The notes below the pieces were generated by a model. It did no database searches. It saw nothing but the letters and a program-made list of their open reading frames with translations, and was not told the origin of the DNA. The position numbers were made by a program, and so were the translations under genes. Positions 1 to 64,000 of a DNA stretch of 64,000 nucleotides are shown here, in pieces. Numbering within the stretch: the stretch's first letter is position 1; every line of letters starts with the position of its first letter. The stretch comes from Marinobacter maroccanus (GTDB taxonomy: Bacteria; Pseudomonadota; Gammaproteobacteria; Pseudomonadales; Oleiphilaceae). Location of the stretch: assembly GCF_002933275.1 (NCBI RefSeq), contig NZ_PSSX01000002.1, forward strand, positions 1 to 64,000, written 5' to 3'.

Positions 1-68
1 ATTCACACATCTTTATGTTGGGAGGAGAAAGCTATCGGCTAAAGCAGAAGACCACAAGCTAGACTATG

Positions 69-116
69 AAAGGTGGGTCAATTTTATTGGCCAAAGGTGG
101 GTCAAAATAAATGGCC
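69..116. repeat. Two 24-bp imperfect tandem repeats, IS21-like end
   Basis: Two consecutive 24-base units each begin AAAGGTGGGTCAA (69-81 and 93-105) and end TGGCC (88-92 and 112-116). Short GGTGGGTCA repeats of this kind resemble the multiple terminal repeats of IS21-family elements, from memory of such ends. No transposase is seen in the window, so this is either the end of an element lying to the left or a remnant. The second unit contains the ATG at 111 that would open the longest reading of the next gene. Confidence 0.4.
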
Positions 117-170
117 ATTGACAAGCGCGCTCGGCAATTGCTCAACAGTGATAGAAAGGAAAAGAGACTT

Positions 171-929
171 TTGAAGTTTAATGCCAGGAATACCGTGCTC
201 TGCTTTCTCGGTGTGTGCTTAATCTCATTTACACAAGGCGTACACAGCAATTCGGTCGTTAAAAAGTCAGGTTCGGGACTCTGCCATCCTCCCGAAAGTC
301 GCTGGTACGAGCGCACGACGGATTTTCAAGACTTTGATTCAGTGGAGAGCTGCCTTAAGTCGGGAGGCCGGTTACCCAAGGGCCTCTCCGAAACTCTGTT
401 ATCTGACCTGGGAAAAGATGAACACGCACCCAATGGAGCTGACACTTATGCCAGGGAACGTTTCGGGCACGGCTGGTCCGATACTGATAACGACTGCCAA
501 GACAGTCGCGCTGAGGCACTGATTGAAGCTTCGAGCACGCCCGTTATGTTTGATAGTTCCAATGGCTGCCGAGTCGTGAGAGGGCGCTGGGTGAGCCCCT
601 TCACGGGAGAAGTTATCCAAAATTCTTCTTCAATCGATATAGACCATGTTGTTCCACTCCGATGGGCTTGGGATCATGGCGCGCGAGATTGGCCAGATGG
701 GAAAAGGGAGGCCTTTGCGAATGACCCACGCAATCTTTGGCCTGTTGAAGCCCGCTTGAATCGCAGCAAAGGGGCTAGGGGTCCAACGGAATGGTTACCA
801 CCAACGAGCAAATGCCAGTACATTGCAAGGTTTTTGCGCATCACCAAGCTTTATGGTCTCGATTCCACATCACCAGGATCGAACAATCAAAAGGAGGAGC
901 TTCGACGTCTTCTTGAACGCGAGTGTTAG
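171..929 (+). CDS. Predicted exported HNH-family (DUF1524/GmrSD C-terminal-like) endonuclease
   Basis: Probable DNA or RNA nuclease of the HNH/His-Me finger type. The core reads IDIDHVVPLRWAWDHGA, followed by NDPRNLWPVEARLNRSKG and a W-L-P-P block, the D-H...N...N pattern of DUF1524-type HNH proteins. The reading frame is open from an ATG at 111, but that codon sits inside the IS-like repeat and has no ribosome site. I prefer TTG at 171: it follows AAGGA (156-160) by 10 bases and gives a protein of 252 residues that begins with a convincing signal peptide (basic start, hydrophobic stretch of about 15 residues ending near G-V-H-S). Several cysteines suggest a disulfide-bonded exported protein. 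Secreted nucleases of this sort serve nutrient scavenging or competition; a defence role is only suggested by the neighbouring CBASS and RM genes. Family confident, start and role less so. Confidence 0.72.
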   Translation: MKFNARNTVLCFLGVCLISFTQGVHSNSVVKKSGSGLCHPPESRWYERTTDFQDFDSVESCLKSGGRLPKGLSETLLSDLGKDEHAPNGADTYARERFGHGWSDTDNDCQDSRAEALIEASSTPVMFDSSNGCRVVRGRWVSPFTGEVIQNSSSIDIDHVVPLRWAWDHGARDWPDGKREAFANDPRNLWPVEARLNRSKGARGPTEWLPPTSKCQYIARFLRITKLYGLDSTSPGSNNQKEELRRLLEREC

Positions 930-1747
930 TTCAATGCGTCCCTGAATCCACCTCTTGAGATGTCTGCTAGCTTGCTACAGACGGAAAAATCACTTGAAGC
1001 TCGACGTTGAGTTCACAGGGAGTTTTCGGCTTCGGCCTTGATATGGCAAAGCTTCTGATACCGAAGGGGCCAGTTATACGTCAAAATTCAAAACGACGTA
1101 TAACTCCAGTTGAAACGACGGTAAGAGCTTCGCCAAAAGGATTTCTTCGGGCTCATCAGTTCGCTTCGAATGCATTGTGTGGAGTATTCTTCCCACCTGC
1201 TGCGAAACGTACGGGCGATCGGTAACAGCTATAGCTCCAAACCAAATATGCTATGATCGAGGACAAGACAATGACGATAACGGAGAGATGGAAGATGGTT
1301 GGTCCAAAGGTTATCTAGTTCAATGGGTTACGCTTGGTTTTCGGAGTGGTCTCCAGATTGCTCTTAGAGGATCGGATGCTGAAAGCCTCTCTAAAATCGA
1401 CCTAAGTCGTCGGGCTTGCCTAGCTCCCCTCCCAAGGGAAGCGATCAGTCCTTTCGAATCTGGGTACCCCTGAAATCCCACGAATTACCGCTGAACCCGC
1501 TGTGCAGCACAACGGCTTGAAGTCTTTCAAGGCAGTCACCTCGATTCTCGATTCAGCAACGCCAAGGCATCCTGATCCTCACCCCTTAAGTCCGCATTCG
1601 CATTCTGTAGTCGGCTCGGCATTTGCGCCTGACTTTCTATTGCCCGGCCTGTCAGCTAGTCAATATGTCAGAACTAGTAGAAATTGGATTCTCACCAGAG
1701 TGCGAATAACTGCTTAAGTCGGTAAGCTCATTTGTAAATCATTAGAC
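930..1747. other. Gene-poor stretch with no credible coding region
   Basis: About 820 bases between the HNH gene and the next gene. Open frames of 70-100 codons exist, but none has a ribosome site, a recognisable motif or sensible composition. The only clear structure is an 11-bp inverted repeat at 1072-1105. The stretch may be remnant DNA from island turnover. Confidence 0.5.
1072..1105. repeat. Perfect 11-bp inverted repeat with 12-base spacer
   Basis: AGTTATACGTC (1072-1082) is mirrored by GACGTATAACT (1095-1105) around an A-rich spacer. The CGACG core recurs just downstream at about 1116-1120. It could be a protein-binding site or an RNA hairpin. The arms GTTATAC...GTATAAC look superficially like integron attC boxes but are in the reverse order. 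No T-run follows, so a terminator is unlikely. Confidence 0.5.
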
Positions 1748-2389
1748 GTGAGAGACGCGAAATTGGGAAACGTATTGGGATTCCTGCCTTGGGCAGTCGA
1801 CTCCGCATGGTCTTACATCAGTGCACAAGGGCCAGAGTTTGCACTTAGTATTGCCGCCATATCGCTTGCCGTTTGGAACGGACGACAATCATCGCGACAT
1901 TCAGCTCTTTCAGTTTTGCCAGCCTTTTCTGCATGGGCCGACTATCCACGAGACAAAAATCGTGACTGCGAAATCCGTTTGGCTAATAAAGGTTTTGGGC
2001 CCGCCATAATTGAGGACACCATGGTTTTCTTTAACGGGCAGCGCAAAAAAGGATTCCAATTTGAAAGCGTCGAATTAGCGATTGAAGAGGCGTTTGGCAA
2101 AGACTTGGAAAATTGCTATCAGGTTGCGACTGGCGAGCGTGGACATGCTATCGGAGTGGGGGAAGAGATACCTCTAGCCGGGTTCACAGTACAACCGGGA
2201 CTGGTTGATCTTGGCCACAGCGCATTTGGCGACCGGCTCCGTCCAATGACTGTGACAATCAAATATCGAGACATCTATAGCCGCAAATGGGTGTTCATCG
2301 TGAGAAACTTCGTTGGCCACACATTGCGGGTCAACAGTCCGAGCTACTTTTTCTGGCAACGGTTCCGTTTTCGGAAGTACCTAGGCTGA
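1748..2389 (+). CDS. Hypothetical protein with N-terminal membrane segment
   Basis: Family not recognised. The 213-residue product has a hydrophobic segment near residues 28-43 (F-A-L-S-I-A-A-I-S-L-A-V-W), suggesting one membrane anchor, and then a soluble domain rich in beta-type sequence (EIRLANKGFGPAIIEDTMVF, later VTIKYRDIYSRKW). The phrase 'N-K-G-F-G-P-A' resembles small membrane-anchored proteins of unknown role found in many proteobacterial genomes. The GTG start at 1748 lacks a clear ribosome site, and TTG at 1763 is an alternative. It faces the convergent HTH gene 18 bases downstream. Being an orphan between defence-type genes, its role is open. Confidence 0.6.
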   Translation: MRDAKLGNVLGFLPWAVDSAWSYISAQGPEFALSIAAISLAVWNGRQSSRHSALSVLPAFSAWADYPRDKNRDCEIRLANKGFGPAIIEDTMVFFNGQRKKGFQFESVELAIEEAFGKDLENCYQVATGERGHAIGVGEEIPLAGFTVQPGLVDLGHSAFGDRLRPMTVTIKYRDIYSRKWVFIVRNFVGHTLRVNSPSYFFWQRFRFRKYLG

Positions 2390-2407
2390 AAGTCACTCAA
2401 ATTCGCG

Positions 2408-3685
2408 TTAATCACGCGGTTTTTTCGCATCGTAGATCTCCTCGGGCGTCTTCCAAACCCTCAAGACCTCCAATACATTCGGTATCCGCGCCAATGCGCG
2501 TGCCGAACGCAAGCGTTCATGGAGTAGTGCTTTGTCTTCTTCGCTGGAGTGGCCAATCGCAGTTTCCAGCTCGTCGAAGAATTCATGGATCCTCTTGAAT
2601 CGCCCCCATTCCGCAATGATCCCTTCGAGCGCTTCTGTGCTTTCGGTTACAGCCTCCTGCCTGATCTTATTGTCTTGTTCTATTCGCCACTTTTCTCGTT
2701 GGCGTGCCCATTCTTCTCGCTCTCGGCGAATTTGTTCCGAGGCCACTGCGAACTCTTCAGAAATCTCGGTCGTCGCTTTCCGTAATTCTCGTGCCACAGT
2801 TTTCGCGAACCGCCTTAAATCTTGCGCATCTCGAATTGTCCATTCTTTCTGCCAACTGGTTCTGAGATAAGGGCTGTAAGCTCGCAGACGGAATTGGCCA
2901 GATGGCCGGTCTTGTTTGCTGGGCCAGCGAGACGCCATCCATCGCTGTGACTTTTTCAGATCCTTGACGGGAACATACTTTCCGTCCGTGTAAACGACTT
3001 CAACTTCGTGACTGTTCTCAATAAGTGTCAGCCCGATGGCAACAGATTCGAGGTAGACGAGAGTGGAGCGACCAGGTGACCAATGGTTTACGTCGTAGCG
3101 GTCTTTGCCGTCTTGAGGCCGATCATCAACCTGAGGTCTTTGAAACTGCTTGTTCGAGGCCTCAAGCCTGACCGCCCAACCGCGATTTTCAAATTCCTGG
3201 AACAACGTATTTGCGATACACAGTGCCCTATCAAGCTTCTGTTCTGAGGTGATGATATCCACCAAGTTCCACTTGAACGGTTTCAAATATCCGTTGCCGG
3301 TCTCACGGCCCCTAAGAAATAGATCCTTCGCGCCTCTTATGAGTGGATGGAGTGACCCATCACGAATTGGGCGAGGGCGCTTGGTTCGACGATTGTGCAG
3401 TTTGAATGGCTTTGGCTTAACAACGTTTTTCGTGGGATCGAAGATTCCAGAGCGGCACCAGACCAGATCGTGATCAGGCGAAGGAGCGGGGAGTGGAGGC
3501 ACCGGCACTTTGTGACCCGCAGCCAATTTGCTCCAATAACCGCGTTCTGGTCGCGGGACATTAAGGCTGGTGCAGACGCGGGCCAAATAGCTGGAGGAGA
3601 CGCCATATTTTTTCCCGAGCGAAGTCATGGGCTCCCGCCAGACCTGATCATATAGCGTTTCACGACTGACATCGTCCATAGTCAT
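2408..3685 (-). CDS. HTH and coiled-coil protein of unknown function
   Basis: A 425-residue protein. Residues 6-35 (ETLYDQVWREPMTSLGKKYG then VSSSYLARVCTSL) read as a helix-turn-helix preceded by the E-x-L-Y-x-x-V-W motif, followed by NVPRPERGYWSKLAAG, a start typical of a widespread uncharacterised proteobacterial family found in genomic islands. The middle (about 120-290) has no motif I can name. Residues about 290-365 are strongly charged (RREREEWARQREKWRIEQDN) and should form a long coiled coil. A small inverted repeat, GGGCAA-N6-TTGCCC at 3724-3741, lies 39 bases upstream of the start and could be its operator. A DNA-binding or sensor role is inferred; no enzyme motif is visible. Confidence 0.65.
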   Translation of the reverse strand: MTMDDVSRETLYDQVWREPMTSLGKKYGVSSSYLARVCTSLNVPRPERGYWSKLAAGHKVPVPPLPAPSPDHDLVWCRSGIFDPTKNVVKPKPFKLHNRRTKRPRPIRDGSLHPLIRGAKDLFLRGRETGNGYLKPFKWNLVDIITSEQKLDRALCIANTLFQEFENRGWAVRLEASNKQFQRPQVDDRPQDGKDRYDVNHWSPGRSTLVYLESVAIGLTLIENSHEVEVVYTDGKYVPVKDLKKSQRWMASRWPSKQDRPSGQFRLRAYSPYLRTSWQKEWTIRDAQDLRRFAKTVARELRKATTEISEEFAVASEQIRREREEWARQREKWRIEQDNKIRQEAVTESTEALEGIIAEWGRFKRIHEFFDELETAIGHSSEEDKALLHERLRSARALARIPNVLEVLRVWKTPEEIYDAKKPRD

Positions 3686-3800
3686 TGTGCAGGTCCGTAT
3701 TCGGGCAGGTAATCGACAAACTTGGGCAATCGAACTTGCCCCTGGCGTCGAGAAATCAGAAAACAGCTCTTTGAAAATTTCAAAATGAAAACGGGAGTCT

Positions 3801-3853
3801 CGGCACTCACCCGGTCAGAGAGTTAGAGGAGAGCTGGATTGTATTGAGTGCCG
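3801..3853. repeat. 9-bp inverted repeat in intergenic DNA
   Basis: CGGCACTCA (3801-3809) and TGAGTGCCG (3845-3853) are perfect mirror images separated by 35 bases, between two minus-strand genes. It lies just past the stop of the small gene at 3887-4165, so a weak 3' hairpin is possible. It has no T-run. Confidence 0.35.
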
Positions 3854-3886
3854 CACTGCATCGTTCACGAACTCTTGGTGGAGCTT

Positions 3887-4165
3887 TTATTCGTTTTCAC
3901 ACGCAACGATTTTGAAACCATGATCAAGTAGCCTTTCATTTAGCTCAGCGGTTCCGCTCTCGAAAGCCTCTTTAGCAGCACATTCGGCCGCGAATGCCAC
4001 TTTTTGTTGCCTTCCGACTCGATTCAATAATGTTTTAATGTCGCTCCACTCAGAAACATAATTGGCACTTATTTCGGAAAGGTTTAGCTCAAGAAAGACG
4101 GTGTCGCCATCAATGTCTCTCTCGATGTCGATATCCTGCTCATGCTTGTATTTTGCATCTACCAT
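3887..4165 (-). CDS. Small acidic hypothetical protein
   Basis: A 92-residue acidic protein beginning with a charged stretch (KHEQDIDIERDIDGDTVFLE) and ending in a helical part with AAECAAKEAFESGTAELNERL. No signal peptide or membrane segment is seen, and the family is not recognised. Upstream bases contain ACAGGGA as a possible weak ribosome site. Its position between the HTH protein and the CBASS repressor, all on the minus strand, gives no functional clue. Codon use looks coding but the call rests mostly on length and composition. Confidence 0.5.
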   Translation of the reverse strand: MVDAKYKHEQDIDIERDIDGDTVFLELNLSEISANYVSEWSDIKTLLNRVGRQQKVAFAAECAAKEAFESGTAELNERLLDHGFKIVACENE

Positions 4166-4522
4166 ATTTCGTTGTCCCTGTAAGATTAATTTTTTTGAAA
4201 CAGTCGTATAGAAGGTTAAATAAAAAGTCGAGTCAAAGCACCAACCATTGTGCAGATCTACCCGGTAATCATTTCTAGCCCAAGAGAGCCTGAAACATTT
4301 CGGTCAATTCTGCAAAAGCCTGCCCCCTGCCTGAGATGCTGCTTTTCCCAGTGGCGGCGAAAATCAGACCAAATTTAATTCGCTATCGTCGAGCTGGCTC
4401 ACCGAGAATTCCGTCCTCACGGGGTAAACTTGAGACCTTCTTCGCAGCTTTATTGCTGGTGAGCACGTCTTCGACTTATCAAAATCCGAAGAATTAGCGT
4501 TCGAAGCAACGCTCTCAAGGAT
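4166..4522. other. Intergenic stretch without visible gene
   Basis: About 357 AT-richer bases between the small acidic gene and the 3' end of capW. I see no motif-bearing reading frame, RNA gene or strong terminator. It must carry the promoter of the 3887-4165 gene, but no convincing -35/-10 pair stands out. Confidence 0.4.
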
Positions 4523-5449
4523 TTATTTGGTGGTACCGGCGTCACTTGGGCTTTGATACCCTGGTGCTAAAAAAGCATTCTTCACACCGTACAGCGCAAG
4601 AGGGTCTTTCAAACAGAGCATATACTCTGGACCGGTAAGGCTGTGGTCGGGGGAGCAATCCACTTGCCAGTGCCGCAGTATATAGCCCGCATTCGCAGCC
4701 CGAACTCTCACGTGTTTCACGCCATTCGTCATTCCGAAGTCACGCTCAATAATATCCGGTGATTTCTGCGCTGGGTGAGGAATCAGGTCTATATCTACAA
4801 TTCGGTTCCACTGATCATCAGCCTGCATAGTCTCGTGCCGCTCAATCTCCGACTTCTCGACCACTTCAGTCCCCTCCATCCGCGTAAATACGAAATCGCG
4901 GAACTCCCCGGATTTTCTATCGAAGGCCCGGGCGTGCCAGCGCAATCCGTCATTTACCATGGCGAATGGCACGATCTCTCGCTGTGAAAGGCCGCTCGAA
5001 TGGGAATGGTAGCTTAGAGCAATTACTTGCCGCCTGTGAATTGCTCGGGTAACGGGTGCGAGCACGTCAAGGTCAGGCTTATTCAACGCGGTTGGTAGTT
5101 CGCAGCGGATGAGTGCTTCTCCAGCAGGATTCGCACCATCCCCGAACCCCTGGGACAAAGCAGTCAACACTCGTTCTGGGATGTGAGGAAAGCTTGGCTT
5201 GAAGGATGGGCCAGTCACATACGTCTTTTCTCTTCCATCAAAATTGATGTTACCGGGAAAGTATTCTCGATAAAGGCCAAGGTCCCTGGTCGCCATGGCA
5301 GGGGCTATGCCGAAGCGTTTCATTAGATTTTGACGACCGATGTCACCAAGAAAGTAAAGGCGAAGGTCGATGTAAGAAAGTCGCTCAATTTGCTTTTGAG
5401 TCAACTCGGAAAATGCATCGGGCTGAAGTTCATTCTTTGAATTTTTCAT
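4523..5449 (-). CDS. capW: WYL-domain transcriptional repressor, CapW type
   Basis: A 308-residue regulator with an N-terminal winged HTH (about residues 18-60, I-D-L-R-L-Y-F-L-G-D-I-G-R then a helix pair) and a WYL sensory domain (about 125-205: IALSYHSHSSGLSQREIVPF, then NDGLRWHARAFDRKSGEFRDF), followed by a C-terminal WCX-like region. Proteins of this layout (CapW, BrxR) are known to repress CBASS and other defence operons and to release DNA on infection or DNA damage. It is transcribed away from capV across a 111-base gap that holds three palindromic elements, which fits autoregulation plus control of the CBASS operon. The HTH is preceded by a Q-rich and K-rich leader. The WYL family is certain; CapW is assigned from context. 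Confidence 0.85.
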   Translation of the reverse strand: MKNSKNELQPDAFSELTQKQIERLSYIDLRLYFLGDIGRQNLMKRFGIAPAMATRDLGLYREYFPGNINFDGREKTYVTGPSFKPSFPHIPERVLTALSQGFGDGANPAGEALIRCELPTALNKPDLDVLAPVTRAIHRRQVIALSYHSHSSGLSQREIVPFAMVNDGLRWHARAFDRKSGEFRDFVFTRMEGTEVVEKSEIERHETMQADDQWNRIVDIDLIPHPAQKSPDIIERDFGMTNGVKHVRVRAANAGYILRHWQVDCSPDHSLTGPEYMLCLKDPLALYGVKNAFLAPGYQSPSDAGTTK

Positions 5450-5462
5450 CCATTCATTGTGC

Positions 5463-5543
5463 CACGTTACCGGAGGCGGTGAAATCGTTTTTTATCGCTT
5501 GCCATAATCATTATGATTAGGTAACGTGATCAATAGTTGATCA
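5463..5543. promoter_or_regulatory. Operator-like palindromes between capW and capV
   Basis: The divergent promoter region holds three symmetric elements. TAATCAT-T-ATGATTA lies at 5505-5519 (perfect 7-bp arms), TGATCAA-TAG-TTGATCA at 5527-5543 (perfect 7-bp arms), and an outer pair CACGTTAC (5463-5470) / GTAACGTG (5521-5528) flanks the first. Both 7-bp palindromes sit just upstream of the capV ribosome site, where bound repressor would block transcription. CapW proteins are known to bind palindromes in the capW promoter; these are the natural candidates. Confidence 0.6.
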
Positions 5544-5560
5544 ATGCGTGGAGGGCAGAG

Positions 5561-6649
5561 ATGCGACCATACAGAGTCCTATCAATTGATGGCGGTGGCA
5601 TTCGCGGCATATACAGTGCCGTACTTTTGGATGGCCTTGCTAAACGGATAGCTGATGCCAATGGTGCTCCGACAGAAAGGCTGGATGTTGGAAAAGCTTT
5701 TGACCTAGTTGTGGGCACCAGCACTGGTGCGCTGTTATCTACAGCCCTTGCCTCGGGGGTGGCACTAGAAGACGTCATAAAACTCTACAAAGAGCAGGCT
5801 ACCCGCATTTTCTCGAATCCTACTCCGCCAAGTAATCTAAGGATGAAGTTTTACAAATGGATAGGTGGGTGTCTCGGCAAACCTGCAAATAGCTCAGACG
5901 CACTCCAAGAAGCGTTACTCAGCGTTTGGGGGAACGAAACCGTCGCAGAGATGTACCAGAGGCGAGGCATTTCACTCTGCATTCCCTCCATCAATGCAGA
6001 AACACATCAGGCATGGGTTTGGAAGACACCGCATGACACTCGCGAGAATCGGCTACAACGAGACAATAATTACCGGTTGGTCGATGTTTGCATGTCCTCT
6101 GCGGCTGCGCCACTGATCCTCCCAATTCATGGAGTGGAAAAACCTAAGGACGCCGCAAGGCATGTTAACTGGTTTGTGGATGGCGGACTCTGGGCCAACA
6201 ATCCAATTATGGTGGCATTGGTTGAGGCATTGAGTTTCGCGCCGGAAGATGCCCCGATTGAGATAATTTCTGTCAGCACTTGCCCACCATTCAAAGCGCC
6301 AAGGGTCGATTCGACCTCTTGTAATCGCGGATTAATGGGTTGGTCTGGCGGTATTGGCATGATGGAAATGGCTCTGGATTCTCAATCCGGTGCATATGAC
6401 TACATGGCGAAAGCCCTATCCACCAGTTTGGCGGGCAGGGTGAAATATGTCCGTCTCTCAGACCCTCCTGTTAGCACGGAAATTGCCAGCGAATTGAGGA
6501 TGGATAACCCGTCCGAGAAAAATATCAGCGCCCTAGTAGGGCTTGCCCATCAAGCAATCGACCTGAATATCAGTGAAGCAACCACAGGAGATAAGAGTAA
6601 GGCACTCTGCGCACAGGTTTTTTCAAATTTGCAGGCAGTTGCGGGTTAG
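5561..6649 (+). CDS. capV: CBASS effector, patatin-like phospholipase CapV
   Basis: Membrane-degrading effector that is switched on by the cyclic nucleotide made by the neighbouring cyclase. All patatin signatures are present: the oxyanion loop DGGGIRG (residues 10-16), the nucleophile elbow GTSTG with Ser54, and the DGG catalytic Asp at about residue 207 in FVDGGLWANNP. The start is ATG 5561, preceded by GGAGGG at 5550-5555; a TTG at 5537 in the same frame would overlap the palindromic operator and is less likely. Length (362 residues) fits CapV. First gene of the CBASS operon, 45 bases before the cyclase gene. Activated CapV proteins hydrolyse membrane phospholipids and kill the infected cell. 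Confidence 0.92.
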   Translation: MRPYRVLSIDGGGIRGIYSAVLLDGLAKRIADANGAPTERLDVGKAFDLVVGTSTGALLSTALASGVALEDVIKLYKEQATRIFSNPTPPSNLRMKFYKWIGGCLGKPANSSDALQEALLSVWGNETVAEMYQRRGISLCIPSINAETHQAWVWKTPHDTRENRLQRDNNYRLVDVCMSSAAAPLILPIHGVEKPKDAARHVNWFVDGGLWANNPIMVALVEALSFAPEDAPIEIISVSTCPPFKAPRVDSTSCNRGLMGWSGGIGMMEMALDSQSGAYDYMAKALSTSLAGRVKYVRLSDPPVSTEIASELRMDNPSEKNISALVGLAHQAIDLNISEATTGDKSKALCAQVFSNLQAVAG

Positions 6650-6694
6650 AAGCGCCCGTTTTAGACGCCGGTAATCCGAGTGAGGTGACTGAAT

Positions 6695-7729
6695 ATGTTC
6701 GACAGCTCAAACCAGATATCGAAGTACCACAACGACCAGGTCAACCTACCGAAAGCTGAGCGGGACAAGATGCGTTCGCGTCGCGACGCGAATCGGAAAC
6801 GACTGAAGAAGGGGTTGGCTAAAAATCAGAAGCCTTCACCCGTTGGTTGTCATTCCCAGGGTTCTTACGCCATGTGGACCATGGTGCAGGACGCAAACTG
6901 CGACTTTGACATCGACGATGGCGTGTATTTTGAAAAGGCTGATCTCGTTGGTCGCAATGGAGGAGTGATGACGGCCCTTCAGGTACGCCAGATGGTCTGC
7001 GATGCTTTGGGGACAGAAAATAATTTTTCCCGCTCGCCAGAGCTTCTGAAAAACTGTGTCCGCGTTTATTACAAGGAAGGGCACCATGTGGATGTGCCCG
7101 CCTACCGCCGCATCGCGACCGAAGACTTCTTGAGCGGAGAGACGACCTATGAATATGAGCTGGCCAGTGCTGACTGGAAAAGTTCAGACCCCCGAGCGGT
7201 CACCCGATGGTTCACACAGGTAAACCAAGAGCTGAGCCCAGACCCCAATTCGAACGGCGGGCAGTTCCGTCGGGTCGTTCGGTTGTTAAAGAAATTTGCT
7301 CGCAGCAGGCCATCATGGAAGTCCACTATGGCCTCGGGGTTTATGCTCACGAAATTAGCCCAAGAGGAATTTCGGCCCTCGGAGGGACGGGACGACAAAG
7401 CGTTGCGTAACACAATGAAGGCAATTTCGAACCGCTTGGCCTTCAATGAAACCGTCAATCATCCAATTCTTTCAGGGGAAACCCTGACAAACGATAACGA
7501 CGGGCGTCCGGCCTTCATCAAAAAATGCCTCGATGAAAATTTAGCGCACCTTGCCGTTCTCGATGATCGGGACTGCACCCATAAGCAAGCAATGAAGGCT
7601 TGGGACAAAGTTTTTAAATCAGACTGGTTCATCCACCAACCCGAATCCGGGGAGGCTGTTCGAAAGGCTTCCGTTTTCGGGGTTCCAACAGAGGCGGTGG
7701 ATAAACGCGGTGGTGGGCGGTTCGCCTGA
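6695..7729 (+). CDS. CBASS nucleotidyltransferase, DncV-like (CdnA-type) cyclase
   Basis: CD-NTase expected to make a cyclic dinucleotide (3',3'-cGAMP in close DncV relatives) on phage infection. It shows the G-S motif (QGSYAMWT, Gly56-Ser57), the metal-binding pair in DFDIDDGVYF (Asp72 and Asp74) and a third Asp133 in HHVDVPAY, matching the D-I-D-D-G and H-I-D-V-P pattern of Vibrio DncV. At 344 residues it is shorter than DncV. A GAGGTGA stretch 10 bases upstream serves as ribosome site. It lies between the CapV effector gene and cap2, whose product is known in other systems to conjugate the cyclase C-terminus to a target; the C-terminus here ends KRGGGRFA, with small residues as expected for a ubiquitin-like tail. 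The product nucleotide cannot be read from sequence. Confidence 0.9.
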   Translation: MFDSSNQISKYHNDQVNLPKAERDKMRSRRDANRKRLKKGLAKNQKPSPVGCHSQGSYAMWTMVQDANCDFDIDDGVYFEKADLVGRNGGVMTALQVRQMVCDALGTENNFSRSPELLKNCVRVYYKEGHHVDVPAYRRIATEDFLSGETTYEYELASADWKSSDPRAVTRWFTQVNQELSPDPNSNGGQFRRVVRLLKKFARSRPSWKSTMASGFMLTKLAQEEFRPSEGRDDKALRNTMKAISNRLAFNETVNHPILSGETLTNDNDGRPAFIKKCLDENLAHLAVLDDRDCTHKQAMKAWDKVFKSDWFIHQPESGEAVRKASVFGVPTEAVDKRGGGRFA

Positions 7730-7737
7730 GATGCCCT

Positions 7738-9522
7738 ATGAATCTTATTGAGAAGCGGCATACAACGGCAACATCCGAAATTGATGAGTGGCTTCAAGGA
7801 TTGGAGCTACCCGTGGCACGTCTCGCTCAATCGGCTCTATCTCGCTTAGGCTTTGGTCGGTTCAGCGAGGGCTGGTCCATGCCGCTACCGATTGATGGTG
7901 GCGGCTCGATGCTCCTATTGCTCGACAGCCGTTTTCCATATTCTGTTCCTCGAATCGCCGTTTTAGAACGCGATGACATTTTGCTTTGGCCACATGTCGA
8001 GCACAACGGACTCCTCTGCATCGCAGGTGACAACGCAAACGTTGCGACATGCCAGCCACTTGAGATAGTTCGGAACACCCTGTGCGAGGCTGAAACCTTG
8101 CTTCAACAAAACGAACGCGGGGAACTCGAAGATGACTATTTGATCGATTTTCATGCATATTGGCGCAGGAACATCGATGCATCAGAATCCACGATTTATT
8201 CGATTACCGACCACCTGGATCAGAGTCGAATCGTCAGTGCCTGGCATGGAAAGAGCGGGTACTGGGTAGGAGAGACACCGGGTGACCTTCTGGGCTGGTT
8301 CAAGAACCGAAATGGAGAGCCGCCAGAGGGAAAAACGAAACCAGCTGGGTTAATAAAGTTAATTCGCTTACCCGAGCCTGCGGAATACCCTACGACGGTC
8401 GTGCAACTCCGTCATATGCTCGCTCATTTATCCCATGGTGGCCTGAGTGTTCTTGATCAGCTGCTACAGCAGGAGCCACAGCGCGTGGTTGTGTTGCTAG
8501 AAGGTTTAACGGCAACAGATGAGAAAGCCTCTGCTGGCCTAATCATCCAGGGGGCGAGTAACCCTCGAAGCAAGTCCAACCGCGTGAGAGCACCTCTTTC
8601 AAAAGGGTTCCGACCTGGCCGTGTTCCAGGGAAAATTCTTGCCACTCGGTATAGCTTGAGGCGAGCGCCGGTTACAGCATTGGATTCCAGTCGTAGTCGT
8701 ATGGATCCGTCTATCATTTCCGTGATTGCCTCGAAAAAAGTGGCCATTATTGGCTGCGGGTCCGTGGGTTCTTCAGTGGCGCGAATACTCGTCCAAAGTG
8801 GCGTAAACAATTTGGTCTTGGTCGACCCAGAGCGACTCGGCTGGGAAAATATCGGAAGGCATGAGCTTGGTGCTCAATATGTCGGAAATAGCAAAGCTGA
8901 AGCCCTGGAAAAGCACCTCCGTAGAAACCTACCCCACGTAAAAGACATCCGCGCTGTGAACAAAGATCTCGTCAGGGCTATTTCTGAGGATTCGCGGTTA
9001 TTCGCGGGCTGTGACCTCATTATATCAGCCACAGCAGACTGGAATTCTGAAAGCGCCCTGAACGACTTGCAGATCGAGGGTGAGATTCATTGCCCGATCA
9101 TCTACTCTTGGCTCGAAGAAAAAGCAGCTGCTGCCCACGCTCTTGTCGTTTTTAGGGAGAATCGTGGTTGCTTTGCATGTGGGTTTGGGTCAACGGGAAA
9201 AGCCAAGGTGTCCGTCACCCGATGGCGCGAGGCTAAGGCAGACCTCCAATGTGGCGGAGGTGTCAGTGTTTATGGGAGCGCGGAACTCGCCAATGCTCAC
9301 GCGCTCACGTCCTCATTGTCGATTGATGTGTTGACGAGTAAGGTCTCGGAGACAATAAGGCGAGCGTGGATTTCGGGGGAAGATACTCTTTTTCGGTATG
9401 GTGGCTCCTGGAATCAAGACTGGCTATCCGAGCATGGTGAGCCAGAGAAGTATGGTCGAGCAGTTGAAACCGATTGGGATGCAAACTGGGAATGTGTCAG
9501 TTGTCGAAAGAGAAAAGGATGA
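7738..9522 (+). CDS. cap2: CBASS Cap2, E2-E1 fusion conjugating enzyme
   Basis: Ubiquitin-transfer-like enzyme that primes the CD-NTase by attaching its C-terminus to a target. The N-terminal E2-like domain (about 1-150) has a candidate catalytic Cys94 in HNGLLCIAGD. A linker follows (about 150-325), then a ThiF/E1 adenylation domain with the nucleotide loop IIGCGSVGSS (338-346), LVDPERL (Asp363) and WENIGRH (Asn371, Arg374). A cysteine in LQCGGG, around residue 505, is the candidate E1 catalytic residue. CxxC pairs in GCFACG (478-481) and near the C-terminus (CVSC) probably bind zinc as in MoeB. Length (594 residues) fits Cap2. The gene starts 8 bases after the cyclase stop and its stop overlaps the cap3 start. 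Confidence 0.92.
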   Translation: MNLIEKRHTTATSEIDEWLQGLELPVARLAQSALSRLGFGRFSEGWSMPLPIDGGGSMLLLLDSRFPYSVPRIAVLERDDILLWPHVEHNGLLCIAGDNANVATCQPLEIVRNTLCEAETLLQQNERGELEDDYLIDFHAYWRRNIDASESTIYSITDHLDQSRIVSAWHGKSGYWVGETPGDLLGWFKNRNGEPPEGKTKPAGLIKLIRLPEPAEYPTTVVQLRHMLAHLSHGGLSVLDQLLQQEPQRVVVLLEGLTATDEKASAGLIIQGASNPRSKSNRVRAPLSKGFRPGRVPGKILATRYSLRRAPVTALDSSRSRMDPSIISVIASKKVAIIGCGSVGSSVARILVQSGVNNLVLVDPERLGWENIGRHELGAQYVGNSKAEALEKHLRRNLPHVKDIRAVNKDLVRAISEDSRLFAGCDLIISATADWNSESALNDLQIEGEIHCPIIYSWLEEKAAAAHALVVFRENRGCFACGFGSTGKAKVSVTRWREAKADLQCGGGVSVYGSAELANAHALTSSLSIDVLTSKVSETIRRAWISGEDTLFRYGGSWNQDWLSEHGEPEKYGRAVETDWDANWECVSCRKRKG

Positions 9523-10058
9523 TCTACCGATTCAAAATCCATAACATCATCCTGACCGTCGAATTATCCGATTCGGTGCTTGCCCACTTCAACCAACATG
9601 CTCAACACTCAGACGCATCCCCGGAAGCTGGGGGGCAACTCTTCGCTAACATTACCGAGGAGGGATGTCACTGGTTCGTTTCAAGTGCCACCGGGCCAAG
9701 ACCCAGTGATCACCGATCACGGTTCTTCTTTAACCCTGATCGGCGAATTGAGCGGCGTGAAATAAAGGATGAATATGAACAAGGCAAGCACTACGTCGGT
9801 GATTGGCACACTCACCCTCAGCAGTCTCCGCAGCCCTCCGCAAGTGATACCCGAAGCATGGGAGAAATATTTGAAAAATCGATCCATCAACTGCCTGGCA
9901 TTTTAATGATCATTGTTGGCACCCATCCACCGCCCGACGGGGTCTGGGTTTCTATGCACAGCAGTCTAGGAATGGCGCTACCTCTACCATCGTTGTCCGT
10001 TCCGGATTCGAACCAAGCACTACCAAAGACCGAAGTACCTAGAGCAAGCGAGAACTAA
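9519..10058 (+). CDS. cap3: CBASS Cap3, JAMM/JAB-type isopeptidase
   Basis: Zinc peptidase that reverses Cap2-made conjugates. The JAMM set is complete: Glu36 in EAGGQLF, His97 and His99 in DWHTHP, and Asp110 in PSASD. The start ATG 9519 overlaps the cap2 stop (ATGA) and follows AAAAGG; a longer in-frame reading from 9474 would run through the end of cap2 and is rejected. The product has 179 residues, with a low-complexity tail. Having both Cap2 and Cap3 defines a type II CBASS. Its stop codon is followed with no gap at all by the hsdM start, so translation may couple the two defence systems. Confidence 0.9.
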   Translation: MIYRFKIHNIILTVELSDSVLAHFNQHAQHSDASPEAGGQLFANITEEGCHWFVSSATGPRPSDHRSRFFFNPDRRIERREIKDEYEQGKHYVGDWHTHPQQSPQPSASDTRSMGEIFEKSIHQLPGILMIIVGTHPPPDGVWVSMHSSLGMALPLPSLSVPDSNQALPKTEVPRASEN

Positions 10059-12512
10059 ATGGCAATTAAGAAGACTGATCTGTATTCCTCTCTCTGGGCC
10101 AGTTGCGACGAATTGCGCGGCGGTATGGACGCATCCCAGTACAAGAACTATATCCTGACACTGCTCTTCGTTAAGTATGTTTCGGACAAATACGCTGGCA
10201 AGAAGCATGGCGCGATTGTCGTTCCTGAAGGCGGCTCGTTTGCGGATATGGTTGCACAGAAGGGGAAGGCGGACATTGGCGATCAGCTCAATAAGATCAT
10301 CGGTAAGCTGGCCACCGAAAATGACATGGCCTGGCTCTCCAACCCTGAAAACGACTTCAATAATGAAGATCGCTTGGGCAAGGGCAAGGCCATGGTCGAC
10401 ACGCTCTCTTCACTGGTCGGGATATTTGAGAATTTAAGCCTGGGTAAAAATCGCGCAGACGGCGATGACCTGCTGGGCGATGCCTACGAATTCCTTATGC
10501 GCCACTTTGCGACCGAATCAGGAAAGAGCAAAGGGCAATTTTATACACCATCTGAAGTCTCTCGCATTCTCGCCAGCGTCCTTGGAATCGACAAAGATAC
10601 CCGCCAGGACGAGACTGCTTATGACCCGACATGCGGTTCTGGTTCCTTGCTTTTAAAAGTCAACGACCAAGCGCCGAACGGGCTTACGCTCTATGGTCAG
10701 GAAAAAGACAACGCGACCGCCGCACTGGCAAAGATGAACATGATCTTGCATGACTGCCCCTCAGCAGATATCTGGCAAGATGACACACTGGCTGAGCCTC
10801 ATTGGCTTCAAGATGATGGCAATCTGAAGACGTTCGATTATGCCGTAGCCAACCCACCTTTTTCGTCCAAGTCTTGGAGCAGCGGAATAACCATCTCCCA
10901 AGATCAATTCAATCGCTTTGAATATGGAGAGCCGCCTGAAAAAAACGGGGATTACGCCTTCTTGCTCCATATCATCAAGTCGTTAAATAGCGCGGGCAAG
11001 GGTGCAGTGATCCTGCCGCACGGTGTCCTGTTCCGTGGGAACGCCGAAGCCGATATCCGCCGTAATATCATCCGCCAAGGCTATATTCAGGGCATCATCG
11101 GCCTACCAGCAAACCTGTTTTATGGGACTGGCATTCCTGCCTGCATCATCGTCATTGACAAAGCTGGCGCAAAGGCCGAGCGCCCGATTTTTATGATCGA
11201 CGCCTCCAAGGGCTTCATGAAGGATGGCAACAAGAACCGCCTTCGCTCTCAGGACATCCACAAAATCATCGATGTCTTTAATAAAGGGCTGGTAATTGAC
11301 CGTTACTCCCGATTGGTGCCCTATGACGAAATAGTCGGAAAGAACGAGTTTAACCTCAACATCCCGCGCTACATTGATTCCAGCGAGCCAGAGGATATTC
11401 ACGATCTGGATGCGCATCTTAATGGCGGTATCCCTAATCCTGATATTGATGCGTTGCAGGAATACTGGGATGTTTTCCCGACCTTGCGCAGCACTCTTTT
11501 TGAAGAAGGTACGCGCGAGGGCTACTCAGAGCCTTTGGTCGAGGAGCGTGAGGTAAAGGCGACTATCCTTTGCCATAACGAATTTGAGAGTTTTAAAGCT
11601 GGATGCCTGGAGCTTCTGGAGGGTTGGAAGGACGCCCATCAAGATAGGCTAATGTCGATAGATGTTGGCACAAGCCCGAAAGAGCTTATCTTTGATATCT
11701 CTGAAGATTTGCTCACCCGCTTTGGCGACGCCCGGTTACTTTCAAAATATAACGTTTATCAGATCCTGATGGATTACTGGGCCGAAATAATGCAGGACGA
11801 CGTCTATATGCTGTCCCAAGACGGCTGGAAAGCCGCCAATGTTGTGCGTCAGCTCGTGCCCGTAAAGGATAAGAAGGGGAAGTCCGTCTACAAGGAAGAT
11901 CATGATTTTGAGTTTGGTAGCGCCAAGATTAAGAAGCGTTATCGTAGCGATATTGTTAGGCCGAAGCTCATCATTGATCGCTATTTTTCGGAACAGCAGG
12001 CAGCGCTGAATGATCTGGAAGCCGCTCAGGATGAAGCCACACAGACGCTGGAGGCCTTTATCGAAGACAACAGCGGCGAAGATGGCCTGATTGAAGATGC
12101 CAAGAACGATAAAGGAAAGGTCACGCAGAAGGGCATTAAGGATCGATTAAAAGAGAGCACCGATGATGAAGAGATTGCAGCTCTCAAGGAGTGCATTGAA
12201 CTCGTCACAGCCGAATCTAAAGCCAAGTCTGAGGCAAAAGCCGCAAAAGAGGCACTGGATGATTTGGTCTTCAAGAAAATCCCGACCATTCCCGAAGATG
12301 GGCTAAAAGATATCGTCGTTAACGAAAAATGGTATGCACGCGTTGAAGAACATGTCGTCGAAGAAATCGAACGAGTTACGCAGAGCCTTGCCAACCGGGT
12401 AAAAACGCTGGAACAGCGGTATTCCAAAACTCTGCCGTCACTGAGCGATGATGTCTCAAAATACACTGATCGTGTCGAAGCTCACCTGAAGAAAATGGGG
12501 TTGTCATGGTGA
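10059..12512 (+). CDS. hsdM: Type I restriction-modification DNA methyltransferase subunit HsdM
   Basis: N6-adenine methyltransferase subunit of a type I RM complex. The N-terminal helical HsdM domain begins KKTDLYSSLWASCDELRGGM; the SAM-binding motif DPTCGSGSLL lies at about residues 189-198 and the catalytic NPPF at about 264-267. At 817 residues it is much longer than E. coli HsdM (529): the extra C-terminal 300 residues are rich in charged helices (about 640-810) and probably form coiled coils that contact HsdS. It starts on the base after the cap3 stop and overlaps hsdS by 7 bases. The ribosome site would lie inside the cap3 end (AAGCGAGAAC), which is weak, hence probable translational coupling. 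Confidence 0.95.
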   Translation: MAIKKTDLYSSLWASCDELRGGMDASQYKNYILTLLFVKYVSDKYAGKKHGAIVVPEGGSFADMVAQKGKADIGDQLNKIIGKLATENDMAWLSNPENDFNNEDRLGKGKAMVDTLSSLVGIFENLSLGKNRADGDDLLGDAYEFLMRHFATESGKSKGQFYTPSEVSRILASVLGIDKDTRQDETAYDPTCGSGSLLLKVNDQAPNGLTLYGQEKDNATAALAKMNMILHDCPSADIWQDDTLAEPHWLQDDGNLKTFDYAVANPPFSSKSWSSGITISQDQFNRFEYGEPPEKNGDYAFLLHIIKSLNSAGKGAVILPHGVLFRGNAEADIRRNIIRQGYIQGIIGLPANLFYGTGIPACIIVIDKAGAKAERPIFMIDASKGFMKDGNKNRLRSQDIHKIIDVFNKGLVIDRYSRLVPYDEIVGKNEFNLNIPRYIDSSEPEDIHDLDAHLNGGIPNPDIDALQEYWDVFPTLRSTLFEEGTREGYSEPLVEEREVKATILCHNEFESFKAGCLELLEGWKDAHQDRLMSIDVGTSPKELIFDISEDLLTRFGDARLLSKYNVYQILMDYWAEIMQDDVYMLSQDGWKAANVVRQLVPVKDKKGKSVYKEDHDFEFGSAKIKKRYRSDIVRPKLIIDRYFSEQQAALNDLEAAQDEATQTLEAFIEDNSGEDGLIEDAKNDKGKVTQKGIKDRLKESTDDEEIAALKECIELVTAESKAKSEAKAAKEALDDLVFKKIPTIPEDGLKDIVVNEKWYARVEEHVVEEIERVTQSLANRVKTLEQRYSKTLPSLSDDVSKYTDRVEAHLKKMGLSW

Positions 12513-13789
12513 GGAAAGGCTATAAACAGACCGAGGTCGGAGAGATTCCAGAAGACTGGGATGTAAAATCAGTGTCTGATTTTGTCGCACTATTGGAGTC
12601 TGGTGTAAGCGTTAACTCAGTTGAGGTTGGGGATATTTCAGGCTCTGAGTGCATTCTGAAAACTTCATGTGTTTTTAAAGGCGAGTTCAAGCCAGAAGAA
12701 GCAAAGGCGATTGCTAAAAGGGATATTCAGCGTGCTAAAACGACTGCAAAAAAGAATGCAATTATTGTAAGTCGAATGAATACGCCAGAACTTGTTGGAG
12801 AGGTGGGGCTGGTTCCTGATGATTTCAATAACTTATTCCTTCCCGACCGGTTGTGGCAGACAAAATACCAGAGGGGAGTTAATGTTTCTCCTCTATGGCT
12901 TTCCAAGTGTATTTCATACCCACCAATCGCGAAGAAGCTAAAGGATAACGCGACTGGTACTAGCAACAGTATGAAGAATATTTCAAAAAATACATTCCTT
13001 GAGCTAAAAGTTCCGGCACCAAAATACTGTGAACAGGAAAGAATTGGTCAAGCGCTCAATGATGTAGATGTGTTAATTAAAAATTTGGAGGAGCTAATCG
13101 CGAAAAAGTGGGATATAAAAAATGCCATGATGCAACAGCTTCTTACAGGTAAAAAGCGCCTTCCAGGATTCCTCGGGGAGTGGTCAAAAATTAGTATGGA
13201 AAAGGATGCCGAGCTTAATGCGAGAATAGGCTGGCAGGCTTTGACTACGAAAGAGTACTTGGATTCAGGTGATTACTTTTTGGTAACCGGTACAGATTTT
13301 ATTAAGGGGCGGATTAATTGGAATTCTTGCCATTTTGTTGATGAATGGAGATATAGTCAAGACAGGAAAATTCAACTGAAAGAAGGAGACGTCCTTTTAA
13401 CTAAAGACGGAACCATAGGTAAAGTTGGGTATGTAGATGAATTGAGTTTTCCAGCAACGTTAAATAGTGGTGTTTTTGTTATTCGACCACGTAATGATAA
13501 TTTTCATCCGTTATTTTTGTTTTATATTTTGATGTCCCGCGTTTTTGACGATTTTCTTTCAAAAATTACGGCAGGGTCAACCATAACACATTTGTATCAA
13601 AAAGATTTTGTTACATTCGACTTTTATGCACCATATTTAGATGAGCAAAGGGAAATATCAAAAGTACTTTTTAATATCGATAAAGATATCGAAGCTCATG
13701 AAACCAAGTTAGGAAAGGTAAGGGCGTTGAAGGAAGGTATGATGCAAGAGCTTCTGACGGGAAGAACACGCATTGTTGATGAGCCTTAA
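12506..13789 (+). CDS. hsdS: Type I restriction-modification specificity subunit HsdS
   Basis: DNA-recognition subunit with two target recognition domains of about 180-200 residues each. The first starts GYKQTEVGEIPEDWDVKSVS and ends at the conserved helix that finishes MMQQLLTGKKRLPGF; the second ends with the matching repeat KEGMMQELLTGRTRI. The internal repeat of these central and C-terminal helices is the hallmark of HsdS. The gene is visibly AT-richer than hsdM and hsdR, especially in 13200-13700, as is common where recognition domains are swapped by recombination. ATG 12506 overlaps the end of hsdM; GTGAGG follows at once. The target sequence cannot be predicted by eye. Confidence 0.93.
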   Translation: MVRKGYKQTEVGEIPEDWDVKSVSDFVALLESGVSVNSVEVGDISGSECILKTSCVFKGEFKPEEAKAIAKRDIQRAKTTAKKNAIIVSRMNTPELVGEVGLVPDDFNNLFLPDRLWQTKYQRGVNVSPLWLSKCISYPPIAKKLKDNATGTSNSMKNISKNTFLELKVPAPKYCEQERIGQALNDVDVLIKNLEELIAKKWDIKNAMMQQLLTGKKRLPGFLGEWSKISMEKDAELNARIGWQALTTKEYLDSGDYFLVTGTDFIKGRINWNSCHFVDEWRYSQDRKIQLKEGDVLLTKDGTIGKVGYVDELSFPATLNSGVFVIRPRNDNFHPLFLFYILMSRVFDDFLSKITAGSTITHLYQKDFVTFDFYAPYLDEQREISKVLFNIDKDIEAHETKLGKVRALKEGMMQELLTGRTRIVDEP

Positions 13790-13833
13790 ATGATGAGGTA
13801 GCCGAAGAAGAGCGAATGCAAGGGACTTAACTT

Positions 13834-16800
13834 ATGAGTGATGTGGGACAAAGGGAAAGAGAAACTCAAAACCGGATCGTGAAGCTGTTTCATGAGCAGC
13901 TTGATTATGAGTATCTCGGTGATTGGCACGACCGCGAGGAGCTTAATAGCAACATCGACGTCGGGTTGCTTGAGGGATGGCTTCAAGGTCGCGGCATCAA
14001 TGACACATTGATAAAGCGGGCATTGCGGGAACTGGAACAAGCAGCGGCGCTTGGTGACGGGCGGCATCTTTATGATGCAAATAGGGATGTCTACTCACTT
14101 CTACGTTATGGCGTGAAAGTGAAAGAAGGTGCAGGAGAGCAATACAGCACCGTTTGGCTTATTGACTGGGAGACGCCGTTTGCCAATGACTTTGCCATCG
14201 CTGAAGAGGTTTCGATTAAGGGTGAGAATAAAAAGCGCCCTGATGTTGTTCTTTACGTTAATGGTATCGCTCTCGGAGTGATCGAGCTAAAGCGCTCGTC
14301 CGTTTCTGTTGGCGAGGGTATCCGGCAGAACCTGGACAACCAGAAAAAGGCCTTTATCCGGAATTTTTTTACCACTATGCAGCTTGTCATGGCGGGTAAC
14401 GATACGGAAGGGCTTCGCTATGGAACAATAGAAACCCCAGAAAAGCATTATTACCGTTGGAAGGATGAGGTAGAGAACGGTTTCGACCACTCTCTCGACT
14501 TTCATCTCTCCAGAATGTGCTCGAAAGAGCGTTTTCTCGAAATCATTCACGACTTTATTGTATTTGATTCGGGCGTAAAAAAGACCTGCCGCCATAACCA
14601 ATTTTTTGGAACCAATGCGGCACATAAGTTTGTGCAGGACCGCAAAGGCGGCATTATTTGGCATACGCAGGGTTCAGGTAAAAGCCTCACAATGGTCTGG
14701 CTTGCCAAGTGGATACGCGAAAACATTGCAGATGCCCGTGTTCTTGTAGTTACTGATCGCACAGAGCTTGACGACCAAATTGAGAAGGTCTTCACAGGTG
14801 TTCAGGAAAAAATCTATCGCACCAAGGACGGAGCAGGACTCATTAGTGCTCTGAATGCCACAACCCCATGGCTGATTTGTTCTTTGGTACACAAATTTGG
14901 CCGCCAATCGGAAGAAGGTGATTCCCAGGCGACCGAAGACTACATCAAAGAATTACAGGACAATCTGCCGTCTGATTTTAGTGCCAAAGGCAATATCTTT
15001 GTATTCGTGGATGAATGTCACCGAACACAATCCGGCAAACTCCACGAGGCCATGAAGTCAATTCTGCCTAACGCTGTTTTTATTGGCTTCACAGGCACGC
15101 CACTACTGAAGGAAGAAAAGAAGCGCAGCATCGAAGTCTTCGGTCCGTTTATTCATACCTATAAATTCGATGAAGCTGTCGATGATGGTGTTGTCCTCGA
15201 CCTTCGTTATGAGGCACGGGACATTGACCAGTATGTCATCTCTCAAAAGAAGATTGATCAATGGTTCGAGCTTAAAACCAAGGGATTGTCTGATATGGCG
15301 CGTGCCCAGCTGAAGCTGAAATGGGGCACGATGCAAAAAGTCCTTTCTTCCCAGGACAGGCTGGAACAGATCGTCAACGATATCCTTATGGATATGGAGA
15401 CTAAGCCCAGGCTTATGGATGGTCGCGGCAACGCGATGTTGGTGTGCGCGAGTATTTATCAGGCCTGCAAGGTCTATGAACTATTCCAGAAGACTGATTT
15501 TGCAGGAAAGTGCGCGATTGTCACGAGCTATCACCCGTCGCCTGCGGATATCAAAGGCGAGGAGAGTGGGGCGGGTTTGACCGAGCGAATTCACCAATAT
15601 GAAATTTACCGCAAGATGCTCGCAGATTACTTCGAACAGCCCGAAGACGAGGCTATGGGAAAGGTCGAAGAGTTTGAAAAGAGGGTGAAGAAAACGTTCA
15701 TCGACGAGCCAGGTCAAATGCGCCTTTTGATTGTGGTCGATAAATTGCTCACCGGCTTTGATGCGCCGTCCGCTTCCTACCTCTACATCGATAAGCAAAT
15801 GAGAGATCATGGCTTGTTCCAGGCGATCTGCCGAGTCAACAGAATTGATGGCGAGGACAAGGATTACGGCTATATCATCGATTACAAAGACCTGTTCCAT
15901 CGCTTGGAGGGTGCGATTGGTGACTACACCAATGGCGCTTTTGATGGGTATGAGTCTAAAGATGTGGCGGGCTTGCTCTCTGATCGTCTGCAAAAAGGTA
16001 AGGAAAAGCTCGATGAGTGCCTTGAGAGTGTAAAAGCTCTTTGTGAAGCGGTGCTTGAGCCCAAGGGGCAAAAAGAATACCGGAATTACTTTTGTGGCGA
16101 TGTTGCTAAGCCGGAAGAACTGCGCGCCAACGAGCCAAAGCGCTTGTCACTATATAACGGGGTAGCAAAGCTCCTTCGGGCCTATGCCAATCTTGCCAAT
16201 GAACTAGAAGATGCCGGGTACACGGCAGACCAGGCTAAAGAGATTAAGAGTGAAGTTGAACACTTCAACAAGGTACGGGAAGAGATCAAGCTGGCAAGCG
16301 GCGATTATATCGACATGAAGAAGTATGAGCCTGCAATGCGCCATCTTCTTGATACCTATATAAGAGCAGAAGACAGCGAGGTGGTCGCCGACTTCGAAGA
16401 ACTAGGCCTCATTGACCTAATCGTCAAAAAAGGTTTGGCAGGCCTTGATGATATGCCTGCTTCTATGAAGGCCGATGAAGAAAACATGGCCGAGACCATC
16501 GAAAACAACATGCGCAAAGTCATTATTGACGAACAGGCTGTTAATCCAGCCTATTATGAGCGTATGTCTGAATTATTGGACGCACTGATTGAAGAGCGAC
16601 GTCAGCAGGCCATTGGCTACAAAGAGTACCTAGAAAAGGTCAAAGAGCTATCATTACAAGTTGTGAATGCGGGCGGTATCGATTCGGACGCATACCCCAA
16701 ATCGATAAACACGCCTGCCAAAAAAGCGCTTTTCGATAACCTCAGTCAGGATGAAAGTCTGGTTTTACGCATTGATACAGCGGTGCGCCACACCAAAAAA

Positions 16801-16926
16801 GCCGATTGGATTGGTAACCGCATCAAAGAGCGTGAGGTAGCGGGCGCAATCAGCCAGGAGCTTGCCAACGACAGCCGTCTAGAAGAAATTGTGGAACTGG
16901 TGAAAAGCCAATATGAGTACCGATAA
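13834..16926 (+). CDS. hsdR: Type I restriction-modification endonuclease/translocase HsdR
   Basis: Motor and nuclease subunit, 1030 residues. The N-terminal PD-(D/E)xK nuclease reads KKRPDVVLYVNG...GVIELKRS (about residues 131-153). The SF2 helicase motifs follow: Walker A TQGSGKSLTMVW (about 279-290), VTDRTELDDQ, VDECHRTQSG (about 390-400), FTGTPLL (about 420), and later LLTGFDAPS and QAICRVNR. The C-terminal third is helical, consistent with HsdM contacts. It starts 44 bases after hsdS, the largest gap in the operon; AGGGACTT at about 13821-13828 is only a modest ribosome site. Its end overlaps the metallopeptidase gene by 14 bases. Confidence 0.95.
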   Translation: MSDVGQRERETQNRIVKLFHEQLDYEYLGDWHDREELNSNIDVGLLEGWLQGRGINDTLIKRALRELEQAAALGDGRHLYDANRDVYSLLRYGVKVKEGAGEQYSTVWLIDWETPFANDFAIAEEVSIKGENKKRPDVVLYVNGIALGVIELKRSSVSVGEGIRQNLDNQKKAFIRNFFTTMQLVMAGNDTEGLRYGTIETPEKHYYRWKDEVENGFDHSLDFHLSRMCSKERFLEIIHDFIVFDSGVKKTCRHNQFFGTNAAHKFVQDRKGGIIWHTQGSGKSLTMVWLAKWIRENIADARVLVVTDRTELDDQIEKVFTGVQEKIYRTKDGAGLISALNATTPWLICSLVHKFGRQSEEGDSQATEDYIKELQDNLPSDFSAKGNIFVFVDECHRTQSGKLHEAMKSILPNAVFIGFTGTPLLKEEKKRSIEVFGPFIHTYKFDEAVDDGVVLDLRYEARDIDQYVISQKKIDQWFELKTKGLSDMARAQLKLKWGTMQKVLSSQDRLEQIVNDILMDMETKPRLMDGRGNAMLVCASIYQACKVYELFQKTDFAGKCAIVTSYHPSPADIKGEESGAGLTERIHQYEIYRKMLADYFEQPEDEAMGKVEEFEKRVKKTFIDEPGQMRLLIVVDKLLTGFDAPSASYLYIDKQMRDHGLFQAICRVNRIDGEDKDYGYIIDYKDLFHRLEGAIGDYTNGAFDGYESKDVAGLLSDRLQKGKEKLDECLESVKALCEAVLEPKGQKEYRNYFCGDVAKPEELRANEPKRLSLYNGVAKLLRAYANLANELEDAGYTADQAKEIKSEVEHFNKVREEIKLASGDYIDMKKYEPAMRHLLDTYIRAEDSEVVADFEELGLIDLIVKKGLAGLDDMPASMKADEENMAETIENNMRKVIIDEQAVNPAYYERMSELLDALIEERRQQAIGYKEYLEKVKELSLQVVNAGGIDSDAYPKSINTPAKKALFDNLSQDESLVLRIDTAVRHTKKADWIGNRIKEREVAGAISQELANDSRLEEIVELVKSQYEYR

Positions 16927-17641
16927 ACGCGTTATCATGGTCTCGGATATTCCAGTAGAGGTTGTTCGAAAGAACATTAAAAACCTTCACCTCGGTGTGT
17001 ATCCTCCTGAAGGCGTGGTGCGCATTTCCGTTCCATCCCACGTCTCAGATGACAGCGCTCGCTTGGCTGTAATTTCGCGCTTGGCCTGGATTAAGCGTCA
17101 GCAGGATCAATTCAGAAAGCAGCCCAGGCAAACACAACGTTGCTACGTTACCGGTGAAAGTCACTATTTCAGGGGGCGTCGCTACATTCTCGATGTTGTC
17201 GAACGCACAGGTCCTCACCTTGTCGAACTTCGCTCCAATGCCAAGCTCAAGTTGGTCGTTAATCCGGGCACATCCGAGAAAGGGAGACACTTAGCGATGG
17301 ATCGCTGGTACCGACACGAGATGAGGGCGGAGGTCAATGCCTTGTTGGAAAAATGGTTACCAAAGATAGGCAAGCCTTTGCGCGATTGGGGTATCAAGCG
17401 TATGAAAACCAAGTGGGGCAGTTGCAATACTTCGGCAGCAAGGGTCTGGCTAAATCTTGAACTGATAAAGAAATCCCCAGAGTGCCTGGAGTATATATTG
17501 GTTCACGAACTTGCTCATCTGCACGAACGCCATCACAACGACCGCTTTGTCCAGATTCTGGACCAGCTGCTTCCAAGCTGGAGGCGAAGCAGGGATATTC
17601 TCAAGAGTGAGCCTCTTGCTCACGAGGATTGGACTTACTGA
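16913..17641 (+). CDS. YgjP/DUF45-type M48-like metallopeptidase
   Basis: Predicted zinc metalloprotease, 242 residues. The zinc motif is HELAHLHERHHNDRF near residues 197-211 (HExxH plus a downstream HxxxF), preceded by the family block MKTKWGSCNTSAARVWLNLELIKKSP. Both are typical of YgjP/SprT-like DUF45 proteins. The gene overlaps the end of hsdR by 14 bases, and members of this family are often found directly behind hsdR, which suggests a role in controlling or processing the RM enzyme; this is context, not demonstrated here. A GTG-rich start region leaves ATG 16913 the only sensible choice. It is the last gene of the island before dif. Confidence 0.85.
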   Translation: MSTDKRVIMVSDIPVEVVRKNIKNLHLGVYPPEGVVRISVPSHVSDDSARLAVISRLAWIKRQQDQFRKQPRQTQRCYVTGESHYFRGRRYILDVVERTGPHLVELRSNAKLKLVVNPGTSEKGRHLAMDRWYRHEMRAEVNALLEKWLPKIGKPLRDWGIKRMKTKWGSCNTSAARVWLNLELIKKSPECLEYILVHELAHLHERHHNDRFVQILDQLLPSWRRSRDILKSEPLAHEDWTY

Positions 17642-17901
17642 CAGGTTAGTATGTTATTCAGGGATCTACTTCGCATTTTCACAGCCAAAAACTGACCCGC
17701 TGGTCGCCAACTGTGCCAACTCAAAGCGTTAGGGGACTTTCCTCTAAATTGTATATTTCCAGCGCCAAGCTTTTTCTACAAGGGCGAGTCTGAGCGGCTC
17801 CTCCGTCCGGATATCCTATTTAACATAATATACATTATGCGCAGCTGTATGTGGGATTATGTTTTGGTTTTCGGCTGGTGGATGCCCACACAAAGTGCTA
17901 C
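17642..17901. other. Island-chromosome junction, no gene
   Basis: About 260 bases with no credible coding frame between the convergent metallopeptidase and exported-protein genes. It contains the dif site (17818-17845). A stretch near 17685-17697 (AAAACTGACCCGC) weakly resembles the reverse complement of the left IS-like repeat (AAAATTGACCCAC), but the match is too poor to call an element end. Confidence 0.5.
17818..17845 (-). other. dif: Chromosome dimer resolution site dif (XerCD target)
   Basis: The 28 bases match the reverse complement of the E. coli dif site, as recalled, at 27 positions; only 17844 differs (G for C). On the plus strand the XerD arm is ATTTAACATAA (17818-17828), the central hexamer is TATACA (17829-17834), and the XerC arm is TTATGCGCAGC (17835-17845). 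Dif is normally single-copy at the replication terminus, where FtsK-activated XerCD resolves chromosome dimers. It lies between the defence island and ordinary chromosome genes. Confidence 0.92.
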
Positions 17902-18288
17902 TTATTCGGTCGTTTGCGCAACCGCTGCTGCCCACTCATCTTCTGTCATGTGATCACGGATAACGAATCGGCGATCGAGCGCAAGGGATTGAGCTGCTTC
18001 CCACTCGTCATTCAACAGATCAAGTTCCGCCTGCAGGTCAGCAGGACCAGCGTCGTGATCTTTATATAATTCGGTCAAAACCTTGCCGGATTTAGCAAAC
18101 GTTTTGTCGAATTGCTTCAATTCATCCCGGAGGGCCGCTACCTCCTGCATAACGACTTCGGCCCTGGCCGGTTCGGTGATGGCCTGCTGTGCGAGCCTTT
18201 CGAAGCTCTTGAGCATGTCCTGGGTCAGGATCGCGCCGGATGCGTTGGGACCACCCAGAAAAAAAGCAACTATGATTGCCACCAGCAT
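17902..18288 (-). CDS. Exported helical hypothetical protein
   Basis: A 128-residue protein with a signal peptide (MLVAIIVAFFLGGPNASG) and a helical, charged mature part (LKSFERLAQQAITEPARAEV, ELKQFDKTFAK). The family is not recognised. It starts 1 base after the stop of the upstream lipoprotein gene, with GGGAGG 9 bases before its ATG, so the two are co-transcribed. The phrase E-P-A-R-A-E recurs as N-P-A-R-A-E in the lipoprotein, hinting that the two are related or work together at the cell envelope. It is the first chromosomal gene beyond dif. Confidence 0.65.
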   Translation of the reverse strand: MLVAIIVAFFLGGPNASGAILTQDMLKSFERLAQQAITEPARAEVVMQEVAALRDELKQFDKTFAKSGKVLTELYKDHDAGPADLQAELDLLNDEWEAAQSLALDRRFVIRDHMTEDEWAAAVAQTTE

Positions 18289-18289
18289 C

Positions 18290-18766
18290 TTACTGGCCTC
18301 CCGCCTGATAACTCATGGTTCTTGGGTTAAGTTCCTTCAACTCAAACTTCGCCAGCTTTCCCCACTCTTTTGCCGTAACAGTTGCCTTCATCTTGCCCAT
18401 CAACGCCAGGAACTCGGATTGGGCGGCGCGGCGTTCCGCGTTGTATTTCTGAATGAGAGTTTCCAGGGTTTCGCGTTCGGTTGAATAATCCCGGCTCAAA
18501 GTCTTCAGTCTTTTCGAATAGTGTTGCACTGCAGTGGCGTGCTGGCTGATTAACTGTTCCCTTTCAGCTGCTAAAGCCGCAAACTTTTCAGCCCTCGCCG
18601 GGTTATCTATTTCGTCGGCAATCAAATTCTGGAAATCGGCACGAGTTTCCGCGCGCTGCTTTTCCAGCTCCTCTGGACTCGAGTCTTTCGATTTGCTGGC
18701 GCAGCCGATAAAGGTTGATGTTGCGATACTGGCAACGAACACGATAAAAATCGGATTAAGTTTCAT
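18290..18766 (-). CDS. Coiled-coil lipoprotein of unknown function
   Basis: A 158-residue predicted lipoprotein: the signal sequence ends in the lipobox TFIGC with the lipidated cysteine at residue 22. The mature part is nearly all charged helix (KSKDSSPEELEKQRAETRAD; REQLISQHATAVQHYSKRL; TERETLETLIQKYNAERRAA) and should form a coiled coil in the periplasm. No known family is recognised. It probably shares a transcript with the exported protein just downstream, and perhaps with the two outer-membrane genes upstream (115-base gap). Confidence 0.7.
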   Translation of the reverse strand: MKLNPIFIVFVASIATSTFIGCASKSKDSSPEELEKQRAETRADFQNLIADEIDNPARAEKFAALAAEREQLISQHATAVQHYSKRLKTLSRDYSTERETLETLIQKYNAERRAAQSEFLALMGKMKATVTAKEWGKLAKFELKELNPRTMSYQAGGQ

Positions 18767-18880
18767 TTGTTTATCCGGGTTTTCGGCCTTTGTATGTCTG
18801 ATCTTTGACCAGTTATGGTTGTTCCGCTATCAGTTCTGCGCAACATATAGTTTTTCAGGTCGGCACCCGATGTGGCTATT

Positions 18881-19666
18881 TCAGAAGCTGATACCCAGCC
18901 CCAGATAGGGACCGCTTGCTGTCATGTCCCAGGTAGTTCCGTCGTCTTCGTAGTCCCAATAAAGCTGGCGATACCCCGCCTTGGCATTGAAATTACTGGA
19001 AAACTCCCAGTTTGCACCAACCATGAATTGATACGTCAGATCGGAACCGCCACCCCCGACATCCGCATAGCCCAGCAAGGACCACTGCTTGTTAAGTGGG
19101 TGGAGTGCACGCACACCAACCACCGCATCAGTCCAGCTATCCGACTCGCTGGCGCTTGTGACCCCACCGGGGAAAACAATGGCTGGATTCGTCGCAAGGA
19201 CAACTCTGGCCTCAGTATCGAGCTTCGTGATTCTCAGTGCCCCGACCATATCGATAGCGGTGGTATTGTCCAGAACCCGGTAAGCAACTGATCCCTGGTA
19301 GACATACAGCTTGCTTGTCACGTTTAACGCGCCATCGACAGTCACCTGACCGAAGGGCCCGCTTACACTTTTTGAGCCCTCATCAGACAACTTCATGTAA
19401 ACCGCTTCCAGGCCAAAGGTCCAAGGACCTTTGCTGGCTGTAAAAAGCCCCATAAAACCTGAATCGAGGTCGTCCACGATGTCACTGAAAGAAGCATCCA
19501 CATCACTGGTGACGCCCCGGATACCAACCCTTCCGTCCATAGCGGCTGCGAACACGTAAGGCGTGGCTTCAAATTGCCAGCCGTCACTCTCAGCCGAGGA
19601 AGCCATTTGGCTCAGGCCGCAGGCCAGGACGACCAGCGGAATTGAAATAAACCCAATCAAGCGCAT
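18881..19666 (-). CDS. Outer-membrane beta-barrel protein
   Basis: A 261-residue protein with a signal peptide (MRLIGFISIPLVVLACGLSQ, cleavage near S-S-A-E) and alternating hydrophobic/polar strands rich in Gly and aromatics (GWQFEATPYVFAAAMDGRVG; AGYRQLYWDYEDDGTTWDM). It ends in GLGISF, the C-terminal Phe signature recognised by the BAM complex. It resembles the small OmpW/DUF-type barrels of unknown cargo. ATG 19666 is preceded by GGGGAGGG; the longer reading from 19711 lies inside the upstream gene. It follows the other barrel gene with a 10-base gap, so the two form one unit. Confidence 0.78.
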   Translation of the reverse strand: MRLIGFISIPLVVLACGLSQMASSAESDGWQFEATPYVFAAAMDGRVGIRGVTSDVDASFSDIVDDLDSGFMGLFTASKGPWTFGLEAVYMKLSDEGSKSVSGPFGQVTVDGALNVTSKLYVYQGSVAYRVLDNTTAIDMVGALRITKLDTEARVVLATNPAIVFPGGVTSASESDSWTDAVVGVRALHPLNKQWSLLGYADVGGGGSDLTYQFMVGANWEFSSNFNAKAGYRQLYWDYEDDGTTWDMTASGPYLGLGISF

Positions 19667-19676
19667 GGGCCCTCCC

Positions 19677-20453
19677 CTAAAAGTAGAATTTGAGGTAGGC
19701 CAGCGCACCATCGTACTGCCAGTTCAAGTCTCCCTGGAAACTTCTTTTTGAGACAGCAACGTCGAGTTCTACAGCATTAATACCAACACCAATCGCGATG
19801 ACTTCAGTCAAGCTGAAATCGAGACCGACAAAGACGTCGTAAAGCGATCCTTCATAATCACCGTAGTCGACTGCAAAAATTTCGCCGCTCCCGCGCAGCG
19901 CCCACCTGTCAGCAAACCGGTACTCTCCGCGCAAACCGATAACGGGCAAGGGTGCTGTAAGGTCGTTCGATTCGACACTGCCGACCGATGATGCTGATAA
20001 AGTCGCCTTCATGTCGGCTACATAGAGACCCACAGTTGCACCAAGAAAACTGCGATCGCGTTTGAGGAACATCCAGGTGTATGCAGCTTTATAGATCGAG
20101 AGGTCAAGATCGGTATTTACAGTGCTGCTGATGGGATACGTTGTATCCTCCCAGACTATTTCCCTTTCAATCTGTTTCGAGGATGAGCGAGAAAGATCGA
20201 ATACGCTGAAGTCGAATCGATGTTTCTCTGCGAATCTCCAATAGCCGTCCACGCGAAAAACCGTATCCGATTTCTTGAGTCCAAGGTCGTCTTCCAAGTC
20301 TATGTCCGTTCCACGGCCAGACTCCCCGTCAACTCTCGTCTGACTTTCGCGATCCGTAAAAAATGCGCCGACACTAATACTGAATCTTGGGTCTTCTTTA
20401 GCGATCGCCGTGCTCGTGATCATCAGCAACACAAAAAGCCAGGTGGCTCGCAT
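19677..20453 (-). CDS. Outer-membrane beta-barrel protein
   Basis: A 258-residue protein with a clear signal peptide (MRATWLFVLLMITSTAIAKE, cleavage after A-I-A) and barrel-like strands (FSISVGAFFTDRESQTR; YKAAYTWMFLKRDRSFLGAT; VFVGLDFSLTEVIAIGVGIN) closing in AYLKFYF with terminal Phe. No specific family is recognised. It is the upstream partner of the barrel gene at 18881-19666. GGGGAGGGG just before the ATG is a strong ribosome site. The pair, the lipoprotein and the exported protein run in one direction toward dif, and may form one envelope-related operon. Confidence 0.75.
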   Translation of the reverse strand: MRATWLFVLLMITSTAIAKEDPRFSISVGAFFTDRESQTRVDGESGRGTDIDLEDDLGLKKSDTVFRVDGYWRFAEKHRFDFSVFDLSRSSSKQIEREIVWEDTTYPISSTVNTDLDLSIYKAAYTWMFLKRDRSFLGATVGLYVADMKATLSASSVGSVESNDLTAPLPVIGLRGEYRFADRWALRGSGEIFAVDYGDYEGSLYDVFVGLDFSLTEVIAIGVGINAVELDVAVSKRSFQGDLNWQYDGALAYLKFYF

Positions 20454-20571
20454 GTTATCCCCTCCCCTGTGATTCCTTTCTTTCAGTATTCCTCTGAACG
20501 CATCCGCTTGCTATCAAGAAAACGCATGGAGCCGATTTGCGGGAAGAAGATGGGGCGGAGGCTTACAGTTG

Positions 20572-21531
20572 CTATCGGGTCGCCCGAGCAAGCGTCTGGC
20601 TCGGGCACTCACCAAAGGCTTTCTTGTACTGGGTGGCAAACAGGCTCAGGTGGCTGAAGCCCAACCTGAGCGCTTCATTTGTGACTGTGGTTTGGCCACC
20701 TGACGCCTTTAGCCTGCTGCGTACATGGTGAAGCCGCATCAGGCGTAGATAGCGGGACGGGCTCGTTCCAAAGGCATCCGCGAAGGCGTACTCCAGGTAT
20801 CGACGGCTAACACGCATTGCAACGCACAAGTCATCGATGCTCACCGGCTCTTCGGTTCTCTCGCGCATATAACGCTCGGCCCGCTTCGCGACAATGAAAT
20901 GCCCCCAGGCCTGAGAAATGACTTTCGCCGGAGGGACATCCATCGCGCTCAGAACGGCACCCAGCATATTGCGGAGATCGGTCACCAACCACTCTTCCGC
21001 CGGGCTAGCCAACGGACTCTCCGTTAGTCGAAATACGTTTGAGATGGCCTGTCTCAGCTCCGCTAGCGTTTCGGGGGCGGGACGGGTCGTGATACAGGAA
21101 GCCACCCGGGGTATGTTCGTTCGAGAAGTGGATTGTTCGATTGCATCGATCCACTCGGGAGGAATGATTAGAGATGTCCACCCGTACATTGCCGAAACAT
21201 AGCCGCTAAGCTCCTTGCCAGGTGGGAACAGTAACAATTGCGAGTCATCGACGTGATTGCCGTTCCAGGTAGCCTGAGCGCCTCTTGCGAGGGCGCCAAT
21301 GCTGAATCGCCCAGGGTCCAGTTCGCCCATCACACGGATCGGCAGGTTGACCGCACCGACGTCGATTGAAAGGTCGCCCAGTGACATCTGATCAAGCGCG
21401 ACGTGGAGATTGCCAGACTTCAGTTGGATAAATTCGAGGTTGGAACCACTGATGGCATGGTTAACCTCGTCCAGATCATGAAACACCGGAGGCTGGTAGT
21501 GATTCCCTGAAATACCACGTGTCACGTCCAT
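20572..21531 (-). CDS. AraC-family transcriptional regulator
   Basis: A 319-residue regulator with a C-terminal AraC DNA-binding domain: first HTH VSIDDLCVAMRVSRRYLEYAF (about residues 228-248), the linker FGTSPSRYLRLMRLHHVRSRL and second HTH TVTNEALRLGFSHLSLFATQ YKKAFGECP. The N-terminal ligand domain (1-200) resembles the AraC-binding-like cupin of the EutR/OruR type. It is transcribed away from the DUF1254 gene at 21786 over 254 bases, which makes that gene a likely target. No effector can be read from sequence. Confidence 0.88.
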   Translation of the reverse strand: MDVTRGISGNHYQPPVFHDLDEVNHAISGSNLEFIQLKSGNLHVALDQMSLGDLSIDVGAVNLPIRVMGELDPGRFSIGALARGAQATWNGNHVDDSQLLLFPPGKELSGYVSAMYGWTSLIIPPEWIDAIEQSTSRTNIPRVASCITTRPAPETLAELRQAISNVFRLTESPLASPAEEWLVTDLRNMLGAVLSAMDVPPAKVISQAWGHFIVAKRAERYMRERTEEPVSIDDLCVAMRVSRRYLEYAFADAFGTSPSRYLRLMRLHHVRSRLKASGGQTTVTNEALRLGFSHLSLFATQYKKAFGECPSQTLARATR

Positions 21532-21785
21532 GGACCGCTCCCTGCGATTTCTTGATAGACCCTGTTTGAGCTTATGCCAGCTGCCACCTCACCGCAAGAA
21601 ACCCCTCAATAATAAATCCAGCGCATATCGTTCTCCTTCTTACCTACCGCAGCCCCAAGTCCACCGTGTCTTGCGCATAACTGATAGCGCCTGAAAGACG
21701 CACCGGTGATGCTAAGGAACGAGCTTTAAACAAGTCACCGGTTCGCACATGCGACAAAAATGGACATCAAGCAGGAGCAATTGCT

Positions 21786-24149
21786 GTGAAAACATCCCTT
21801 CACACCACGTTCAGACTCACCATTGCGAGCGTGTTTGCGCTGGCCATGCTGCCGGCCGGGGCTGCCAGCGCTGCTGCGCCCGCTGTGACGCCAGCGGAAG
21901 CCCGCGCCATCGCCAAGGAGGCGTATATCTACGGCTATCCCATGGTGGACGGCTACCGCATCCAATACGGCTACTTCGTTGACAAGACCGACCCCGAATA
22001 CAAGGGACAGTGGAATGAGATTCACAACATCCCGCGCGTTTACACCCCGGAGGATAAGGCCGTCCAGACGCCCAACTCCGACACTCCGTATTCCTTTCTC
22101 GGTGCAGACCTCCGGGCTGAACCGCTCGTTCTGACGGTCCCGGAAATTCCAGAAGATCGCTATTATTCGATTCAGTTCATCGACGCCTATACATTCAACT
22201 TTGCCTATGCCGGCAGCCGAACCACCGGTAACGAAGCGGGTAGCATCATGCTGGCTGGCCCGAATTGGGAGGGCGAGAAGCCGCCGGGAATCAAGGAGGT
22301 GATCCAGTCAGAGACCGAGATAAACACCCTTATCTACCGCACCCAGCTTTTCGATCCGACCGACCTCGACAACGTGAAGAGAATCCAGTCGGAGTACAAG
22401 GTGCAGCCTTTGAGCCAGTTCCTCGGCCAGCCCGCGCCCACCCCCGCACCGGCCATCGACTTCATCAAGCCGATCAGCCAGGAAGAGCAGAAAAGCTCTC
22501 TCGAGGTGTTCAATATCCTGAATTTTGTCCTTCAATTCAGTCCGACTGTTCCGTCCGAGAAGGAACTCATGGAGAGGTTCGCCAAGATTGGCATCGGCGC
22601 CGGAAAGACTTTTGATCCCACAAAGCTTTCCCCTGAAATGAAGAAAGCCTTCGAGGAAGGCATCGGCGACGCCTGGAAAGAATTTGCGGGCGGCGCAAAG
22701 TTATTGGCGGAAGGTAAAATTACCGCCGGCGATGTCTTTGGTACGCGCGCATCCATGAAAAACAATTACTTCTATCGCTGGCTCGCAACCATTGGCATCT
22801 GGGGGAATTCAAAACAGGAAGCGATGTACCCTATTTATTTTACTGACGCTAGCGGCGAAAAGCTCAACGGCACTAACCGATATACTCTTCATTTCCCGAA
22901 GGGCCAACTGCCACCCGCGAATGCGTTCTGGTCGCTCACCATGTATCAGTTGCCTGAGAGCTTGCTGGTGGCCAATCCTATCGACCGCTACCTCATCAAT
23001 TCGCCGATGCTGCAGAACCTGAAAATGGATACCGATGGCGGCCTCACGCTCTACATCCAGCACGAGTCACCCGGCAAGGATCTGGAGTCAAACTGGCTTC
23101 CTGCACCCAAGGGACCATTCTCAGCTTATCTGCGCATCTACTGGCCGGCAGAAGCAGCCCTGGACGGCTCCTGGACGGCTCCGAAACTGGAAATGGTGAA
23201 ACAGGACAGCGAAAAGGTGACCGTCGACAACTTCGTTCGCGCTGAAGCGGATACCTACTTCAAGCGTTATGAAGCTGTCGGCGGATTTGGAAAAATGGTC
23301 CATATACGTCAGCCGACGCCATTGGATAAACAAGATGTTATTCGCATGAATCAAGACACCCTCTATTCTATCGGGATCTTTGATTTAACAACCCCACTCA
23401 CTATTACCAAACCAGAAACAGACCGCTGGCAATCAATGTTGCTCATCAATCAGGATCACTCGATTCTGCCTGCGATCTATGAACCGGGCACTTATACGTT
23501 CACACAGGAGCAAATCGGGACCCGTTATCTGGCGGTGGTTTTCCGGACTCTTGTGAATGCGAACGACCCCGATGACATCCTGCAGGCGAACGCTTTGCAG
23601 GATCAGATAACGGTGCAACAGGCAGACGCGGGCGCGTTGGAGGTCCCTGACTGGGACGAAGAGTCACTGGGTAGAGTACGTGACGCGCTCAATGTCCTGT
23701 CTGCCACTCTCAGCGACACGTCTGTCATGTTTGGGGAAAAAGACAAACTCAATCCGATCCACCATCTTCTTGGAACGGCGTTTGGCTTCGGGGGCAACCC
23801 GAAGAAGGACGCAATGTACATCAACGTCTACCCCGAGCAAAACGACGGCTCAGTGAACCACAGACTGTCTGTCAAAGACGTCCCTGTTGATGGATTTTTT
23901 TCAATTACTGTCTACAACAAGGACGGCTTCATGGAAGCGAACGACCTCGGGATCAATTCGATCAACAACTTGACGGCGATACCTGATCCAAACGGAGGGG
24001 TTACAGTATTCTTTGGTGGTTGCGACGACGGTCGGGTGAACTGCATACCAATTACCGATGGGTGGAATTACCTCGTGCGCCTCTATCAACCGGGGCAGGC
24101 TCTCCTCGACGGCAGTTGGTCATTTCCGGATCCGACACCTGTGAACTAG
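21786..24149 (+). CDS. Exported tandem DUF1254/DUF1214 protein
   Basis: A 787-residue protein with a signal peptide (VFALAMLPAGAASAAAP). Residues about 35-455 form a complete DUF1254 (EAYIYGYPMVDGYR; QTPNSDTPYSFLGADLR; YYSIQFIDAYTFNFAYAGSR) followed by DUF1214 (YTLHFPKGQLPPANAFWSLT and the ending PAPKGPFSAYLRIYWPAEAA LDGSW). Residues about 470-787 repeat the plan in divergent form (NFVRAEADTYFKRYEAVGGF; MNQDTLYSIGIFDLTTPLTI; FFSITVYNKDGFMEANDL; RLYQPGQALLDGSWSFP). Usual family members carry one copy. Biochemical function is unknown; such proteins are periplasmic and often induced with lipid or hydrocarbon use. It is divergent from the AraC regulator, a likely controller. Confidence 0.85.
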   Translation: MKTSLHTTFRLTIASVFALAMLPAGAASAAAPAVTPAEARAIAKEAYIYGYPMVDGYRIQYGYFVDKTDPEYKGQWNEIHNIPRVYTPEDKAVQTPNSDTPYSFLGADLRAEPLVLTVPEIPEDRYYSIQFIDAYTFNFAYAGSRTTGNEAGSIMLAGPNWEGEKPPGIKEVIQSETEINTLIYRTQLFDPTDLDNVKRIQSEYKVQPLSQFLGQPAPTPAPAIDFIKPISQEEQKSSLEVFNILNFVLQFSPTVPSEKELMERFAKIGIGAGKTFDPTKLSPEMKKAFEEGIGDAWKEFAGGAKLLAEGKITAGDVFGTRASMKNNYFYRWLATIGIWGNSKQEAMYPIYFTDASGEKLNGTNRYTLHFPKGQLPPANAFWSLTMYQLPESLLVANPIDRYLINSPMLQNLKMDTDGGLTLYIQHESPGKDLESNWLPAPKGPFSAYLRIYWPAEAALDGSWTAPKLEMVKQDSEKVTVDNFVRAEADTYFKRYEAVGGFGKMVHIRQPTPLDKQDVIRMNQDTLYSIGIFDLTTPLTITKPETDRWQSMLLINQDHSILPAIYEPGTYTFTQEQIGTRYLAVVFRTLVNANDPDDILQANALQDQITVQQADAGALEVPDWDEESLGRVRDALNVLSATLSDTSVMFGEKDKLNPIHHLLGTAFGFGGNPKKDAMYINVYPEQNDGSVNHRLSVKDVPVDGFFSITVYNKDGFMEANDLGINSINNLTAIPDPNGGVTVFFGGCDDGRVNCIPITDGWNYLVRLYQPGQALLDGSWSFPDPTPVN

Positions 24150-24273
24150 GGGTATTTGCATACGAGCAGTAATGGTTTCTGCATACGCCAGGGTCGGAGT
24201 TTTCTTCGTATACTAACTATAAGCTTGAATGCGATACCGAGAACCGACTTAAACCACTGGAGGTTTAAAACCT

Positions 24274-24408
24274 ATGAATGTTATCCCTGTGATTACCCTG
24301 TTTGGCGGTTTGGCGGCATTCTTCACTCTGGCCATTTCGCTCAGATATGCCGCCGGCAAAACTCAGATGATTCAGAAGCAGAAGGACAACCAACTCACTG
24401 GCTCTTAA
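24274..24408 (+). CDS. 44-residue single-span membrane protein
   Basis: Small reading frame with GGAGG (24259-24263) 10 bases ahead of the ATG. The product starts MNVIPVITLFGGLAAFFTLA, a hydrophobic span of about 20 residues, and ends in a charged tail (RYAAGKTQMIQKQKDNQLTG). Its layout (N-out, short basic tail) resembles small accessory subunits of membrane complexes, but no family is recognised. It stands alone, convergent with the ACT-domain gene 13 bases beyond its stop. Confidence 0.6.
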   Translation: MNVIPVITLFGGLAAFFTLAISLRYAAGKTQMIQKQKDNQLTGS

Positions 24409-24421
24409 GAGTCAGTAGCGG

Positions 24422-24832
24422 TCAGCCATCTGGATTGCTTGCGAGTTCCTTGAGCGCCCTCATAGCCTCATCGGTGCGATCGCTGGGCACAAACATGTGG
24501 TCGTGATAGAACCCTGCGATAACGTTGGTGGTAATGCCCCGCTCTGCCAGCAGGCTTGTTACCACCGATGTCAGCCCCAGAGCTTCCAGACTGGAATGGC
24601 CCTCAAGGGTGATGCGACGGAAAATTCTGTAGTAGTCCAGGCCCTCCGCTTTGGCCTCCTCAAGAGGAATTACCAGAGTAAGGCCTTCCAGTTCGGCAAT
24701 GCTGACAATGGGCTTGAGGTGTTCCAGATCGCCATACTTTGCCTTTGGCACAGTGCAGTAAACGTACGTCGTCTCATCCAGTGTTGGCGAGAGCTGCTTG
24801 ATCAAATCCTTCAGGAACTGTGTTCGCATCAT
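24422..24832 (-). CDS. ACT domain-containing protein (DUF2241-like)
   Basis: A 136-residue cytosolic protein. The N-terminal half (LIKQLSPTLDETTYVYCTVP, then GLTLVIPLEEAKAEGL) fits DUF2241, and the C-terminal half (FRRITLEGHSSLEALGLTSV ... LLAERGITTNVIAGFYHDHMFVP) is an ACT-type ligand-binding fold. The family is thought to bind amino acids, but no target enzyme is known. Two adjacent ATG codons start the gene; either fits. It is separated from the isocitrate dehydrogenase-like gene by about 95 bases and reads in the same direction. Confidence 0.82.
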   Translation of the reverse strand: MMRTQFLKDLIKQLSPTLDETTYVYCTVPKAKYGDLEHLKPIVSIAELEGLTLVIPLEEAKAEGLDYYRIFRRITLEGHSSLEALGLTSVVTSLLAERGITTNVIAGFYHDHMFVPSDRTDEAMRALKELASNPDG

Positions 24833-24928
24833 TTTGACTGTCCTTAGGCCGAGAGTCGTTAGAATTCATTGAGGAAGTTTGGCAGCGCTGATTTTCAAAC
24901 AAATCCTCTCTTTAAAATAGCAAACAGA

Positions 24929-26665
24929 TCACTGGAGCGCCTTTTCCACGGCTTCCAGAAAACCGATCATATCCACCACCTGTTCAGAATCCGGATCAAC
25001 GGTTTTACCCTTCAGATCGGCAGTAACAATGCCCCGATCGACCGTATCGGTTAACGCGGCCTTCAATTGGATGGCGTATTGACTGAGCGGCTCGTTACCC
25101 TCTCTTTCACCGAGAGTTTCCAGGGCGTTGGCCAGCGCGAAAATCAACGCCGACGGGTTGAAATGGGCGACTTTCCCGTCGCTCTCCAGGTACTTTAGAT
25201 ACAAGTCATGAGCCGTGCCATGGGGCGCCTCGAACAGCATGGTGCCGTCCTTGCTCTCGATGATCGAACTGGCGGTCGCCAGGCTGCCACCGAGTGCCGC
25301 TGAAATATCCGAGAAGATGTCGCCATCCAGGTTCTGGGAGGGATAAAGTGCGTTTCTGGGTGGGTCGGTGATCATCTTCTTGAGCTGGCTCGAGGGCCGC
25401 ATGATCATGAACGAGGGCGGCGGCGTGTGTTCGCTGGCCAGTTCCCGGCGCACTTCGGTAATTACGTCGCTGTAGACTTCATCGTACTCCATGTACTCGC
25501 GCTTGAGGCCGAAATACACCTCTTTGTCCTTGCGGGAGGCGTCCCGGAAAACCTGCAGAACCCAGTCCTTGATGGCTTCCCGGTCGTTGGACATTAGCAA
25601 CATGGGGTCGCCTTTCCTGACCCGGCGGGCATGCTTTTCGTCACCGTCGACAATCACCTTGAGGATGCCATCCTCTTTCGCCGCCATGTTGAAGCTACCG
25701 TACTGGTCACCGCCACCGGCACTCATGCGTGATATGGACACGTGGGCACCCCGGCCCGGAATGCCAAACTCGCGAAGCTGATTTACCAGCTTGAGCAGTT
25801 TGCGCCCGGTGGTGTTGTCCGGCACACCCCAAAGTGCGCGCTCCGGCGGATTGGAGACAATGCGCGCCGCCTGGGCATCAATCAGCTCATAGTAATAATT
25901 GAGCCCCAGATCCTCGATCTGCTTCTTGTAGTCGCTGTGATAGATGTCCTCGATCACCGAGCGCATGGCGCCGTCGTAGCCGGGAATCACGGTGTCTTTC
26001 AGGCCCAGGTACACATCGCGTTTTTCTGCGATGGCCCGCTGGAAAAAACGGTGGGCCCAGGCTTTAACATCCTCGATGTCGTTGGTTGCCAGCAGCCAGG
26101 GATCGCCCTTGCGGATTTCTCGCCGGTGAAGCTCTACCGGGTCGCCACTGCTACCTACAAACATCAGTTTGACCACACCGGTTGCCATGGACAGCTGGTT
26201 AAAGCTGTCCTTGATGCCACCAAATTCCATGGTATCCACTTCAATATCGCGCCCTACCCACTCCGGCCGGCGGATATTGAGGTTGCGGAACTTGATGTCT
26301 TCCCGGGTAATGTTGCCGCTGATGCCCTTGCGGATCGCGCCGTTAGGGGACTTGGTCGCCAGCGGATGCAGGTTGTTGCCATCCACATTCGGGTGCTTGC
26401 GGAGCAAGTCCTCCAGTTGCTGCCGGTTCACCGTCATACCAGCGTTCTTCACCCCCACGCCGTGGCGCTGGAGCGAATCGATTGCATCGATAACCACCTG
26501 GCCATTGGTCAGCAGACGGTTTTCCGCGGACAGATCGATCTCCTCAAGCTGAATATCAAGCCGTGAGCTCACGAATTTCTTGAGAATATGCTCGAACGCA
26601 ACCTGCGCCATTTCGTCACCATGAAGGATAACGAGAGGCGAGGTCACACTGATTCTGCTGTCCAT
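24929..26665 (-). CDS. Isocitrate dehydrogenase-like enzyme with internal duplication
   Basis: A 578-residue member of the isocitrate/isopropylmalate dehydrogenase family, expected to oxidise isocitrate to 2-oxoglutarate. The catalytic and metal block NLDGDIFSDISAALGGSLAT (445-464) and FEAPHGTAHD (478-487) are clear. The usual enzyme has about 400-450 residues; here a unit of about 165 residues is repeated. KGDPWLLATND (186-196) recurs as KGDPMLLMSND (351-361), RDVYLGLK (216-223) as KEVYFGLK (381-388), and PPERALWGVPDN (273-284) as PPRNALYPSQN (435-445). The first copy keeps the K-T-I...YDG stretch of the substrate-handling region and the second keeps the Asp-rich metal site. It lies 30 bases behind mqo on the same strand, so both TCA-cycle genes form a unit. 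Coenzyme preference cannot be judged. Confidence 0.82.
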   Translation of the reverse strand: MDSRISVTSPLVILHGDEMAQVAFEHILKKFVSSRLDIQLEEIDLSAENRLLTNGQVVIDAIDSLQRHGVGVKNAGMTVNRQQLEDLLRKHPNVDGNNLHPLATKSPNGAIRKGISGNITREDIKFRNLNIRRPEWVGRDIEVDTMEFGGIKDSFNQLSMATGVVKLMFVGSSGDPVELHRREIRKGDPWLLATNDIEDVKAWAHRFFQRAIAEKRDVYLGLKDTVIPGYDGAMRSVIEDIYHSDYKKQIEDLGLNYYYELIDAQAARIVSNPPERALWGVPDNTTGRKLLKLVNQLREFGIPGRGAHVSISRMSAGGGDQYGSFNMAAKEDGILKVIVDGDEKHARRVRKGDPMLLMSNDREAIKDWVLQVFRDASRKDKEVYFGLKREYMEYDEVYSDVITEVRRELASEHTPPPSFMIMRPSSQLKKMITDPPRNALYPSQNLDGDIFSDISAALGGSLATASSIIESKDGTMLFEAPHGTAHDLYLKYLESDGKVAHFNPSALIFALANALETLGEREGNEPLSQYAIQLKAALTDTVDRGIVTADLKGKTVDPDSEQVVDMIGFLEAVEKALQ

Positions 26666-26695
26666 GGGGATCTCCCTGCTGTTTGTTGGCCTGAC

Positions 26696-28165
26696 TTAGT
26701 CCTGCTGTGATGCCGATTGTTTGATACCCAACCGCTCGTTGACGGCATCGCGGATTTCCCGGTAACGCTCCGGATTCCTGGCCAGGGTATCGAGATTGTC
26801 CTCGGGGAATATCTCTTTTTTCTTTTTACCGGCTTCCTCACTGGTAAAAATAGACGGCAATAGCTGTTCCAGGCAACGCAACATCACTTCCGGCGATACC
26901 GAGGCGCCCGGTGATGCGCCCAGCAATGTGCCGTAGGTCTTGTCCCTTGATACCAGAATCTCGGTTCCCATTTGCAGGTCACCATCCCGGATGATCTGCA
27001 CCCGCTGGCCCGCCTCGACCGCTTTCCAGTTGAACTTCTTGCTCATTCCCGGCGCAAAGCTGTCCAATTCCTCGAACATGCTCTTCTCGCCTTTGAAGGT
27101 CTCCGAAACCAGATACTTGACCAGCGGAAAGTGCTCAAGCGCGACGTTCAGAAGACCCGGGATATCGTGCAGGCGCATGGAGCGCAGGTAATCCAGGAAG
27201 CCACGGCCTCTTTCCAGAACCGGTTTGAACGAGGCAAAAGGACCGAACAGCAAATAATATTGGCCATTGGCTACCCGCAGATCCAGGTGTGGGACAGACA
27301 TTGGAGGCGCACCAACCTTGGCTTTGCCATAGGTCTTGGCCCGATATTGCTCAGCCTGCTCGGCGCTGATCGGGGCCTGAAGGAAGCGGCCGCCAACCGG
27401 GAAACCGGTGAATCGACGGGCAAAAGGCACGTGACTCTTTTTCAGGATCGGGAATGCCCCACCCCCGGCACCGACAAACAGCACGTCTGCCTTGTACCGA
27501 CGATCATCTCCCCTGCTCTGTGTCTCTACAAGCCAACTGCCAGACGGGCTGCGATGGACTCGCTTAACGTGGGTGCCGTATTCAATCTTTACACCCAGAT
27601 CCTTAACCGCATATTCGGCCATTTGCTCGGTCAACGCCCCGAAGTTGACGTCGGTACCCGTTTCGATAACCGTCGCCGCCATTTTTTCATGGCGAGGGCG
27701 CTCCTCCATGGTGTACGGGATCCAACTCTTGATCTGGTCGAAATCTTCGGAATAGCGCATCTGTTCGAAGAAATGGTGCGCGGACATCTCGTTGAAACGA
27801 AGTTTCAGTTCCTGAATTGATGGTTCGGAGACGATGGTGCAGTGCTTGGTCTGGTTGATAAACGACTTGGGGTTCTTAATGGCCCCCTTCTGGATCAGAT
27901 AGGCCCAGAACTGCTTGGCCACATTGAACTGGGCATGAATCTTCACCGCCTTTTCGACCGAAATGACCTCTTCGTCCACCGGGGTGTAGTTGAGCTCGCA
28001 GTTCGCCTCGTGCCCTGTACCGGCGTTATTGAACACCCAGGAATTCCCTGCCCCCGGGCCATCCAGTCTCTCCAGAATGGTGATATCCAGCTCGGGCGCC
28101 AGTTCCTTCGCGATGGTCGCGAAAGTGGTACCCATTATCCCTGCGCCAATGATGATTACATTCAT
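26696..28165 (-). CDS. mqo: Malate:quinone oxidoreductase
   Basis: Membrane-associated FAD enzyme that oxidises malate to oxaloacetate and passes electrons to quinone. The FAD-binding start MNVIIIGAGIMGTTFATIAK, the GPGAGNSWVFNNAGTGHEA motif and the long MQO-type body (GQYYLLFGPFASFKPV; GKEKSM-like FKGEKSMFEELDSFAP; TLLGASPGASVSPEVMLRC) identify it. Length (489 residues) is normal. It is the promoter-proximal gene of a two-gene unit with the isocitrate dehydrogenase-like gene and is divergent from the 2-oxoacid dehydrogenase operon, with a 277-base shared intergenic region. Confidence 0.95.
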   Translation of the reverse strand: MNVIIIGAGIMGTTFATIAKELAPELDITILERLDGPGAGNSWVFNNAGTGHEANCELNYTPVDEEVISVEKAVKIHAQFNVAKQFWAYLIQKGAIKNPKSFINQTKHCTIVSEPSIQELKLRFNEMSAHHFFEQMRYSEDFDQIKSWIPYTMEERPRHEKMAATVIETGTDVNFGALTEQMAEYAVKDLGVKIEYGTHVKRVHRSPSGSWLVETQSRGDDRRYKADVLFVGAGGGAFPILKKSHVPFARRFTGFPVGGRFLQAPISAEQAEQYRAKTYGKAKVGAPPMSVPHLDLRVANGQYYLLFGPFASFKPVLERGRGFLDYLRSMRLHDIPGLLNVALEHFPLVKYLVSETFKGEKSMFEELDSFAPGMSKKFNWKAVEAGQRVQIIRDGDLQMGTEILVSRDKTYGTLLGASPGASVSPEVMLRCLEQLLPSIFTSEEAGKKKKEIFPEDNLDTLARNPERYREIRDAVNERLGIKQSASQQD

Positions 28166-28315
28166 TAAAACTTACCCGCGTGAGTCGAATGTCTGAACAA
28201 GGTGGAAAACGTGTATGTATTGACGGTAGCACGCTTCGCCAGGCACGGAAAACGCATCCCGAGCGCTCTTTCCCGAGGGAAAAATCTGAACAGGAGGGTC
28301 TACCCCTGGTTCGCA

Positions 28316-28333
28316 GTTTACGTTAAGGTAAAC
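28316..28333. promoter_or_regulatory. Palindrome GTTTAC-N6-GTAAAC, candidate operator
   Basis: Perfect 6-bp arms (28316-28321 and 28328-28333) flank GTTAAG, in the divergent region between mqo and the 2-oxoacid dehydrogenase operon. Symmetric TTTACG-type sites are used by MerR-family regulators of branched-chain amino acid breakdown, so this is a plausible regulator site. It is a weak guess without a regulator gene nearby. Confidence 0.35.
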
Positions 28334-28442
28334 ATTGCCTGGCACGAATCACACCAGATTCCGCCAGGCTGTCTACAATGACATTAACTACACTCCCACA
28401 AGGAGTGTTTGTTCCTCAGGCCACTACCCCAGGAAGAGGATT

Positions 28443-29627
28443 ATGACAACAACAAAGTCCAAAGTTGTTTATTCCCCAGTGTTTACCGACGGTGCGGAAT
28501 TTCGGATTCCCACGTTCAAGCTTCTGAAACAGGACGGCAAGCTCTACAAGAGCGCCAAGGCTCCTGATCTCGACAAAGACAAGGCCCTTCGTATCTATCG
28601 GGCCATGGTCACCACCCGGATACTCGACGAGCGCATGCTGGCCGCCCAGCGGCAGGGCCGCCTGAGCTTTTACATGCAGTGCACCGGTGAAGAAGCTGCC
28701 GTGATTGGCAGTGCGGCGGCCCTGGATGATGGCGACATGATTATGGCGCAGTATCGGGAGCAAGGCGCCCTCGCCTACCGCGGCTTTACCATCGACGAAT
28801 TCATGAACCAGCTGTTCGGCAACGAACTGGACTACGGCAAGGGCCGCCAGATGCCGGTACACTATGGTTCGAAGAAGCTGAACTACATGACCATCTCCTC
28901 GCCATTGGCCACCCAGATTCCGCAGGCCACCGGCTATGCCTATGGTCAAAAGCTTCGCGGTGAAGGGCACTGCACCATTACCTATTTTGGCGAAGGCGCC
29001 GCATCCGAAGGCGATTTCCATGCTGCCCTGAATATGGCCGCGGTCCATCGCGTACCGGTGATCTTCCTGTGCCGGAACAACGGTTATGCCATCTCCACGC
29101 CGGCCGCCGAACAGTTTGCTGCCGATGGCGTTGCACCCCGGGCGTACGGTTACAAGATGGACGTGATCCGGGTGGATGGTAACGACATTCTTGCGATGTA
29201 CCAGGCCACTCAGGAAGCCCGAAAGCTGGCTGTGGAACACAACCGCCCTGTATTGATTGAGGCCATGAGTTACCGCCTGGCGGCCCACTCTTCCTCCGAC
29301 GACCCTTCCGGCTACCGCAGCAAGGATGAAGAGGCCGTGTGGCGCGAGAAAGATCCGATCCTGCGCATGCGCCTCTGGCTGGAAAGCAAGAAATGGTGGA
29401 GCGAGGACGACGAAAAGCAGCTCCAGGAAAACATGCGCCGCGAGGTGCTCGAAACCATGAAGCGGGCCCAGAAACGGCCACCACCGCCGCTTGAATCGTT
29501 GGTGAGTGATGTCTACGACGAGGTTCCGCCGGCTCTGGCTGAGCAGTTCGACAAATTGAAAGCGCATATCCGCCGGTATCCGGACGCGTACCCGAAGAGT
29601 GCCGAATACGCCAAGGGAGGGGCCTGA
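28443..29627 (+). CDS. 2-oxoacid dehydrogenase E1 alpha subunit (branched-chain type)
   Basis: Thiamine diphosphate enzyme subunit that decarboxylates a 2-oxo acid, most probably branched-chain or pyruvate-like, and passes the acyl group to E2. The TPP motif is [15 protein letters not shown]...[11 protein letters not shown] and the phosphorylation-loop-like region is [20 protein letters not shown]. Start ATG 28443 follows GGAAGAGG; a longer in-frame reading from 28335 would extend into the promoter region. 394 residues, as usual. The E1 beta gene begins 1 base after its stop. The [10 protein letters not shown] loop is equivalent to the serine-containing loop phosphorylated in mitochondrial E1alpha, notable because a kinase gene ends this operon. 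Confidence 0.92.
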
Positions 29628-29628
29628 G

Positions 29629-30606
29629 ATGACCAAGATGAACATGCTCCAGGCCATCAATAATGCCCTCGACACCGCCATGGCGGAAGACGAGCGAGTG
29701 CTCTGTTTCGGTGAGGATGTGGGCGTCTTTGGCGGCGTTTTCCGTGCCACCAGCAACCTGCAACAGAAATACGGCAAGGCCCGTTGCTTCAACACGCCGC
29801 TGGTAGAGCAAGGCATCATCGGCTTTGCCAACGGTCTCGCCGCCCAGGGTTCGGTGCCCGTGGCCGAGATCCAGTTTGCCGACTATATCTTCCCGGCGTT
29901 TGATCAGATCGTGAACGAATCCGCCAAGTTCCGCTATCGTTCAGGCAACCTGTTCGACGTGGGCGGGCTGACCATTCGCGCGCCTTACGGCGGCGGCATT
30001 GCCGGTGGTCTGTACCACTCACAATCACCGGAAGCCTACTTTGCCCACACCCCGGGCTTGAAAATCGTGGTACCGCGTAACCCCCATCAGGCCAAGGGGC
30101 TATTGCTCGCCGCTATCCACGATCCCAACCCTACCCTGTTCTTCGAGCCCAAGCGTCTGTACCGGGCCTCGGTGGGCGAAGTGCCGGATGAAGACTATCG
30201 CCTGCCTCTGGGTGAGGCCGAAGTCACCAAGGAAGGCACGGATGTAACGATTCTGGGCTGGGGCGCCCAGATGGAAGTGATTGATCAGGCCGTGGAACGG
30301 GCCGAGAAAGATGGCATTTCCTGTGAGGTCATCGACCTGAGGACCATTTTGCCCTGGGATGTGGAAACCGTGGCCAACTCCGTGTTCAAGACCGGAAGGC
30401 TGGTGGTCACCCACGAAGCTCCCCTGACCGGCGGATTCGCCGGTGAAATCGCCGCCACGATTCAGGAACGGTGCTTCCTGTATCTGGAGTCTCCGATCGC
30501 TCGGGTAACCGGGATGGACACCCCATTCCCGCTGGTGCTGGAGAAAGAGCACCTGCCCAACCACCTGAAGGTCTACGAGGCCATCAGGGCGAGCGTTGAA
30601 TTCTAG
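29629..30606 (+). CDS. 2-oxoacid dehydrogenase E1 beta subunit
   Basis: Partner of E1 alpha, 325 residues. Diagnostic stretches are [59 protein letters not shown] and the C-terminal domain with [15 protein letters not shown] and [15 protein letters not shown]. Start ATG 29629 follows GGGAGGGG and lies 1 base after the E1 alpha stop; an in-frame upstream reading from 29599 would overlap E1 alpha and is less likely. Sequence wording is closer to branched-chain 2-oxoacid dehydrogenase beta (BkdB-like) than to PDH, but the substrate is not proven. Confidence 0.92.
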
Positions 30607-30632
30607 GCTGATATCAGGACAGGAGAGCGACT

Positions 30633-32231
30633 ATGAGTGATTTTATACTGCCCGATATCGGCGAAGGTATCGTGGAATGTGAACTGGTCAAATGGCTGGT
30701 CAGCGAAGGCGATGTCATCGAGGAAGACCAACCAGTGGCCGAGGTGATGACCGACAAGGCCCTGGTGGAAATTCCGGCGCCCTACAAGGGCCGTGTTTCC
30801 CGCCTCTACTATAAGGAAGGCGATATCGCCAAGGTCCATGCCCCGCTGTTCGAGCTGGTGGATGAGAGCGAAAGTGGTGGCCAGGCGCCGGCGGCCAGTT
30901 CTCCGGAGCCTGCCAAAGCAGAGCCAGCCAGTGAGACCAGCACCGAATCCGCTACACGCCCAGCGTCTGACGATGACGCGACCGAGGACTTCATCCTGCC
31001 GGATATTGGCGAAGGGATTGTCGAGTGCGAGGTGGTGGAATGGCGGGTCGCCGAAGGTGACGAAATCGAGGAAGACCAGCCCGTTGTGGATGTCATGACC
31101 GATAAGGCCATGGTCGAGATTACAGCACCCAAGGCCGGGCGCGTTACCAAGCTTTATCATCAGCAGCAGGCCATGGCCAAGGTTCATGCCCCGCTGTTCG
31201 CGTTCATTCCCCGGGATCGGGAAGAACCGGACGAGCCCAAAGCCAAAGCGGAGCCCGCTGCTCAACTCTCAACCGCAACGGCCTCACCTGTGGCTTCAGC
31301 CAGCCGACAGCGTACTCCTGCCAGCCCCGCCGTTCGTCGCCTGGTTCGGGAGCACGAGCTCAACCTGGGTGACATCGCAGGCTCCGGCAAGGACGGCCGG
31401 GTGTTGAAAGCCGATGTGCTGGCTCATCTTGAGGAGGGCCCAAAACCGGCCCAGACTCAGGCGCCCGCCGACGACACCCAAGCTGCCACCACGGGCGGTG
31501 CCCGCAGGCAGCCCGCGCCCGAACAGGAAGTTCGGGTAGAGCCTATTCGTGGTATGAAAGCCGCCATGGCGAAAAGCATGGTGAAATCGGCCACCACCAT
31601 TCCTCACTTTATCTACAGCGAGGATATCGACGTCACCGATCTGCTCAAGCTGCGGGAACAACTGAAGCCGGAGGCAGAAGCACGGGGCTCAAGACTTACG
31701 CTCATGCCCTTCTTCATGAAGGCCATGGCCCTGGCGGTTCAGGAATTCCCGGTACTCAACAGCCAGCTCAATGATGACGTTACGGAGATCCACTACCTGC
31801 CCCACTGCAATATCGGTATGGCCGTGGATGGCAAGGCTGGGCTTATGGTGCCGAACATCAAGGGCGTTGAAAGCCTGTCATTGCTGGGCATTGCCGACGA
31901 GGTGGCGCGCCTGACCGAAGCGGCGCGATCTGGTCGCGTCAGTCAGGAAGACCTCAAGGGCGGCACCATTACCATCTCCAACATCGGCGCATTGGGCGGC
32001 ACCTACGCATCGCCCATTATCAACGCCCCAGAAGTGGCCATTGTTGCCCTGGGACGCACCCAGAAACTGCCCCGGTTTGATGCCAACGGTCAGGTGGTGG
32101 AACGCGCCATCATGACCGTGAGCTGGGCCGGCGATCATCGCATTATCGACGGCGGAACCATCGCCCGATTCTGCAATCGCTGGAAAGGTTACCTGGAATC
32201 GCCTCAAACCATGCTCCTGCATATGGGCTGA
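30633..32231 (+). CDS. Dihydrolipoamide acyltransferase E2 with two lipoyl domains
   Basis: Core of the 2-oxoacid dehydrogenase complex, 532 residues. Two lipoyl domains, each starting F-I-L-P-D-I-G-E-G-I-V-E-C-E, carry lipoyl lysines at Lys42 and Lys158 (TDKAxVEI). A Pro/Ala linker and an E3/E1-binding domain follow (PASPAVRRLVREHELNLGDI, about 226-265), then the catalytic domain ending in DHRIIDGG near residue 500. Branched-chain E2 proteins usually carry one lipoyl domain, so two is a mild oddity. No E3 (lipoamide dehydrogenase) gene is in the window; it would be shared from elsewhere. It is 26 bases after E1 beta and 9 bases before the kinase gene. Confidence 0.93.
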   Translation: MSDFILPDIGEGIVECELVKWLVSEGDVIEEDQPVAEVMTDKALVEIPAPYKGRVSRLYYKEGDIAKVHAPLFELVDESESGGQAPAASSPEPAKAEPASETSTESATRPASDDDATEDFILPDIGEGIVECEVVEWRVAEGDEIEEDQPVVDVMTDKAMVEITAPKAGRVTKLYHQQQAMAKVHAPLFAFIPRDREEPDEPKAKAEPAAQLSTATASPVASASRQRTPASPAVRRLVREHELNLGDIAGSGKDGRVLKADVLAHLEEGPKPAQTQAPADDTQAATTGGARRQPAPEQEVRVEPIRGMKAAMAKSMVKSATTIPHFIYSEDIDVTDLLKLREQLKPEAEARGSRLTLMPFFMKAMALAVQEFPVLNSQLNDDVTEIHYLPHCNIGMAVDGKAGLMVPNIKGVESLSLLGIADEVARLTEAARSGRVSQEDLKGGTITISNIGALGGTYASPIINAPEVAIVALGRTQKLPRFDANGQVVERAIMTVSWAGDHRIIDGGTIARFCNRWKGYLESPQTMLLHMG

Positions 32232-32240
32232 CGTTTCATC

Positions 32241-34079
32241 ATGGCGCAGAAGACGCAACTGCAGCAGTTCTACATTCCCGAAGAGCAGTCGATCTATCTG
32301 CTCAGCCATGATGATGCCAAGAAGCTCAAGGACTGGGTGGCGCTCTGCGCTGCCCAGCTCCGCCAACTCGGCTATGAGGACATTGAGCTGATTGGCAAGG
32401 GCGCGTACGGCTTTGTGTTCTCTGGCCGCCTCCCCGGAACCGGGGTCGGAGGCCCGGAACATGTGTTCAAGTTCACCCGCATCAACCTGCCCCGGCACCT
32501 TCAGGACCGGCTTGAAGATGAAGCCTACATTCTGGAGCAGGTCCGGCACCCCAGGGTGCCCCGGCTGATTTCCTACCAGCGGGCCAATAACCAGCCGATT
32601 CTGGTAATGGAACGCGCCGCTGGCCTGAACCTGGAAGAGGTTTCCCTGCGTGATGGCCGTCTGAAACCGCGGCTCATCATCCGCATCGCGGACCAGCTAG
32701 CCGATATCCTCCGGAACCTGCGCCGTGAAAACGGTCCCGCTGGCAGGCCCATCGTTCATGGCGATATCAAACCTTCTAATCTGGTCTTTGACGCCAGTAC
32801 CGAAAACATCGCTCTGATTGACTGGGGCTCCTCCGTGTTCGCCCAGCTGGACGCCAACCAGCAGTTCATTACCGCCAACGTGATGGAGCTGATGTCCGAT
32901 AACCTGCAGCAAACCAACGCCCGGCTTGGGGACGTCTATTTTATTGGCGATGAACAGCTCAATGGCGGCCTGTCTTCTCCCCGGTTTGACGAACAGGGCG
33001 CGGCCGGCACGCTCTATGCCCTGGCCTCCGCGCAATCCTGCCGTTTTGGTCATCGGGCAATCCCGGCTACCTCCCTTGGTCTGCCCATGGAATTCGCCCG
33101 CATGCTGGATGGCATGCTGTCGCCGGATCCGGACACACGTCGAAAAGCCGGTGATTACTATCTTGAAGAAATGCCTCGGATGGCCCGGACGGTGATGATC
33201 GATCTGCCCGAAAAACCGGACACGGCACAGGTACCCGTGTGGGTGCGCACCTCAGACCAGGAAATTGACACGGTGGTTTACAGCTCTCGAAAGTCTTTCC
33301 TACGCGAGGAAGGCGCACCGGAAACCCTGAACGATGTAAACGACGTGCAGCTGGATCGCTACTACAAGAACTTCATGCAGGGCATGGGCGAAACCGAGAA
33401 AGCATTCCTGGCGGCCGTCAGCCGGCTTGGGCGCTACCCGGTGGAAGGCGGGCTGGCCGTGCGCTGGGAAACCGATGGCATCTACATTGACACTTCCCTG
33501 AACCTGCACGATCCGGCTCTGAAATCGGCGTTTGTTCAGGCGGTCAACAACATGGTTTACCTGGCCCAGGCGATTTACCGGAAGGGGATTTTCAAAAGCT
33601 GTCTGTTCAACGCCCGCAACACACTGCACGTTGATCGCGACGAACCGACCCAACCCTTTGTGGTATCACCGGATATGAGGCTGCACTACGAGGTAAGCGC
33701 AGCGCCGGAAGTAGAAGATGAAAGCCGGGTCCACTCCTACTTCGAGGATGGCCCGGACCCGGAGGAATTCCTGGTCTTGCCCGACACCATTATTCATGCC
33801 CTGGAAGAGCTGAACGCCATTCATCACACAGGCATGATCATTTTCGAAGCCCTGCCCCGCCATCTCAAGATCCACAGCCATTACCGGCTTCTGGACCCCG
33901 ACAGGGAGCCCGAATTCCGCCGGTTGCTGGACGAGATCCTGTCAGCGGTAGAACAGATTACCGGCCTGGGCGTTTCCGGGTTCATGAAGATGCCTTACAA
34001 AGACACCCGGTTCTTTCCCCATATCGAACGCCTGCCTGAGAGGTACTACCCGCGCAATCCAAGGACCGAGCACGCTTAA
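32241..34079 (+). CDS. Hanks-type Ser/Thr protein kinase in the 2-oxoacid dehydrogenase operon
   Basis: A 612-residue soluble kinase. The glycine loop is IGKGAYGFVFSG (51-62), the ATP-anchoring Lys77 in VFKFTR, the catalytic loop VHGDIKPSNL (172-181, HGD in place of HRD) and the metal-binding IDWGSS (193-198, DWG in place of DFG). HGD and DWG are seen in many bacterial kinases and do not rule out activity. The C-terminal half (about 330-612) has no recognised domain. There is no transmembrane segment or PASTA repeat. It is 9 bases behind the E2 gene and likely co-transcribed; control of the dehydrogenase by phosphorylation is inferred only. Confidence 0.85.
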   Translation: MAQKTQLQQFYIPEEQSIYLLSHDDAKKLKDWVALCAAQLRQLGYEDIELIGKGAYGFVFSGRLPGTGVGGPEHVFKFTRINLPRHLQDRLEDEAYILEQVRHPRVPRLISYQRANNQPILVMERAAGLNLEEVSLRDGRLKPRLIIRIADQLADILRNLRRENGPAGRPIVHGDIKPSNLVFDASTENIALIDWGSSVFAQLDANQQFITANVMELMSDNLQQTNARLGDVYFIGDEQLNGGLSSPRFDEQGAAGTLYALASAQSCRFGHRAIPATSLGLPMEFARMLDGMLSPDPDTRRKAGDYYLEEMPRMARTVMIDLPEKPDTAQVPVWVRTSDQEIDTVVYSSRKSFLREEGAPETLNDVNDVQLDRYYKNFMQGMGETEKAFLAAVSRLGRYPVEGGLAVRWETDGIYIDTSLNLHDPALKSAFVQAVNNMVYLAQAIYRKGIFKSCLFNARNTLHVDRDEPTQPFVVSPDMRLHYEVSAAPEVEDESRVHSYFEDGPDPEEFLVLPDTIIHALEELNAIHHTGMIIFEALPRHLKIHSHYRLLDPDREPEFRRLLDEILSAVEQITGLGVSGFMKMPYKDTRFFPHIERLPERYYPRNPRTEHA

Positions 34080-34104
34080 ACCTCATCCCGAGCCAACTTT
34101 CCCA

Positions 34105-34186
34105 TGTCCGATTTTTCGGACACTATTGTCCGGTAAAACCAACAAATCCAACCCCGCACGACACCAACTGTCCCGAACACCGGACA
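34105..34186. repeat. Cluster of TGTCCG half-sites
   Basis: Five related elements in 82 bases: TGTCCGA-TTTT-TCGGACA (34105-34122) forms a perfect 7-bp hairpin; TGTCCGG (34127-34133) pairs with CCGGACA (34180-34186); and TGTCCCG lies at 34169-34175. No T-run follows, so it looks less like a terminator than a repeated binding site ahead of the binding-protein gene at 34368, though a 3' hairpin of the kinase operon is possible. Confidence 0.4.
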
Positions 34187-34367
34187 CTTCACGCAAAAAC
34201 CGGGTAGCGAGGCCCTCTAAATCTTAAAAAAACCTTTTACAACAGTGGCTTGGCCAACTGGCACAGTTCCTGTATTGAAACAGGTCATAACTACAAAAAA
34301 TGCCTGAAGAACAAATCGTTAAGCATTCTGTTTTTCAATATTGCTCGGAAAATAATAAGGAACAACT

Positions 34368-35333
34368 ATGCGTTTACTCGTCCTGGCTCTTCTGCTTGTA
34401 AGCCCCCTGTGTTTCGGCAAAACCGTTGTAATCATCCAAAGTTACCATCTGGAATATAAATGGGACGCAGATTACATCGACGCTGTACGATCTGTGCTTG
34501 GGGATGATCACGACATTCACGTGTTCGAACTCGACACCAAACGTCTGTCGAAACCGGAGTGGCCACAGAAAGTGGCTGAAATCCAGAGCAACATTGCGAA
34601 CATCAACCCCGATGTTGCTATCCTCGGTGACGACAACGCCTTTGCATTGATGGCTGATCACCTGGTCGGGCAGCAGATTCCGGTTGTTTTCCTTGGCGTG
34701 AACGGCGGCCCTGTTCAGCACCCTACCCTCGAGCACCCCCTGGTTACCGGCATCCTTGAGCGTCCGTTTTTCTCGGAAAGCATCCGTCATCTGAGAAAAA
34801 TACTCCGGCAGAAGGATCGCTTCCTGGTTTTGATGGATGACTCACCTACCATGCGCAACGCAGTCAACGAGTACTTCGGAGACAAGCGTCAGACCACGAT
34901 CTATGGCTCAGAGCTGGACATCGTCCTGACTAACGACAAGGACACCTGGCTGGACACTGTGGTGAATGCCCATGAGCGCTATGATGCTGTTGTGCTGGGC
35001 ACCCACCACACGATCCGGGACAAGAAGGGCCAGTACGTCATACCTCACGATCTGTTAAAGGAAGCCTTTTATCGGGCCCAACTCCCCCTGTTTTCGTTCT
35101 GGGATATTTTTGTTGGCGAAGAACAAAGCATTGGCGGTTTTACTATCTCGGCCCACCAGGAGGGGCTTACTGCAGCCCGACTGGCATCGCTGATTCTTAA
35201 TGGCGTCAAACCAGACCGAATTCCCCATCTGAAATCTCTGAGCGGCCACTATGTCTACAGCGAAAGCGGACTGGCGCACTGGAACCTGCAACTGTCGCCT
35301 CTGATTGCCAGTCAGTCTAATTTCGTTGAATAG
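34368..35333 (+). CDS. Periplasmic ABC-type substrate-binding-like protein
   Basis: A 321-residue exported protein with a signal peptide (MRLLVLALLLVSPLCFG, cleavage before KTVVI). The fold is type I periplasmic binding (VVIIQSYHLEYKWDADYIDA; NPDVAILGDDNAFALMAD; VPVVFLGVNGGPVQ), resembling the ABC_sub_bind family of orphan binding proteins. No permease or ATPase gene is near. The next gene, 117 bases on, encodes a chemoreceptor, so a role in delivering a chemoattractant signal is plausible. GGAACAACT precedes the ATG as ribosome site. Confidence 0.75.
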   Translation: MRLLVLALLLVSPLCFGKTVVIIQSYHLEYKWDADYIDAVRSVLGDDHDIHVFELDTKRLSKPEWPQKVAEIQSNIANINPDVAILGDDNAFALMADHLVGQQIPVVFLGVNGGPVQHPTLEHPLVTGILERPFFSESIRHLRKILRQKDRFLVLMDDSPTMRNAVNEYFGDKRQTTIYGSELDIVLTNDKDTWLDTVVNAHERYDAVVLGTHHTIRDKKGQYVIPHDLLKEAFYRAQLPLFSFWDIFVGEEQSIGGFTISAHQEGLTAARLASLILNGVKPDRIPHLKSLSGHYVYSESGLAHWNLQLSPLIASQSNFVE

Positions 35334-35450
35334 ATTCTGATTGCGGGTCTTCCATGGGGCCGGGGCCGATCTCACCAACCGAACTCAGAACTTCAGGTTT
35401 GATCGGCCCTGCCGTTAACCATAAAAACAATCCGATAAAAGGGTCGTACT

Positions 35451-37454
35451 TTGGCTTCTTCATTCCTTGAATCCGCAGAGCGCAAATTAGGCGTACCGGG
35501 CAAGCTCCTGATTGCGCCCGTTTTTGTTCTCATACTCTTCGCTTCCGTTACCTTTTTCAGCGTTTCCGAGTTCCAGCAACTTGACCAACGCATGAACACG
35601 GTCGCTCGGGATCTGGCACCGGAAACGGCCATTGGCACCGAGTCGGTAATCAGCGTATACCGAATGCGCCTGAGGGTTTTCGACTACTACGCAACCGGCC
35701 ATGAGGAGACACTCCAACGCTTTGATGAACTGGAGGCCGATTTCAACGCCGTTATGGCCAGAGCACAGGAAAACATTCAGGAGCCGGAGCGCGCCAAGCT
35801 TGTGGACCGAATTGAAAACACCACCAAGAGCTATATCGACGCCTTCAGGAACGAGCTGGTACCCGCGAAACGACAAGTGCTCGCCATTATTGATCAGAAG
35901 TTGGACGAGCACGGCCCCAATGCAACAAAAGCGCTCAGGCTGGCGCTGAACGGTGTCGCGAACCGGGAGCCAGACAGTGAACTCAGAGCCGGGCTGGAGC
36001 AACTCCTCAACGATGCCCTGATCATGCGGATGACTGCCGAACGGTATCTGGCAAATGGTGACGAGGATTCGAAAAAAGCGCTCGGCTGGGCGATTGAAGA
36101 TCTGTCCGACGCACTGAACCTGATCGATGCGGAGAATGGCCCGGAATTCGTCCAGGTTTATCTCAATACGGTCGTGGAAGAACTTGGGAGCTACCGAGCA
36201 GCAGTTCAGGAGATGCTTGAGCAACAGAGCATCCTGGTAGACGTGAAGTCCAGTAAACTGGACGTTCTGGGGCCTGAAATCGCGAGTATGACCCGAGAGC
36301 TTGAAGCCAGCATTTTCGACGCGCTTGAAGTAGAAGCGGATGAAGCAACGGCGGAAACAGACCTCGCACTCAAATTCACGCTCGCCGCTTTCGCTGTGTC
36401 GGCGGTTCTTGGACTGATCGTTGCAGTGGTGATGAGTCGCCTGATGGGCTCTAGCGTAAAACGGGCGAAAACGGAGATTCTGGGCTATCTCGACGACATC
36501 GCCAACAACAACGGTGACCTGTCCACACGGCTCACTCCCGGCCGCCCCGATGAGATCGGTGATTTTATTGGCGCCGTAAACACCTTCCTGGAAACCCTGG
36601 AGGAAACAATCTCCCAGATCGTGACGGCTTCTCGCCGGCTTACCGGCGAGTCTGAATCCCTTTCGGGCATAACGGAGCGCACCACTGCCAACTCCGAGCA
36701 GCAGCGCGACCAGATCACTCAGGTGTCTGCCGCCATGCAGGAAATGGTCTCAACCTCAGAAGAAATTGCTTCAAACACCAGTGATACCGACGAATCGGCC
36801 CGCAAGGCCTCCTCACTGGCCGATTCCGGTCAGGAAACGGTGGGATCAGCTATTCGCGCCGTTACCAACCTTGCCAATCAGGTGGAAAAAGGATCAACCC
36901 GCATCCAGCAACTGGAGAACGAGTCAGCAGAGATTGGCAATGTCCTGGCGGTGATTCAAAGCATTGCGGAACAGACCAATCTCCTGGCCTTGAACGCCGC
37001 CATCGAGGCGGCCCGTGCCGGCGAAGCAGGACGGGGGTTTGCCGTGGTTGCCGATGAGGTTCGCGGCCTGGCCAGGCGGGTGCAGGAATCGACCGTAGAC
37101 ATCGAGCGGATAGTCTCCCAGCTTCAAAGTGGCGCCGCCGGCGCGGTCGTGGACATGAGCAAGGCCAAGCAGATGGCCGAGCAAGCCAGCGAAGAGGCAA
37201 GCAAATCGGGCGAGGCACTCACCGATATTCTCGCCGCGGTTAACAACATCGTCGAAATGACAACCCAGATCGCCAGCGCCACCGAACAACAAAGAGCAAC
37301 GGCGGCGGAGATGACCCAGAATGTGGAAATCAGCAGTGGCGCCATCGAGGAGCTGGCCGGGGATATTTCCCAGGTAAACCAGTCAGGCCGATCTCTGGCG
37401 GACATGGCCGATGAGCTGAACAGTCTGGTTCGACGCTTCCGGACGAGCGATTAA
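35451..37454 (+). CDS. Methyl-accepting chemotaxis protein
   Basis: Chemoreceptor of 667 residues. One transmembrane span near residues 19-40 ([19 protein letters not shown]), a long helical periplasmic ligand domain (about 45-300), a second span near 305-328 ([20 protein letters not shown]), a HAMP-type linker ([20 protein letters not shown]), and the signalling domain with the conserved tip [20 protein letters not shown] (about 504-523) and [17 protein letters not shown]. Methylation-type helices follow. The start, listed as TTG or nearby (MASS...), is preceded by GGTCGTAC, so the ribosome site is not obvious. It is directly downstream of the binding-protein gene, a likely ligand-sensing partner. 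Confidence 0.9.
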
Positions 37455-37530
37455 TTCGGCGCCGGAATGTCGCTAACCGGCCTTCACTGTATATCGTACC
37501 GCAGCATCTTGGGATTCGCTGGTTTGACCG

Positions 37531-37788
37531 TCAACTCTGCAACCGGTCTTTGAATACCTTCCAGTCGATCACGTTGCCGTCGGAATCAAAGTGAACGTAG
37601 CCACGGAAGCTGGGGTCATCTTCCCAGGCTTTCACAAAGCCAACAGTTTCACCGGCATCGGAAACGATCTCAAAGGCTTCACTACGGGCGTGGGCTATTT
37701 CAGTGTCGGGTTCAGTATCTGAACGCTTGAGGGTAACGGAGGAGTCTAAAGGCAAGGTACTTCGAAGGAATTCCTGGATCATCGTCAA
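37531..37788 (-). CDS. Small hypothetical protein
   Basis: An 85-residue soluble protein with no recognised family. It reads as a compact domain (SDAGETVGFVKAWEDDPSFR then YVHFDSDGNVIDWKVFKDRL) resembling small beta-rich regulatory or DUF modules. GAGAGC before the ATG gives a ribosome site. It is convergent with the chemoreceptor gene and isolated from other genes. Confidence 0.6.
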   Translation of the reverse strand: MTMIQEFLRSTLPLDSSVTLKRSDTEPDTEIAHARSEAFEIVSDAGETVGFVKAWEDDPSFRGYVHFDSDGNVIDWKVFKDRLQS

Positions 37789-37943
37789 GCTCTCCTTTCA
37801 GGGTGAACCGGTGTGGTTCTGGAGGTAGCCTAACTATAAGCGGATCCGGTAATAGAAAATACAGATTCAGATCAATTTTCTTAGATTTTTTCGAGATAAA
37901 AACGCTTTAAGAACAATGGCATATTTCATTCTTGTGACAATGC

Positions 37944-37988
37944 GTAACCTTCCGAGCTGATTATTTTTCAACCAGTTCAGAAGGTTAC
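37944..37988. repeat. 9-bp inverted repeat downstream of the DUF1127 gene
   Basis: GTAACCTTC (37944-37952) and GAAGGTTAC (37980-37988) are perfect mirror images with a 27-base loop that itself can pair partly (GAGCTGATT against AACCAGTTC). It lies just past the stop of the small DUF1127 gene on the minus strand and may be its 3' stem-loop. It lacks a T-run. Confidence 0.4.
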
Positions 37989-38016
37989 CTTAGCCATTGC
38001 CAATCGCATGTAACGA

Positions 38017-38169
38017 TCAGAATTTCCAGAACGGAGTACTCAGTTTCTGTTCAACCAGCTCCGGGGAAAATCCAACGTCATTAAGCAACCGACGATCCAT
38101 TGTCATTACCAGGTGGATAAAGTTGCGCTTCATCCGCCAGGCTTTGTATAGAGAAGCAGCTCTTTTCAT
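38017..38169 (-). CDS. DUF1127 small protein
   Basis: A 50-residue basic protein, MKRAASLYKAWRMKRNFIHL continuing to DRRLLNDVGFSPELVEQKLS. The DRRLLxDxG motif is the DUF1127 (YjiS-like) signature. The start follows AAGGAG (about 38179-38184); an earlier ATG at 38174 is stopped after two codons. Larger DUF1127 proteins regulate metal or phosphate use in some alphaproteobacteria, but small gammaproteobacterial forms are unstudied. It is followed by a possible 3' hairpin. Confidence 0.8.
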   Translation of the reverse strand: MKRAASLYKAWRMKRNFIHLVMTMDRRLLNDVGFSPELVEQKLSTPFWKF

Positions 38170-38276
38170 TTCATGACTCCTTAGTCAACCCAAAATGTCG
38201 GTCTATCAAAACCGGGACCTTGTTTAATTAGGATCCTATTCTAGGCTTGACGAGGAGTTTTCTGAATACTTGGAAA

Positions 38277-38292
38277 CCCCTATAAACAGGGG
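38277..38292 (-). terminator. Candidate terminator after the YdcH-like gene
   Basis: On the minus strand the stop of the YdcH-like gene is followed about 50 bases later by CCCCT-GTTTAT-AGGGG and then TTTCC. The stem is short (5 bp) and the T-run weak, so this is a marginal call. Confidence 0.35.
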
Positions 38293-38339
38293 CTCCCAGC
38301 ATTTTCAGGCTGCACTATCGTTTCATTTTTATAACGGTT

Positions 38340-38591
38340 TCATGACGCCTTGCCGTTTGAAATCAGCACCTGGTAAAGGTCGTCCTTGAGCTGTGCCCGC
38401 TTCTGCTTCATGCGATGCAGTTTGTCGTCTCCTATGGGAGAGTCCCGCTTTTCCAGCCCTTTAATTTCGTGATCAAGCTCCGTGTACTCCTGAAGCTTTT
38501 CATTGAACCTCAGGTCATTGCCCTTGAGTTCCTGAATAAGGTCTTTGTACTGGGGGAATTCTAGGTGAAGCTCGTGGCTGGAAATGCCCAT
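38340..38591 (-). CDS. YdcH-family (DUF465) small protein
   Basis: An 83-residue helical protein: SSHELHLEFPQYKDLIQELK, then FNEKLQEYTELDHEIKGLEK and HRMKQKRAQLKDDLYQVL match the DUF465/YdcH pattern (x-H-x-L-x-x-E-F-P and a basic K-x-x-R-x-x-L-K-D end). Function unknown; short members of this family are common in Proteobacteria and are often induced on entry to stationary phase. GGAGAG precedes the start. Confidence 0.85.
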   Translation of the reverse strand: MGISSHELHLEFPQYKDLIQELKGNDLRFNEKLQEYTELDHEIKGLEKRDSPIGDDKLHRMKQKRAQLKDDLYQVLISNGKAS

Positions 38592-38758
38592 CGTTTTACT
38601 CTCCTTTTCTTTGCAGAGTGTTGATCAAGGCTGATCACCTTCAGCATAGACGAGCGTGCCAGTTTCTGGGCGTCTTTGACAAATCGCTAATTACGCACGA
38701 CGTTGCATGGGTATAGCATGATGGTACGTTATCCAGTTACGCCTCGGGACACTTGCGA

Positions 38759-39727
38759 ATGACCTTTGCACGAATTACCGGCACCGGTTCTTACCTGCCT
38801 GACAACATTGTTACCAATAAAGACCTTGAGAAGATGGTCGACACCACCGACCAGTGGATTCGCGAGCGCACGGGAATCGAAAGACGTCACATAGCCATCG
38901 AAGGCCAGACCACGGTGGATCTGGCCGAGCAGGCTGCAAAAAACGCCATCGATGCGGCAGGCATTAAAGCGGAAGACATTGATCTCATTGTTTTTGCTAC
39001 CTCTACGCCGGACAAGATCTTTCCAAGCTCCGCATGCATCCTGCAGGCTCGCCTGGGCATTCATGGCTGCCCTGCTTTTGATATCCAGGCCGTTTGCAGC
39101 GGTTTTGTTTACGCACTGGCAACAGCGGAAAAATTCATTAAGACCGGCAGCAGTAAGAAAGCACTGGTCATTGGCGCCGAGGTCTTTTCCCGCATTATTA
39201 ACTGGGAAGATCGCGGGACCTGTGTCCTGTTTGGCGATGGCGCCGGTGCGGTGATCCTGGAAGCCGATGAAGAAACCGGCATCCTTTCTACCCATATTCA
39301 CGCTGATGGCCAGTATGCGGACTTGCTGCACGTTCCCTGCGGTATTGCCGATGGCTACGACCAGGTAAAAGCGGGGCGCGCGTTTGTCGAGATGAAAGGC
39401 AACGAAGTGTTCAAGGTGGCGGTAAACACCCTGGGCAAGATCGTTGATGAAACCCTTGCGGCGAACCAGATGCAGAAATCGGAGATCGATTGGCTGGTTC
39501 CGCACCAGGCCAATCTTCGCATCATCTCGGCCACGGCAAAGAAGCTGAACATGTCCATGGACCAGGTTGTCGTAACGGTTAATGAGCACGGCAACACGTC
39601 TGCCGCATCCATTCCCCTGGCTCTTGATGTCGCCGTTCGTGATGGGCGAATCAAACGCAACGAGGTGCTTCTCCTTGAGGCCTTTGGTGGTGGCTTTACC
39701 TGGGGTTCGGCATTGCTCCGGTACTGA
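38759..39727 (+). CDS. fabH: 3-oxoacyl-ACP synthase III
   Basis: Initiating condensing enzyme of fatty acid synthesis (acetyl-CoA plus malonyl-ACP). The catalytic triad is present: Cys113 in AVCSGF, His in [11 protein letters not shown] (about residue 245) and Asn in [10 protein letters not shown] (about 275). ATG 38759 is preferred (322 residues); TTG 38753 is an alternative two codons earlier. It is followed by a strong terminator, so it is probably a single-gene unit. Confidence 0.95.
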
Positions 39728-39765
39728 TTGCTGACTTTCTGGCTTCTACCGGGCTTGGTTCAGGA

Positions 39766-39797
39766 ACGGGCTTCAACATCAGTTGAGGCCCGTTTTT
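39766..39797 (+). terminator. Rho-independent terminator after fabH
   Basis: A 12-bp stem, ACGGGCTTCAAC (39766-39777) with GTTGAGGCCCGT (39782-39793, one G-U pair), closes a 4-base loop and is followed by T at 39793-39797. It lies 38 bases after the fabH stop. Confidence 0.85.
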
Positions 39798-39827
39798 CAT
39801 TGTGTTGACCGCACCCCGTCAGATAGA

Positions 39828-39843
39828 CTGTATTTTTATACAG
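39828..39843 (+). promoter_or_regulatory. LexA (SOS) box upstream of yebG
   Basis: Perfect CTGT-N8-ACAG operator (CTGTATTTTTATACAG) about 30 bases before the yebG start. A -35 element TTGACC lies at 39805-39810, and with 17-base spacing the -10 overlaps the box, so LexA binding would block transcription directly. Confidence 0.85.
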
Positions 39844-39873
39844 TACAACCAACGCTCACTGCGAGGAATAACC

Positions 39874-40146
39874 ATGGCAGTACAAACAGTCTACTTTTCT
39901 GATAGGGACGGCCTGGATATGGCACTGAAAAATCCTGAGACGATGCTGTTCACTTCAAAAGCCGAAGCCGACGCCCGGGACAAGGTGCTCGAACTGGCCG
40001 AGGAAATTCAGGTATTCCTGGCCCGCAAGGTGGAAGGTCTGGGAGACGATCTGGCGGAACGCTGCGCCATGGCCATTGCCGAGGATAAAGATCTGTTCCA
40101 GAAGGCTCTCAAGAAGCCTGAGCTGCTGAACGCAGAACAGGAATAG
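39874..40146 (+). CDS. yebG: YebG-family SOS-response protein
   Basis: A 90-residue protein matching E. coli YebG in its core: FTSKAEADARDKVLELAEEI in place of FTSKKEADAYDKMLDTADLL, then the AEDKDLFQKALKKPELL tail. Start ATG 39874 follows GAGGA. YebG is a LexA-controlled protein of uncertain function, and a consensus LexA box lies directly upstream. It is convergent with the dabA gene, with a palindrome between them. Confidence 0.85.
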   Translation: MAVQTVYFSDRDGLDMALKNPETMLFTSKAEADARDKVLELAEEIQVFLARKVEGLGDDLAERCAMAIAEDKDLFQKALKKPELLNAEQE

Positions 40147-40154
40147 AAAGCAGT

Positions 40155-40174
40155 GGCGGCCAGCGCTGGCCGCC
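40155..40174. terminator. Perfect palindrome between convergent yebG and dabA
   Basis: GGCGGCCAGC and GCTGGCCGCC make a 20-base perfect palindrome between the stops of yebG (40146) and dabA (40181). No T-run follows on the plus strand; bidirectional termination is the likely role. Confidence 0.5.
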
Positions 40175-40180
40175 CTCTCA

Positions 40181-42637
40181 TCACACTACTGCTATCCAGC
40201 TGCCATTGTCGTAACGTTCGGCACCGTTGTCGGTCATCCGATGCAGGCTCACCCACTGGTTTTCCACCAGCGCCGCCACGTCAGGTTGCTTGTGCAGGAC
40301 TGATTCAATCCGCTCCGCAGGGGCATCAATCAGAACCGTCAGGCGAACCGGTTCATGGCGCCAGTAGGTGCCGTCGTGAACAGACTGCAACGGAAGGCCA
40401 ATTCTCAAATGCGTGCCATTGCCTTCCACCACTCCGACATTGCCCCCAACCACCGAATGCAGCAGTTTGTTGCCGGAACCATACACTCCCGGTACGGTGA
40501 CCGATGCAAAGTACTGGAGGTTGATCCAGTTGGCGACAACCATGGGTGCCGCCAGAAGTGCCTCAAGAAGACCGCCATCGTTGTCCAGTTCCGGGTCGTA
40601 GTCGTGCAGGAAAACCCGGCCCGACAGATTGCAGCCCCGGGTCTTGTCCCGTTTGGCAAAGATGATCGCGGCATTGTTGGCCAACCCCCACTCCGGGCGC
40701 ACCTCGGACCAGTCCCGGGTGCGGGTTTCCATGGCCTGTTTGAGGTTTTCATCGTCCAGACCATTCAGTTTCAATGGTGTGGCCCGCTCCTTGCGCACGC
40801 GGATGCCGGCCTCTTCAAACCCGGTTTCCAGGTCAGCCAGCTTCTGTACGTGGGAATCCGGGACCAAATGGCGATCGGCAATCGTAACCTTGTCCGTCGC
40901 TGTGCAATGTTCGGCAGCCAGCGCCCATGTGAAATCCGGGATCTTGATACCTTCGGCTGCCAGCCCCGCCCGAACCTGGGGATCATTCACCAGGCGAGCC
41001 GCAAGCCGCGCATTCACGCCGCCGCTCTGACCACCGCAAGCGCCGCAGTCCAGACCCGCCTGGTTCGGGTTGTTGTCGGTATGACTACCGTGGCCCACCA
41101 GGACCAGCAAGGGTGCGAAGCCCCTGGTGAGTGACATACCACGGAGCATGTTTGCAGCCAGCGCCACCTTCTCGGCATCCGATAGCGGATCTCCCCCATG
41201 GTTGTGCACCAATCGACCCTCAACGCCCTCTTCCTCTCTGGCTTTGTGGCCTTTCTTCAATGAATCTTTCACCAGTTTCCAGGCCCAGGCCAGCCCGGTT
41301 GTCTCCACCAGCGTGAAAGTCGACAGGCTGGTATATTTCGCCTTTCTTACTGATTCCCGGGCGATCTCTCTCTGATCCCGTGATCGATTCTGGGCCAGGT
41401 CCTCGCGCAGGCTGCCCCTGGTGTCGATTAACCGGTACGAGGCGGGCAACAGCCCCGGCAAACGGCGGGTTGGAGCGTAGGGTCCATGGGGCTGGTGGTC
41501 TATGGGCATTCCGAAGAATCCGGCAAAGCCGAGTGTCTGAACACCGGGGAGAACATACTCAAGGTGCCGGCGCATCACTTCCGAGCGGACATCAATACAG
41601 AAAACGGCCTGAGCAACCGGTGTTTCGCTTTCCGGATCTGATGCAGGTTGTCTTTCCGGAACAGCCGCGAGTGCCCGCCAGAGCGAACGCTGATAGCCGA
41701 TTTCAAAGGCACGCTGCCAAACCCATAGCCTGCTGCGGTTGTCATGGTCACCGCTGCGACGCGCCCGCGCTCTCTGCTTCTGCCACTCGGCTTTCTGGCC
41801 CGTGGAAGCAAAGGCAACACCTGCGCATTCCCAAACCAGCATAATGGCCAGAATTTCCGAGCAGCGGTCCGATGAGCGACCCTCGAGGCCGGCCCGCCAG
41901 TCCTCGCCGCGGCACCAGGACGCCCAGCCGTTCACTTTCAGCAGCAAGCTGTGGCACAGGGCCTCCAGCTCCTCTCCTGAGACATGAATCCGCTTTATGG
42001 CGTCCAGAATGGCCTCATCCATGTCGTCAGGCAGGGTTTTGAAGAAGGCCCTGGCGCCCTTGAGCCCGGTACTGAAATCCAGCGACAGATCCTGGCGGAT
42101 TGACTCCAGCCAGAACTGGAACAGACTCGTGTCCGTGTTATCGCCAGCGGCTGACCAACGACCCTGTCGCTGATCGAAGAAGGCGCCACAAACCCGCGAC
42201 ACCTGATCACACGCTGTGTCGGCCAAACCAGCGCCTTCGTCGTCGCCGCTTGCATCCTTGTACGTATCGAGAATGGAACTCCTCAGGGGCGCTGCTGTAG
42301 AAGGATTGCGACCGAGCCAATCCAGGTACCAGGCAATGTTCCGCTCGTCACCGCGCTCGGCGATGCTGGCCTGCAGATCCTCCTCGCGGATTCGGCCGCC
42401 CTCCCAGGCCTCCCGGTAGTACTCTGTTGGCATGAGCATGCTGAATCCGCCGCGCTCGCCGAGCACCTGATCGGCCCGCGAGGCCGGAAGATGACGCAAC
42501 CCCCAGAACGAATTCACAGCAATCCACTGGTCCAGGGGCCAGACCGGGGCGATCAGGTCGCAGGCCTGCCGGAACGGCTTTCGCCAGCCATCGTTCATTA
42601 CCTGCAACTCAGGTACCGACACGCAGACGTTACTCAT
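40181..42637 (-). CDS. dabA: Inorganic carbon transporter subunit DabA (DUF2309/UPF0753)
   Basis: Large cytosolic subunit, 818 residues, of the DAB pump that converts CO2 to bicarbonate using ion motive force. The beta-carbonic-anhydrase-like zinc residues are seen: Cys347 and Asp349 in FCIDVRSE, and later His516 with Cys531 in VGHGSHTDNNPNQAGLDCG. The N-terminus WPLDQWIAVNSFWGLRHLPA is typical of DUF2309. It follows dabB with a 4-base overlap. GGAGAG is the ribosome site. A LysR gene is divergent from the pair. Confidence 0.93.
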   Translation of the reverse strand: MSNVCVSVPELQVMNDGWRKPFRQACDLIAPVWPLDQWIAVNSFWGLRHLPASRADQVLGERGGFSMLMPTEYYREAWEGGRIREEDLQASIAERGDERNIAWYLDWLGRNPSTAAPLRSSILDTYKDASGDDEGAGLADTACDQVSRVCGAFFDQRQGRWSAAGDNTDTSLFQFWLESIRQDLSLDFSTGLKGARAFFKTLPDDMDEAILDAIKRIHVSGEELEALCHSLLLKVNGWASWCRGEDWRAGLEGRSSDRCSEILAIMLVWECAGVAFASTGQKAEWQKQRARARRSGDHDNRSRLWVWQRAFEIGYQRSLWRALAAVPERQPASDPESETPVAQAVFCIDVRSEVMRRHLEYVLPGVQTLGFAGFFGMPIDHQPHGPYAPTRRLPGLLPASYRLIDTRGSLREDLAQNRSRDQREIARESVRKAKYTSLSTFTLVETTGLAWAWKLVKDSLKKGHKAREEEGVEGRLVHNHGGDPLSDAEKVALAANMLRGMSLTRGFAPLLVLVGHGSHTDNNPNQAGLDCGACGGQSGGVNARLAARLVNDPQVRAGLAAEGIKIPDFTWALAAEHCTATDKVTIADRHLVPDSHVQKLADLETGFEEAGIRVRKERATPLKLNGLDDENLKQAMETRTRDWSEVRPEWGLANNAAIIFAKRDKTRGCNLSGRVFLHDYDPELDNDGGLLEALLAAPMVVANWINLQYFASVTVPGVYGSGNKLLHSVVGGNVGVVEGNGTHLRIGLPLQSVHDGTYWRHEPVRLTVLIDAPAERIESVLHKQPDVAALVENQWVSLHRMTDNGAERYDNGSWIAVV

Positions 42638-44253
42638 GATCTCTCCTCCAGTCTGAACGGATGATGGGGAACCCGGCGAAACATGGTGGGCACCTTCAGG
42701 GCTTCCGAAGCCAGGAATCGCGTCAGCCGATCAAACGGCAACTCAAGGTAAAGCCCCTGGCGGAAATGGGCACAGAGGCCGCGAGTTGCCGGGAACCGGG
42801 CGCCAAACACGATCATCAGGGAACAGGCGGCCAACAACGTGACCATTGCCGAAGCAACCGCCCAGGCTGCAGTCGGGATAGCGAACCCTTCATGCACGGG
42901 CACTGCCGGGCCAACCATGAAGTGCAAAAGTGAGTAGACGGGGACCAGAAGCACCGCCAGGCCGACAAGACGCAGCTTCACGGGAGTCGTTGCTCCGGCC
43001 GGAATGCCCATTGCCGCTGCAGACACCGCCAGCACCAGCAGCGCTCCGAATACCGGGTTGTTCTCGACGATCCAGGGCGCCTGGACCAGAATGGCAGCCG
43101 CCACCAGGCCGGTTGAGCCGGCCCAGAACAGCCGGCTGGCCGTCGGCGATTCCGGGAAGCGAGTTGCTGCTGAAACGGCTACGGTACGACCGGAGGCCAG
43201 GAAGGAATGCGCCTTATAGAGCGAATGCGCCAGAAGGTGCAGCAGAGCCAGGGTGTATGCCCCCATACCGATTTCGAACAGCATAAACCCCATCTGGGCG
43301 CAGGTAGACCACGCCAGAGCATGCTTGACCGAGTACTGGGTCATCATGGTCAGGACCGCAACGAAGGCTGTCATTCCACCAATCACCAGAAGAATCATGT
43401 GGCCGGCCGTGAAACCATCGAAAACCGGGAACAGGCGCAGCCAGAGGAACCCGCCCAGGTTGATAACCCCGGCGTGGAGGAGCGCAGAGACCGGCGTCGG
43501 GGCTTCCATTACCCGGATAAGCCATCCATGGAAGGGAATCTGGGCACACTTGAGCACTGCCGCCAGGGCCAGAACAACCGACGCAACCGTCAGCGCCGTG
43601 GATCCGCCGGCTCGGGCGGCCTCACTCTGAACCATCTCCGGCAGGTAAAAGGTGCCATAGTGAAGATACAGGGCCACCACACCGGAAATAACCAGTGCAT
43701 CGCCCACCCGGCTGACAATGAACTTCTGGACTGCCGCCATGCGCGCCTGGGGACGGTCCTGGTAGAGGGTGAGCAAATGATGCAAGGCCAGGCTGACACC
43801 AATCCAGGCACCGGCCAGAATCAACAGGTGGTTGGTGAACACCAGAACCAGAACTGAGGCAACAGTCACCAGGAACCATGGGAGAAACCGGTCACGGCCC
43901 GGATCCTGGCTGAGATAATTGTCGGCAAAGCGCAGGATCACCCAGCCAATGAAGGCAACCATGAGGGCCATCCAGACTGCGATGCCGTCCGGGTAAAGAC
44001 CAAATCGACCGCCAAGGGTCGCAAGAGAGTTGCTGTTACCCCCAACCTGGCCTTGTACCAGCAGCAACACACCCACCATCAGGGACGCAGCCATGGAGGC
44101 CACCATCATCCATCCGGCGAGGCGCCAGCAGTGGTTCAGCTTAAGGGGGCTTTTCAGCCAGCCACTCAGACCGGCCAGCACGAAAAGGCTCACCGGCAGC
44201 AGCAGCCAGATTGCGAGGATCAATAGCGATGACAATTCGGCGATCGGATTCAT
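42634..44253 (-). CDS. dabB: DabB, proton-conducting membrane subunit
   Basis: A polytopic membrane protein of the NuoL/MrpA antiporter family, about 14 spans, 539 residues, with key helices such as HALAWSTCAQMGFMLFEIGM and LHLLAHSLYKAHSFLASG. ATG 44253 (MNPIAELSSLLILAIWLLLP) follows AGGAGG; an upstream in-frame reading to 44355 has no ribosome site and would overlap the LysR start region. DabB couples ion flow to CO2 hydration by DabA. It is divergent from the LysR-type regulator over about 100 bases. Confidence 0.92.
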   Translation of the reverse strand: MNPIAELSSLLILAIWLLLPVSLFVLAGLSGWLKSPLKLNHCWRLAGWMMVASMAASLMVGVLLLVQGQVGGNSNSLATLGGRFGLYPDGIAVWMALMVAFIGWVILRFADNYLSQDPGRDRFLPWFLVTVASVLVLVFTNHLLILAGAWIGVSLALHHLLTLYQDRPQARMAAVQKFIVSRVGDALVISGVVALYLHYGTFYLPEMVQSEAARAGGSTALTVASVVLALAAVLKCAQIPFHGWLIRVMEAPTPVSALLHAGVINLGGFLWLRLFPVFDGFTAGHMILLVIGGMTAFVAVLTMMTQYSVKHALAWSTCAQMGFMLFEIGMGAYTLALLHLLAHSLYKAHSFLASGRTVAVSAATRFPESPTASRLFWAGSTGLVAAAILVQAPWIVENNPVFGALLVLAVSAAAMGIPAGATTPVKLRLVGLAVLLVPVYSLLHFMVGPAVPVHEGFAIPTAAWAVASAMVTLLAACSLMIVFGARFPATRGLCAHFRQGLYLELPFDRLTRFLASEALKVPTMFRRVPHHPFRLEERS

Positions 44254-44325
44254 ATCAGCAAACCTCCTGTTTGCGAGTACTTTGCCTTTATTCGTCCCAT
44301 ATAAAAAATGGTTTATACTGATCAC

Positions 44326-44348
44326 TTCATTCTGTTTTTGAGAACGAA
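44326..44348. promoter_or_regulatory. Inverted repeat just upstream of the dab LysR gene
   Basis: TTCATTCT (44326-44333) and AGAACGAA (44341-44348) form 7/8 matched arms around 7 bases, ending 5 bases before the LysR start in the dabB/LysR divergent region. LysR regulators often bind such sites and repress their own gene. Weakly supported. Confidence 0.4.
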
Positions 44349-44353
44349 AAGCC

Positions 44354-45265
44354 ATGAAGCTTAACTATCACCACCTCTACTATTTCTGGAAGGTTGCCCG
44401 TACCGGCCACCTGACCCGCGCTGCAGACTCGCTACATATCTCCCAGTCGGCATTGTCGGGACAGATCCGGAAGCTGGAGGAGAGCCTGGGCCATGACCTG
44501 TTTATCCGCGAGGGGCGGCGTCTGAAGCTGTCTGAAGCCGGGCGTATGGCTTTCTCATACGCCGAGGAGATCTTCCGGCAGGGTGAGGAGCTGACGGCGC
44601 TGTTTGCCTCTGGTGCCCAGCCCAACCGCGAAATACTGAGGATAGGAGCAGTCGCCACCCTCTCCCGGAACTTCCAGGAAGGCTTCCTGCAACCCCTGCT
44701 TAATCGGGAGGATCTGGAACTGAGCCTGCAAAGCAGCCACATTGATGAATTGCTTCGGCGACTCTCCGCCCACCGGTTGGACCTGATCCTGGCCAACCAG
44801 GCCGTACAGGGCGATGAGCAGAATCCATGGCGCTCCCGGCTGATTGCCAAACAGCCGGTAAGCATCATCGGCCCCCGGGGCATGGATATTCAGGGTGATT
44901 TTTCCGAGGTACTGCGCGGCAGGAGCCTGATTGTTCCGGGGCCCGACAACAACATACGCCAGGCTTTTGATCAGCTTTGCGAATACCACAGGCTGCGCCC
45001 GAACATTGCGGCAGAAGTGGACGACATGGCCATGATGCGACTTCTGACCCGGGATACCGGCCACTTCGCCATCATGCCGCCGGTGGTGGTGCGGGACGAA
45101 ATGAAGAGCGGAGCCCTGGCGGACTATGGCGCTCTGCCCGGCGTCTTTGAGGAGTTCTATGCCATCAGTATCCGGCGTCAGTTCGAGACGCCGGCTCTCC
45201 GGGAGTTGCTGTCTCAAACCGAGGATAACTTCCTGACCCGGACACCGATTGGTCATTCTGACTAG
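44354..45265 (+). CDS. LysR-family regulator divergent from dabBA (NhaR-like)
   Basis: A 303-residue regulator. The HTH (about residues 19-40, GHLTRAADSLHISQSALSGQ IRKLEESLG) is typical of LysR, and the phrase YHHLYYFWKVARTGHLTRAA matches the NhaR/DAB-linked subgroup. The effector domain follows (KQPVSIIGPRG; REEFYAISIRRQ-like end). It is divergent from dabB, so inorganic carbon uptake is the likely target. The ATG 44354 has no good ribosome site. Confidence 0.88.
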   Translation: MKLNYHHLYYFWKVARTGHLTRAADSLHISQSALSGQIRKLEESLGHDLFIREGRRLKLSEAGRMAFSYAEEIFRQGEELTALFASGAQPNREILRIGAVATLSRNFQEGFLQPLLNREDLELSLQSSHIDELLRRLSAHRLDLILANQAVQGDEQNPWRSRLIAKQPVSIIGPRGMDIQGDFSEVLRGRSLIVPGPDNNIRQAFDQLCEYHRLRPNIAAEVDDMAMMRLLTRDTGHFAIMPPVVVRDEMKSGALADYGALPGVFEEFYAISIRRQFETPALRELLSQTEDNFLTRTPIGHSD

Positions 45266-45355
45266 CCCGTGTGGCGAAAAATGTCATCCTTTCAGGCTGC
45301 TTACCTCCGTATACTGGGGACGAAAGACGACAATAATAACGCCGGACACCCGATC

Positions 45356-46846
45356 ATGACCCAGCATAGCAAGCGTGAACGCCCGTCCATTCTGATTATC
45401 GGTACCGGTTTCGGTGGCCTGGGCATGGCCATAAAACTGAAACTGGCAGGCTTCACGAACCTGACCCTGCTTGAGAAGGCGGACCGGGTTGGCGGCACCT
45501 GGCGCGACAACACCTACCCCGGTGCCGCCTGCGATGTACAGTCGCACTTTTATTCCTATTCGTTTGAGCCCAAGCACGACTGGTCCCGCAAATTTGGATT
45601 GCAGCGGGAAATACTCGGCTACATGGAGCACTGCGTTGAGAAATACCGGCTTGGCGATCACATCCGGTTCCATGCGGAGGTACAAGAGGCAGCCTTTGAC
45701 GATCACTCGAACCAGTGGACGGTCACCCTGGCAAGCGGCGAGCAACTCACAGCGGAGGTGCTGATTACCGCCACCGGCCAGCTCAATCAACCCGCCTGGC
45801 CAAAACTCGACGGCCTGGATCGCTTCCGGGGCAAGATGTTCCACTCGGCCCGCTGGGATCACGAATACGACCTGACCGGTAAACGGGTGGCCGTCATTGG
45901 TACCGGCGCCAGCGCTATCCAGTTTGTCCCGGAGATTGCACCGATGGTCGAACAGCTGGACCTGTTCCAGCGTTCCGCGGCCTGGGTGCTTCCCAAGCCA
46001 GATCGTTCATTCAAGCACTGGGAGCAGACTCTGTTCCAGAAACTGCCGCTCTGGAATCGCTTTTATCGTTACCTGATCTACTGGAAGAACGAGAGCCGGG
46101 CCCTGGCGTTCACCAAATTCAGTGGCCTGCTGGAGTATTACGCCAATCAGGCGAAACGTGAGGCGCGAAAGCGGGTGACAGATCCCGCCAAACTGAAAAA
46201 GATCATTCCGGACTACAAGATCGGCTGTAAACGCATTCTCATTTCCAATGACTGGTATCCCGCCATTAACCGGCCCAACGTGAACCTGATTACCGACCCG
46301 ATCGACCGCGTTGACGAGACTGGCGTGATCACCCGGGACGGCCACCACCATCCTGCCGATGCAATTATTTGTGGCACCGGTTTCCGGGCCTCGGAGTTTC
46401 TCTCGCCCATTAAGATAACCGGCCGGGGCGGCAAGACGCTCAACGAAGCCTGGCAAAACGGCGCAGCCGCCTTTAAAGGCATCACGGTCAGCGGCTTCCC
46501 GAACATGTTCATGCTGTATGGGCCAAACACCAACCTGGCCCACAACTCGATCCTCTACATGCTGGAATCGCAGTTCCGATACGTTCTGGAGTGCCTGGAA
46601 GCGCTCGAAAAATACCCACATTCCGCCATGGACGTCCGCCAGGATCGCCAGGACCGCTTCACCCATGTGGTGCAGAAGGGCCTGGAAGACACGGTCTGGA
46701 GCTCCGGTTGTACTTCCTGGTACCTGGATGCCAATGGCCGTAACACCATTAACTGGCCAGGATTTACCTTCACCTACCGGTTTGCCACCCGCCGGGTGGA
46801 TACCGCTGATTACCAGTTCCTGTACCCAGGGCAAACAACAGGTTAA
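45356..46846 (+). CDS. Flavin-containing Baeyer-Villiger-type monooxygenase
   Basis: A 496-residue FAD/NADPH monooxygenase. FAD Rossmann motif GTGFGGLGMA near residue 17, BVMO fingerprint FRGKMFHSARWDHEYD (F-x-G-x-x-x-H-x-x-x-W-D), and NADPH motif GTGASAIQFVPEIAP near residue 185. It converts ketones to esters or lactones; the substrate is unknown. The start ATG 45356 has no good ribosome site; an in-frame ATG at 45281 gives a longer form, but the FAD fold then starts unusually late. No regulator overlaps it, but the GntR gene follows 81 bases later. Confidence 0.88.
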   Translation: MTQHSKRERPSILIIGTGFGGLGMAIKLKLAGFTNLTLLEKADRVGGTWRDNTYPGAACDVQSHFYSYSFEPKHDWSRKFGLQREILGYMEHCVEKYRLGDHIRFHAEVQEAAFDDHSNQWTVTLASGEQLTAEVLITATGQLNQPAWPKLDGLDRFRGKMFHSARWDHEYDLTGKRVAVIGTGASAIQFVPEIAPMVEQLDLFQRSAAWVLPKPDRSFKHWEQTLFQKLPLWNRFYRYLIYWKNESRALAFTKFSGLLEYYANQAKREARKRVTDPAKLKKIIPDYKIGCKRILISNDWYPAINRPNVNLITDPIDRVDETGVITRDGHHHPADAIICGTGFRASEFLSPIKITGRGGKTLNEAWQNGAAAFKGITVSGFPNMFMLYGPNTNLAHNSILYMLESQFRYVLECLEALEKYPHSAMDVRQDRQDRFTHVVQKGLEDTVWSSGCTSWYLDANGRNTINWPGFTFTYRFATRRVDTADYQFLYPGQTTG

Positions 46847-46882
46847 GTACCTGTTTTGCGGTTTGCCTTGAAGTACCAGCTA

Positions 46883-46897
46883 AATCATAGGATGATT
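46883..46897. promoter_or_regulatory. Palindrome AATCAT-AGG-ATGATT upstream of the GntR gene
   Basis: Perfect 6-bp arms (46883-46888, 46892-46897) about 30 bases before the GntR-type regulator. It could be its autoregulatory site. No experimental or family support. Confidence 0.4.
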
Positions 46898-46927
46898 GGG
46901 TTATCGGTTAGAAGGATGATAAACACC

Positions 46928-47605
46928 ATGCTGGAACGTATCCGCAAGGGCTCCCTGGTGGAAACCGCCATAGAGAGCCTGAGAAACGCTATCGAAAAGG
47001 GCGATTGGTCTGTGGGTGATCGCCTGCCCGTGGAATCGGAACTGTCTGACTCACTTGGAGTCAGCCGCAACACTGTGCGCGAAGCGGTTCGGGTACTGGT
47101 CCACGTTGGCATGCTGGAAACACGCCAGGGCGATGGCACCTACGTGCGCGCCACCCGCGATGCCGGGGAAACACTGCGGAGGATTGCCCGCACCCAGCTG
47201 GCGGATCAGCTGGAAGTCAGGATCATGCTGGAAACCGAGGCCGCCAAGTTGGCCGCGGCCAGGCGAACAGACCAGGATCTGCGACAGATGACCACGGCCC
47301 TGGATGCACGCGCTAGAGCCGGAAGCGATCTTCAGGCCCGCATCCGCCACGATGAAGCCTTCCATCACGCGCTGGTAGCCGCTTCCCATAATTCCGCGCT
47401 GGTAGAGCTGTACGATTACTTTTCCCACGCGGTCAGCCAGACCATCGAGCAGACCGAGACCGATACGGATCTTCCGGAGCCCTCCCAGGAAGACCACGAA
47501 CTGCTGCTGGCCGCCGTCAGGCGACAGGATGAGAGCAAGGCCGAGACCCTGGCCAGAGAGCTTTTAAAGCCCAGCCTTCAGGCACTCAAGAGTCGGGGAT
47601 CCTGA
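46928..47605 (+). CDS. GntR-family (FadR subfamily) transcriptional regulator
   Basis: A 225-residue repressor: winged HTH with DWSVGDRLPVESELSDSLGV and SRNTVREAVRVLVHVGMLET RQGDGTYV (about 25-75), then a helical FCD effector domain (HDEAFHHALVAASHNSALVE; SQEDHELLLAAVRRQDE). The start is ATG 46928, 12 bases after GAAGG; ATG 46916 is an alternative. It precedes the SBF transporter by 3 bases, so it probably regulates it. Confidence 0.87.
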   Translation: MLERIRKGSLVETAIESLRNAIEKGDWSVGDRLPVESELSDSLGVSRNTVREAVRVLVHVGMLETRQGDGTYVRATRDAGETLRRIARTQLADQLEVRIMLETEAAKLAAARRTDQDLRQMTTALDARARAGSDLQARIRHDEAFHHALVAASHNSALVELYDYFSHAVSQTIEQTETDTDLPEPSQEDHELLLAAVRRQDESKAETLARELLKPSLQALKSRGS

Positions 47606-47608
47606 TTC

Positions 47609-48604
47609 ATGAAGTTCCGTGTTGATACCTTCACCCTGCTGCTACTCGGCGCCATCGTATTGGCGACCTTCCTGCCGGCCACGGGCCAGGCCGGAGATGC
47701 CCTGGCAACGGCCGGAACCATCGCTGTCGCCCTGCTCTTCTTCTTCCATGGCGCAGCACTTTCCAGGGAACAGATAATTGCCGGCGCCACCCACTGGCGG
47801 CTGCATATCCTGATCACCTCACTCACTTTTATTTTCTTTCCGCTGGCAGTGTTGCCAATCAATGGCCTCAACGAAATAGCACCCTCGTGGATGCCGAAGG
47901 ATCTTGGGCTCGGGTTCCTGTATCTGGGCGTGCTGCCCTCCGCGGTCTCTTCATCCATCGCCTATACCGCGATGGCCAGGGGCAACGTACCGGCGGCCAT
48001 CTGCAGTGCAGCCGCCTCCAATGTTTTCGGCATGATGCTGACGCCGTTCCTGCTGTTGCTGCTGGTAAGTACATCCGGCGGTGGGGATTTCTCCATAGCG
48101 GAGGCCCTGAAAGACATCATCCTGCAACTGCTGCTGCCCTTTGCGGTGGGCCATGCCCTGAGGCCCTGTCTAGGTGGATTCCTCGGCAGAAACGAAACCC
48201 TGATGTCACGGTATGACCAGTGCGTGATCTGGCTGATTGTTTACTCAGCGTTCTCACATTCTGTGGAAAGCGGATTGTGGGAAAACCTGCCCCTGCAGGC
48301 CATCCTGTTCGCCATCGGACTGTGCCTGGGTTTGCTGCTGTTGTTTATGGTGTTTGCAAAGTTTCTGGTGCGGCGATTTGGCTTCAGCCTGGAAGATGAG
48401 GCGGCGGTGGTGTTCTGCGGCTCTAAAAAGAGCCTTGCATCAGGCCTGCCCATGGCGAAGGTTTTGTTCTCCGGCCATCCCGGTTTCGGCATGATCGTAT
48501 TACCGATCATGTGCTACAACCAGATACAGGTGATTGTCGGAGCGATCCTCGCCCAGAAGTACCGTGAAAAAATTGAGCGAGCAAACGCGAATAAGGTTGG
48601 CTGA
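47609..48604 (+). CDS. Bile acid:sodium symporter (SBF/YfeH) family transporter
   Basis: A 331-residue membrane protein with about nine to ten spans (LLLLGAIVLATFLPATG; IAVALLFFFHGAALSREQII; DLGLGFLYLGVLPSAVSSSI; VVFCGSKKSLASGLPMAKVL). It is YfeH-like; the GSKKSLASG motif is the family's substrate/Na site. Substrate unknown: the family moves organic anions including bile acids. It starts 3 bases after the GntR regulator gene, with GGGGATCC spacing, so the two are one operon. Confidence 0.88.
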   Translation: MKFRVDTFTLLLLGAIVLATFLPATGQAGDALATAGTIAVALLFFFHGAALSREQIIAGATHWRLHILITSLTFIFFPLAVLPINGLNEIAPSWMPKDLGLGFLYLGVLPSAVSSSIAYTAMARGNVPAAICSAAASNVFGMMLTPFLLLLLVSTSGGGDFSIAEALKDIILQLLLPFAVGHALRPCLGGFLGRNETLMSRYDQCVIWLIVYSAFSHSVESGLWENLPLQAILFAIGLCLGLLLLFMVFAKFLVRRFGFSLEDEAAVVFCGSKKSLASGLPMAKVLFSGHPGFGMIVLPIMCYNQIQVIVGAILAQKYREKIERANANKVG

Positions 48605-48618
48605 CCGGACTGGCGGAG

Positions 48619-49263
48619 TTAACCGCCGCCCATCCCGCCAAACAGCGTGGCGAGAATCACCAGACCGACAATCCAGCCAATCACCGCCGGCCAGAAATTC
48701 ACCATCTGGGGTGGCTGCTCACCCTGCTCTTCCGCCATACCGGGCTCGGGGTAGTTACGCTCGTCTGCTGCCTCAGGAGTTTCTTCCACGCTAAACCAGC
48801 CAAACCACTCCCCCAGAAACTGGGCAACCGGTGCCAGGAAAGTCCCGTTTTCAGCCATCGGGCGCACCTGGGGCTCCAGTTGCCGGCCAATTTCGCGCCG
48901 CAACTGCGGCTGATCGGCAGGCGGTTCGCACAGAATAGCTTTCCAGATGCCCGCATCCTTGCTTCTGGAAGAGTCATTGAGCAGTGCCTTGATCTGGATA
49001 ACCACCTCACGGACTACTTGCCCATCGTTGGCATCCAGGGGACGTTCAGTCGCCTCGTCTGGCATTTGAGTCGGATGTGCGGGCTGAACAGGTTCCGCTG
49101 CCCGCTCTGCCGGGGCCGGCGCATCGCCCACCGCTTCCCGGAAGGCCTGCTCCAGGCTTCTGGCCTCGTCATCAGAGGCGAATTTGAGCTGTTGCTCATA
49201 CGCATCCTGGATTTTCCGACGATCGCCGGTTGGCTCAATTCCAAGGATTTCCCAACAATTCAT
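48619..49263 (-). CDS. J-like membrane-tailed protein lacking HPD
   Basis: A 214-residue protein whose N-terminus (MNCWEILGIEPTGDRRKIQD AYEQQLKF) reads as the helix I/II part of a DnaJ domain, but the HPD loop that stimulates DnaK is absent. A Pro/Ala linker (PAPAERAAEPVQPAHPTQMP) and a C-terminal span (FWPAVIGWIVGLVILATLFG) follow. Start ATG 49263 has GGGAG upstream; a longer in-frame reading to 49341 is unlikely. It cannot be a classical co-chaperone. Convergent with the SBF gene. Confidence 0.72.
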   Translation of the reverse strand: MNCWEILGIEPTGDRRKIQDAYEQQLKFASDDEARSLEQAFREAVGDAPAPAERAAEPVQPAHPTQMPDEATERPLDANDGQVVREVVIQIKALLNDSSRSKDAGIWKAILCEPPADQPQLRREIGRQLEPQVRPMAENGTFLAPVAQFLGEWFGWFSVEETPEAADERNYPEPGMAEEQGEQPPQMVNFWPAVIGWIVGLVILATLFGGMGGG

Positions 49264-49393
49264 ACAGCTGCAACTCCCGGGCCGAGATTCATTACATTTC
49301 AGAGAGACAAAACGTCTGTAGTCCCTTACGATAGGATCCAATCATAATAAAAACGCTTTATCCTTTTTCTCGGCAGATTATAGAACGTCAACC

Positions 49394-51544
49394 ATGCATC
49401 AATCGACCAAAACGGCATGGGTTGGTAACCACCGCCCGCTCGTAACCGCCTTCGGCATCAGCCTCGCCCTGTCCGCCCTGCTGCCAGCCAGCGCGTTTGG
49501 CCAGTCTGATACACCTGACTTCACTTCCGGCTTGCTTGCCCTGGAAGGCGAACAAAGCGAAATCCCCGAAGTCCTGACGACGACACGTTTACGCCAATCG
49601 AAACTCCGCGTGCCCGGCACCACCACGATCATTACCGGCGACATGATCCGGGATCTCGGAATCATGACACTGGTAGAGGCGCTCCGGCTGGTTCCCGGCA
49701 TGGTGGTTGGCCACTGGGGCAGCACCAACCCGGTGGCGACTTACCACGGCACCTCCCAATACGAACAGCGCCGGCTGCAGGTTCAGATTGACGGTCGCAC
49801 CGCCTACAGAATCAGCCTGGCAGATGTAGACTGGCTGAGCATGCCGGTGGCACTGGAAAATATTGAACGCATTGAGGTGAGCCGGGGGCCCAATTCCGCC
49901 GCTTATGGCATCAACGCGTTTCTTGGAAGCATCAATATCATTACCCGCTCACCGCAAGACACGGCGGGCGTAGAAGCCTATACCTCGGTTGGGTCCCGTG
50001 GCCACCTTCGAACGTTTACCTCCGTGGGCGATACCGATGCCGACAAAAGCTGGCGGTTATCGTATGAAAAGCGCAAATCCAACGGCTTTGACAGTCAGAT
50101 TGATGGCGGCCAGGAGATTCCCTTTCATGACGGCCACGAGATCAACAACTTCAATCTCGACAGCGTATTCCGGATTGACCGCCAGCATTCGATTGACGTG
50201 CGAGCAGGCGTTCTGGATGGCGTGAATGAAGAAGATCTTGAGAAATCCGGCAAGCTGGGAGCAACCACGAACCCGGACATCATCATGGATGACTACTACC
50301 TCCATGTCCGGTTCGACGGAGCGACCTCGCCTGATCACTTCTACCATATCCAGGCAAGCTATCAGAATCAGCGACAGAGGCAGCGGTGGACCGTTTCCGC
50401 GCCTGCAGCGGAGATCAATGCCCTGCTGCCGACAGGGCTCCCACCCTTCCCCGAGGACCAGGGTCCGTTCATCGCTGACCTGAACGAAGACCTGGAAGAA
50501 ACCCGGCAGGAAATCGAATTCCAGGACACCGTTATTTTCAGTGACCAGTTCAAGCTGGTCTCGGGTGTGGGCTATCGCAAGGACTCGTTCAATTCGGAAA
50601 CCTTCTTTAACGGCAAAGGGGACAATTACCAATCCCGGATATTCGCTAACGCTGAGTACTCACCCTTTCGTTGGCTGACCTTCAATGCAGGCGGTAACTG
50701 GGAGCAGACCACGACAACCGATGAAGACTATTTTTCGCCCAGAGCCGCGGCAAATTTCATCCTGAACAACAACCACGCCCTGCGGTTTGTCTTTTCCCGG
50801 GCGGTCCGCACACCCGATGCCTTCGAGCAGAATCCGGACTGGTCCTATACACCTACCAACGTTCAGCCACCCTTTGAGGCACTGGATGGCCAGAGAATCA
50901 AAGTGGAAGACATCCTGGACCCTACTACGTCCACTTACGGGCAGGAGCTGGAAGAGGAATGGATTACCTCCCGGGAGATCAGCTATTTTGGCCAGTTCCA
51001 TCTGGAAAGAGCCCTGCTCTCGGTGGAGGTGCGCTACTTCAACGACGATTTCCATGACATGATCAGTGGGGTCATCAACGAAGAAGAATGGTATATCGCC
51101 AACAACGTTGATCTGGAGCAGGAAGGTGTTGAGCTGGAAACCTCACTGGAATTTTCCGGCACCAAACTTCGGGCCACCTACGCCTATCTGGAACAGGAAG
51201 GCCAATACACAGGCGATCCGGCCGCACTGCCTGTGGACAAACAGGAACGGGCTGTCGATCTACTTGCCCGACTCTCGGCCCGCGATTCCGGCAGCTTCGC
51301 CTGGATTCAGGATCTGCCCATGGGGTTCATGACGTCGGCGGCCATGTACTGGACCAATGAAGTCCGTGATACTCGGTTCGAGCGCGCCGATTTCCGTTTA
51401 TCCCGCCGGGTGGACAAAACCGATTACAGTTATATGCTGGCACTGACGATCCAGCATTACCTTAACCCAAAGCCATGGATCAGCCCGGATAACCGGATTG
51501 AGGATCAGAACCAGTTTTTCGTTGAGGCTGGTATTCGTTTCTGA
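49394..51544 (+). CDS. TonB-dependent outer-membrane receptor
   Basis: A 716-residue receptor with a signal peptide (ISLALSALLPASAFGQ), a plug domain (SKLRVPGTTTIITGDMIRDL; VEALRLVPGMVVG; IERIEVSRGPNSAAYGINAF) and a 22-strand barrel ending FFVEAGIRF with terminal Phe. The substrate is not evident; the AYGINAF SINIITR phrase occurs in many siderophore and cobalamin-type receptors. It is the first of three genes followed by a binding protein and a hybrid sensor kinase, suggesting sensing of the imported substrate. Confidence 0.9.
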   Translation: MHQSTKTAWVGNHRPLVTAFGISLALSALLPASAFGQSDTPDFTSGLLALEGEQSEIPEVLTTTRLRQSKLRVPGTTTIITGDMIRDLGIMTLVEALRLVPGMVVGHWGSTNPVATYHGTSQYEQRRLQVQIDGRTAYRISLADVDWLSMPVALENIERIEVSRGPNSAAYGINAFLGSINIITRSPQDTAGVEAYTSVGSRGHLRTFTSVGDTDADKSWRLSYEKRKSNGFDSQIDGGQEIPFHDGHEINNFNLDSVFRIDRQHSIDVRAGVLDGVNEEDLEKSGKLGATTNPDIIMDDYYLHVRFDGATSPDHFYHIQASYQNQRQRQRWTVSAPAAEINALLPTGLPPFPEDQGPFIADLNEDLEETRQEIEFQDTVIFSDQFKLVSGVGYRKDSFNSETFFNGKGDNYQSRIFANAEYSPFRWLTFNAGGNWEQTTTTDEDYFSPRAAANFILNNNHALRFVFSRAVRTPDAFEQNPDWSYTPTNVQPPFEALDGQRIKVEDILDPTTSTYGQELEEEWITSREISYFGQFHLERALLSVEVRYFNDDFHDMISGVINEEEWYIANNVDLEQEGVELETSLEFSGTKLRATYAYLEQEGQYTGDPAALPVDKQERAVDLLARLSARDSGSFAWIQDLPMGFMTSAAMYWTNEVRDTRFERADFRLSRRVDKTDYSYMLALTIQHYLNPKPWISPDNRIEDQNQFFVEAGIRF

Positions 51545-51576
51545 ATTTAACAAGGAAAGCGCGAGCCCTGGACGGT

Positions 51577-52554
51577 ATGGAACGAAGGTCAGGCACGATA
51601 CACCAAGAGCGGGCCAATAGCGGAACCCGGAGCCTTTTTCCCAGGGCCCTCTGGGTGCTGCTTCTTACGCTGGTTTCCGCGTTTGCGCATGGCCAGGAGT
51701 CACCGGCGAGAAGTGTCTACTTCGCCGGTTCAGGCAACGCTCCCCTTGATCAACACCTGGTGCAACTCCTGAAAGGTGAGCTTGAGCCAGCAATTTCCTT
51801 GATAGAGGTTTCCGAGGACCAACTGGCCACGCTTGATAGCGGCCCGATTATCACGGTGGGACCCGCCGCTTTCTCCCGCGCTCGCCAGGCAAACCGTTCC
51901 GCTCACATTCTCGCGATGCTGGTTGATAAATCATTTATTTCAGGCTTTGCGGAACGCTCCCCCGGCCAGATCACCGGCGTTCTCTATGACGTTCCTCTGA
52001 TCCGCCAGGCTCTGACCGGAAAGGCCATCCTGCCACAGGCTACCAAGATAGCCCTGCTGGCAACCGCAGACTCGGTGGAACTCTATGAGCCGCTGATTGA
52101 TGAACTGCCTGCCTATGGCATGTCGGCCAGAATTTTTCTGGTCGACAGCAACGATAAGCTGATTCCAACGCTGGTTCGGGCCCTGGGCTATGGTGACTTC
52201 CTGCTGGCCGCACCTGACAGCGCCATCTATAACCCCAGAACCATCAAACATATTCTTCTGACCGCCTATCGTCGTAATCAGATCGTCATTGGACCGACTC
52301 AGGCTTATGTGAAAGCGGGATCCCTGGCATCCAGTTATGCGCCGTTCCCGGAGATGGTCGAGCTGGCCAATGATTTCCTGGAGAGGTTTTTCGAATCCGG
52401 ACAATTTCCGGAACCCTCCTACCCGGAACATTTCCGGGTCGAAGTCAACGCTCAGGTTGCACGCTCCCTGAACATCCCCCTTCCCAGCCGTGAGGATATT
52501 GCCACACGGGTGGATCGACAACTGACCGTCAACGGGGAGGTGTCTGATGAGTAA
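51577..52554 (+). CDS. Exported ABC-type substrate-binding-like protein
   Basis: A 325-residue protein with a hydrophobic signal (LWVLLLTLVSAFAHGQ), preceded by an unusually long hydrophilic leader from ATG 51577 (MERRSGTIHQERANSGTRSL), so the real start may be later. The body has type I binding-protein phrases (ILAMLVDKSFISGFAERSPG; QATKIALLATADSVELYEPL; LAAPDSAIYNPRTIKHILLT) and ends overlapping the sensor kinase start by 8 bases. No permease is seen, so it is likely the periplasmic sensor for that kinase. The ribosome site is not clear. Confidence 0.75.
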   Translation: MERRSGTIHQERANSGTRSLFPRALWVLLLTLVSAFAHGQESPARSVYFAGSGNAPLDQHLVQLLKGELEPAISLIEVSEDQLATLDSGPIITVGPAAFSRARQANRSAHILAMLVDKSFISGFAERSPGQITGVLYDVPLIRQALTGKAILPQATKIALLATADSVELYEPLIDELPAYGMSARIFLVDSNDKLIPTLVRALGYGDFLLAAPDSAIYNPRTIKHILLTAYRRNQIVIGPTQAYVKAGSLASSYAPFPEMVELANDFLERFFESGQFPEPSYPEHFRVEVNAQVARSLNIPLPSREDIATRVDRQLTVNGEVSDE

Positions 52555-54490
52555 CGTCTATCGACAGCAACGCCCCCTGTCGCGCAAACTTTTGCTCCTC
52601 GGCGCGCTGCCGGCCGTTGTCATGTTCATTGTGCTTATGGTGTTCTTCACTTCCGCGCGCCTGGAAGACGCCCGCCGGGATTTGTCAGACAGCAGCCAGA
52701 TGCTGGCGGACAGCCTGGCCCCTGCGCTGGAGTACGCCGTGGTTTCTGGTAACACCCTGGCACTGGATCAGATCCTTTCCCAGTCACTGCGCCGCAGTAA
52801 AGCCGACTGGATCCGCGTTTCTGACGTTATGGGCGACCAGATCGGATTCGTTTCCCACGAGCCGGTCGACCCCGGTGAAATGCCAGAACGCTATCAGATC
52901 TTTGAGGCCGAAATTCTCCAGCAGCCGCTGGAGCTTGGATCCCAGAGAACCGCGGAGTGGTTTGAGCCGGATTACGGCTTCGGCTCGGGCTCCCTGCGCG
53001 TTGGAACGGTTCAGGTTGGCGTTGGTCACGATGTCCTCGCCGACAGGCGACAGGATATTCTCTGGACCTCGATCGCCGTGGGCGTGGCTCTGCTTCTCTT
53101 CACCATTCTGATTATCAATCATTTTCTCGGGACGATTCTGGCGCCGATCCGGGATCTCGCTGGACGAATCGGCAAGCTCACCGCTGGTGACTATCAGGAA
53201 CGCCCCCTTAATACTCATCAGAGCTCTCTGGAGATCGTCGCCATTGAAGAGCAGCTCAACCAGCTTGCCCGTCACCTGGCCGGCCTGAAAACGGCCCGGG
53301 ACCAGACACTCGCCGCATCCGAAGGTGCCCGGGAGAAGGCTGAAATGGCTAACCAGGCAAAATCCGAGTTCCTCGCCACCATGAGCCATGAGTTACGCAC
53401 GCCTCTGAACGGGGTGCTCGGCATGGTGGATTTGATACAGGAAGACTCACTGACCCACCGTCAAAGGGAGTATCTCAATACCGCCCGCCAATCCACCGAA
53501 GATCTGTTGACGGTGATCGCGGACATACTCGACTATTCAAAAATGGACAGCGGCACCCTGAAACTCGAGAGCCAGGAGTTTGATCTCCGGGAACTGATTT
53601 CAAACTGCACCGCTACCTATCGACATCTGGCTGAACAGCAGGGCCTGGCCCTCAATCTGAAATTCTTTGGTGACTGGCCGGACAACCCGGTTGTGGTTGG
53701 CGATCCGGCGCGCCTGCGACAGGTGCTTGCCGGCTTGGCGGACAACGCCATCAAGTTTACAGGCGATGGATTTATCAACATTCAGGCAGGTTGTTTCGCC
53801 CTGGAAGACAACTGCATCATTCTCAACTGCTCGGTGAGCGATTCCGGTTCCGGGATTCCGGTAGATCGACTGCAGGATATCTTCAACTCCTTCGAGCAAC
53901 TGGATGGTGGAAATAGCCGGGGATATGGCGGCACCGGCCTGGGTCTCTCTCTGGTCCAGCGCCTGGTGGAACTCATGGGCGGCCACATTCAGGTAGAAAC
54001 CGATTTGGGGAAAGGCTCCTCGTTCCGCTTTGAGCTACCCTTCGAGCTGGCCAATCCGACCAGTCAGCCAGAGCCTTCCGGCCCACCACCCAGGGAAGCC
54101 ATCAATGGCACCAGCCACGCACTGGTGGTGGAAGACAACCCGGTAAACCAGCGCGTAGCCACGGCCATGCTCAAACGGCTGGGTTTCCAGACGGATTCCG
54201 CCAACAATGGCAAGGAAGCATTGGAGAGAGTCACCACCAATCACACTGGCTACGACATTATTCTGATGGATTGTCAGATGCCGGTGATGGATGGTTACGA
54301 AGCCACCCGATATATCCGGGAGTGGGAACAGAGCAACGGGCAGACGGGCACGCCGATTATTGCGTTAACAGCCGATGTGCTTCCGGGAACCGAAAAGAGC
54401 TGTCTGGACTGCGGCATGAACGACTACCTGGCCAAACCTGTTCGGAAGGAAATGCTTCGAGAGGTGCTCAGCCGCTGGATTCAGCTCTAG
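52547..54490 (+). CDS. Hybrid sensor histidine kinase/response regulator
   Basis: A 647-residue BarA/GacS-like kinase. Two membrane spans (about 17-42 and 166-194) flank a periplasmic part; a HAMP linker and short coiled coil follow; the HisKA box [20 protein letters not shown] has His281; the ATPase domain has [14 protein letters not shown] and [10 protein letters not shown]; and a receiver domain starts about residue 525 with [11 protein letters not shown], phospho-acceptor Asp575 in [11 protein letters not shown] and the Lys in DYLAKPV. No separate regulator with an output domain is seen. Its start overlaps the binding-protein gene by 8 bases, so the two are translationally coupled and probably form a ligand-sensing pair. 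Confidence 0.92.
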
Positions 54491-54497
54491 AGAAGCA

Positions 54498-54521
54498 CCG
54501 GCGCCCTCGCCCGGGCGCCGG
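54498..54521. terminator. Hairpin between the sensor kinase and gor
   Basis: CCGGCGCCC (54498-54506) and GGGCGCCGG (54513-54521) form a perfect 9-bp stem with a 6-base loop between two convergent stops (54490 and 54529). GC-rich, without a T-run; bidirectional termination likely. Confidence 0.6.
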
Positions 54522-54528
54522 AAATAGC

Positions 54529-55890
54529 TCAGGCTACCGGCTCCCGCATGGTGACAAATTCTTCGGCAGAGGTCGGATGGATGCCGAGGGTGGCGTCAAA
54601 TTGAGCCTTGGTGGCACCAGCCTTGATCGCAACCGCCAGTCCCTGGGTAATCTCACCCGCGTCTGGGCCCACCATATGGGCACCTAGCACCCTGTCGGTC
54701 TCATCATCTACCACCAGCTTCATCAGGCTACGTTCATCCCGACCGCTGAGGGTGTATTTCATCGGACGAAATTCGGAGCGGTAAATCCGCAGGCGATGCC
54801 CCGCTTCCCGGGCTTCTTCCTCAGTCAGCCCGACCGTACCTATATTGGGCTGGCAGAACACGGCGGTTGGAATAGCAGAATAGTCCATCTCGCCTTTGCC
54901 ATCACCGAACAGACGTCTGGAGAGCACCATGCCCTGGGCCAGGGCGACCGGCGTGAGCTGAGGCGTTCCAATGACATCACCCAGTGCCGTGATTGAGGGC
55001 ACAGCAGTCTGGAAGTGATCATCCACCACAACGTGCCCTGAAGCGCTGAGCTGAACGCCAAGATCCGTCAGGCCCAGACCGTCGACAAGCGCCCTGCGCC
55101 CGGTTGCCGCCATCACCAGCCCGGTTTCCAGAGTTTCGCCATTGTTCAGTTGAACCCGGTAATGAGCATTTTCGGCCTCAACGGATTCAATGGTCACGCC
55201 AAACCGCAGGTTCACGCCTTTCTTGCGCATTTCCTGTTCGGTAAACCGTCGGATGTCACCATCAAACCCGCGCAGAAACAGATCGCCACGGTAAAGCAAA
55301 GTCGTCTCAACACCCAATCCCGCCAGGATGCCGGCAAACTCCACAGCAATGTAGCCGCCGCCCCACACCACGGCCTGCTTGGGCAGCTGTGGCAGGTAGA
55401 ACATCTCATTAGAAGTGAGGATGCATTCCTTACCGGGCACATCCGGAATAACCGGCCAGCTACCTGTGGCAACGGTAATGTGTTTGGCCCGGTAAGACGT
55501 ATCGCCAACCACCACGGTATTGGCGTCCGCCAGTGACGCCGTCCCTTCGATGATGGTCACCCCGGCGTTTTCCAGCAACCGGCCGTAAATACCGTTCAAG
55601 CGTTCAATCTCGGCGTTCTTGTTGGCCACCAGCTTTGGCCAGTCGAAACTGACATCATCGAGCGGCACCTGCCAGCCATAACCGGCGGCGTCTTCCAGCT
55701 CGTCGTGGACATGGGCCCCGTAAACAAAGAGTTTCTTGGGCACGCAGCCCACGTTCACACAGGTTCCGCCAAGGTACCTGGATTCAACCACGGCTACCTT
55801 GGCGCCCCGCTGGGCAGACATTCGGGCGAGACGAACACCACCGGAGCCGGCTCCGATAACGATCAGATCAAAATCCTGCTGGTCAGACAC
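54529..55890 (-). CDS. gor: Glutathione-disulfide reductase
   Basis: A 453-residue FAD/NADPH enzyme that regenerates reduced glutathione. Redox-active pair Cys44/Cys49 in [17 protein letters not shown] motif [19 protein letters not shown] site [14 protein letters not shown]; and the C-terminal dimer-interface His motif [14 protein letters not shown]. Single gene, with a convergent neighbour. GGGAGAAG precedes the start. Confidence 0.93.
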
Positions 55891-55918
55891 AGCTTCTCCC
55901 GTTAAACGTTAAATAAGG

Positions 55919-56590
55919 TCAGGTTTGGCCGGATACGGCCCCTTTGGTCTCCGGATGCACTTCCCTGAACAGCACGTGATCCTCAAAATCGCCGAGCTGT
56001 ATCTTGCCAAGGCTCCGGAACCCCTCGGATTCGTAGAAGGGCAAATAGCGATTGTTGCCGGTATCAAGAACCAGGCCACTGCCCCGAGGATTCTCTGCAC
56101 AGAGCTTTTCAACGGTTTTCAGCAACAAACGGCCATAGCCGCGATTCTGGTATTTGGGGTTAACCCCCATCATGGGCAACTGGTGCGCCAGCGGTTGCGG
56201 CAGCATGTCACGAATTTTCTGGTGGTAGTCCAGGTACCGGCGTGTGGAAGCAAAACCGGTGGTCAGGACCATACGAATCCGCCAGCTGATCTGATCAGCC
56301 AGGTTCATCCTTAATTCCGGATCCCCGATGAACGCCACCGCTACGAGCGTATCGTCAACCATCACACCGATCGCATCCTGATCAAGCTCAAAATAAAGGT
56401 CTATCAATTCCCTTATGGTGGCTCTCACACGCTGATCGTAGCCGGGGCGTCGGTGATCGAAAAGATACTGGAACGTCGGCTCGTTCCGGTAGGCGTGGAA
56501 CAGAATGGATCTGGCTTCATTGCGCGCCGTTTCGTCGAGACGAACAATGGCTGGCTCGGATTTGTTCTTGTTGTCGCTGCCGCTACTCAT
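55919..56590 (-). CDS. GNAT-family N-acetyltransferase
   Basis: A 223-residue acetyltransferase: the acetyl-CoA motif is MMGVNPKYQNRGYGRLLLKT and the C-terminal stretch has LPFYESEGFRSLGKIQLGDF. The substrate is unknown. It lies between gor and the T2SS genes on the same strand; a ribosome site GGGAAG precedes the start. No link to either neighbour is evident. Confidence 0.85.
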   Translation of the reverse strand: MSSGSDNKNKSEPAIVRLDETARNEARSILFHAYRNEPTFQYLFDHRRPGYDQRVRATIRELIDLYFELDQDAIGVMVDDTLVAVAFIGDPELRMNLADQISWRIRMVLTTGFASTRRYLDYHQKIRDMLPQPLAHQLPMMGVNPKYQNRGYGRLLLKTVEKLCAENPRGSGLVLDTGNNRYLPFYESEGFRSLGKIQLGDFEDHVLFREVHPETKGAVSGQT

Positions 56591-56646
56591 CGCTTCCCTC
56601 TCCTGCGTCAGTTCCGTGCAAAAGGCCCGGAATCTGGTTTTCAGAA

Positions 56647-57177
56647 TCAGATGGCCAGTGTTAAACGAACGGATACCCGCCCGGGTTCACTTGCCCTGTC
56701 CATGGCGGCCTGGTCGATGACCACGCCATGGTTGCCATTCAGGCGCTCCAGCCACGCAGCCACTTCAGCAAAGGGCGCGTTCTCAAGCCAGACACGAATG
56801 GCGCCTTCGCCGCTGGGTTCAAACCGCTGAAGCGACAGGCCAGCCTCACCGGCGGAACGGGTCACCAGGGCCATCAGGGCGCGGCCATCAGCGGGCGTGT
56901 CGGCCGTTGCCGCCGCACTGTTGCCACCAGCATTCCCCAGGCGTTGAATGGTCTGTTCGTTAGCCTGCATCCAGGCCAATAATTCACCGGCGTTGTCTCG
57001 CGCGGCTTCAGACTGCTCATGAAAGCCCGCTGCCGGGCGCCATACGGCAAAATACAGAATGCCAAGAAACACCGCGATGGCCAGTACCATCAGGGCCTGC
57101 TGGTCGCGGCGGGGCAACTGATCGTATTGCGCAATGAGTTTGCCGACCGCCGGCTGATCCTTGATTCGGGAAAGCAT
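56647..57177 (-). CDS. gspM: Type II secretion protein GspM
   Basis: A 176-residue inner-membrane protein: one span near residues 28-46 (ALMVLAIAVFLGILYFAVW) and a periplasmic domain (GEAGLSLQRFEPSGEGAIRV; PFAEVAAWLERLNGNHGV). GspM stabilises GspL in the T2SS platform. It is 5 bases after gspL and the last gene of the gspE-M run. Length fits the family. Confidence 0.9.
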   Translation of the reverse strand: MLSRIKDQPAVGKLIAQYDQLPRRDQQALMVLAIAVFLGILYFAVWRPAAGFHEQSEAARDNAGELLAWMQANEQTIQRLGNAGGNSAAATADTPADGRALMALVTRSAGEAGLSLQRFEPSGEGAIRVWLENAPFAEVAAWLERLNGNHGVVIDQAAMDRASEPGRVSVRLTLAI

Positions 57178-57181
57178 ACCC

Positions 57182-58486
57182 TTAACCTCCAGAGACCGTC
57201 AGGCGGCCACGTGCACCACTGGCCTCGTTCACCACGGAGCCTATCTGCGCTTCCAGGCCCTGGTTTGCCAACCCGTTTCGCAACGCGCTCAGGCGATCGT
57301 AGCTGTCCGCTCTCACGTCGACGATCAGCTCACCGCGGGAACGGCTGTAGTTCACTGAATTGAAGTTAACCCCCTGGCTACCCGGCAGTCGGGCATATTG
57401 CTGGCCGGTGTATTTCATCAGGGTGATGAAGTCCACTTCCGGGCCGCTGGAGCCGGCAACCCGCAACTGCCCTTCGATAACACGCCGCACATTGCCTGCA
57501 TGGGTGCGCCGGTCATTGGGGAAAGCGTCTCGATAAATCGCCATGGCCTCGCTTCGTAATTCGTCTGCCTGATTCTGGTAGTAAAACCCCATCCCGGCAT
57601 TCAGAGCCACCTGAACCCCGAACCAGACTGCTGCCACCGCAATCAACGGCTTCCATGGTTTCAGCGGGCTGGACTTGCCAGATTTCGAAGAAAACATGCC
57701 CTGGCACAGGTTCACTGGCTCGCAGAGGTGGTGGTGATGGGCGTAGGCGAGCAATTCCAGCGGCATCAGTTCCAGCATCTCCTTGCGAACGGCAAGGCGG
57801 CCAGAAGCACTGAGCTCGGTGATCGCTGATTGTTGAATATCAAACTCATCGGCGGTGCCGTAAACCGTGACCGGTATTTCAGCCACAACTTCTTCGGCAG
57901 ACGGTGCCGCGAGGGTGTGGGCAAACATACCGAGGTTTGCGGACTGCATACTCAGCCACTCGCCCCGCTCGCTTACCATCATTGCCGTCTCGCCATCCAG
58001 GCAGACAGACCAACCGCCTTCGGTACGAGGCAGCAAGGAGGCATCCGGGTAAATCGCATCCAGGCGCACATGCTCCCAGCCGCTGAACAGCTGTACCCAT
58101 TGGCCCATGCGCTCCCTGTCTATGGCAGCCACCCGGTACCCGTGGTCGGTGTGGGACCCCAGGGCCAGGTGAACAGCATCAATGTCCTGGGCGATCTGCT
58201 CCTCAACGGCGTAGGGCAAGGCCTGGTTAATGAACCTGCTTTGCTTTGCGGGAATGTCAGCCAGGCAGTAAATCGCCTCCTCACCAGGAATAAGGCCGAT
58301 TAACAGAACGTTGTCCAGGGCATTCTGCCCCAGGGTGTGCTCGATGGTATCGCGGCTGTCACCGGTGCCACGGGCCTGGGCATCGCCACTGGCGTCGTGC
58401 AGCACCCAGTTGAACATCTGGGCACCGGGATCCTGGTCAGCGTCCGCAAACGGCGGTATCGGGCGGACGTAAAGGCGATAAGACAT
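57182..58486 (-). CDS. gspL: Type II secretion protein GspL
   Basis: A 434-residue inner-membrane protein: cytoplasmic actin-like domain (1-about 275; FINQALPYAVEEQIAQDIDA; VRLDAIYPDASLLPRTEGGW), one span (WKPLIAVAAVWFGVQVALN), and a periplasmic ferredoxin-like domain ending SVVNEASGARGRLTVSGG. It contacts the GspE ATPase and GspM. It lies between gspK (3-base spacing) and gspM. Confidence 0.93.
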   Translation of the reverse strand: MSYRLYVRPIPPFADADQDPGAQMFNWVLHDASGDAQARGTGDSRDTIEHTLGQNALDNVLLIGLIPGEEAIYCLADIPAKQSRFINQALPYAVEEQIAQDIDAVHLALGSHTDHGYRVAAIDRERMGQWVQLFSGWEHVRLDAIYPDASLLPRTEGGWSVCLDGETAMMVSERGEWLSMQSANLGMFAHTLAAPSAEEVVAEIPVTVYGTADEFDIQQSAITELSASGRLAVRKEMLELMPLELLAYAHHHHLCEPVNLCQGMFSSKSGKSSPLKPWKPLIAVAAVWFGVQVALNAGMGFYYQNQADELRSEAMAIYRDAFPNDRRTHAGNVRRVIEGQLRVAGSSGPEVDFITLMKYTGQQYARLPGSQGVNFNSVNYSRSRGELIVDVRADSYDRLSALRNGLANQGLEAQIGSVVNEASGARGRLTVSGG

Positions 58487-58488
58487 GA

Positions 58489-59493
58489 TTATCCTTCTGA
58501 AATGGTAAAAGGCTCTTTGGTAATTCGGTTTTTCTGCCCGGTATCCCTGTTAACCGTCTGGACTTCGCCTTCCGGAGTCCGGAACACGGTACTGACCATA
58601 TTCACGACACGGTTATCGTAGGTAATCCGCGAAGCAACTTCAAAAAACCGTGTCTGCAACCCCAGGCCAACCGATTTGAGCCCCAGACCGGCGAACTCCG
58701 GCAAAGCCAGAAAGTCCTGAAGGTTCTCGAACCGTTCCTCTTCCCGCTTCTCAAGAATAGACGCAGCCTGGGCGTCCGTCAGCTCTTCATGCAGCGAGCG
58801 GATCACCATGGCAGTGGCGGTGTTCACATTGATCCCCGCCCCATTGACTGGCAGCGCCGCCACGTGGGGCCGCAGGGCCCGATAAATCTCTTCGGTCATA
58901 CCCTCGATCAGGCGCAGCTCGGTCACCGTGGCAAAAGGCTGGTTGGCAGCCCGGTAAGCCTGCTCGGCCATTAGATATTGGCCATCCTCGGCACCATAGG
59001 CGGTGACTGTCTGGTCGTTGGGGTCGATCCAGTCCACCAGCGAGTCCACGGAAACGGCAGTAATCCCCAGTGCAGCAAACAACTGAACGAAACGATTTCT
59101 GACGATGGGGTCCACCTGACCATTGGCACCCACCAGATCATTGAGGTTCAGTCGGCCACCCAGGTCGTCAATCTGAACCTCAGCCACGCCGTTATCATCC
59201 AGCGGCAGAACAGCGGCGTTGGCGGCCCAGAACTCGTCGAGGCTGTCGACCATCAGGTTCTCGTCCTTGTCCTCGTCAAAATCCCTGCGCAGGATCTGGC
59301 GGGCAAAGGCTTCGGCACCGAGGGCAATACTCTGGCCCTGTTGTTGGGCCAGATAGTGACCTGCCTTGAACACCCGAAGGCTCTGTTGCTGGGTCATGCC
59401 TGAAGCAAGCATGACCACCAGGGCCATGGCCAACAGCACCATGATCAAGGCGACGCCGCGCTGACGGTGAGGTAACGCCGGGATCTGCCCCAT
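58489..59493 (-). CDS. gspK: Type II secretion minor pseudopilin GspK
   Basis: A 334-residue minor pseudopilin at the pilus tip. The prepilin signal is QRGVALIMVLLAMALVVMLA; as usual for GspK, the Glu at +5 of other pseudopilins is missing. The globular domain carries helix-hairpin-helix-like phrases (LNLNDLVGANGQVDPIVRNR; GINVNTATAMVIRSLHEELT). It lies 6 bases after gspJ. Confidence 0.93.
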   Translation of the reverse strand: MGQIPALPHRQRGVALIMVLLAMALVVMLASGMTQQQSLRVFKAGHYLAQQQGQSIALGAEAFARQILRRDFDEDKDENLMVDSLDEFWAANAAVLPLDDNGVAEVQIDDLGGRLNLNDLVGANGQVDPIVRNRFVQLFAALGITAVSVDSLVDWIDPNDQTVTAYGAEDGQYLMAEQAYRAANQPFATVTELRLIEGMTEEIYRALRPHVAALPVNGAGINVNTATAMVIRSLHEELTDAQAASILEKREEERFENLQDFLALPEFAGLGLKSVGLGLQTRFFEVASRITYDNRVVNMVSTVFRTPEGEVQTVNRDTGQKNRITKEPFTISEG

Positions 59494-59499
59494 AGCGGC

Positions 59500-60279
59500 C
59501 TAGCCCCCCTGCCCGGTTGCGCCGGTGTTTTCACCGGGTTGCTCTGTGGTGGTCTCCTCTTCGGCAGGTTCCTCTTCCGCCTCACTGGCAGCCTGGTTGG
59601 CCTGATTCAGGGCACCCTGGGCAACCGCCGGATCAAAATCCGGCAGGGCAAAAGTCCGTACCAGCGTTCCGAAACGTTCATGCTCCAGAGTCACTTCCAT
59701 TCCCAGCGGCAATGGAATATCCGGGCGGCTACCGGGGGTCAATCCGGCCATCACTTCATCAGTTGGCCACTGGGGCTGCCAGCTCCGGTTGGAATCCAGA
59801 AACCGCACCTCCAGACGTTTTACACCTTCCAGAAGCAGCACGTCGCGGCTGTCATCTTCCTGGCCCTGGTCCACCATGGGCCAGTACCGGCGCCGCAATT
59901 CGCTGCCGGTGTATTCCCAGCCAACGCGCTGCAGGCCACTGCGACGGATGCCAAGGGGATTGCGCCAGCCCTGGCGGGTCAGCAACAGAGAGAAATCATC
60001 CTCTCGGCTGGACAGTGCGGGCTGGAAATCGCCGTAAATATCCCTGGCCGGTCGGTTGACCACCTGCATGATATCCCGCTCCAGCAAGAGCATGGCCCGC
60101 TGTAGCCCGTCGAACTGTTCAGCCAGTTCGTTTACCCGATCGCGGGAATTCACCACCCCATTGATAACCTGCCACACACCCAGCCCGATAACGGCGGTAA
60201 TGGTGACCGCGATCAACACCTCCAGCAGGGTGAAACCATTTTGCTGCGGCTGGCAGCGCTGGCTAGGCACGGCGATCAT
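59500..60279 (-). CDS. gspJ: Type II secretion minor pseudopilin GspJ
   Basis: A 259-residue minor pseudopilin with the prepilin signal QNGFTLLEVLIAVTITAVIG and the GspJ phrases AMLLLERDIMQVVNRPARD and RQGWRNPLGIRRSGLQRVGW. The C-terminal tail is rich in Glu and Gly (EEEPAEEETTTEQPGENTGA), beyond the usual family end, perhaps disordered. It overlaps gspI by 4 bases. Confidence 0.92.
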   Translation of the reverse strand: MIAVPSQRCQPQQNGFTLLEVLIAVTITAVIGLGVWQVINGVVNSRDRVNELAEQFDGLQRAMLLLERDIMQVVNRPARDIYGDFQPALSSREDDFSLLLTRQGWRNPLGIRRSGLQRVGWEYTGSELRRRYWPMVDQGQEDDSRDVLLLEGVKRLEVRFLDSNRSWQPQWPTDEVMAGLTPGSRPDIPLPLGMEVTLEHERFGTLVRTFALPDFDPAVAQGALNQANQAASEAEEEPAEEETTTEQPGENTGATGQGG

Positions 60280-60650
60280 TCTGCACCCACAAAGGCTGAC
60301 AGGGTATGTATCGGAACCGGCTGCGCGCCTTCCTCGCGGTAACGGGCAACCGTGACCTCCACGCGGCGCATTTTCGCCTCGGCGGTGGCGAGAATGGCTG
60401 TGGTCACGCGCCAGCGATACGGCCCGAAATCGGTGTCCTTGGAGTTCTCGGAGATACGCGGGGTGTTTTCCTGGAGGCGGATTTCATTGATTCGATTATC
60501 CGCGAGCCAGCTGGCCAGGGTTTTATCCCGTACCCGTTCGTAGCTGGAAATGTACTGGCTGCCAACCTCCGCTGCTGCGGTCGCAATCAAACCGAACACA
60601 AGCAGAGCGATGAGCACTTCGATCAGGGTAAACCCTTTGTGCGTTCTCAC
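60276..60650 (-). CDS. gspI: Type II secretion minor pseudopilin GspI
   Basis: A 124-residue minor pseudopilin with prepilin signal HKGFTLIEVLIALLVFGLIA. GTG 60650 is chosen as start: it overlaps the gspH stop (GTGA) and has GGGGAG just upstream; an in-frame ATG at 60683 would give 135 residues but lies deep in gspH. It assembles with GspH, J and K at the pseudopilus tip. Confidence 0.88.
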   Translation of the reverse strand: MRTHKGFTLIEVLIALLVFGLIATAAAEVGSQYISSYERVRDKTLASWLADNRINEIRLQENTPRISENSKDTDFGPYRWRVTTAILATAEAKMRRVEVTVARYREEGAQPVPIHTLSAFVGAE

Positions 60651-61177
60651 CCGCTGCTCCCCTCTTCGCCCGGCTTGCGCCACTCCATGGGCGACACACC
60701 ATCAGAGGCCAGCACGTGCATGGTGTCTGACCCGTTGCCGATGGTGAATTCAAGCTCGAATGGCGTTGTCTCGCCACTGGAGAAGAACACCACGTCCGGG
60801 AGCAAGGTGTCTTCGGATGAAGCCAGTCTCGGTGCGTCGCTCTCGATAAACTCGGTAACGGTCAGCCATTCGGGAAGGCTTCGGGCCCGGAACATGCGCT
60901 CGCCAGAGGCTTTCCAGTCCCCGGTCTGATCCTGAAAGGCCACAAACTGATAGCCGTCTTCTTCCAGCTTCAGGCCCAGCTCCAGATTATTGAGTACCGC
61001 CTGCTCGGAGGCTGTCTGCATGAGCAGATACAACTCCCGCACTTCGTTTTCCAGTTCACGCTGCTGGGAGCTCCCTCCCATCGTAAACACGGCAAGGGAG
61101 GCGAGCAGACCCACAACCACCAGGACCACCAGTATTTCAATCAGGGTGAAACCGGTCTGTCGGGATCTGATCTGCAC
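60647..61177 (-). CDS. gspH: Type II secretion minor pseudopilin GspH
   Basis: A 176-residue minor pseudopilin with prepilin signal QTGFTLIEILVVLVVVGLLA and C-terminal beta-strands (FFSSGETTPFELEFTIGNGS). It lies 6 bases after gspG and overlaps gspI by 4 bases. Length and position are as expected. Confidence 0.92.
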   Translation of the reverse strand: MQIRSRQTGFTLIEILVVLVVVGLLASLAVFTMGGSSQQRELENEVRELYLLMQTASEQAVLNNLELGLKLEEDGYQFVAFQDQTGDWKASGERMFRARSLPEWLTVTEFIESDAPRLASSEDTLLPDVVFFSSGETTPFELEFTIGNGSDTMHVLASDGVSPMEWRKPGEEGSSG

Positions 61178-61183
61178 AGTGAT

Positions 61184-61636
61184 TTAGCCCTCGGTATCCC
61201 AGACGCTGATATCGGCAGCGTCGCCTTCGCCGCCTTCCTGGCCGTCAGAGCCATAGGAATACAGATCGTAGGGACCTTCGGTGCCCGGACTTACGTACTG
61301 GTATTCAGATCCCCAGGGATCTTCCGGCACGCTCTTCAGGTAACCGTCCTGGTTCCAGTTCTTCGGTTCCGGGCTGCCGCTGGGCTTGGAGACCAGGGCT
61401 TCAAGACCCTGCTGGGTAGACGGGTAATGACTGTTATCCAGTCGATAGAGGTCCAGCGCATTGGCGATGTTGCTCAACTGGGTTTCCGCCACGGTGACTT
61501 TTGCCTGATCACTCCTGCCCATGATGTTGGGTGCCACGATGGCCACCAGCAGGCCCAGGATCACCATCACCACCATGATTTCGATCAGGGTAAAGCCGCG
61601 GTTGGAGTTGTGTGTATTGAGGTTCTTGATGGTCAT
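61184..61636 (-). CDS. gspG: Type II secretion major pseudopilin GspG
   Basis: Main pseudopilus subunit, 150 residues. Prepilin signal NRGFTLIEIMVVMVILGLLV, Ca-binding-type C-terminal part (EDPWGSEYQYVSPGTEGPYD; LYSYGSDGQEGGEGDAADIS) and LDNSHYPSTQQGLEALVSKP are typical. Start is ATG 61636; an ATG seven codons upstream (61657) is an alternative. It lies between gspF (about 70 bases) and gspH. Confidence 0.94.
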   Translation of the reverse strand: MTIKNLNTHNSNRGFTLIEIMVVMVILGLLVAIVAPNIMGRSDQAKVTVAETQLSNIANALDLYRLDNSHYPSTQQGLEALVSKPSGSPEPKNWNQDGYLKSVPEDPWGSEYQYVSPGTEGPYDLYSYGSDGQEGGEGDAADISVWDTEG

Positions 61637-61704
61637 TGTCTCACTCGTTATTGGCATGGATTGCTTTCGGTTCGGATTCGTCTACTGACAATCCGGCGCG
61701 GGAT

Positions 61705-62916
61705 TCATCCCACGAGATTACTCATATTCAGTATCGGCAGCATGATGGCCAGGACGATGATCAGCACCACCACGCCCATCACCAGCAGCATCATCGGCTC
61801 GAACAGCCCCACAATCGCAGCAATCTTCGATTGCAGGGTGTTCTCCTGCATACGCGCGGTCCGCTCCAGCATGCTGTCCAGCTCGCCACTGGCCTCCCCG
61901 CTGGCGATCATGTGCAACATCATCGGCGGGAAATACCCGGTCTGATCGAGGGAACGGTGTAATGAGCCGCCTTCACTGACTTTTCGGGCCGCATCCCGCA
62001 ATTCCTGTCTCAGGAAATCGTTGGAGAGCACCTCACCGGCAATGCGCATCGCCTCTACCAGCGGCACGCCACTGGTGGTCAAAATGCTCAGGGTGCTGGC
62101 ATACCGGGCGGTGTTTACCCCACGAACCATCCCGGAAAACAGTGGCAGATGTAACAAACGCTTGTGAAACCGCAGGCGGAACCCGGGCTTGGTCAGGAAA
62201 AACCGGAACACCATCAGTGCCCCGACCAGCAGTATAAACAGGTAGACACCGAAATCCGCCAGAAATTCCGACACCGCAAGCATCGCCATGGTCAGCGTTG
62301 GTAACTCCTGTCCCTGCTTCAGAAACACATCAATGATGTCCGGCACCACATAGGTGAGCAGGAACACCACGATGGCAATGGCGACGATACTCAGAATGAT
62401 GGGATAGATCGCCGCCAGCTGAATTTTCTGGCGCGCTTCCTGACGGTTTTCGGTGTAATCCGCCAGCCGGTTGAGTACCAGGTCCAGATGGCCGGCGTGC
62501 TCGCCTGCAGCCACGGTAGACCGATACAGTCTCGGAAAGGCTCTTGGAAACTCACCCAGGCTGTCTGCCAGGGTGTAGCCCTCCATGACCTTGGCCCGGA
62601 TCGCGATCAGCATGCTGCGTATTCTGGATTTCGGCGACTGCTGGGCCGCCGCAGAGAGCGCCTGCTCAATGGGAATGCCTGATTGAATCAGCGTTGCCAG
62701 CTGGCGGGTAACCAGTGCCAGGTCGGCAGCAGCCAAAGAACCCCGACTACTCAGGGGATTGCTACGGGCCTGTTTTTCCGCTGCCGGCTCAACCGCCAGT
62801 GGCGTCAGGCCGCGGTCCCGGAGTTGCTGGCGGACGGCTCTCGGGGCATCCGCCTCGACCACACCATGCTTCTGCTTGCCCCGGGAATCTAGCGCCTTGT
62901 ATTCGTAAGCTGGCAT
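61705..62916 (-). CDS. gspF: Type II secretion inner-membrane platform protein GspF
   Basis: A 403-residue polytopic platform protein. The GspF repeats (LALVTRQLATLIQSGIPIEQ and RYASTLSILTTSGVPLVEAM RIAGEVL) and three spans (IYPIILSIVAIAIVVFLLTY; VYLFILLVGALMVFRFF; GLFEPMMLLVMGVVVLIIVL) are clear. It follows gspE by 3 bases. Confidence 0.95.
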   Translation of the reverse strand: MPAYEYKALDSRGKQKHGVVEADAPRAVRQQLRDRGLTPLAVEPAAEKQARSNPLSSRGSLAAADLALVTRQLATLIQSGIPIEQALSAAAQQSPKSRIRSMLIAIRAKVMEGYTLADSLGEFPRAFPRLYRSTVAAGEHAGHLDLVLNRLADYTENRQEARQKIQLAAIYPIILSIVAIAIVVFLLTYVVPDIIDVFLKQGQELPTLTMAMLAVSEFLADFGVYLFILLVGALMVFRFFLTKPGFRLRFHKRLLHLPLFSGMVRGVNTARYASTLSILTTSGVPLVEAMRIAGEVLSNDFLRQELRDAARKVSEGGSLHRSLDQTGYFPPMMLHMIASGEASGELDSMLERTARMQENTLQSKIAAIVGLFEPMMLLVMGVVVLIIVLAIMLPILNMSNLVG

Positions 62917-62919
62917 GAT

Positions 62920-64000
62920 TTACTGACCCCGGTGCGTAACGCGGAGCACTTCTTCCACCGTGGTCACACCATCCAGTATTTTCTGCACACCATCTGCGTG
63001 AATACTCGGGCCATGCTGGCGAGCCACCTTCTCCAGGTCCAGTTCTCCAGCCCGCTTGTGAATCAGAGAGCTGATTTCCTCGGAGATCTCCACCACCTCG
63101 TAGATACCGATACGCCCGCGATACCCCAGCTGGTTGCAATGGCTACAACCGGTTGCCCGGTAAATGGTGGGCGGATTGCCGGGGTCCTGCTGCAGGAATT
63201 CGCAGTGCTCTTCTGTTGGTGTGTAGGGCTCCCGACATTCCTTGCACAGAACCCGAACCAGCCGCTGGGCGACAATGCCCACCAGGCTCGATGAAATCAG
63301 GAAGGGCTCAATGCCCATGTCCATAAGCCGGGTGATGGCGCCAACGGCGGTGTTGGTATGCAGCGTGGACAGCACAAGGTGGCCGGTCAGACTCGCCTGT
63401 ACTGCGATCTCCGCCGTTTCCAGGTCACGGATTTCACCAATCATTACCACGTCGGGATCCTGGCGCAGAATGGCCCGAAGCCCCCGGGCAAAGGTCATGT
63501 CCACTTTGGTGTTGACCTGGGTCTGGCCAATCCCCGGCAGGTTGTATTCGATGGGGTCTTCAACGGTCAGGATGTTGCGGCTGCGATCGTTGATTTCCTG
63601 AAGTGAGGCATAAAGTGTTGTGGATTTACCGGAACCGGTCGGGCCGGTCACCAGCAGGATACCGTAGGGCCGGTAAATCAACTTGCGCAGAACCTTCAGG
63701 TCCTGCCCCGCCATACCCAGGGATTCCAGACGGATGGCACCTGCCTGCTTATCCAGCAAACGCAGCACCACGCGCTCCCCGCTTGAAGACGGCATGGTCG
63801 ATACCCGGATATCCACTTCACGCCCTGCCACCCGAAGTGCGATACGGCCATCCTGGGGCACGCGCTTCTCGGCAATATCCAGCTTCGCCATAACCTTGAT
63901 CCGGGACACCAGCAACGGCGCCAGCGCCCGCTTGGGCTCTACAACTTCCCGCAGCACGCCATCCACCCTGAAACGCACCACCAGCCGCTTTTCATAGGTT
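62920..64000 (-). CDS. gspE: Type II secretion ATPase GspE (partial, 5' end outside window)
   Basis: C-terminal 360 residues of the secretion ATPase. The frame stays open to the window edge ([14 protein letters not shown]...), so the gene starts beyond 64000; a GTG at 63981 is internal, not a start. Walker [14 protein letters not shown], the Asp box [20 protein letters not shown], the His box [12 protein letters not shown] and the zinc CxxC pairs ([20 protein letters not shown]) are all intact. Confidence 0.95.

Follow-up and report, generated by a model that had tools for sequence, protein, structure and literature searches.

The terminus of the Marinobacter maroccanus chromosome carries a dif site flanked by an island that is most likely the cargo of a Tn7-like transposon. 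We consider it likely, taking this reading as a whole, that two Tn7-like families inserted about 35 bp from dif by way of a target selector that senses the site. The analysis began with a 64,000-nucleotide stretch at the start of contig C12 (NZ_PSSX01000002.1), here called the window. Its dif is itself ordinary, and the association with transposons is the point of interest.

We propose that TniQ, or a partner of it, acts as the target selector and would recognise dif, its conserved flanks, or XerCD seated on dif. The selector would load TnsC, and TnsAB would then insert the element at a fixed distance of ∼35 bp from dif, to its left or right, without disrupting the site. Another Tn7-like family, unrelated to the first, would behave likewise throughout Marinobacter, chiefly on the XerC side; its decayed end lies 33 bp right of this dif. 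The dif sequence, the terminus signals, the element ends, their distances and the transposase genes were all observed directly; we infer that the selector recognises dif.

The dif site and its conservation

The 28 bases at window positions 17818–17845 (minus strand), ATTTAACATAATATACATTATGCGCAGC, are the chromosomal dif. They show the 28-bp layout of a XerD arm (17818–17828), a central hexamer (17829–17834) and a XerC arm (17835–17845). The original prediction held that they match E. coli dif in reverse orientation at 27 of 28 positions, and this count was reproduced against the E. coli sequence and arm anatomy. The XerD arm is exact, and the single mismatch is the second-outermost base of the XerC arm. 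The C at this position is usual for Marinobacter (94 of 110 matching genomes). The outermost XerC-arm base is unusual: it is G here and in a total of four of the 110 genomes, the remaining ones having A. The entire 28-mer recurs only in G031 among the 110.

A proposed search for further dif-like sites turned up none better. At ≤3 mismatches, nothing else in the window matches, nor does anything else in the whole assembly (4.34 Mb, 61 contigs); 100 shuffled windows gave no match. The suggested comparison with related Marinobacter likewise bore out the assignment: exactly one match was found in 110 of 120 genus genomes, this one included, and a match is present in 102 of the 106 genus genomes of high quality. 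XerC and XerD are both encoded (TIGR02225, 381 bits; TIGR02224, 359 bits; each above the NCBIfam cut-off). Judging from sequence, these recombinases would act at 17818–17845 to resolve chromosome dimers at the terminus.

In many relatives, the flanks of dif also carry a motif: ACGGTAT reads outward from dif on both sides and is thus inverted around it. Among 61 loci, matches of at least 5/7 occur on the XerC side in 36% and on the XerD side in 49%, compared with 2% of controls. As a speculation, a motif on both flanks could serve a two-sided target selector.

Signals of the replication terminus

The location of dif at the chromosome terminus is supported by several observations. Cumulative GC skew, the check that had been proposed, turns beside dif as far as the assembly permits: over 324 kb of contig C12, its maximum falls at 17501, 317 bp from dif. 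KOPS motifs (GGGNAGGG) point towards dif in 46 of 47 cases to its right on C12. To the left, where C12 offers just 17.8 kb, there is a single KOPS, and it too points towards dif. Within 10 kb of dif in 60 relatives, 213 of 225 KOPS are oriented towards the site (109/112 on the left, 104/113 on the right), and the left skew exceeds the right skew in 58 of the 60. Among 12 relatives with long contigs, the shorter dnaA–dif distance equals 0.46–0.50 of the contig in 11. The exception, G055, has a value of 0.24; with a contamination of 6%, this genome may be misassembled or rearranged.

The terminus is placed within the window, as had been claimed, by the agreement of skew and KOPS polarity with the single occurrence of the site, its conservation in the genus, the presence of XerC and XerD and the dnaA–dif spacing in relatives. 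The further statement that the terminus lies exactly at the island boundary stands only in part. The boundary is close, but the best-supported island end, at 17780, is 37 bp outside the XerD arm.

The island to the left of dif

GC content is 43–52% between 4.5 and 17.64 kb and 55–61% from 40 kb onward. The 4.5–17.64 kb stretch of the window encodes a WYL regulator, a CBASS operon, and a type I restriction-modification operon with a YgjP-like gene. The WYL-domain regulator (4523–5449) is on the minus strand; the genes that follow are on the plus strand. The CBASS set is complete, with a CapV-like patatin-like phospholipase effector (5537–6649), a DncV-like CD-NTase (6695–7729), a Cap2-like E1-E2 protein (7738–9522) and a Cap3-like JAB protease (9474–10058). 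CBASS with E1-E2 and JAB components is classed as type II. The type I restriction-modification set is also complete and comprises the methyltransferase HsdM (10059–12512), the specificity subunit HsdS (12506–13789) and the restriction subunit HsdR (13834–16926). The YgjP-like metallopeptidase (16913–17641; PF01863, 2e-56) is the last cargo gene before dif.

At the outer edge of the contig, positions 1–120 belong to the terminal part of a repeat that is probably an insertion sequence. Positions 3–120 of the window are identical to C25:1–118, which accounts for the contig break here. An ORF for a protein with a GmrSD C-terminal domain (111–929, plus strand; PF07510) starts within this repeat and has no PADLOC match at 1e-10.

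Two other origins for the island were considered and rejected. As regards a plasmid source, 14 plasmid records match only 155–167 bp of the YgjP-like gene (5–6% of the query). A tRNA-targeted island would call for a tRNA, and the window has none.

A probable Tn7-like transposon ending 37 bp from dif

The CBASS and restriction-modification island is most likely the cargo of a Tn7-like transposon that ends at 17780, as judged from its gene content and ends. The transposition genes were found on contig C7, which was reached via the DNA of a close relative's left flank. The last 19 kb of C7 carry a trkH-like gene followed by genes for TniQ, TnsC, TnsB, TnsA, a patatin, a PLD-domain protein and a UvrD-like helicase. 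The tnsA, tnsB, tnsC and tniQ genes lie together at C7:88270–93465. TniQ matches PF06527 (3e-11), TnsC matches TniB (2e-25) and TnsA matches PF08722. TnsB is recognised by the PADLOC TnsB model (1e-17), with an rve match below the cut-off. The transposon is presumably active at present.

The element starts on C7 with TGTAGGAAAAGCTTTGAGTTGAAA at 87601, 30 bp past the trkH stop codon. When this terminal 24-mer was compared with ∼648,000 positions (324 kb of C12, both strands), the best match started at 17780 with 19/24 identities, and the runner-up reached 16/24. The match reads away from dif. It corresponds to the dif-proximal terminal inverted repeat of the island, TGTAGAAAAAGCTTGGCGCTGGAA (17757–17780, minus strand), 37 bp from dif. 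By itself, this inverted repeat scores 28, equal to the maximum of 300 shuffles in a 700-bp region. A second copy of the end motif, GCTTTGAGTTG (17717–17727, minus strand), is a putative second TnsB site. Immediately outside the repeat, AGGGC at 17781–17785 is a candidate 5-bp target-site duplication; its partner at C7:87596–87600 is GGGGC, a 4/5 match.

The terminal inverted repeats at C7:87601 and window 17780 would thus bound an island of at least 36.5 kb, which crosses an unassembled insertion sequence where C7 would join C12. Because this junction is unassembled and its contig end is common to C25, other arrangements are possible. C7 and C12 may not be neighbours, in which case the C7 element would be separate and the match at 17780 would be due to chance or belong to another copy. 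We consider this unlikely. The 17780 match is the best of ∼648,000 positions, the flanking duplication agrees at 4/5, and the C7 end and the C12 start carry related repeats in opposite orientation that face each other. Synteny around trkH also argues for the join: the C7 gene has 89–91% protein identity to genes in G082 and G112 that end 1.0–2.4 kb left of dif in the same orientation. A third close homologue (90%), in G024, speaks against it: this gene lies 9 kb away on the other side of dif and is inverted.

An empty site for the island was sought and not found; the homology to G082 and G112 ends at or near the trkH stop codon. At 1e-5, no relative of this TnsA, TnsB or TniQ turned up in the other loci analysed, most of which span ±10 kb around dif. 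The dif preference of this lineage is therefore represented by one insertion.

A second Tn7-like family at dif across Marinobacter

Many relatives share one transposon end to the right of dif, consisting of three repeats of CCACAnAAAGTnCTAAA. A 22-letter end motif scoring ≥17 occurs 25–75 bp from dif in 25 of 60 loci, and in 20 of these it lies at 33–37 bp. Right ends have three inverted copies with spacings of ∼60 and 55 bp. The repeat arrays at the two ends of the element are asymmetric.

The left end is present in 41 of 124 genomes. Its position was analysed in 40 of 69 match rows; the others were 23 short rows of 21–26 nt, which may be right ends, and six without the 5′ end. For rows starting inside the query, the element start was extrapolated. 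Of these 40 left ends, 23 (in 23 genomes) start 33–37 bp from dif, all but one of them (22) on the XerC side, the exception being G099 on the XerD side. Another 12 lie elsewhere on the contig of dif, at 59, 63, 708 and 760 bp and at 10.5–119.8 kb; the remaining five come from other contigs or from a genome lacking a dif match. All 35 on the contig of dif read away from it. The rows set aside include one from G075, which places the end 35 bp away on the XerD side.

Autonomous copies encode TnsA, a TnsC-like ATPase, a fourth ORF and a divergent TnsB in which the D, D and E residues are invariant; tnsA, tnsB and tnsC lie in that order. Profile matches to TnsB and TnsC are weak: Mu-transpos_C, AAA_22 and TniB fall below the cut-off, and the match to TnsB in the PDB has a value of 0.0026. 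The fourth ORF appears TniQ-like by position and cysteine pattern only, with no Pfam or NCBIfam match. The TnsC-like and TniQ-like ORFs follow TnsB in seven of eight loci with full-length TnsB. In all eight, a 246-aa Xer-like tyrosine recombinase, c14, is encoded upstream of tnsA on the opposite strand. By reading of its sequence, c14 keeps the R, HxxR, H and Y residues. This constant position makes a recombinase-derived selector conceivable.

The TnsB of this family occurs in nine of 124 genomes. All eight of these with a dif match encode it on the contig of dif, 7.5–31 kb away. In G006, a perfect 5-bp duplication, AGGAT, flanks a 33,129-bp element. No matching duplication was seen in 11 of the 12 second-family elements examined, perhaps as a result of nesting or tandem insertion.

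TnsB relatives also occur beyond the genus. A seven-sequence TnsB alignment was too diverse for the collection scan, and a three-sequence version found three loci. Across the order, 20 of 390 genomes have a TnsB relative; 16 of these are outside the genus and four are Marinobacter. Ten of the 16 non-genus genomes were examined (those left out were G218, G273, G408, G438, G441 and G489). Three of the ten (G266, G492 and G253) have a dif with ≤2 mismatches within 10 kb of TnsB, and the reversed dif gave no matches; contigs end nearby in G184, G245 and G311, so the absence of dif there says little. A gammaproteobacterial MAG (L179) with a TnsB relative has no dif in the 12.4 kb covered. Some relatives thus seem to use other sites.

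Within Marinobacter, the presence of two unrelated Tn7-like lineages at 37 bp on the XerD side and 33 bp on the XerC side suggests that the insertion signal lies in dif, in its flanks or in the XerCD complex. With the island end at 37 bp and second-family ends at 33–37 bp, dif looks like a Tn7-like attachment site. We regard it as fairly probable that dif, or dif bound by XerCD, is the attachment site for at least two unrelated Tn7-like lineages, which insert 33–37 bp from either arm, leave dif intact and use it as a safe harbour in which defence islands, for example, are carried as cargo.

The region could instead be a site where foreign DNA is simply tolerated, and the island may have arrived through homologous recombination or a different recombinase. 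In 60 relatives, the DNA on each side of dif is highly variable, and many of these 60 loci have tyrosine recombinases distinct from XerC and XerD within ∼10 kb of dif (c5 in 14, c6 in 12, c14 in six). General tolerance would not, however, account for the positional precision of 23 left ends at 33–37 bp, or for an island that stops 37 bp from dif and has a matching inverted repeat at its other end, and we judge this explanation quite unlikely. A c6 gene lies 111 bp past dif in L105, as does the beginning of a gene of this kind in L059; neither has a transposon end.

The right side of this dif

To the right of dif, the window carries a decayed left end of the second family, TGGATGCCCACACAAAGTGCTACT (17879–17902, plus strand), 33 bp from the site. 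Intact second-family ends in relatives sit at the same distance. A position weight matrix of the family's ends gives its best score in the window here (19.9 at 17879), the next being 11.9 on either strand; the ends used to build the matrix score 25–43. Left-end and TnsB searches detected no other trace of the family in this genome.

A single recognisable repeat with two mismatches to the repeat consensus could be fortuitous, since 1.18 matches at ≤3 mismatches are expected per window, and the right side might never have carried a Tn7-like element. This is rather improbable given the top score in the window at the usual distance. Moreover, the close relative G098 retains the same remnant immediately after a complete right end.

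The genes at 17902–21531 (minus strand) are a right flank common to the close relatives G098, G111 and G023; the first two of these have a Tn7-like right end between dif and the block. Further right, at 24422–28165 (minus strand), are genes for an ACT-domain protein and an isocitrate/isopropylmalate dehydrogenase-like protein and a cluster-4 gene, which are near dif in some relatives too. Window 30639–30852 and 30987–31200 form a 214-bp direct repeat, 72% identical, inside a 532-aa ORF, probably a domain duplication. In G098, a 292-aa ORF beside dif (L103, 4–882) is cut by the contig end; it looks recombinase-like by eye and has no Pfam match.

Xer-mediated integration, an improbable alternative

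An island beside dif is not automatically the product of Xer integration. CTXphi, TLC and other IMEX elements recombine inside dif itself, so that another dif-like half-site remains after integration. The original prediction had proposed such a route for the DNA to the left, a proposal that the data do not support: there is no convincing second half-site and no tyrosine-recombinase match in the island, which has Tn7-like marks instead.

The nearest candidate for a second half-site is a XerD-type match with three mismatches at window 4207–4221. It is no better than chance, with 0.78 such matches expected. The window holds no second XerD arm at ≤1 mismatch and no XerC half-site at ≤3. Across the assembly, the sole other XerD-type match at ≤3 mismatches is on contig C61, with three, and there is no other XerC half-site at ≤2. 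The far end of the island thus has no convincing dif-like half-site in assembled DNA, only three-mismatch matches. No PF00589 match lies in C12:1–17.8 kb or on contig C7. The only phage-integrase-family gene matched on C12 is far from the island (346466–347068, PF00589) and resembles an integron integrase by reading of its sequence. This genome also has three adjacent tyrosine-recombinase genes at C11:63003–67148, with frames of 411, 711 and 634 aa, possibly a recombinase trio.

Xer-type insertion does seem to happen elsewhere in the genus, in G028 and G060 among 60 relatives. On the XerC side of dif in G028 (L039), tandem units of ∼716 bp carry five exact central+XerC half-sites, one ending each unit; G060 has one exact central+XerC half-site, also on the XerC side. 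The 716-bp unit of G028 has a gene for a 63-aa protein whose C-terminal domain is that of filamentous-phage G2P, and is apparently a very small Xer-integrated satellite. The island studied here differs from both in lacking such exact half-sites. Although dif adjoins the island, its boundary lies 37 bp off rather than at an arm and is accounted for by the Tn7-like end, so that integration of an IMEX-type element into dif by the host XerC and XerD is very improbable.

Significance and relation to known systems

dif occurs once in most circular bacterial chromosomes, and its loss is costly, which makes it an ideal target. Until now, dif has been linked to phages and islands that hijack Xer. If the present reading is true, the Tn7 family gains a new attachment site, used at a fixed offset with dif undisrupted. 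This would help to explain why foreign DNA accumulates at the Marinobacter terminus, and would offer a system in which to test whether a transposon can sense a recombination site or its bound recombinase.

No report of a Tn7-like insertion at dif stood among the titles and abstract openings listed in the literature searched; subscription papers were mostly outside this literature, and absence in print is unproven. Nor did this literature yield a paper on Tn402 together with XerC and dif, and where Tn7-like elements, the dif site and XerC were combined, Tn7-like appeared in reference lists only. The whole word ‘dif’ is absent from a survey of Tn7-like elements (PMC10293859) and from a survey of their cargo (PMC8649781). 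In the portions of these surveys available, ‘Xer’ stands for XerH in the former and is absent from the latter.

As a site, the Marinobacter dif resembles the E. coli-type dif/XerCD system in its 27/28 identity, single copy, skew inflection, KOPS polarity and encoded XerC and XerD. It differs in the Marinobacter-usual base in the XerC arm and in the ACGGTAT motif that flanks dif in many relatives.

As a target, it recalls the Tn5053/Tn402 elements, ‘res-site hunters’ whose known target is the res sites of serine resolvases. These belong to the same broad transposon superfamily and insert beside a resolution site. That site is res in Tn5053/Tn402, whereas it is dif in Marinobacter.

Likeness to Tn7 and Tn7-like elements, as described in the available parts of PMC10293859 and PMC8649781, extends to TnsA, TnsB, TnsC and TniQ, repeats at both ends, a fixed insertion distance, the 5-bp duplication in G006 and the defence genes carried as cargo by the island studied here. 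Unlike them, the Marinobacter elements target dif rather than glmS, comM or other sites, belong to two unrelated lineages and insert on either side of dif. Tn6022-like elements use a selector, TnsF, that derives from a tyrosine recombinase, is catalytically inactive and targets comM, according to the consulted sections of PMC10293859. The second family similarly carries the Xer-like c14 beside tnsA, but c14 retains R, HxxR, H and Y, whereas TnsF is inactive and directed to comM.

IMEX elements also exploit the neighbourhood of dif. LME-1 of Legionella, in the accessible portion of PMC9765430, is a precedent of this type for mobile DNA at dif. A second half-site is expected of such elements, and none that is convincing occurs at the Marinobacter island. 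As far as these sources go, the nearest precedents for the arrangement at the Marinobacter terminus are Tn7 targeting by TnsD/TniQ and TnsF (PMC10293859), Tn5053/Tn402, and IMEX (PMC9765430).
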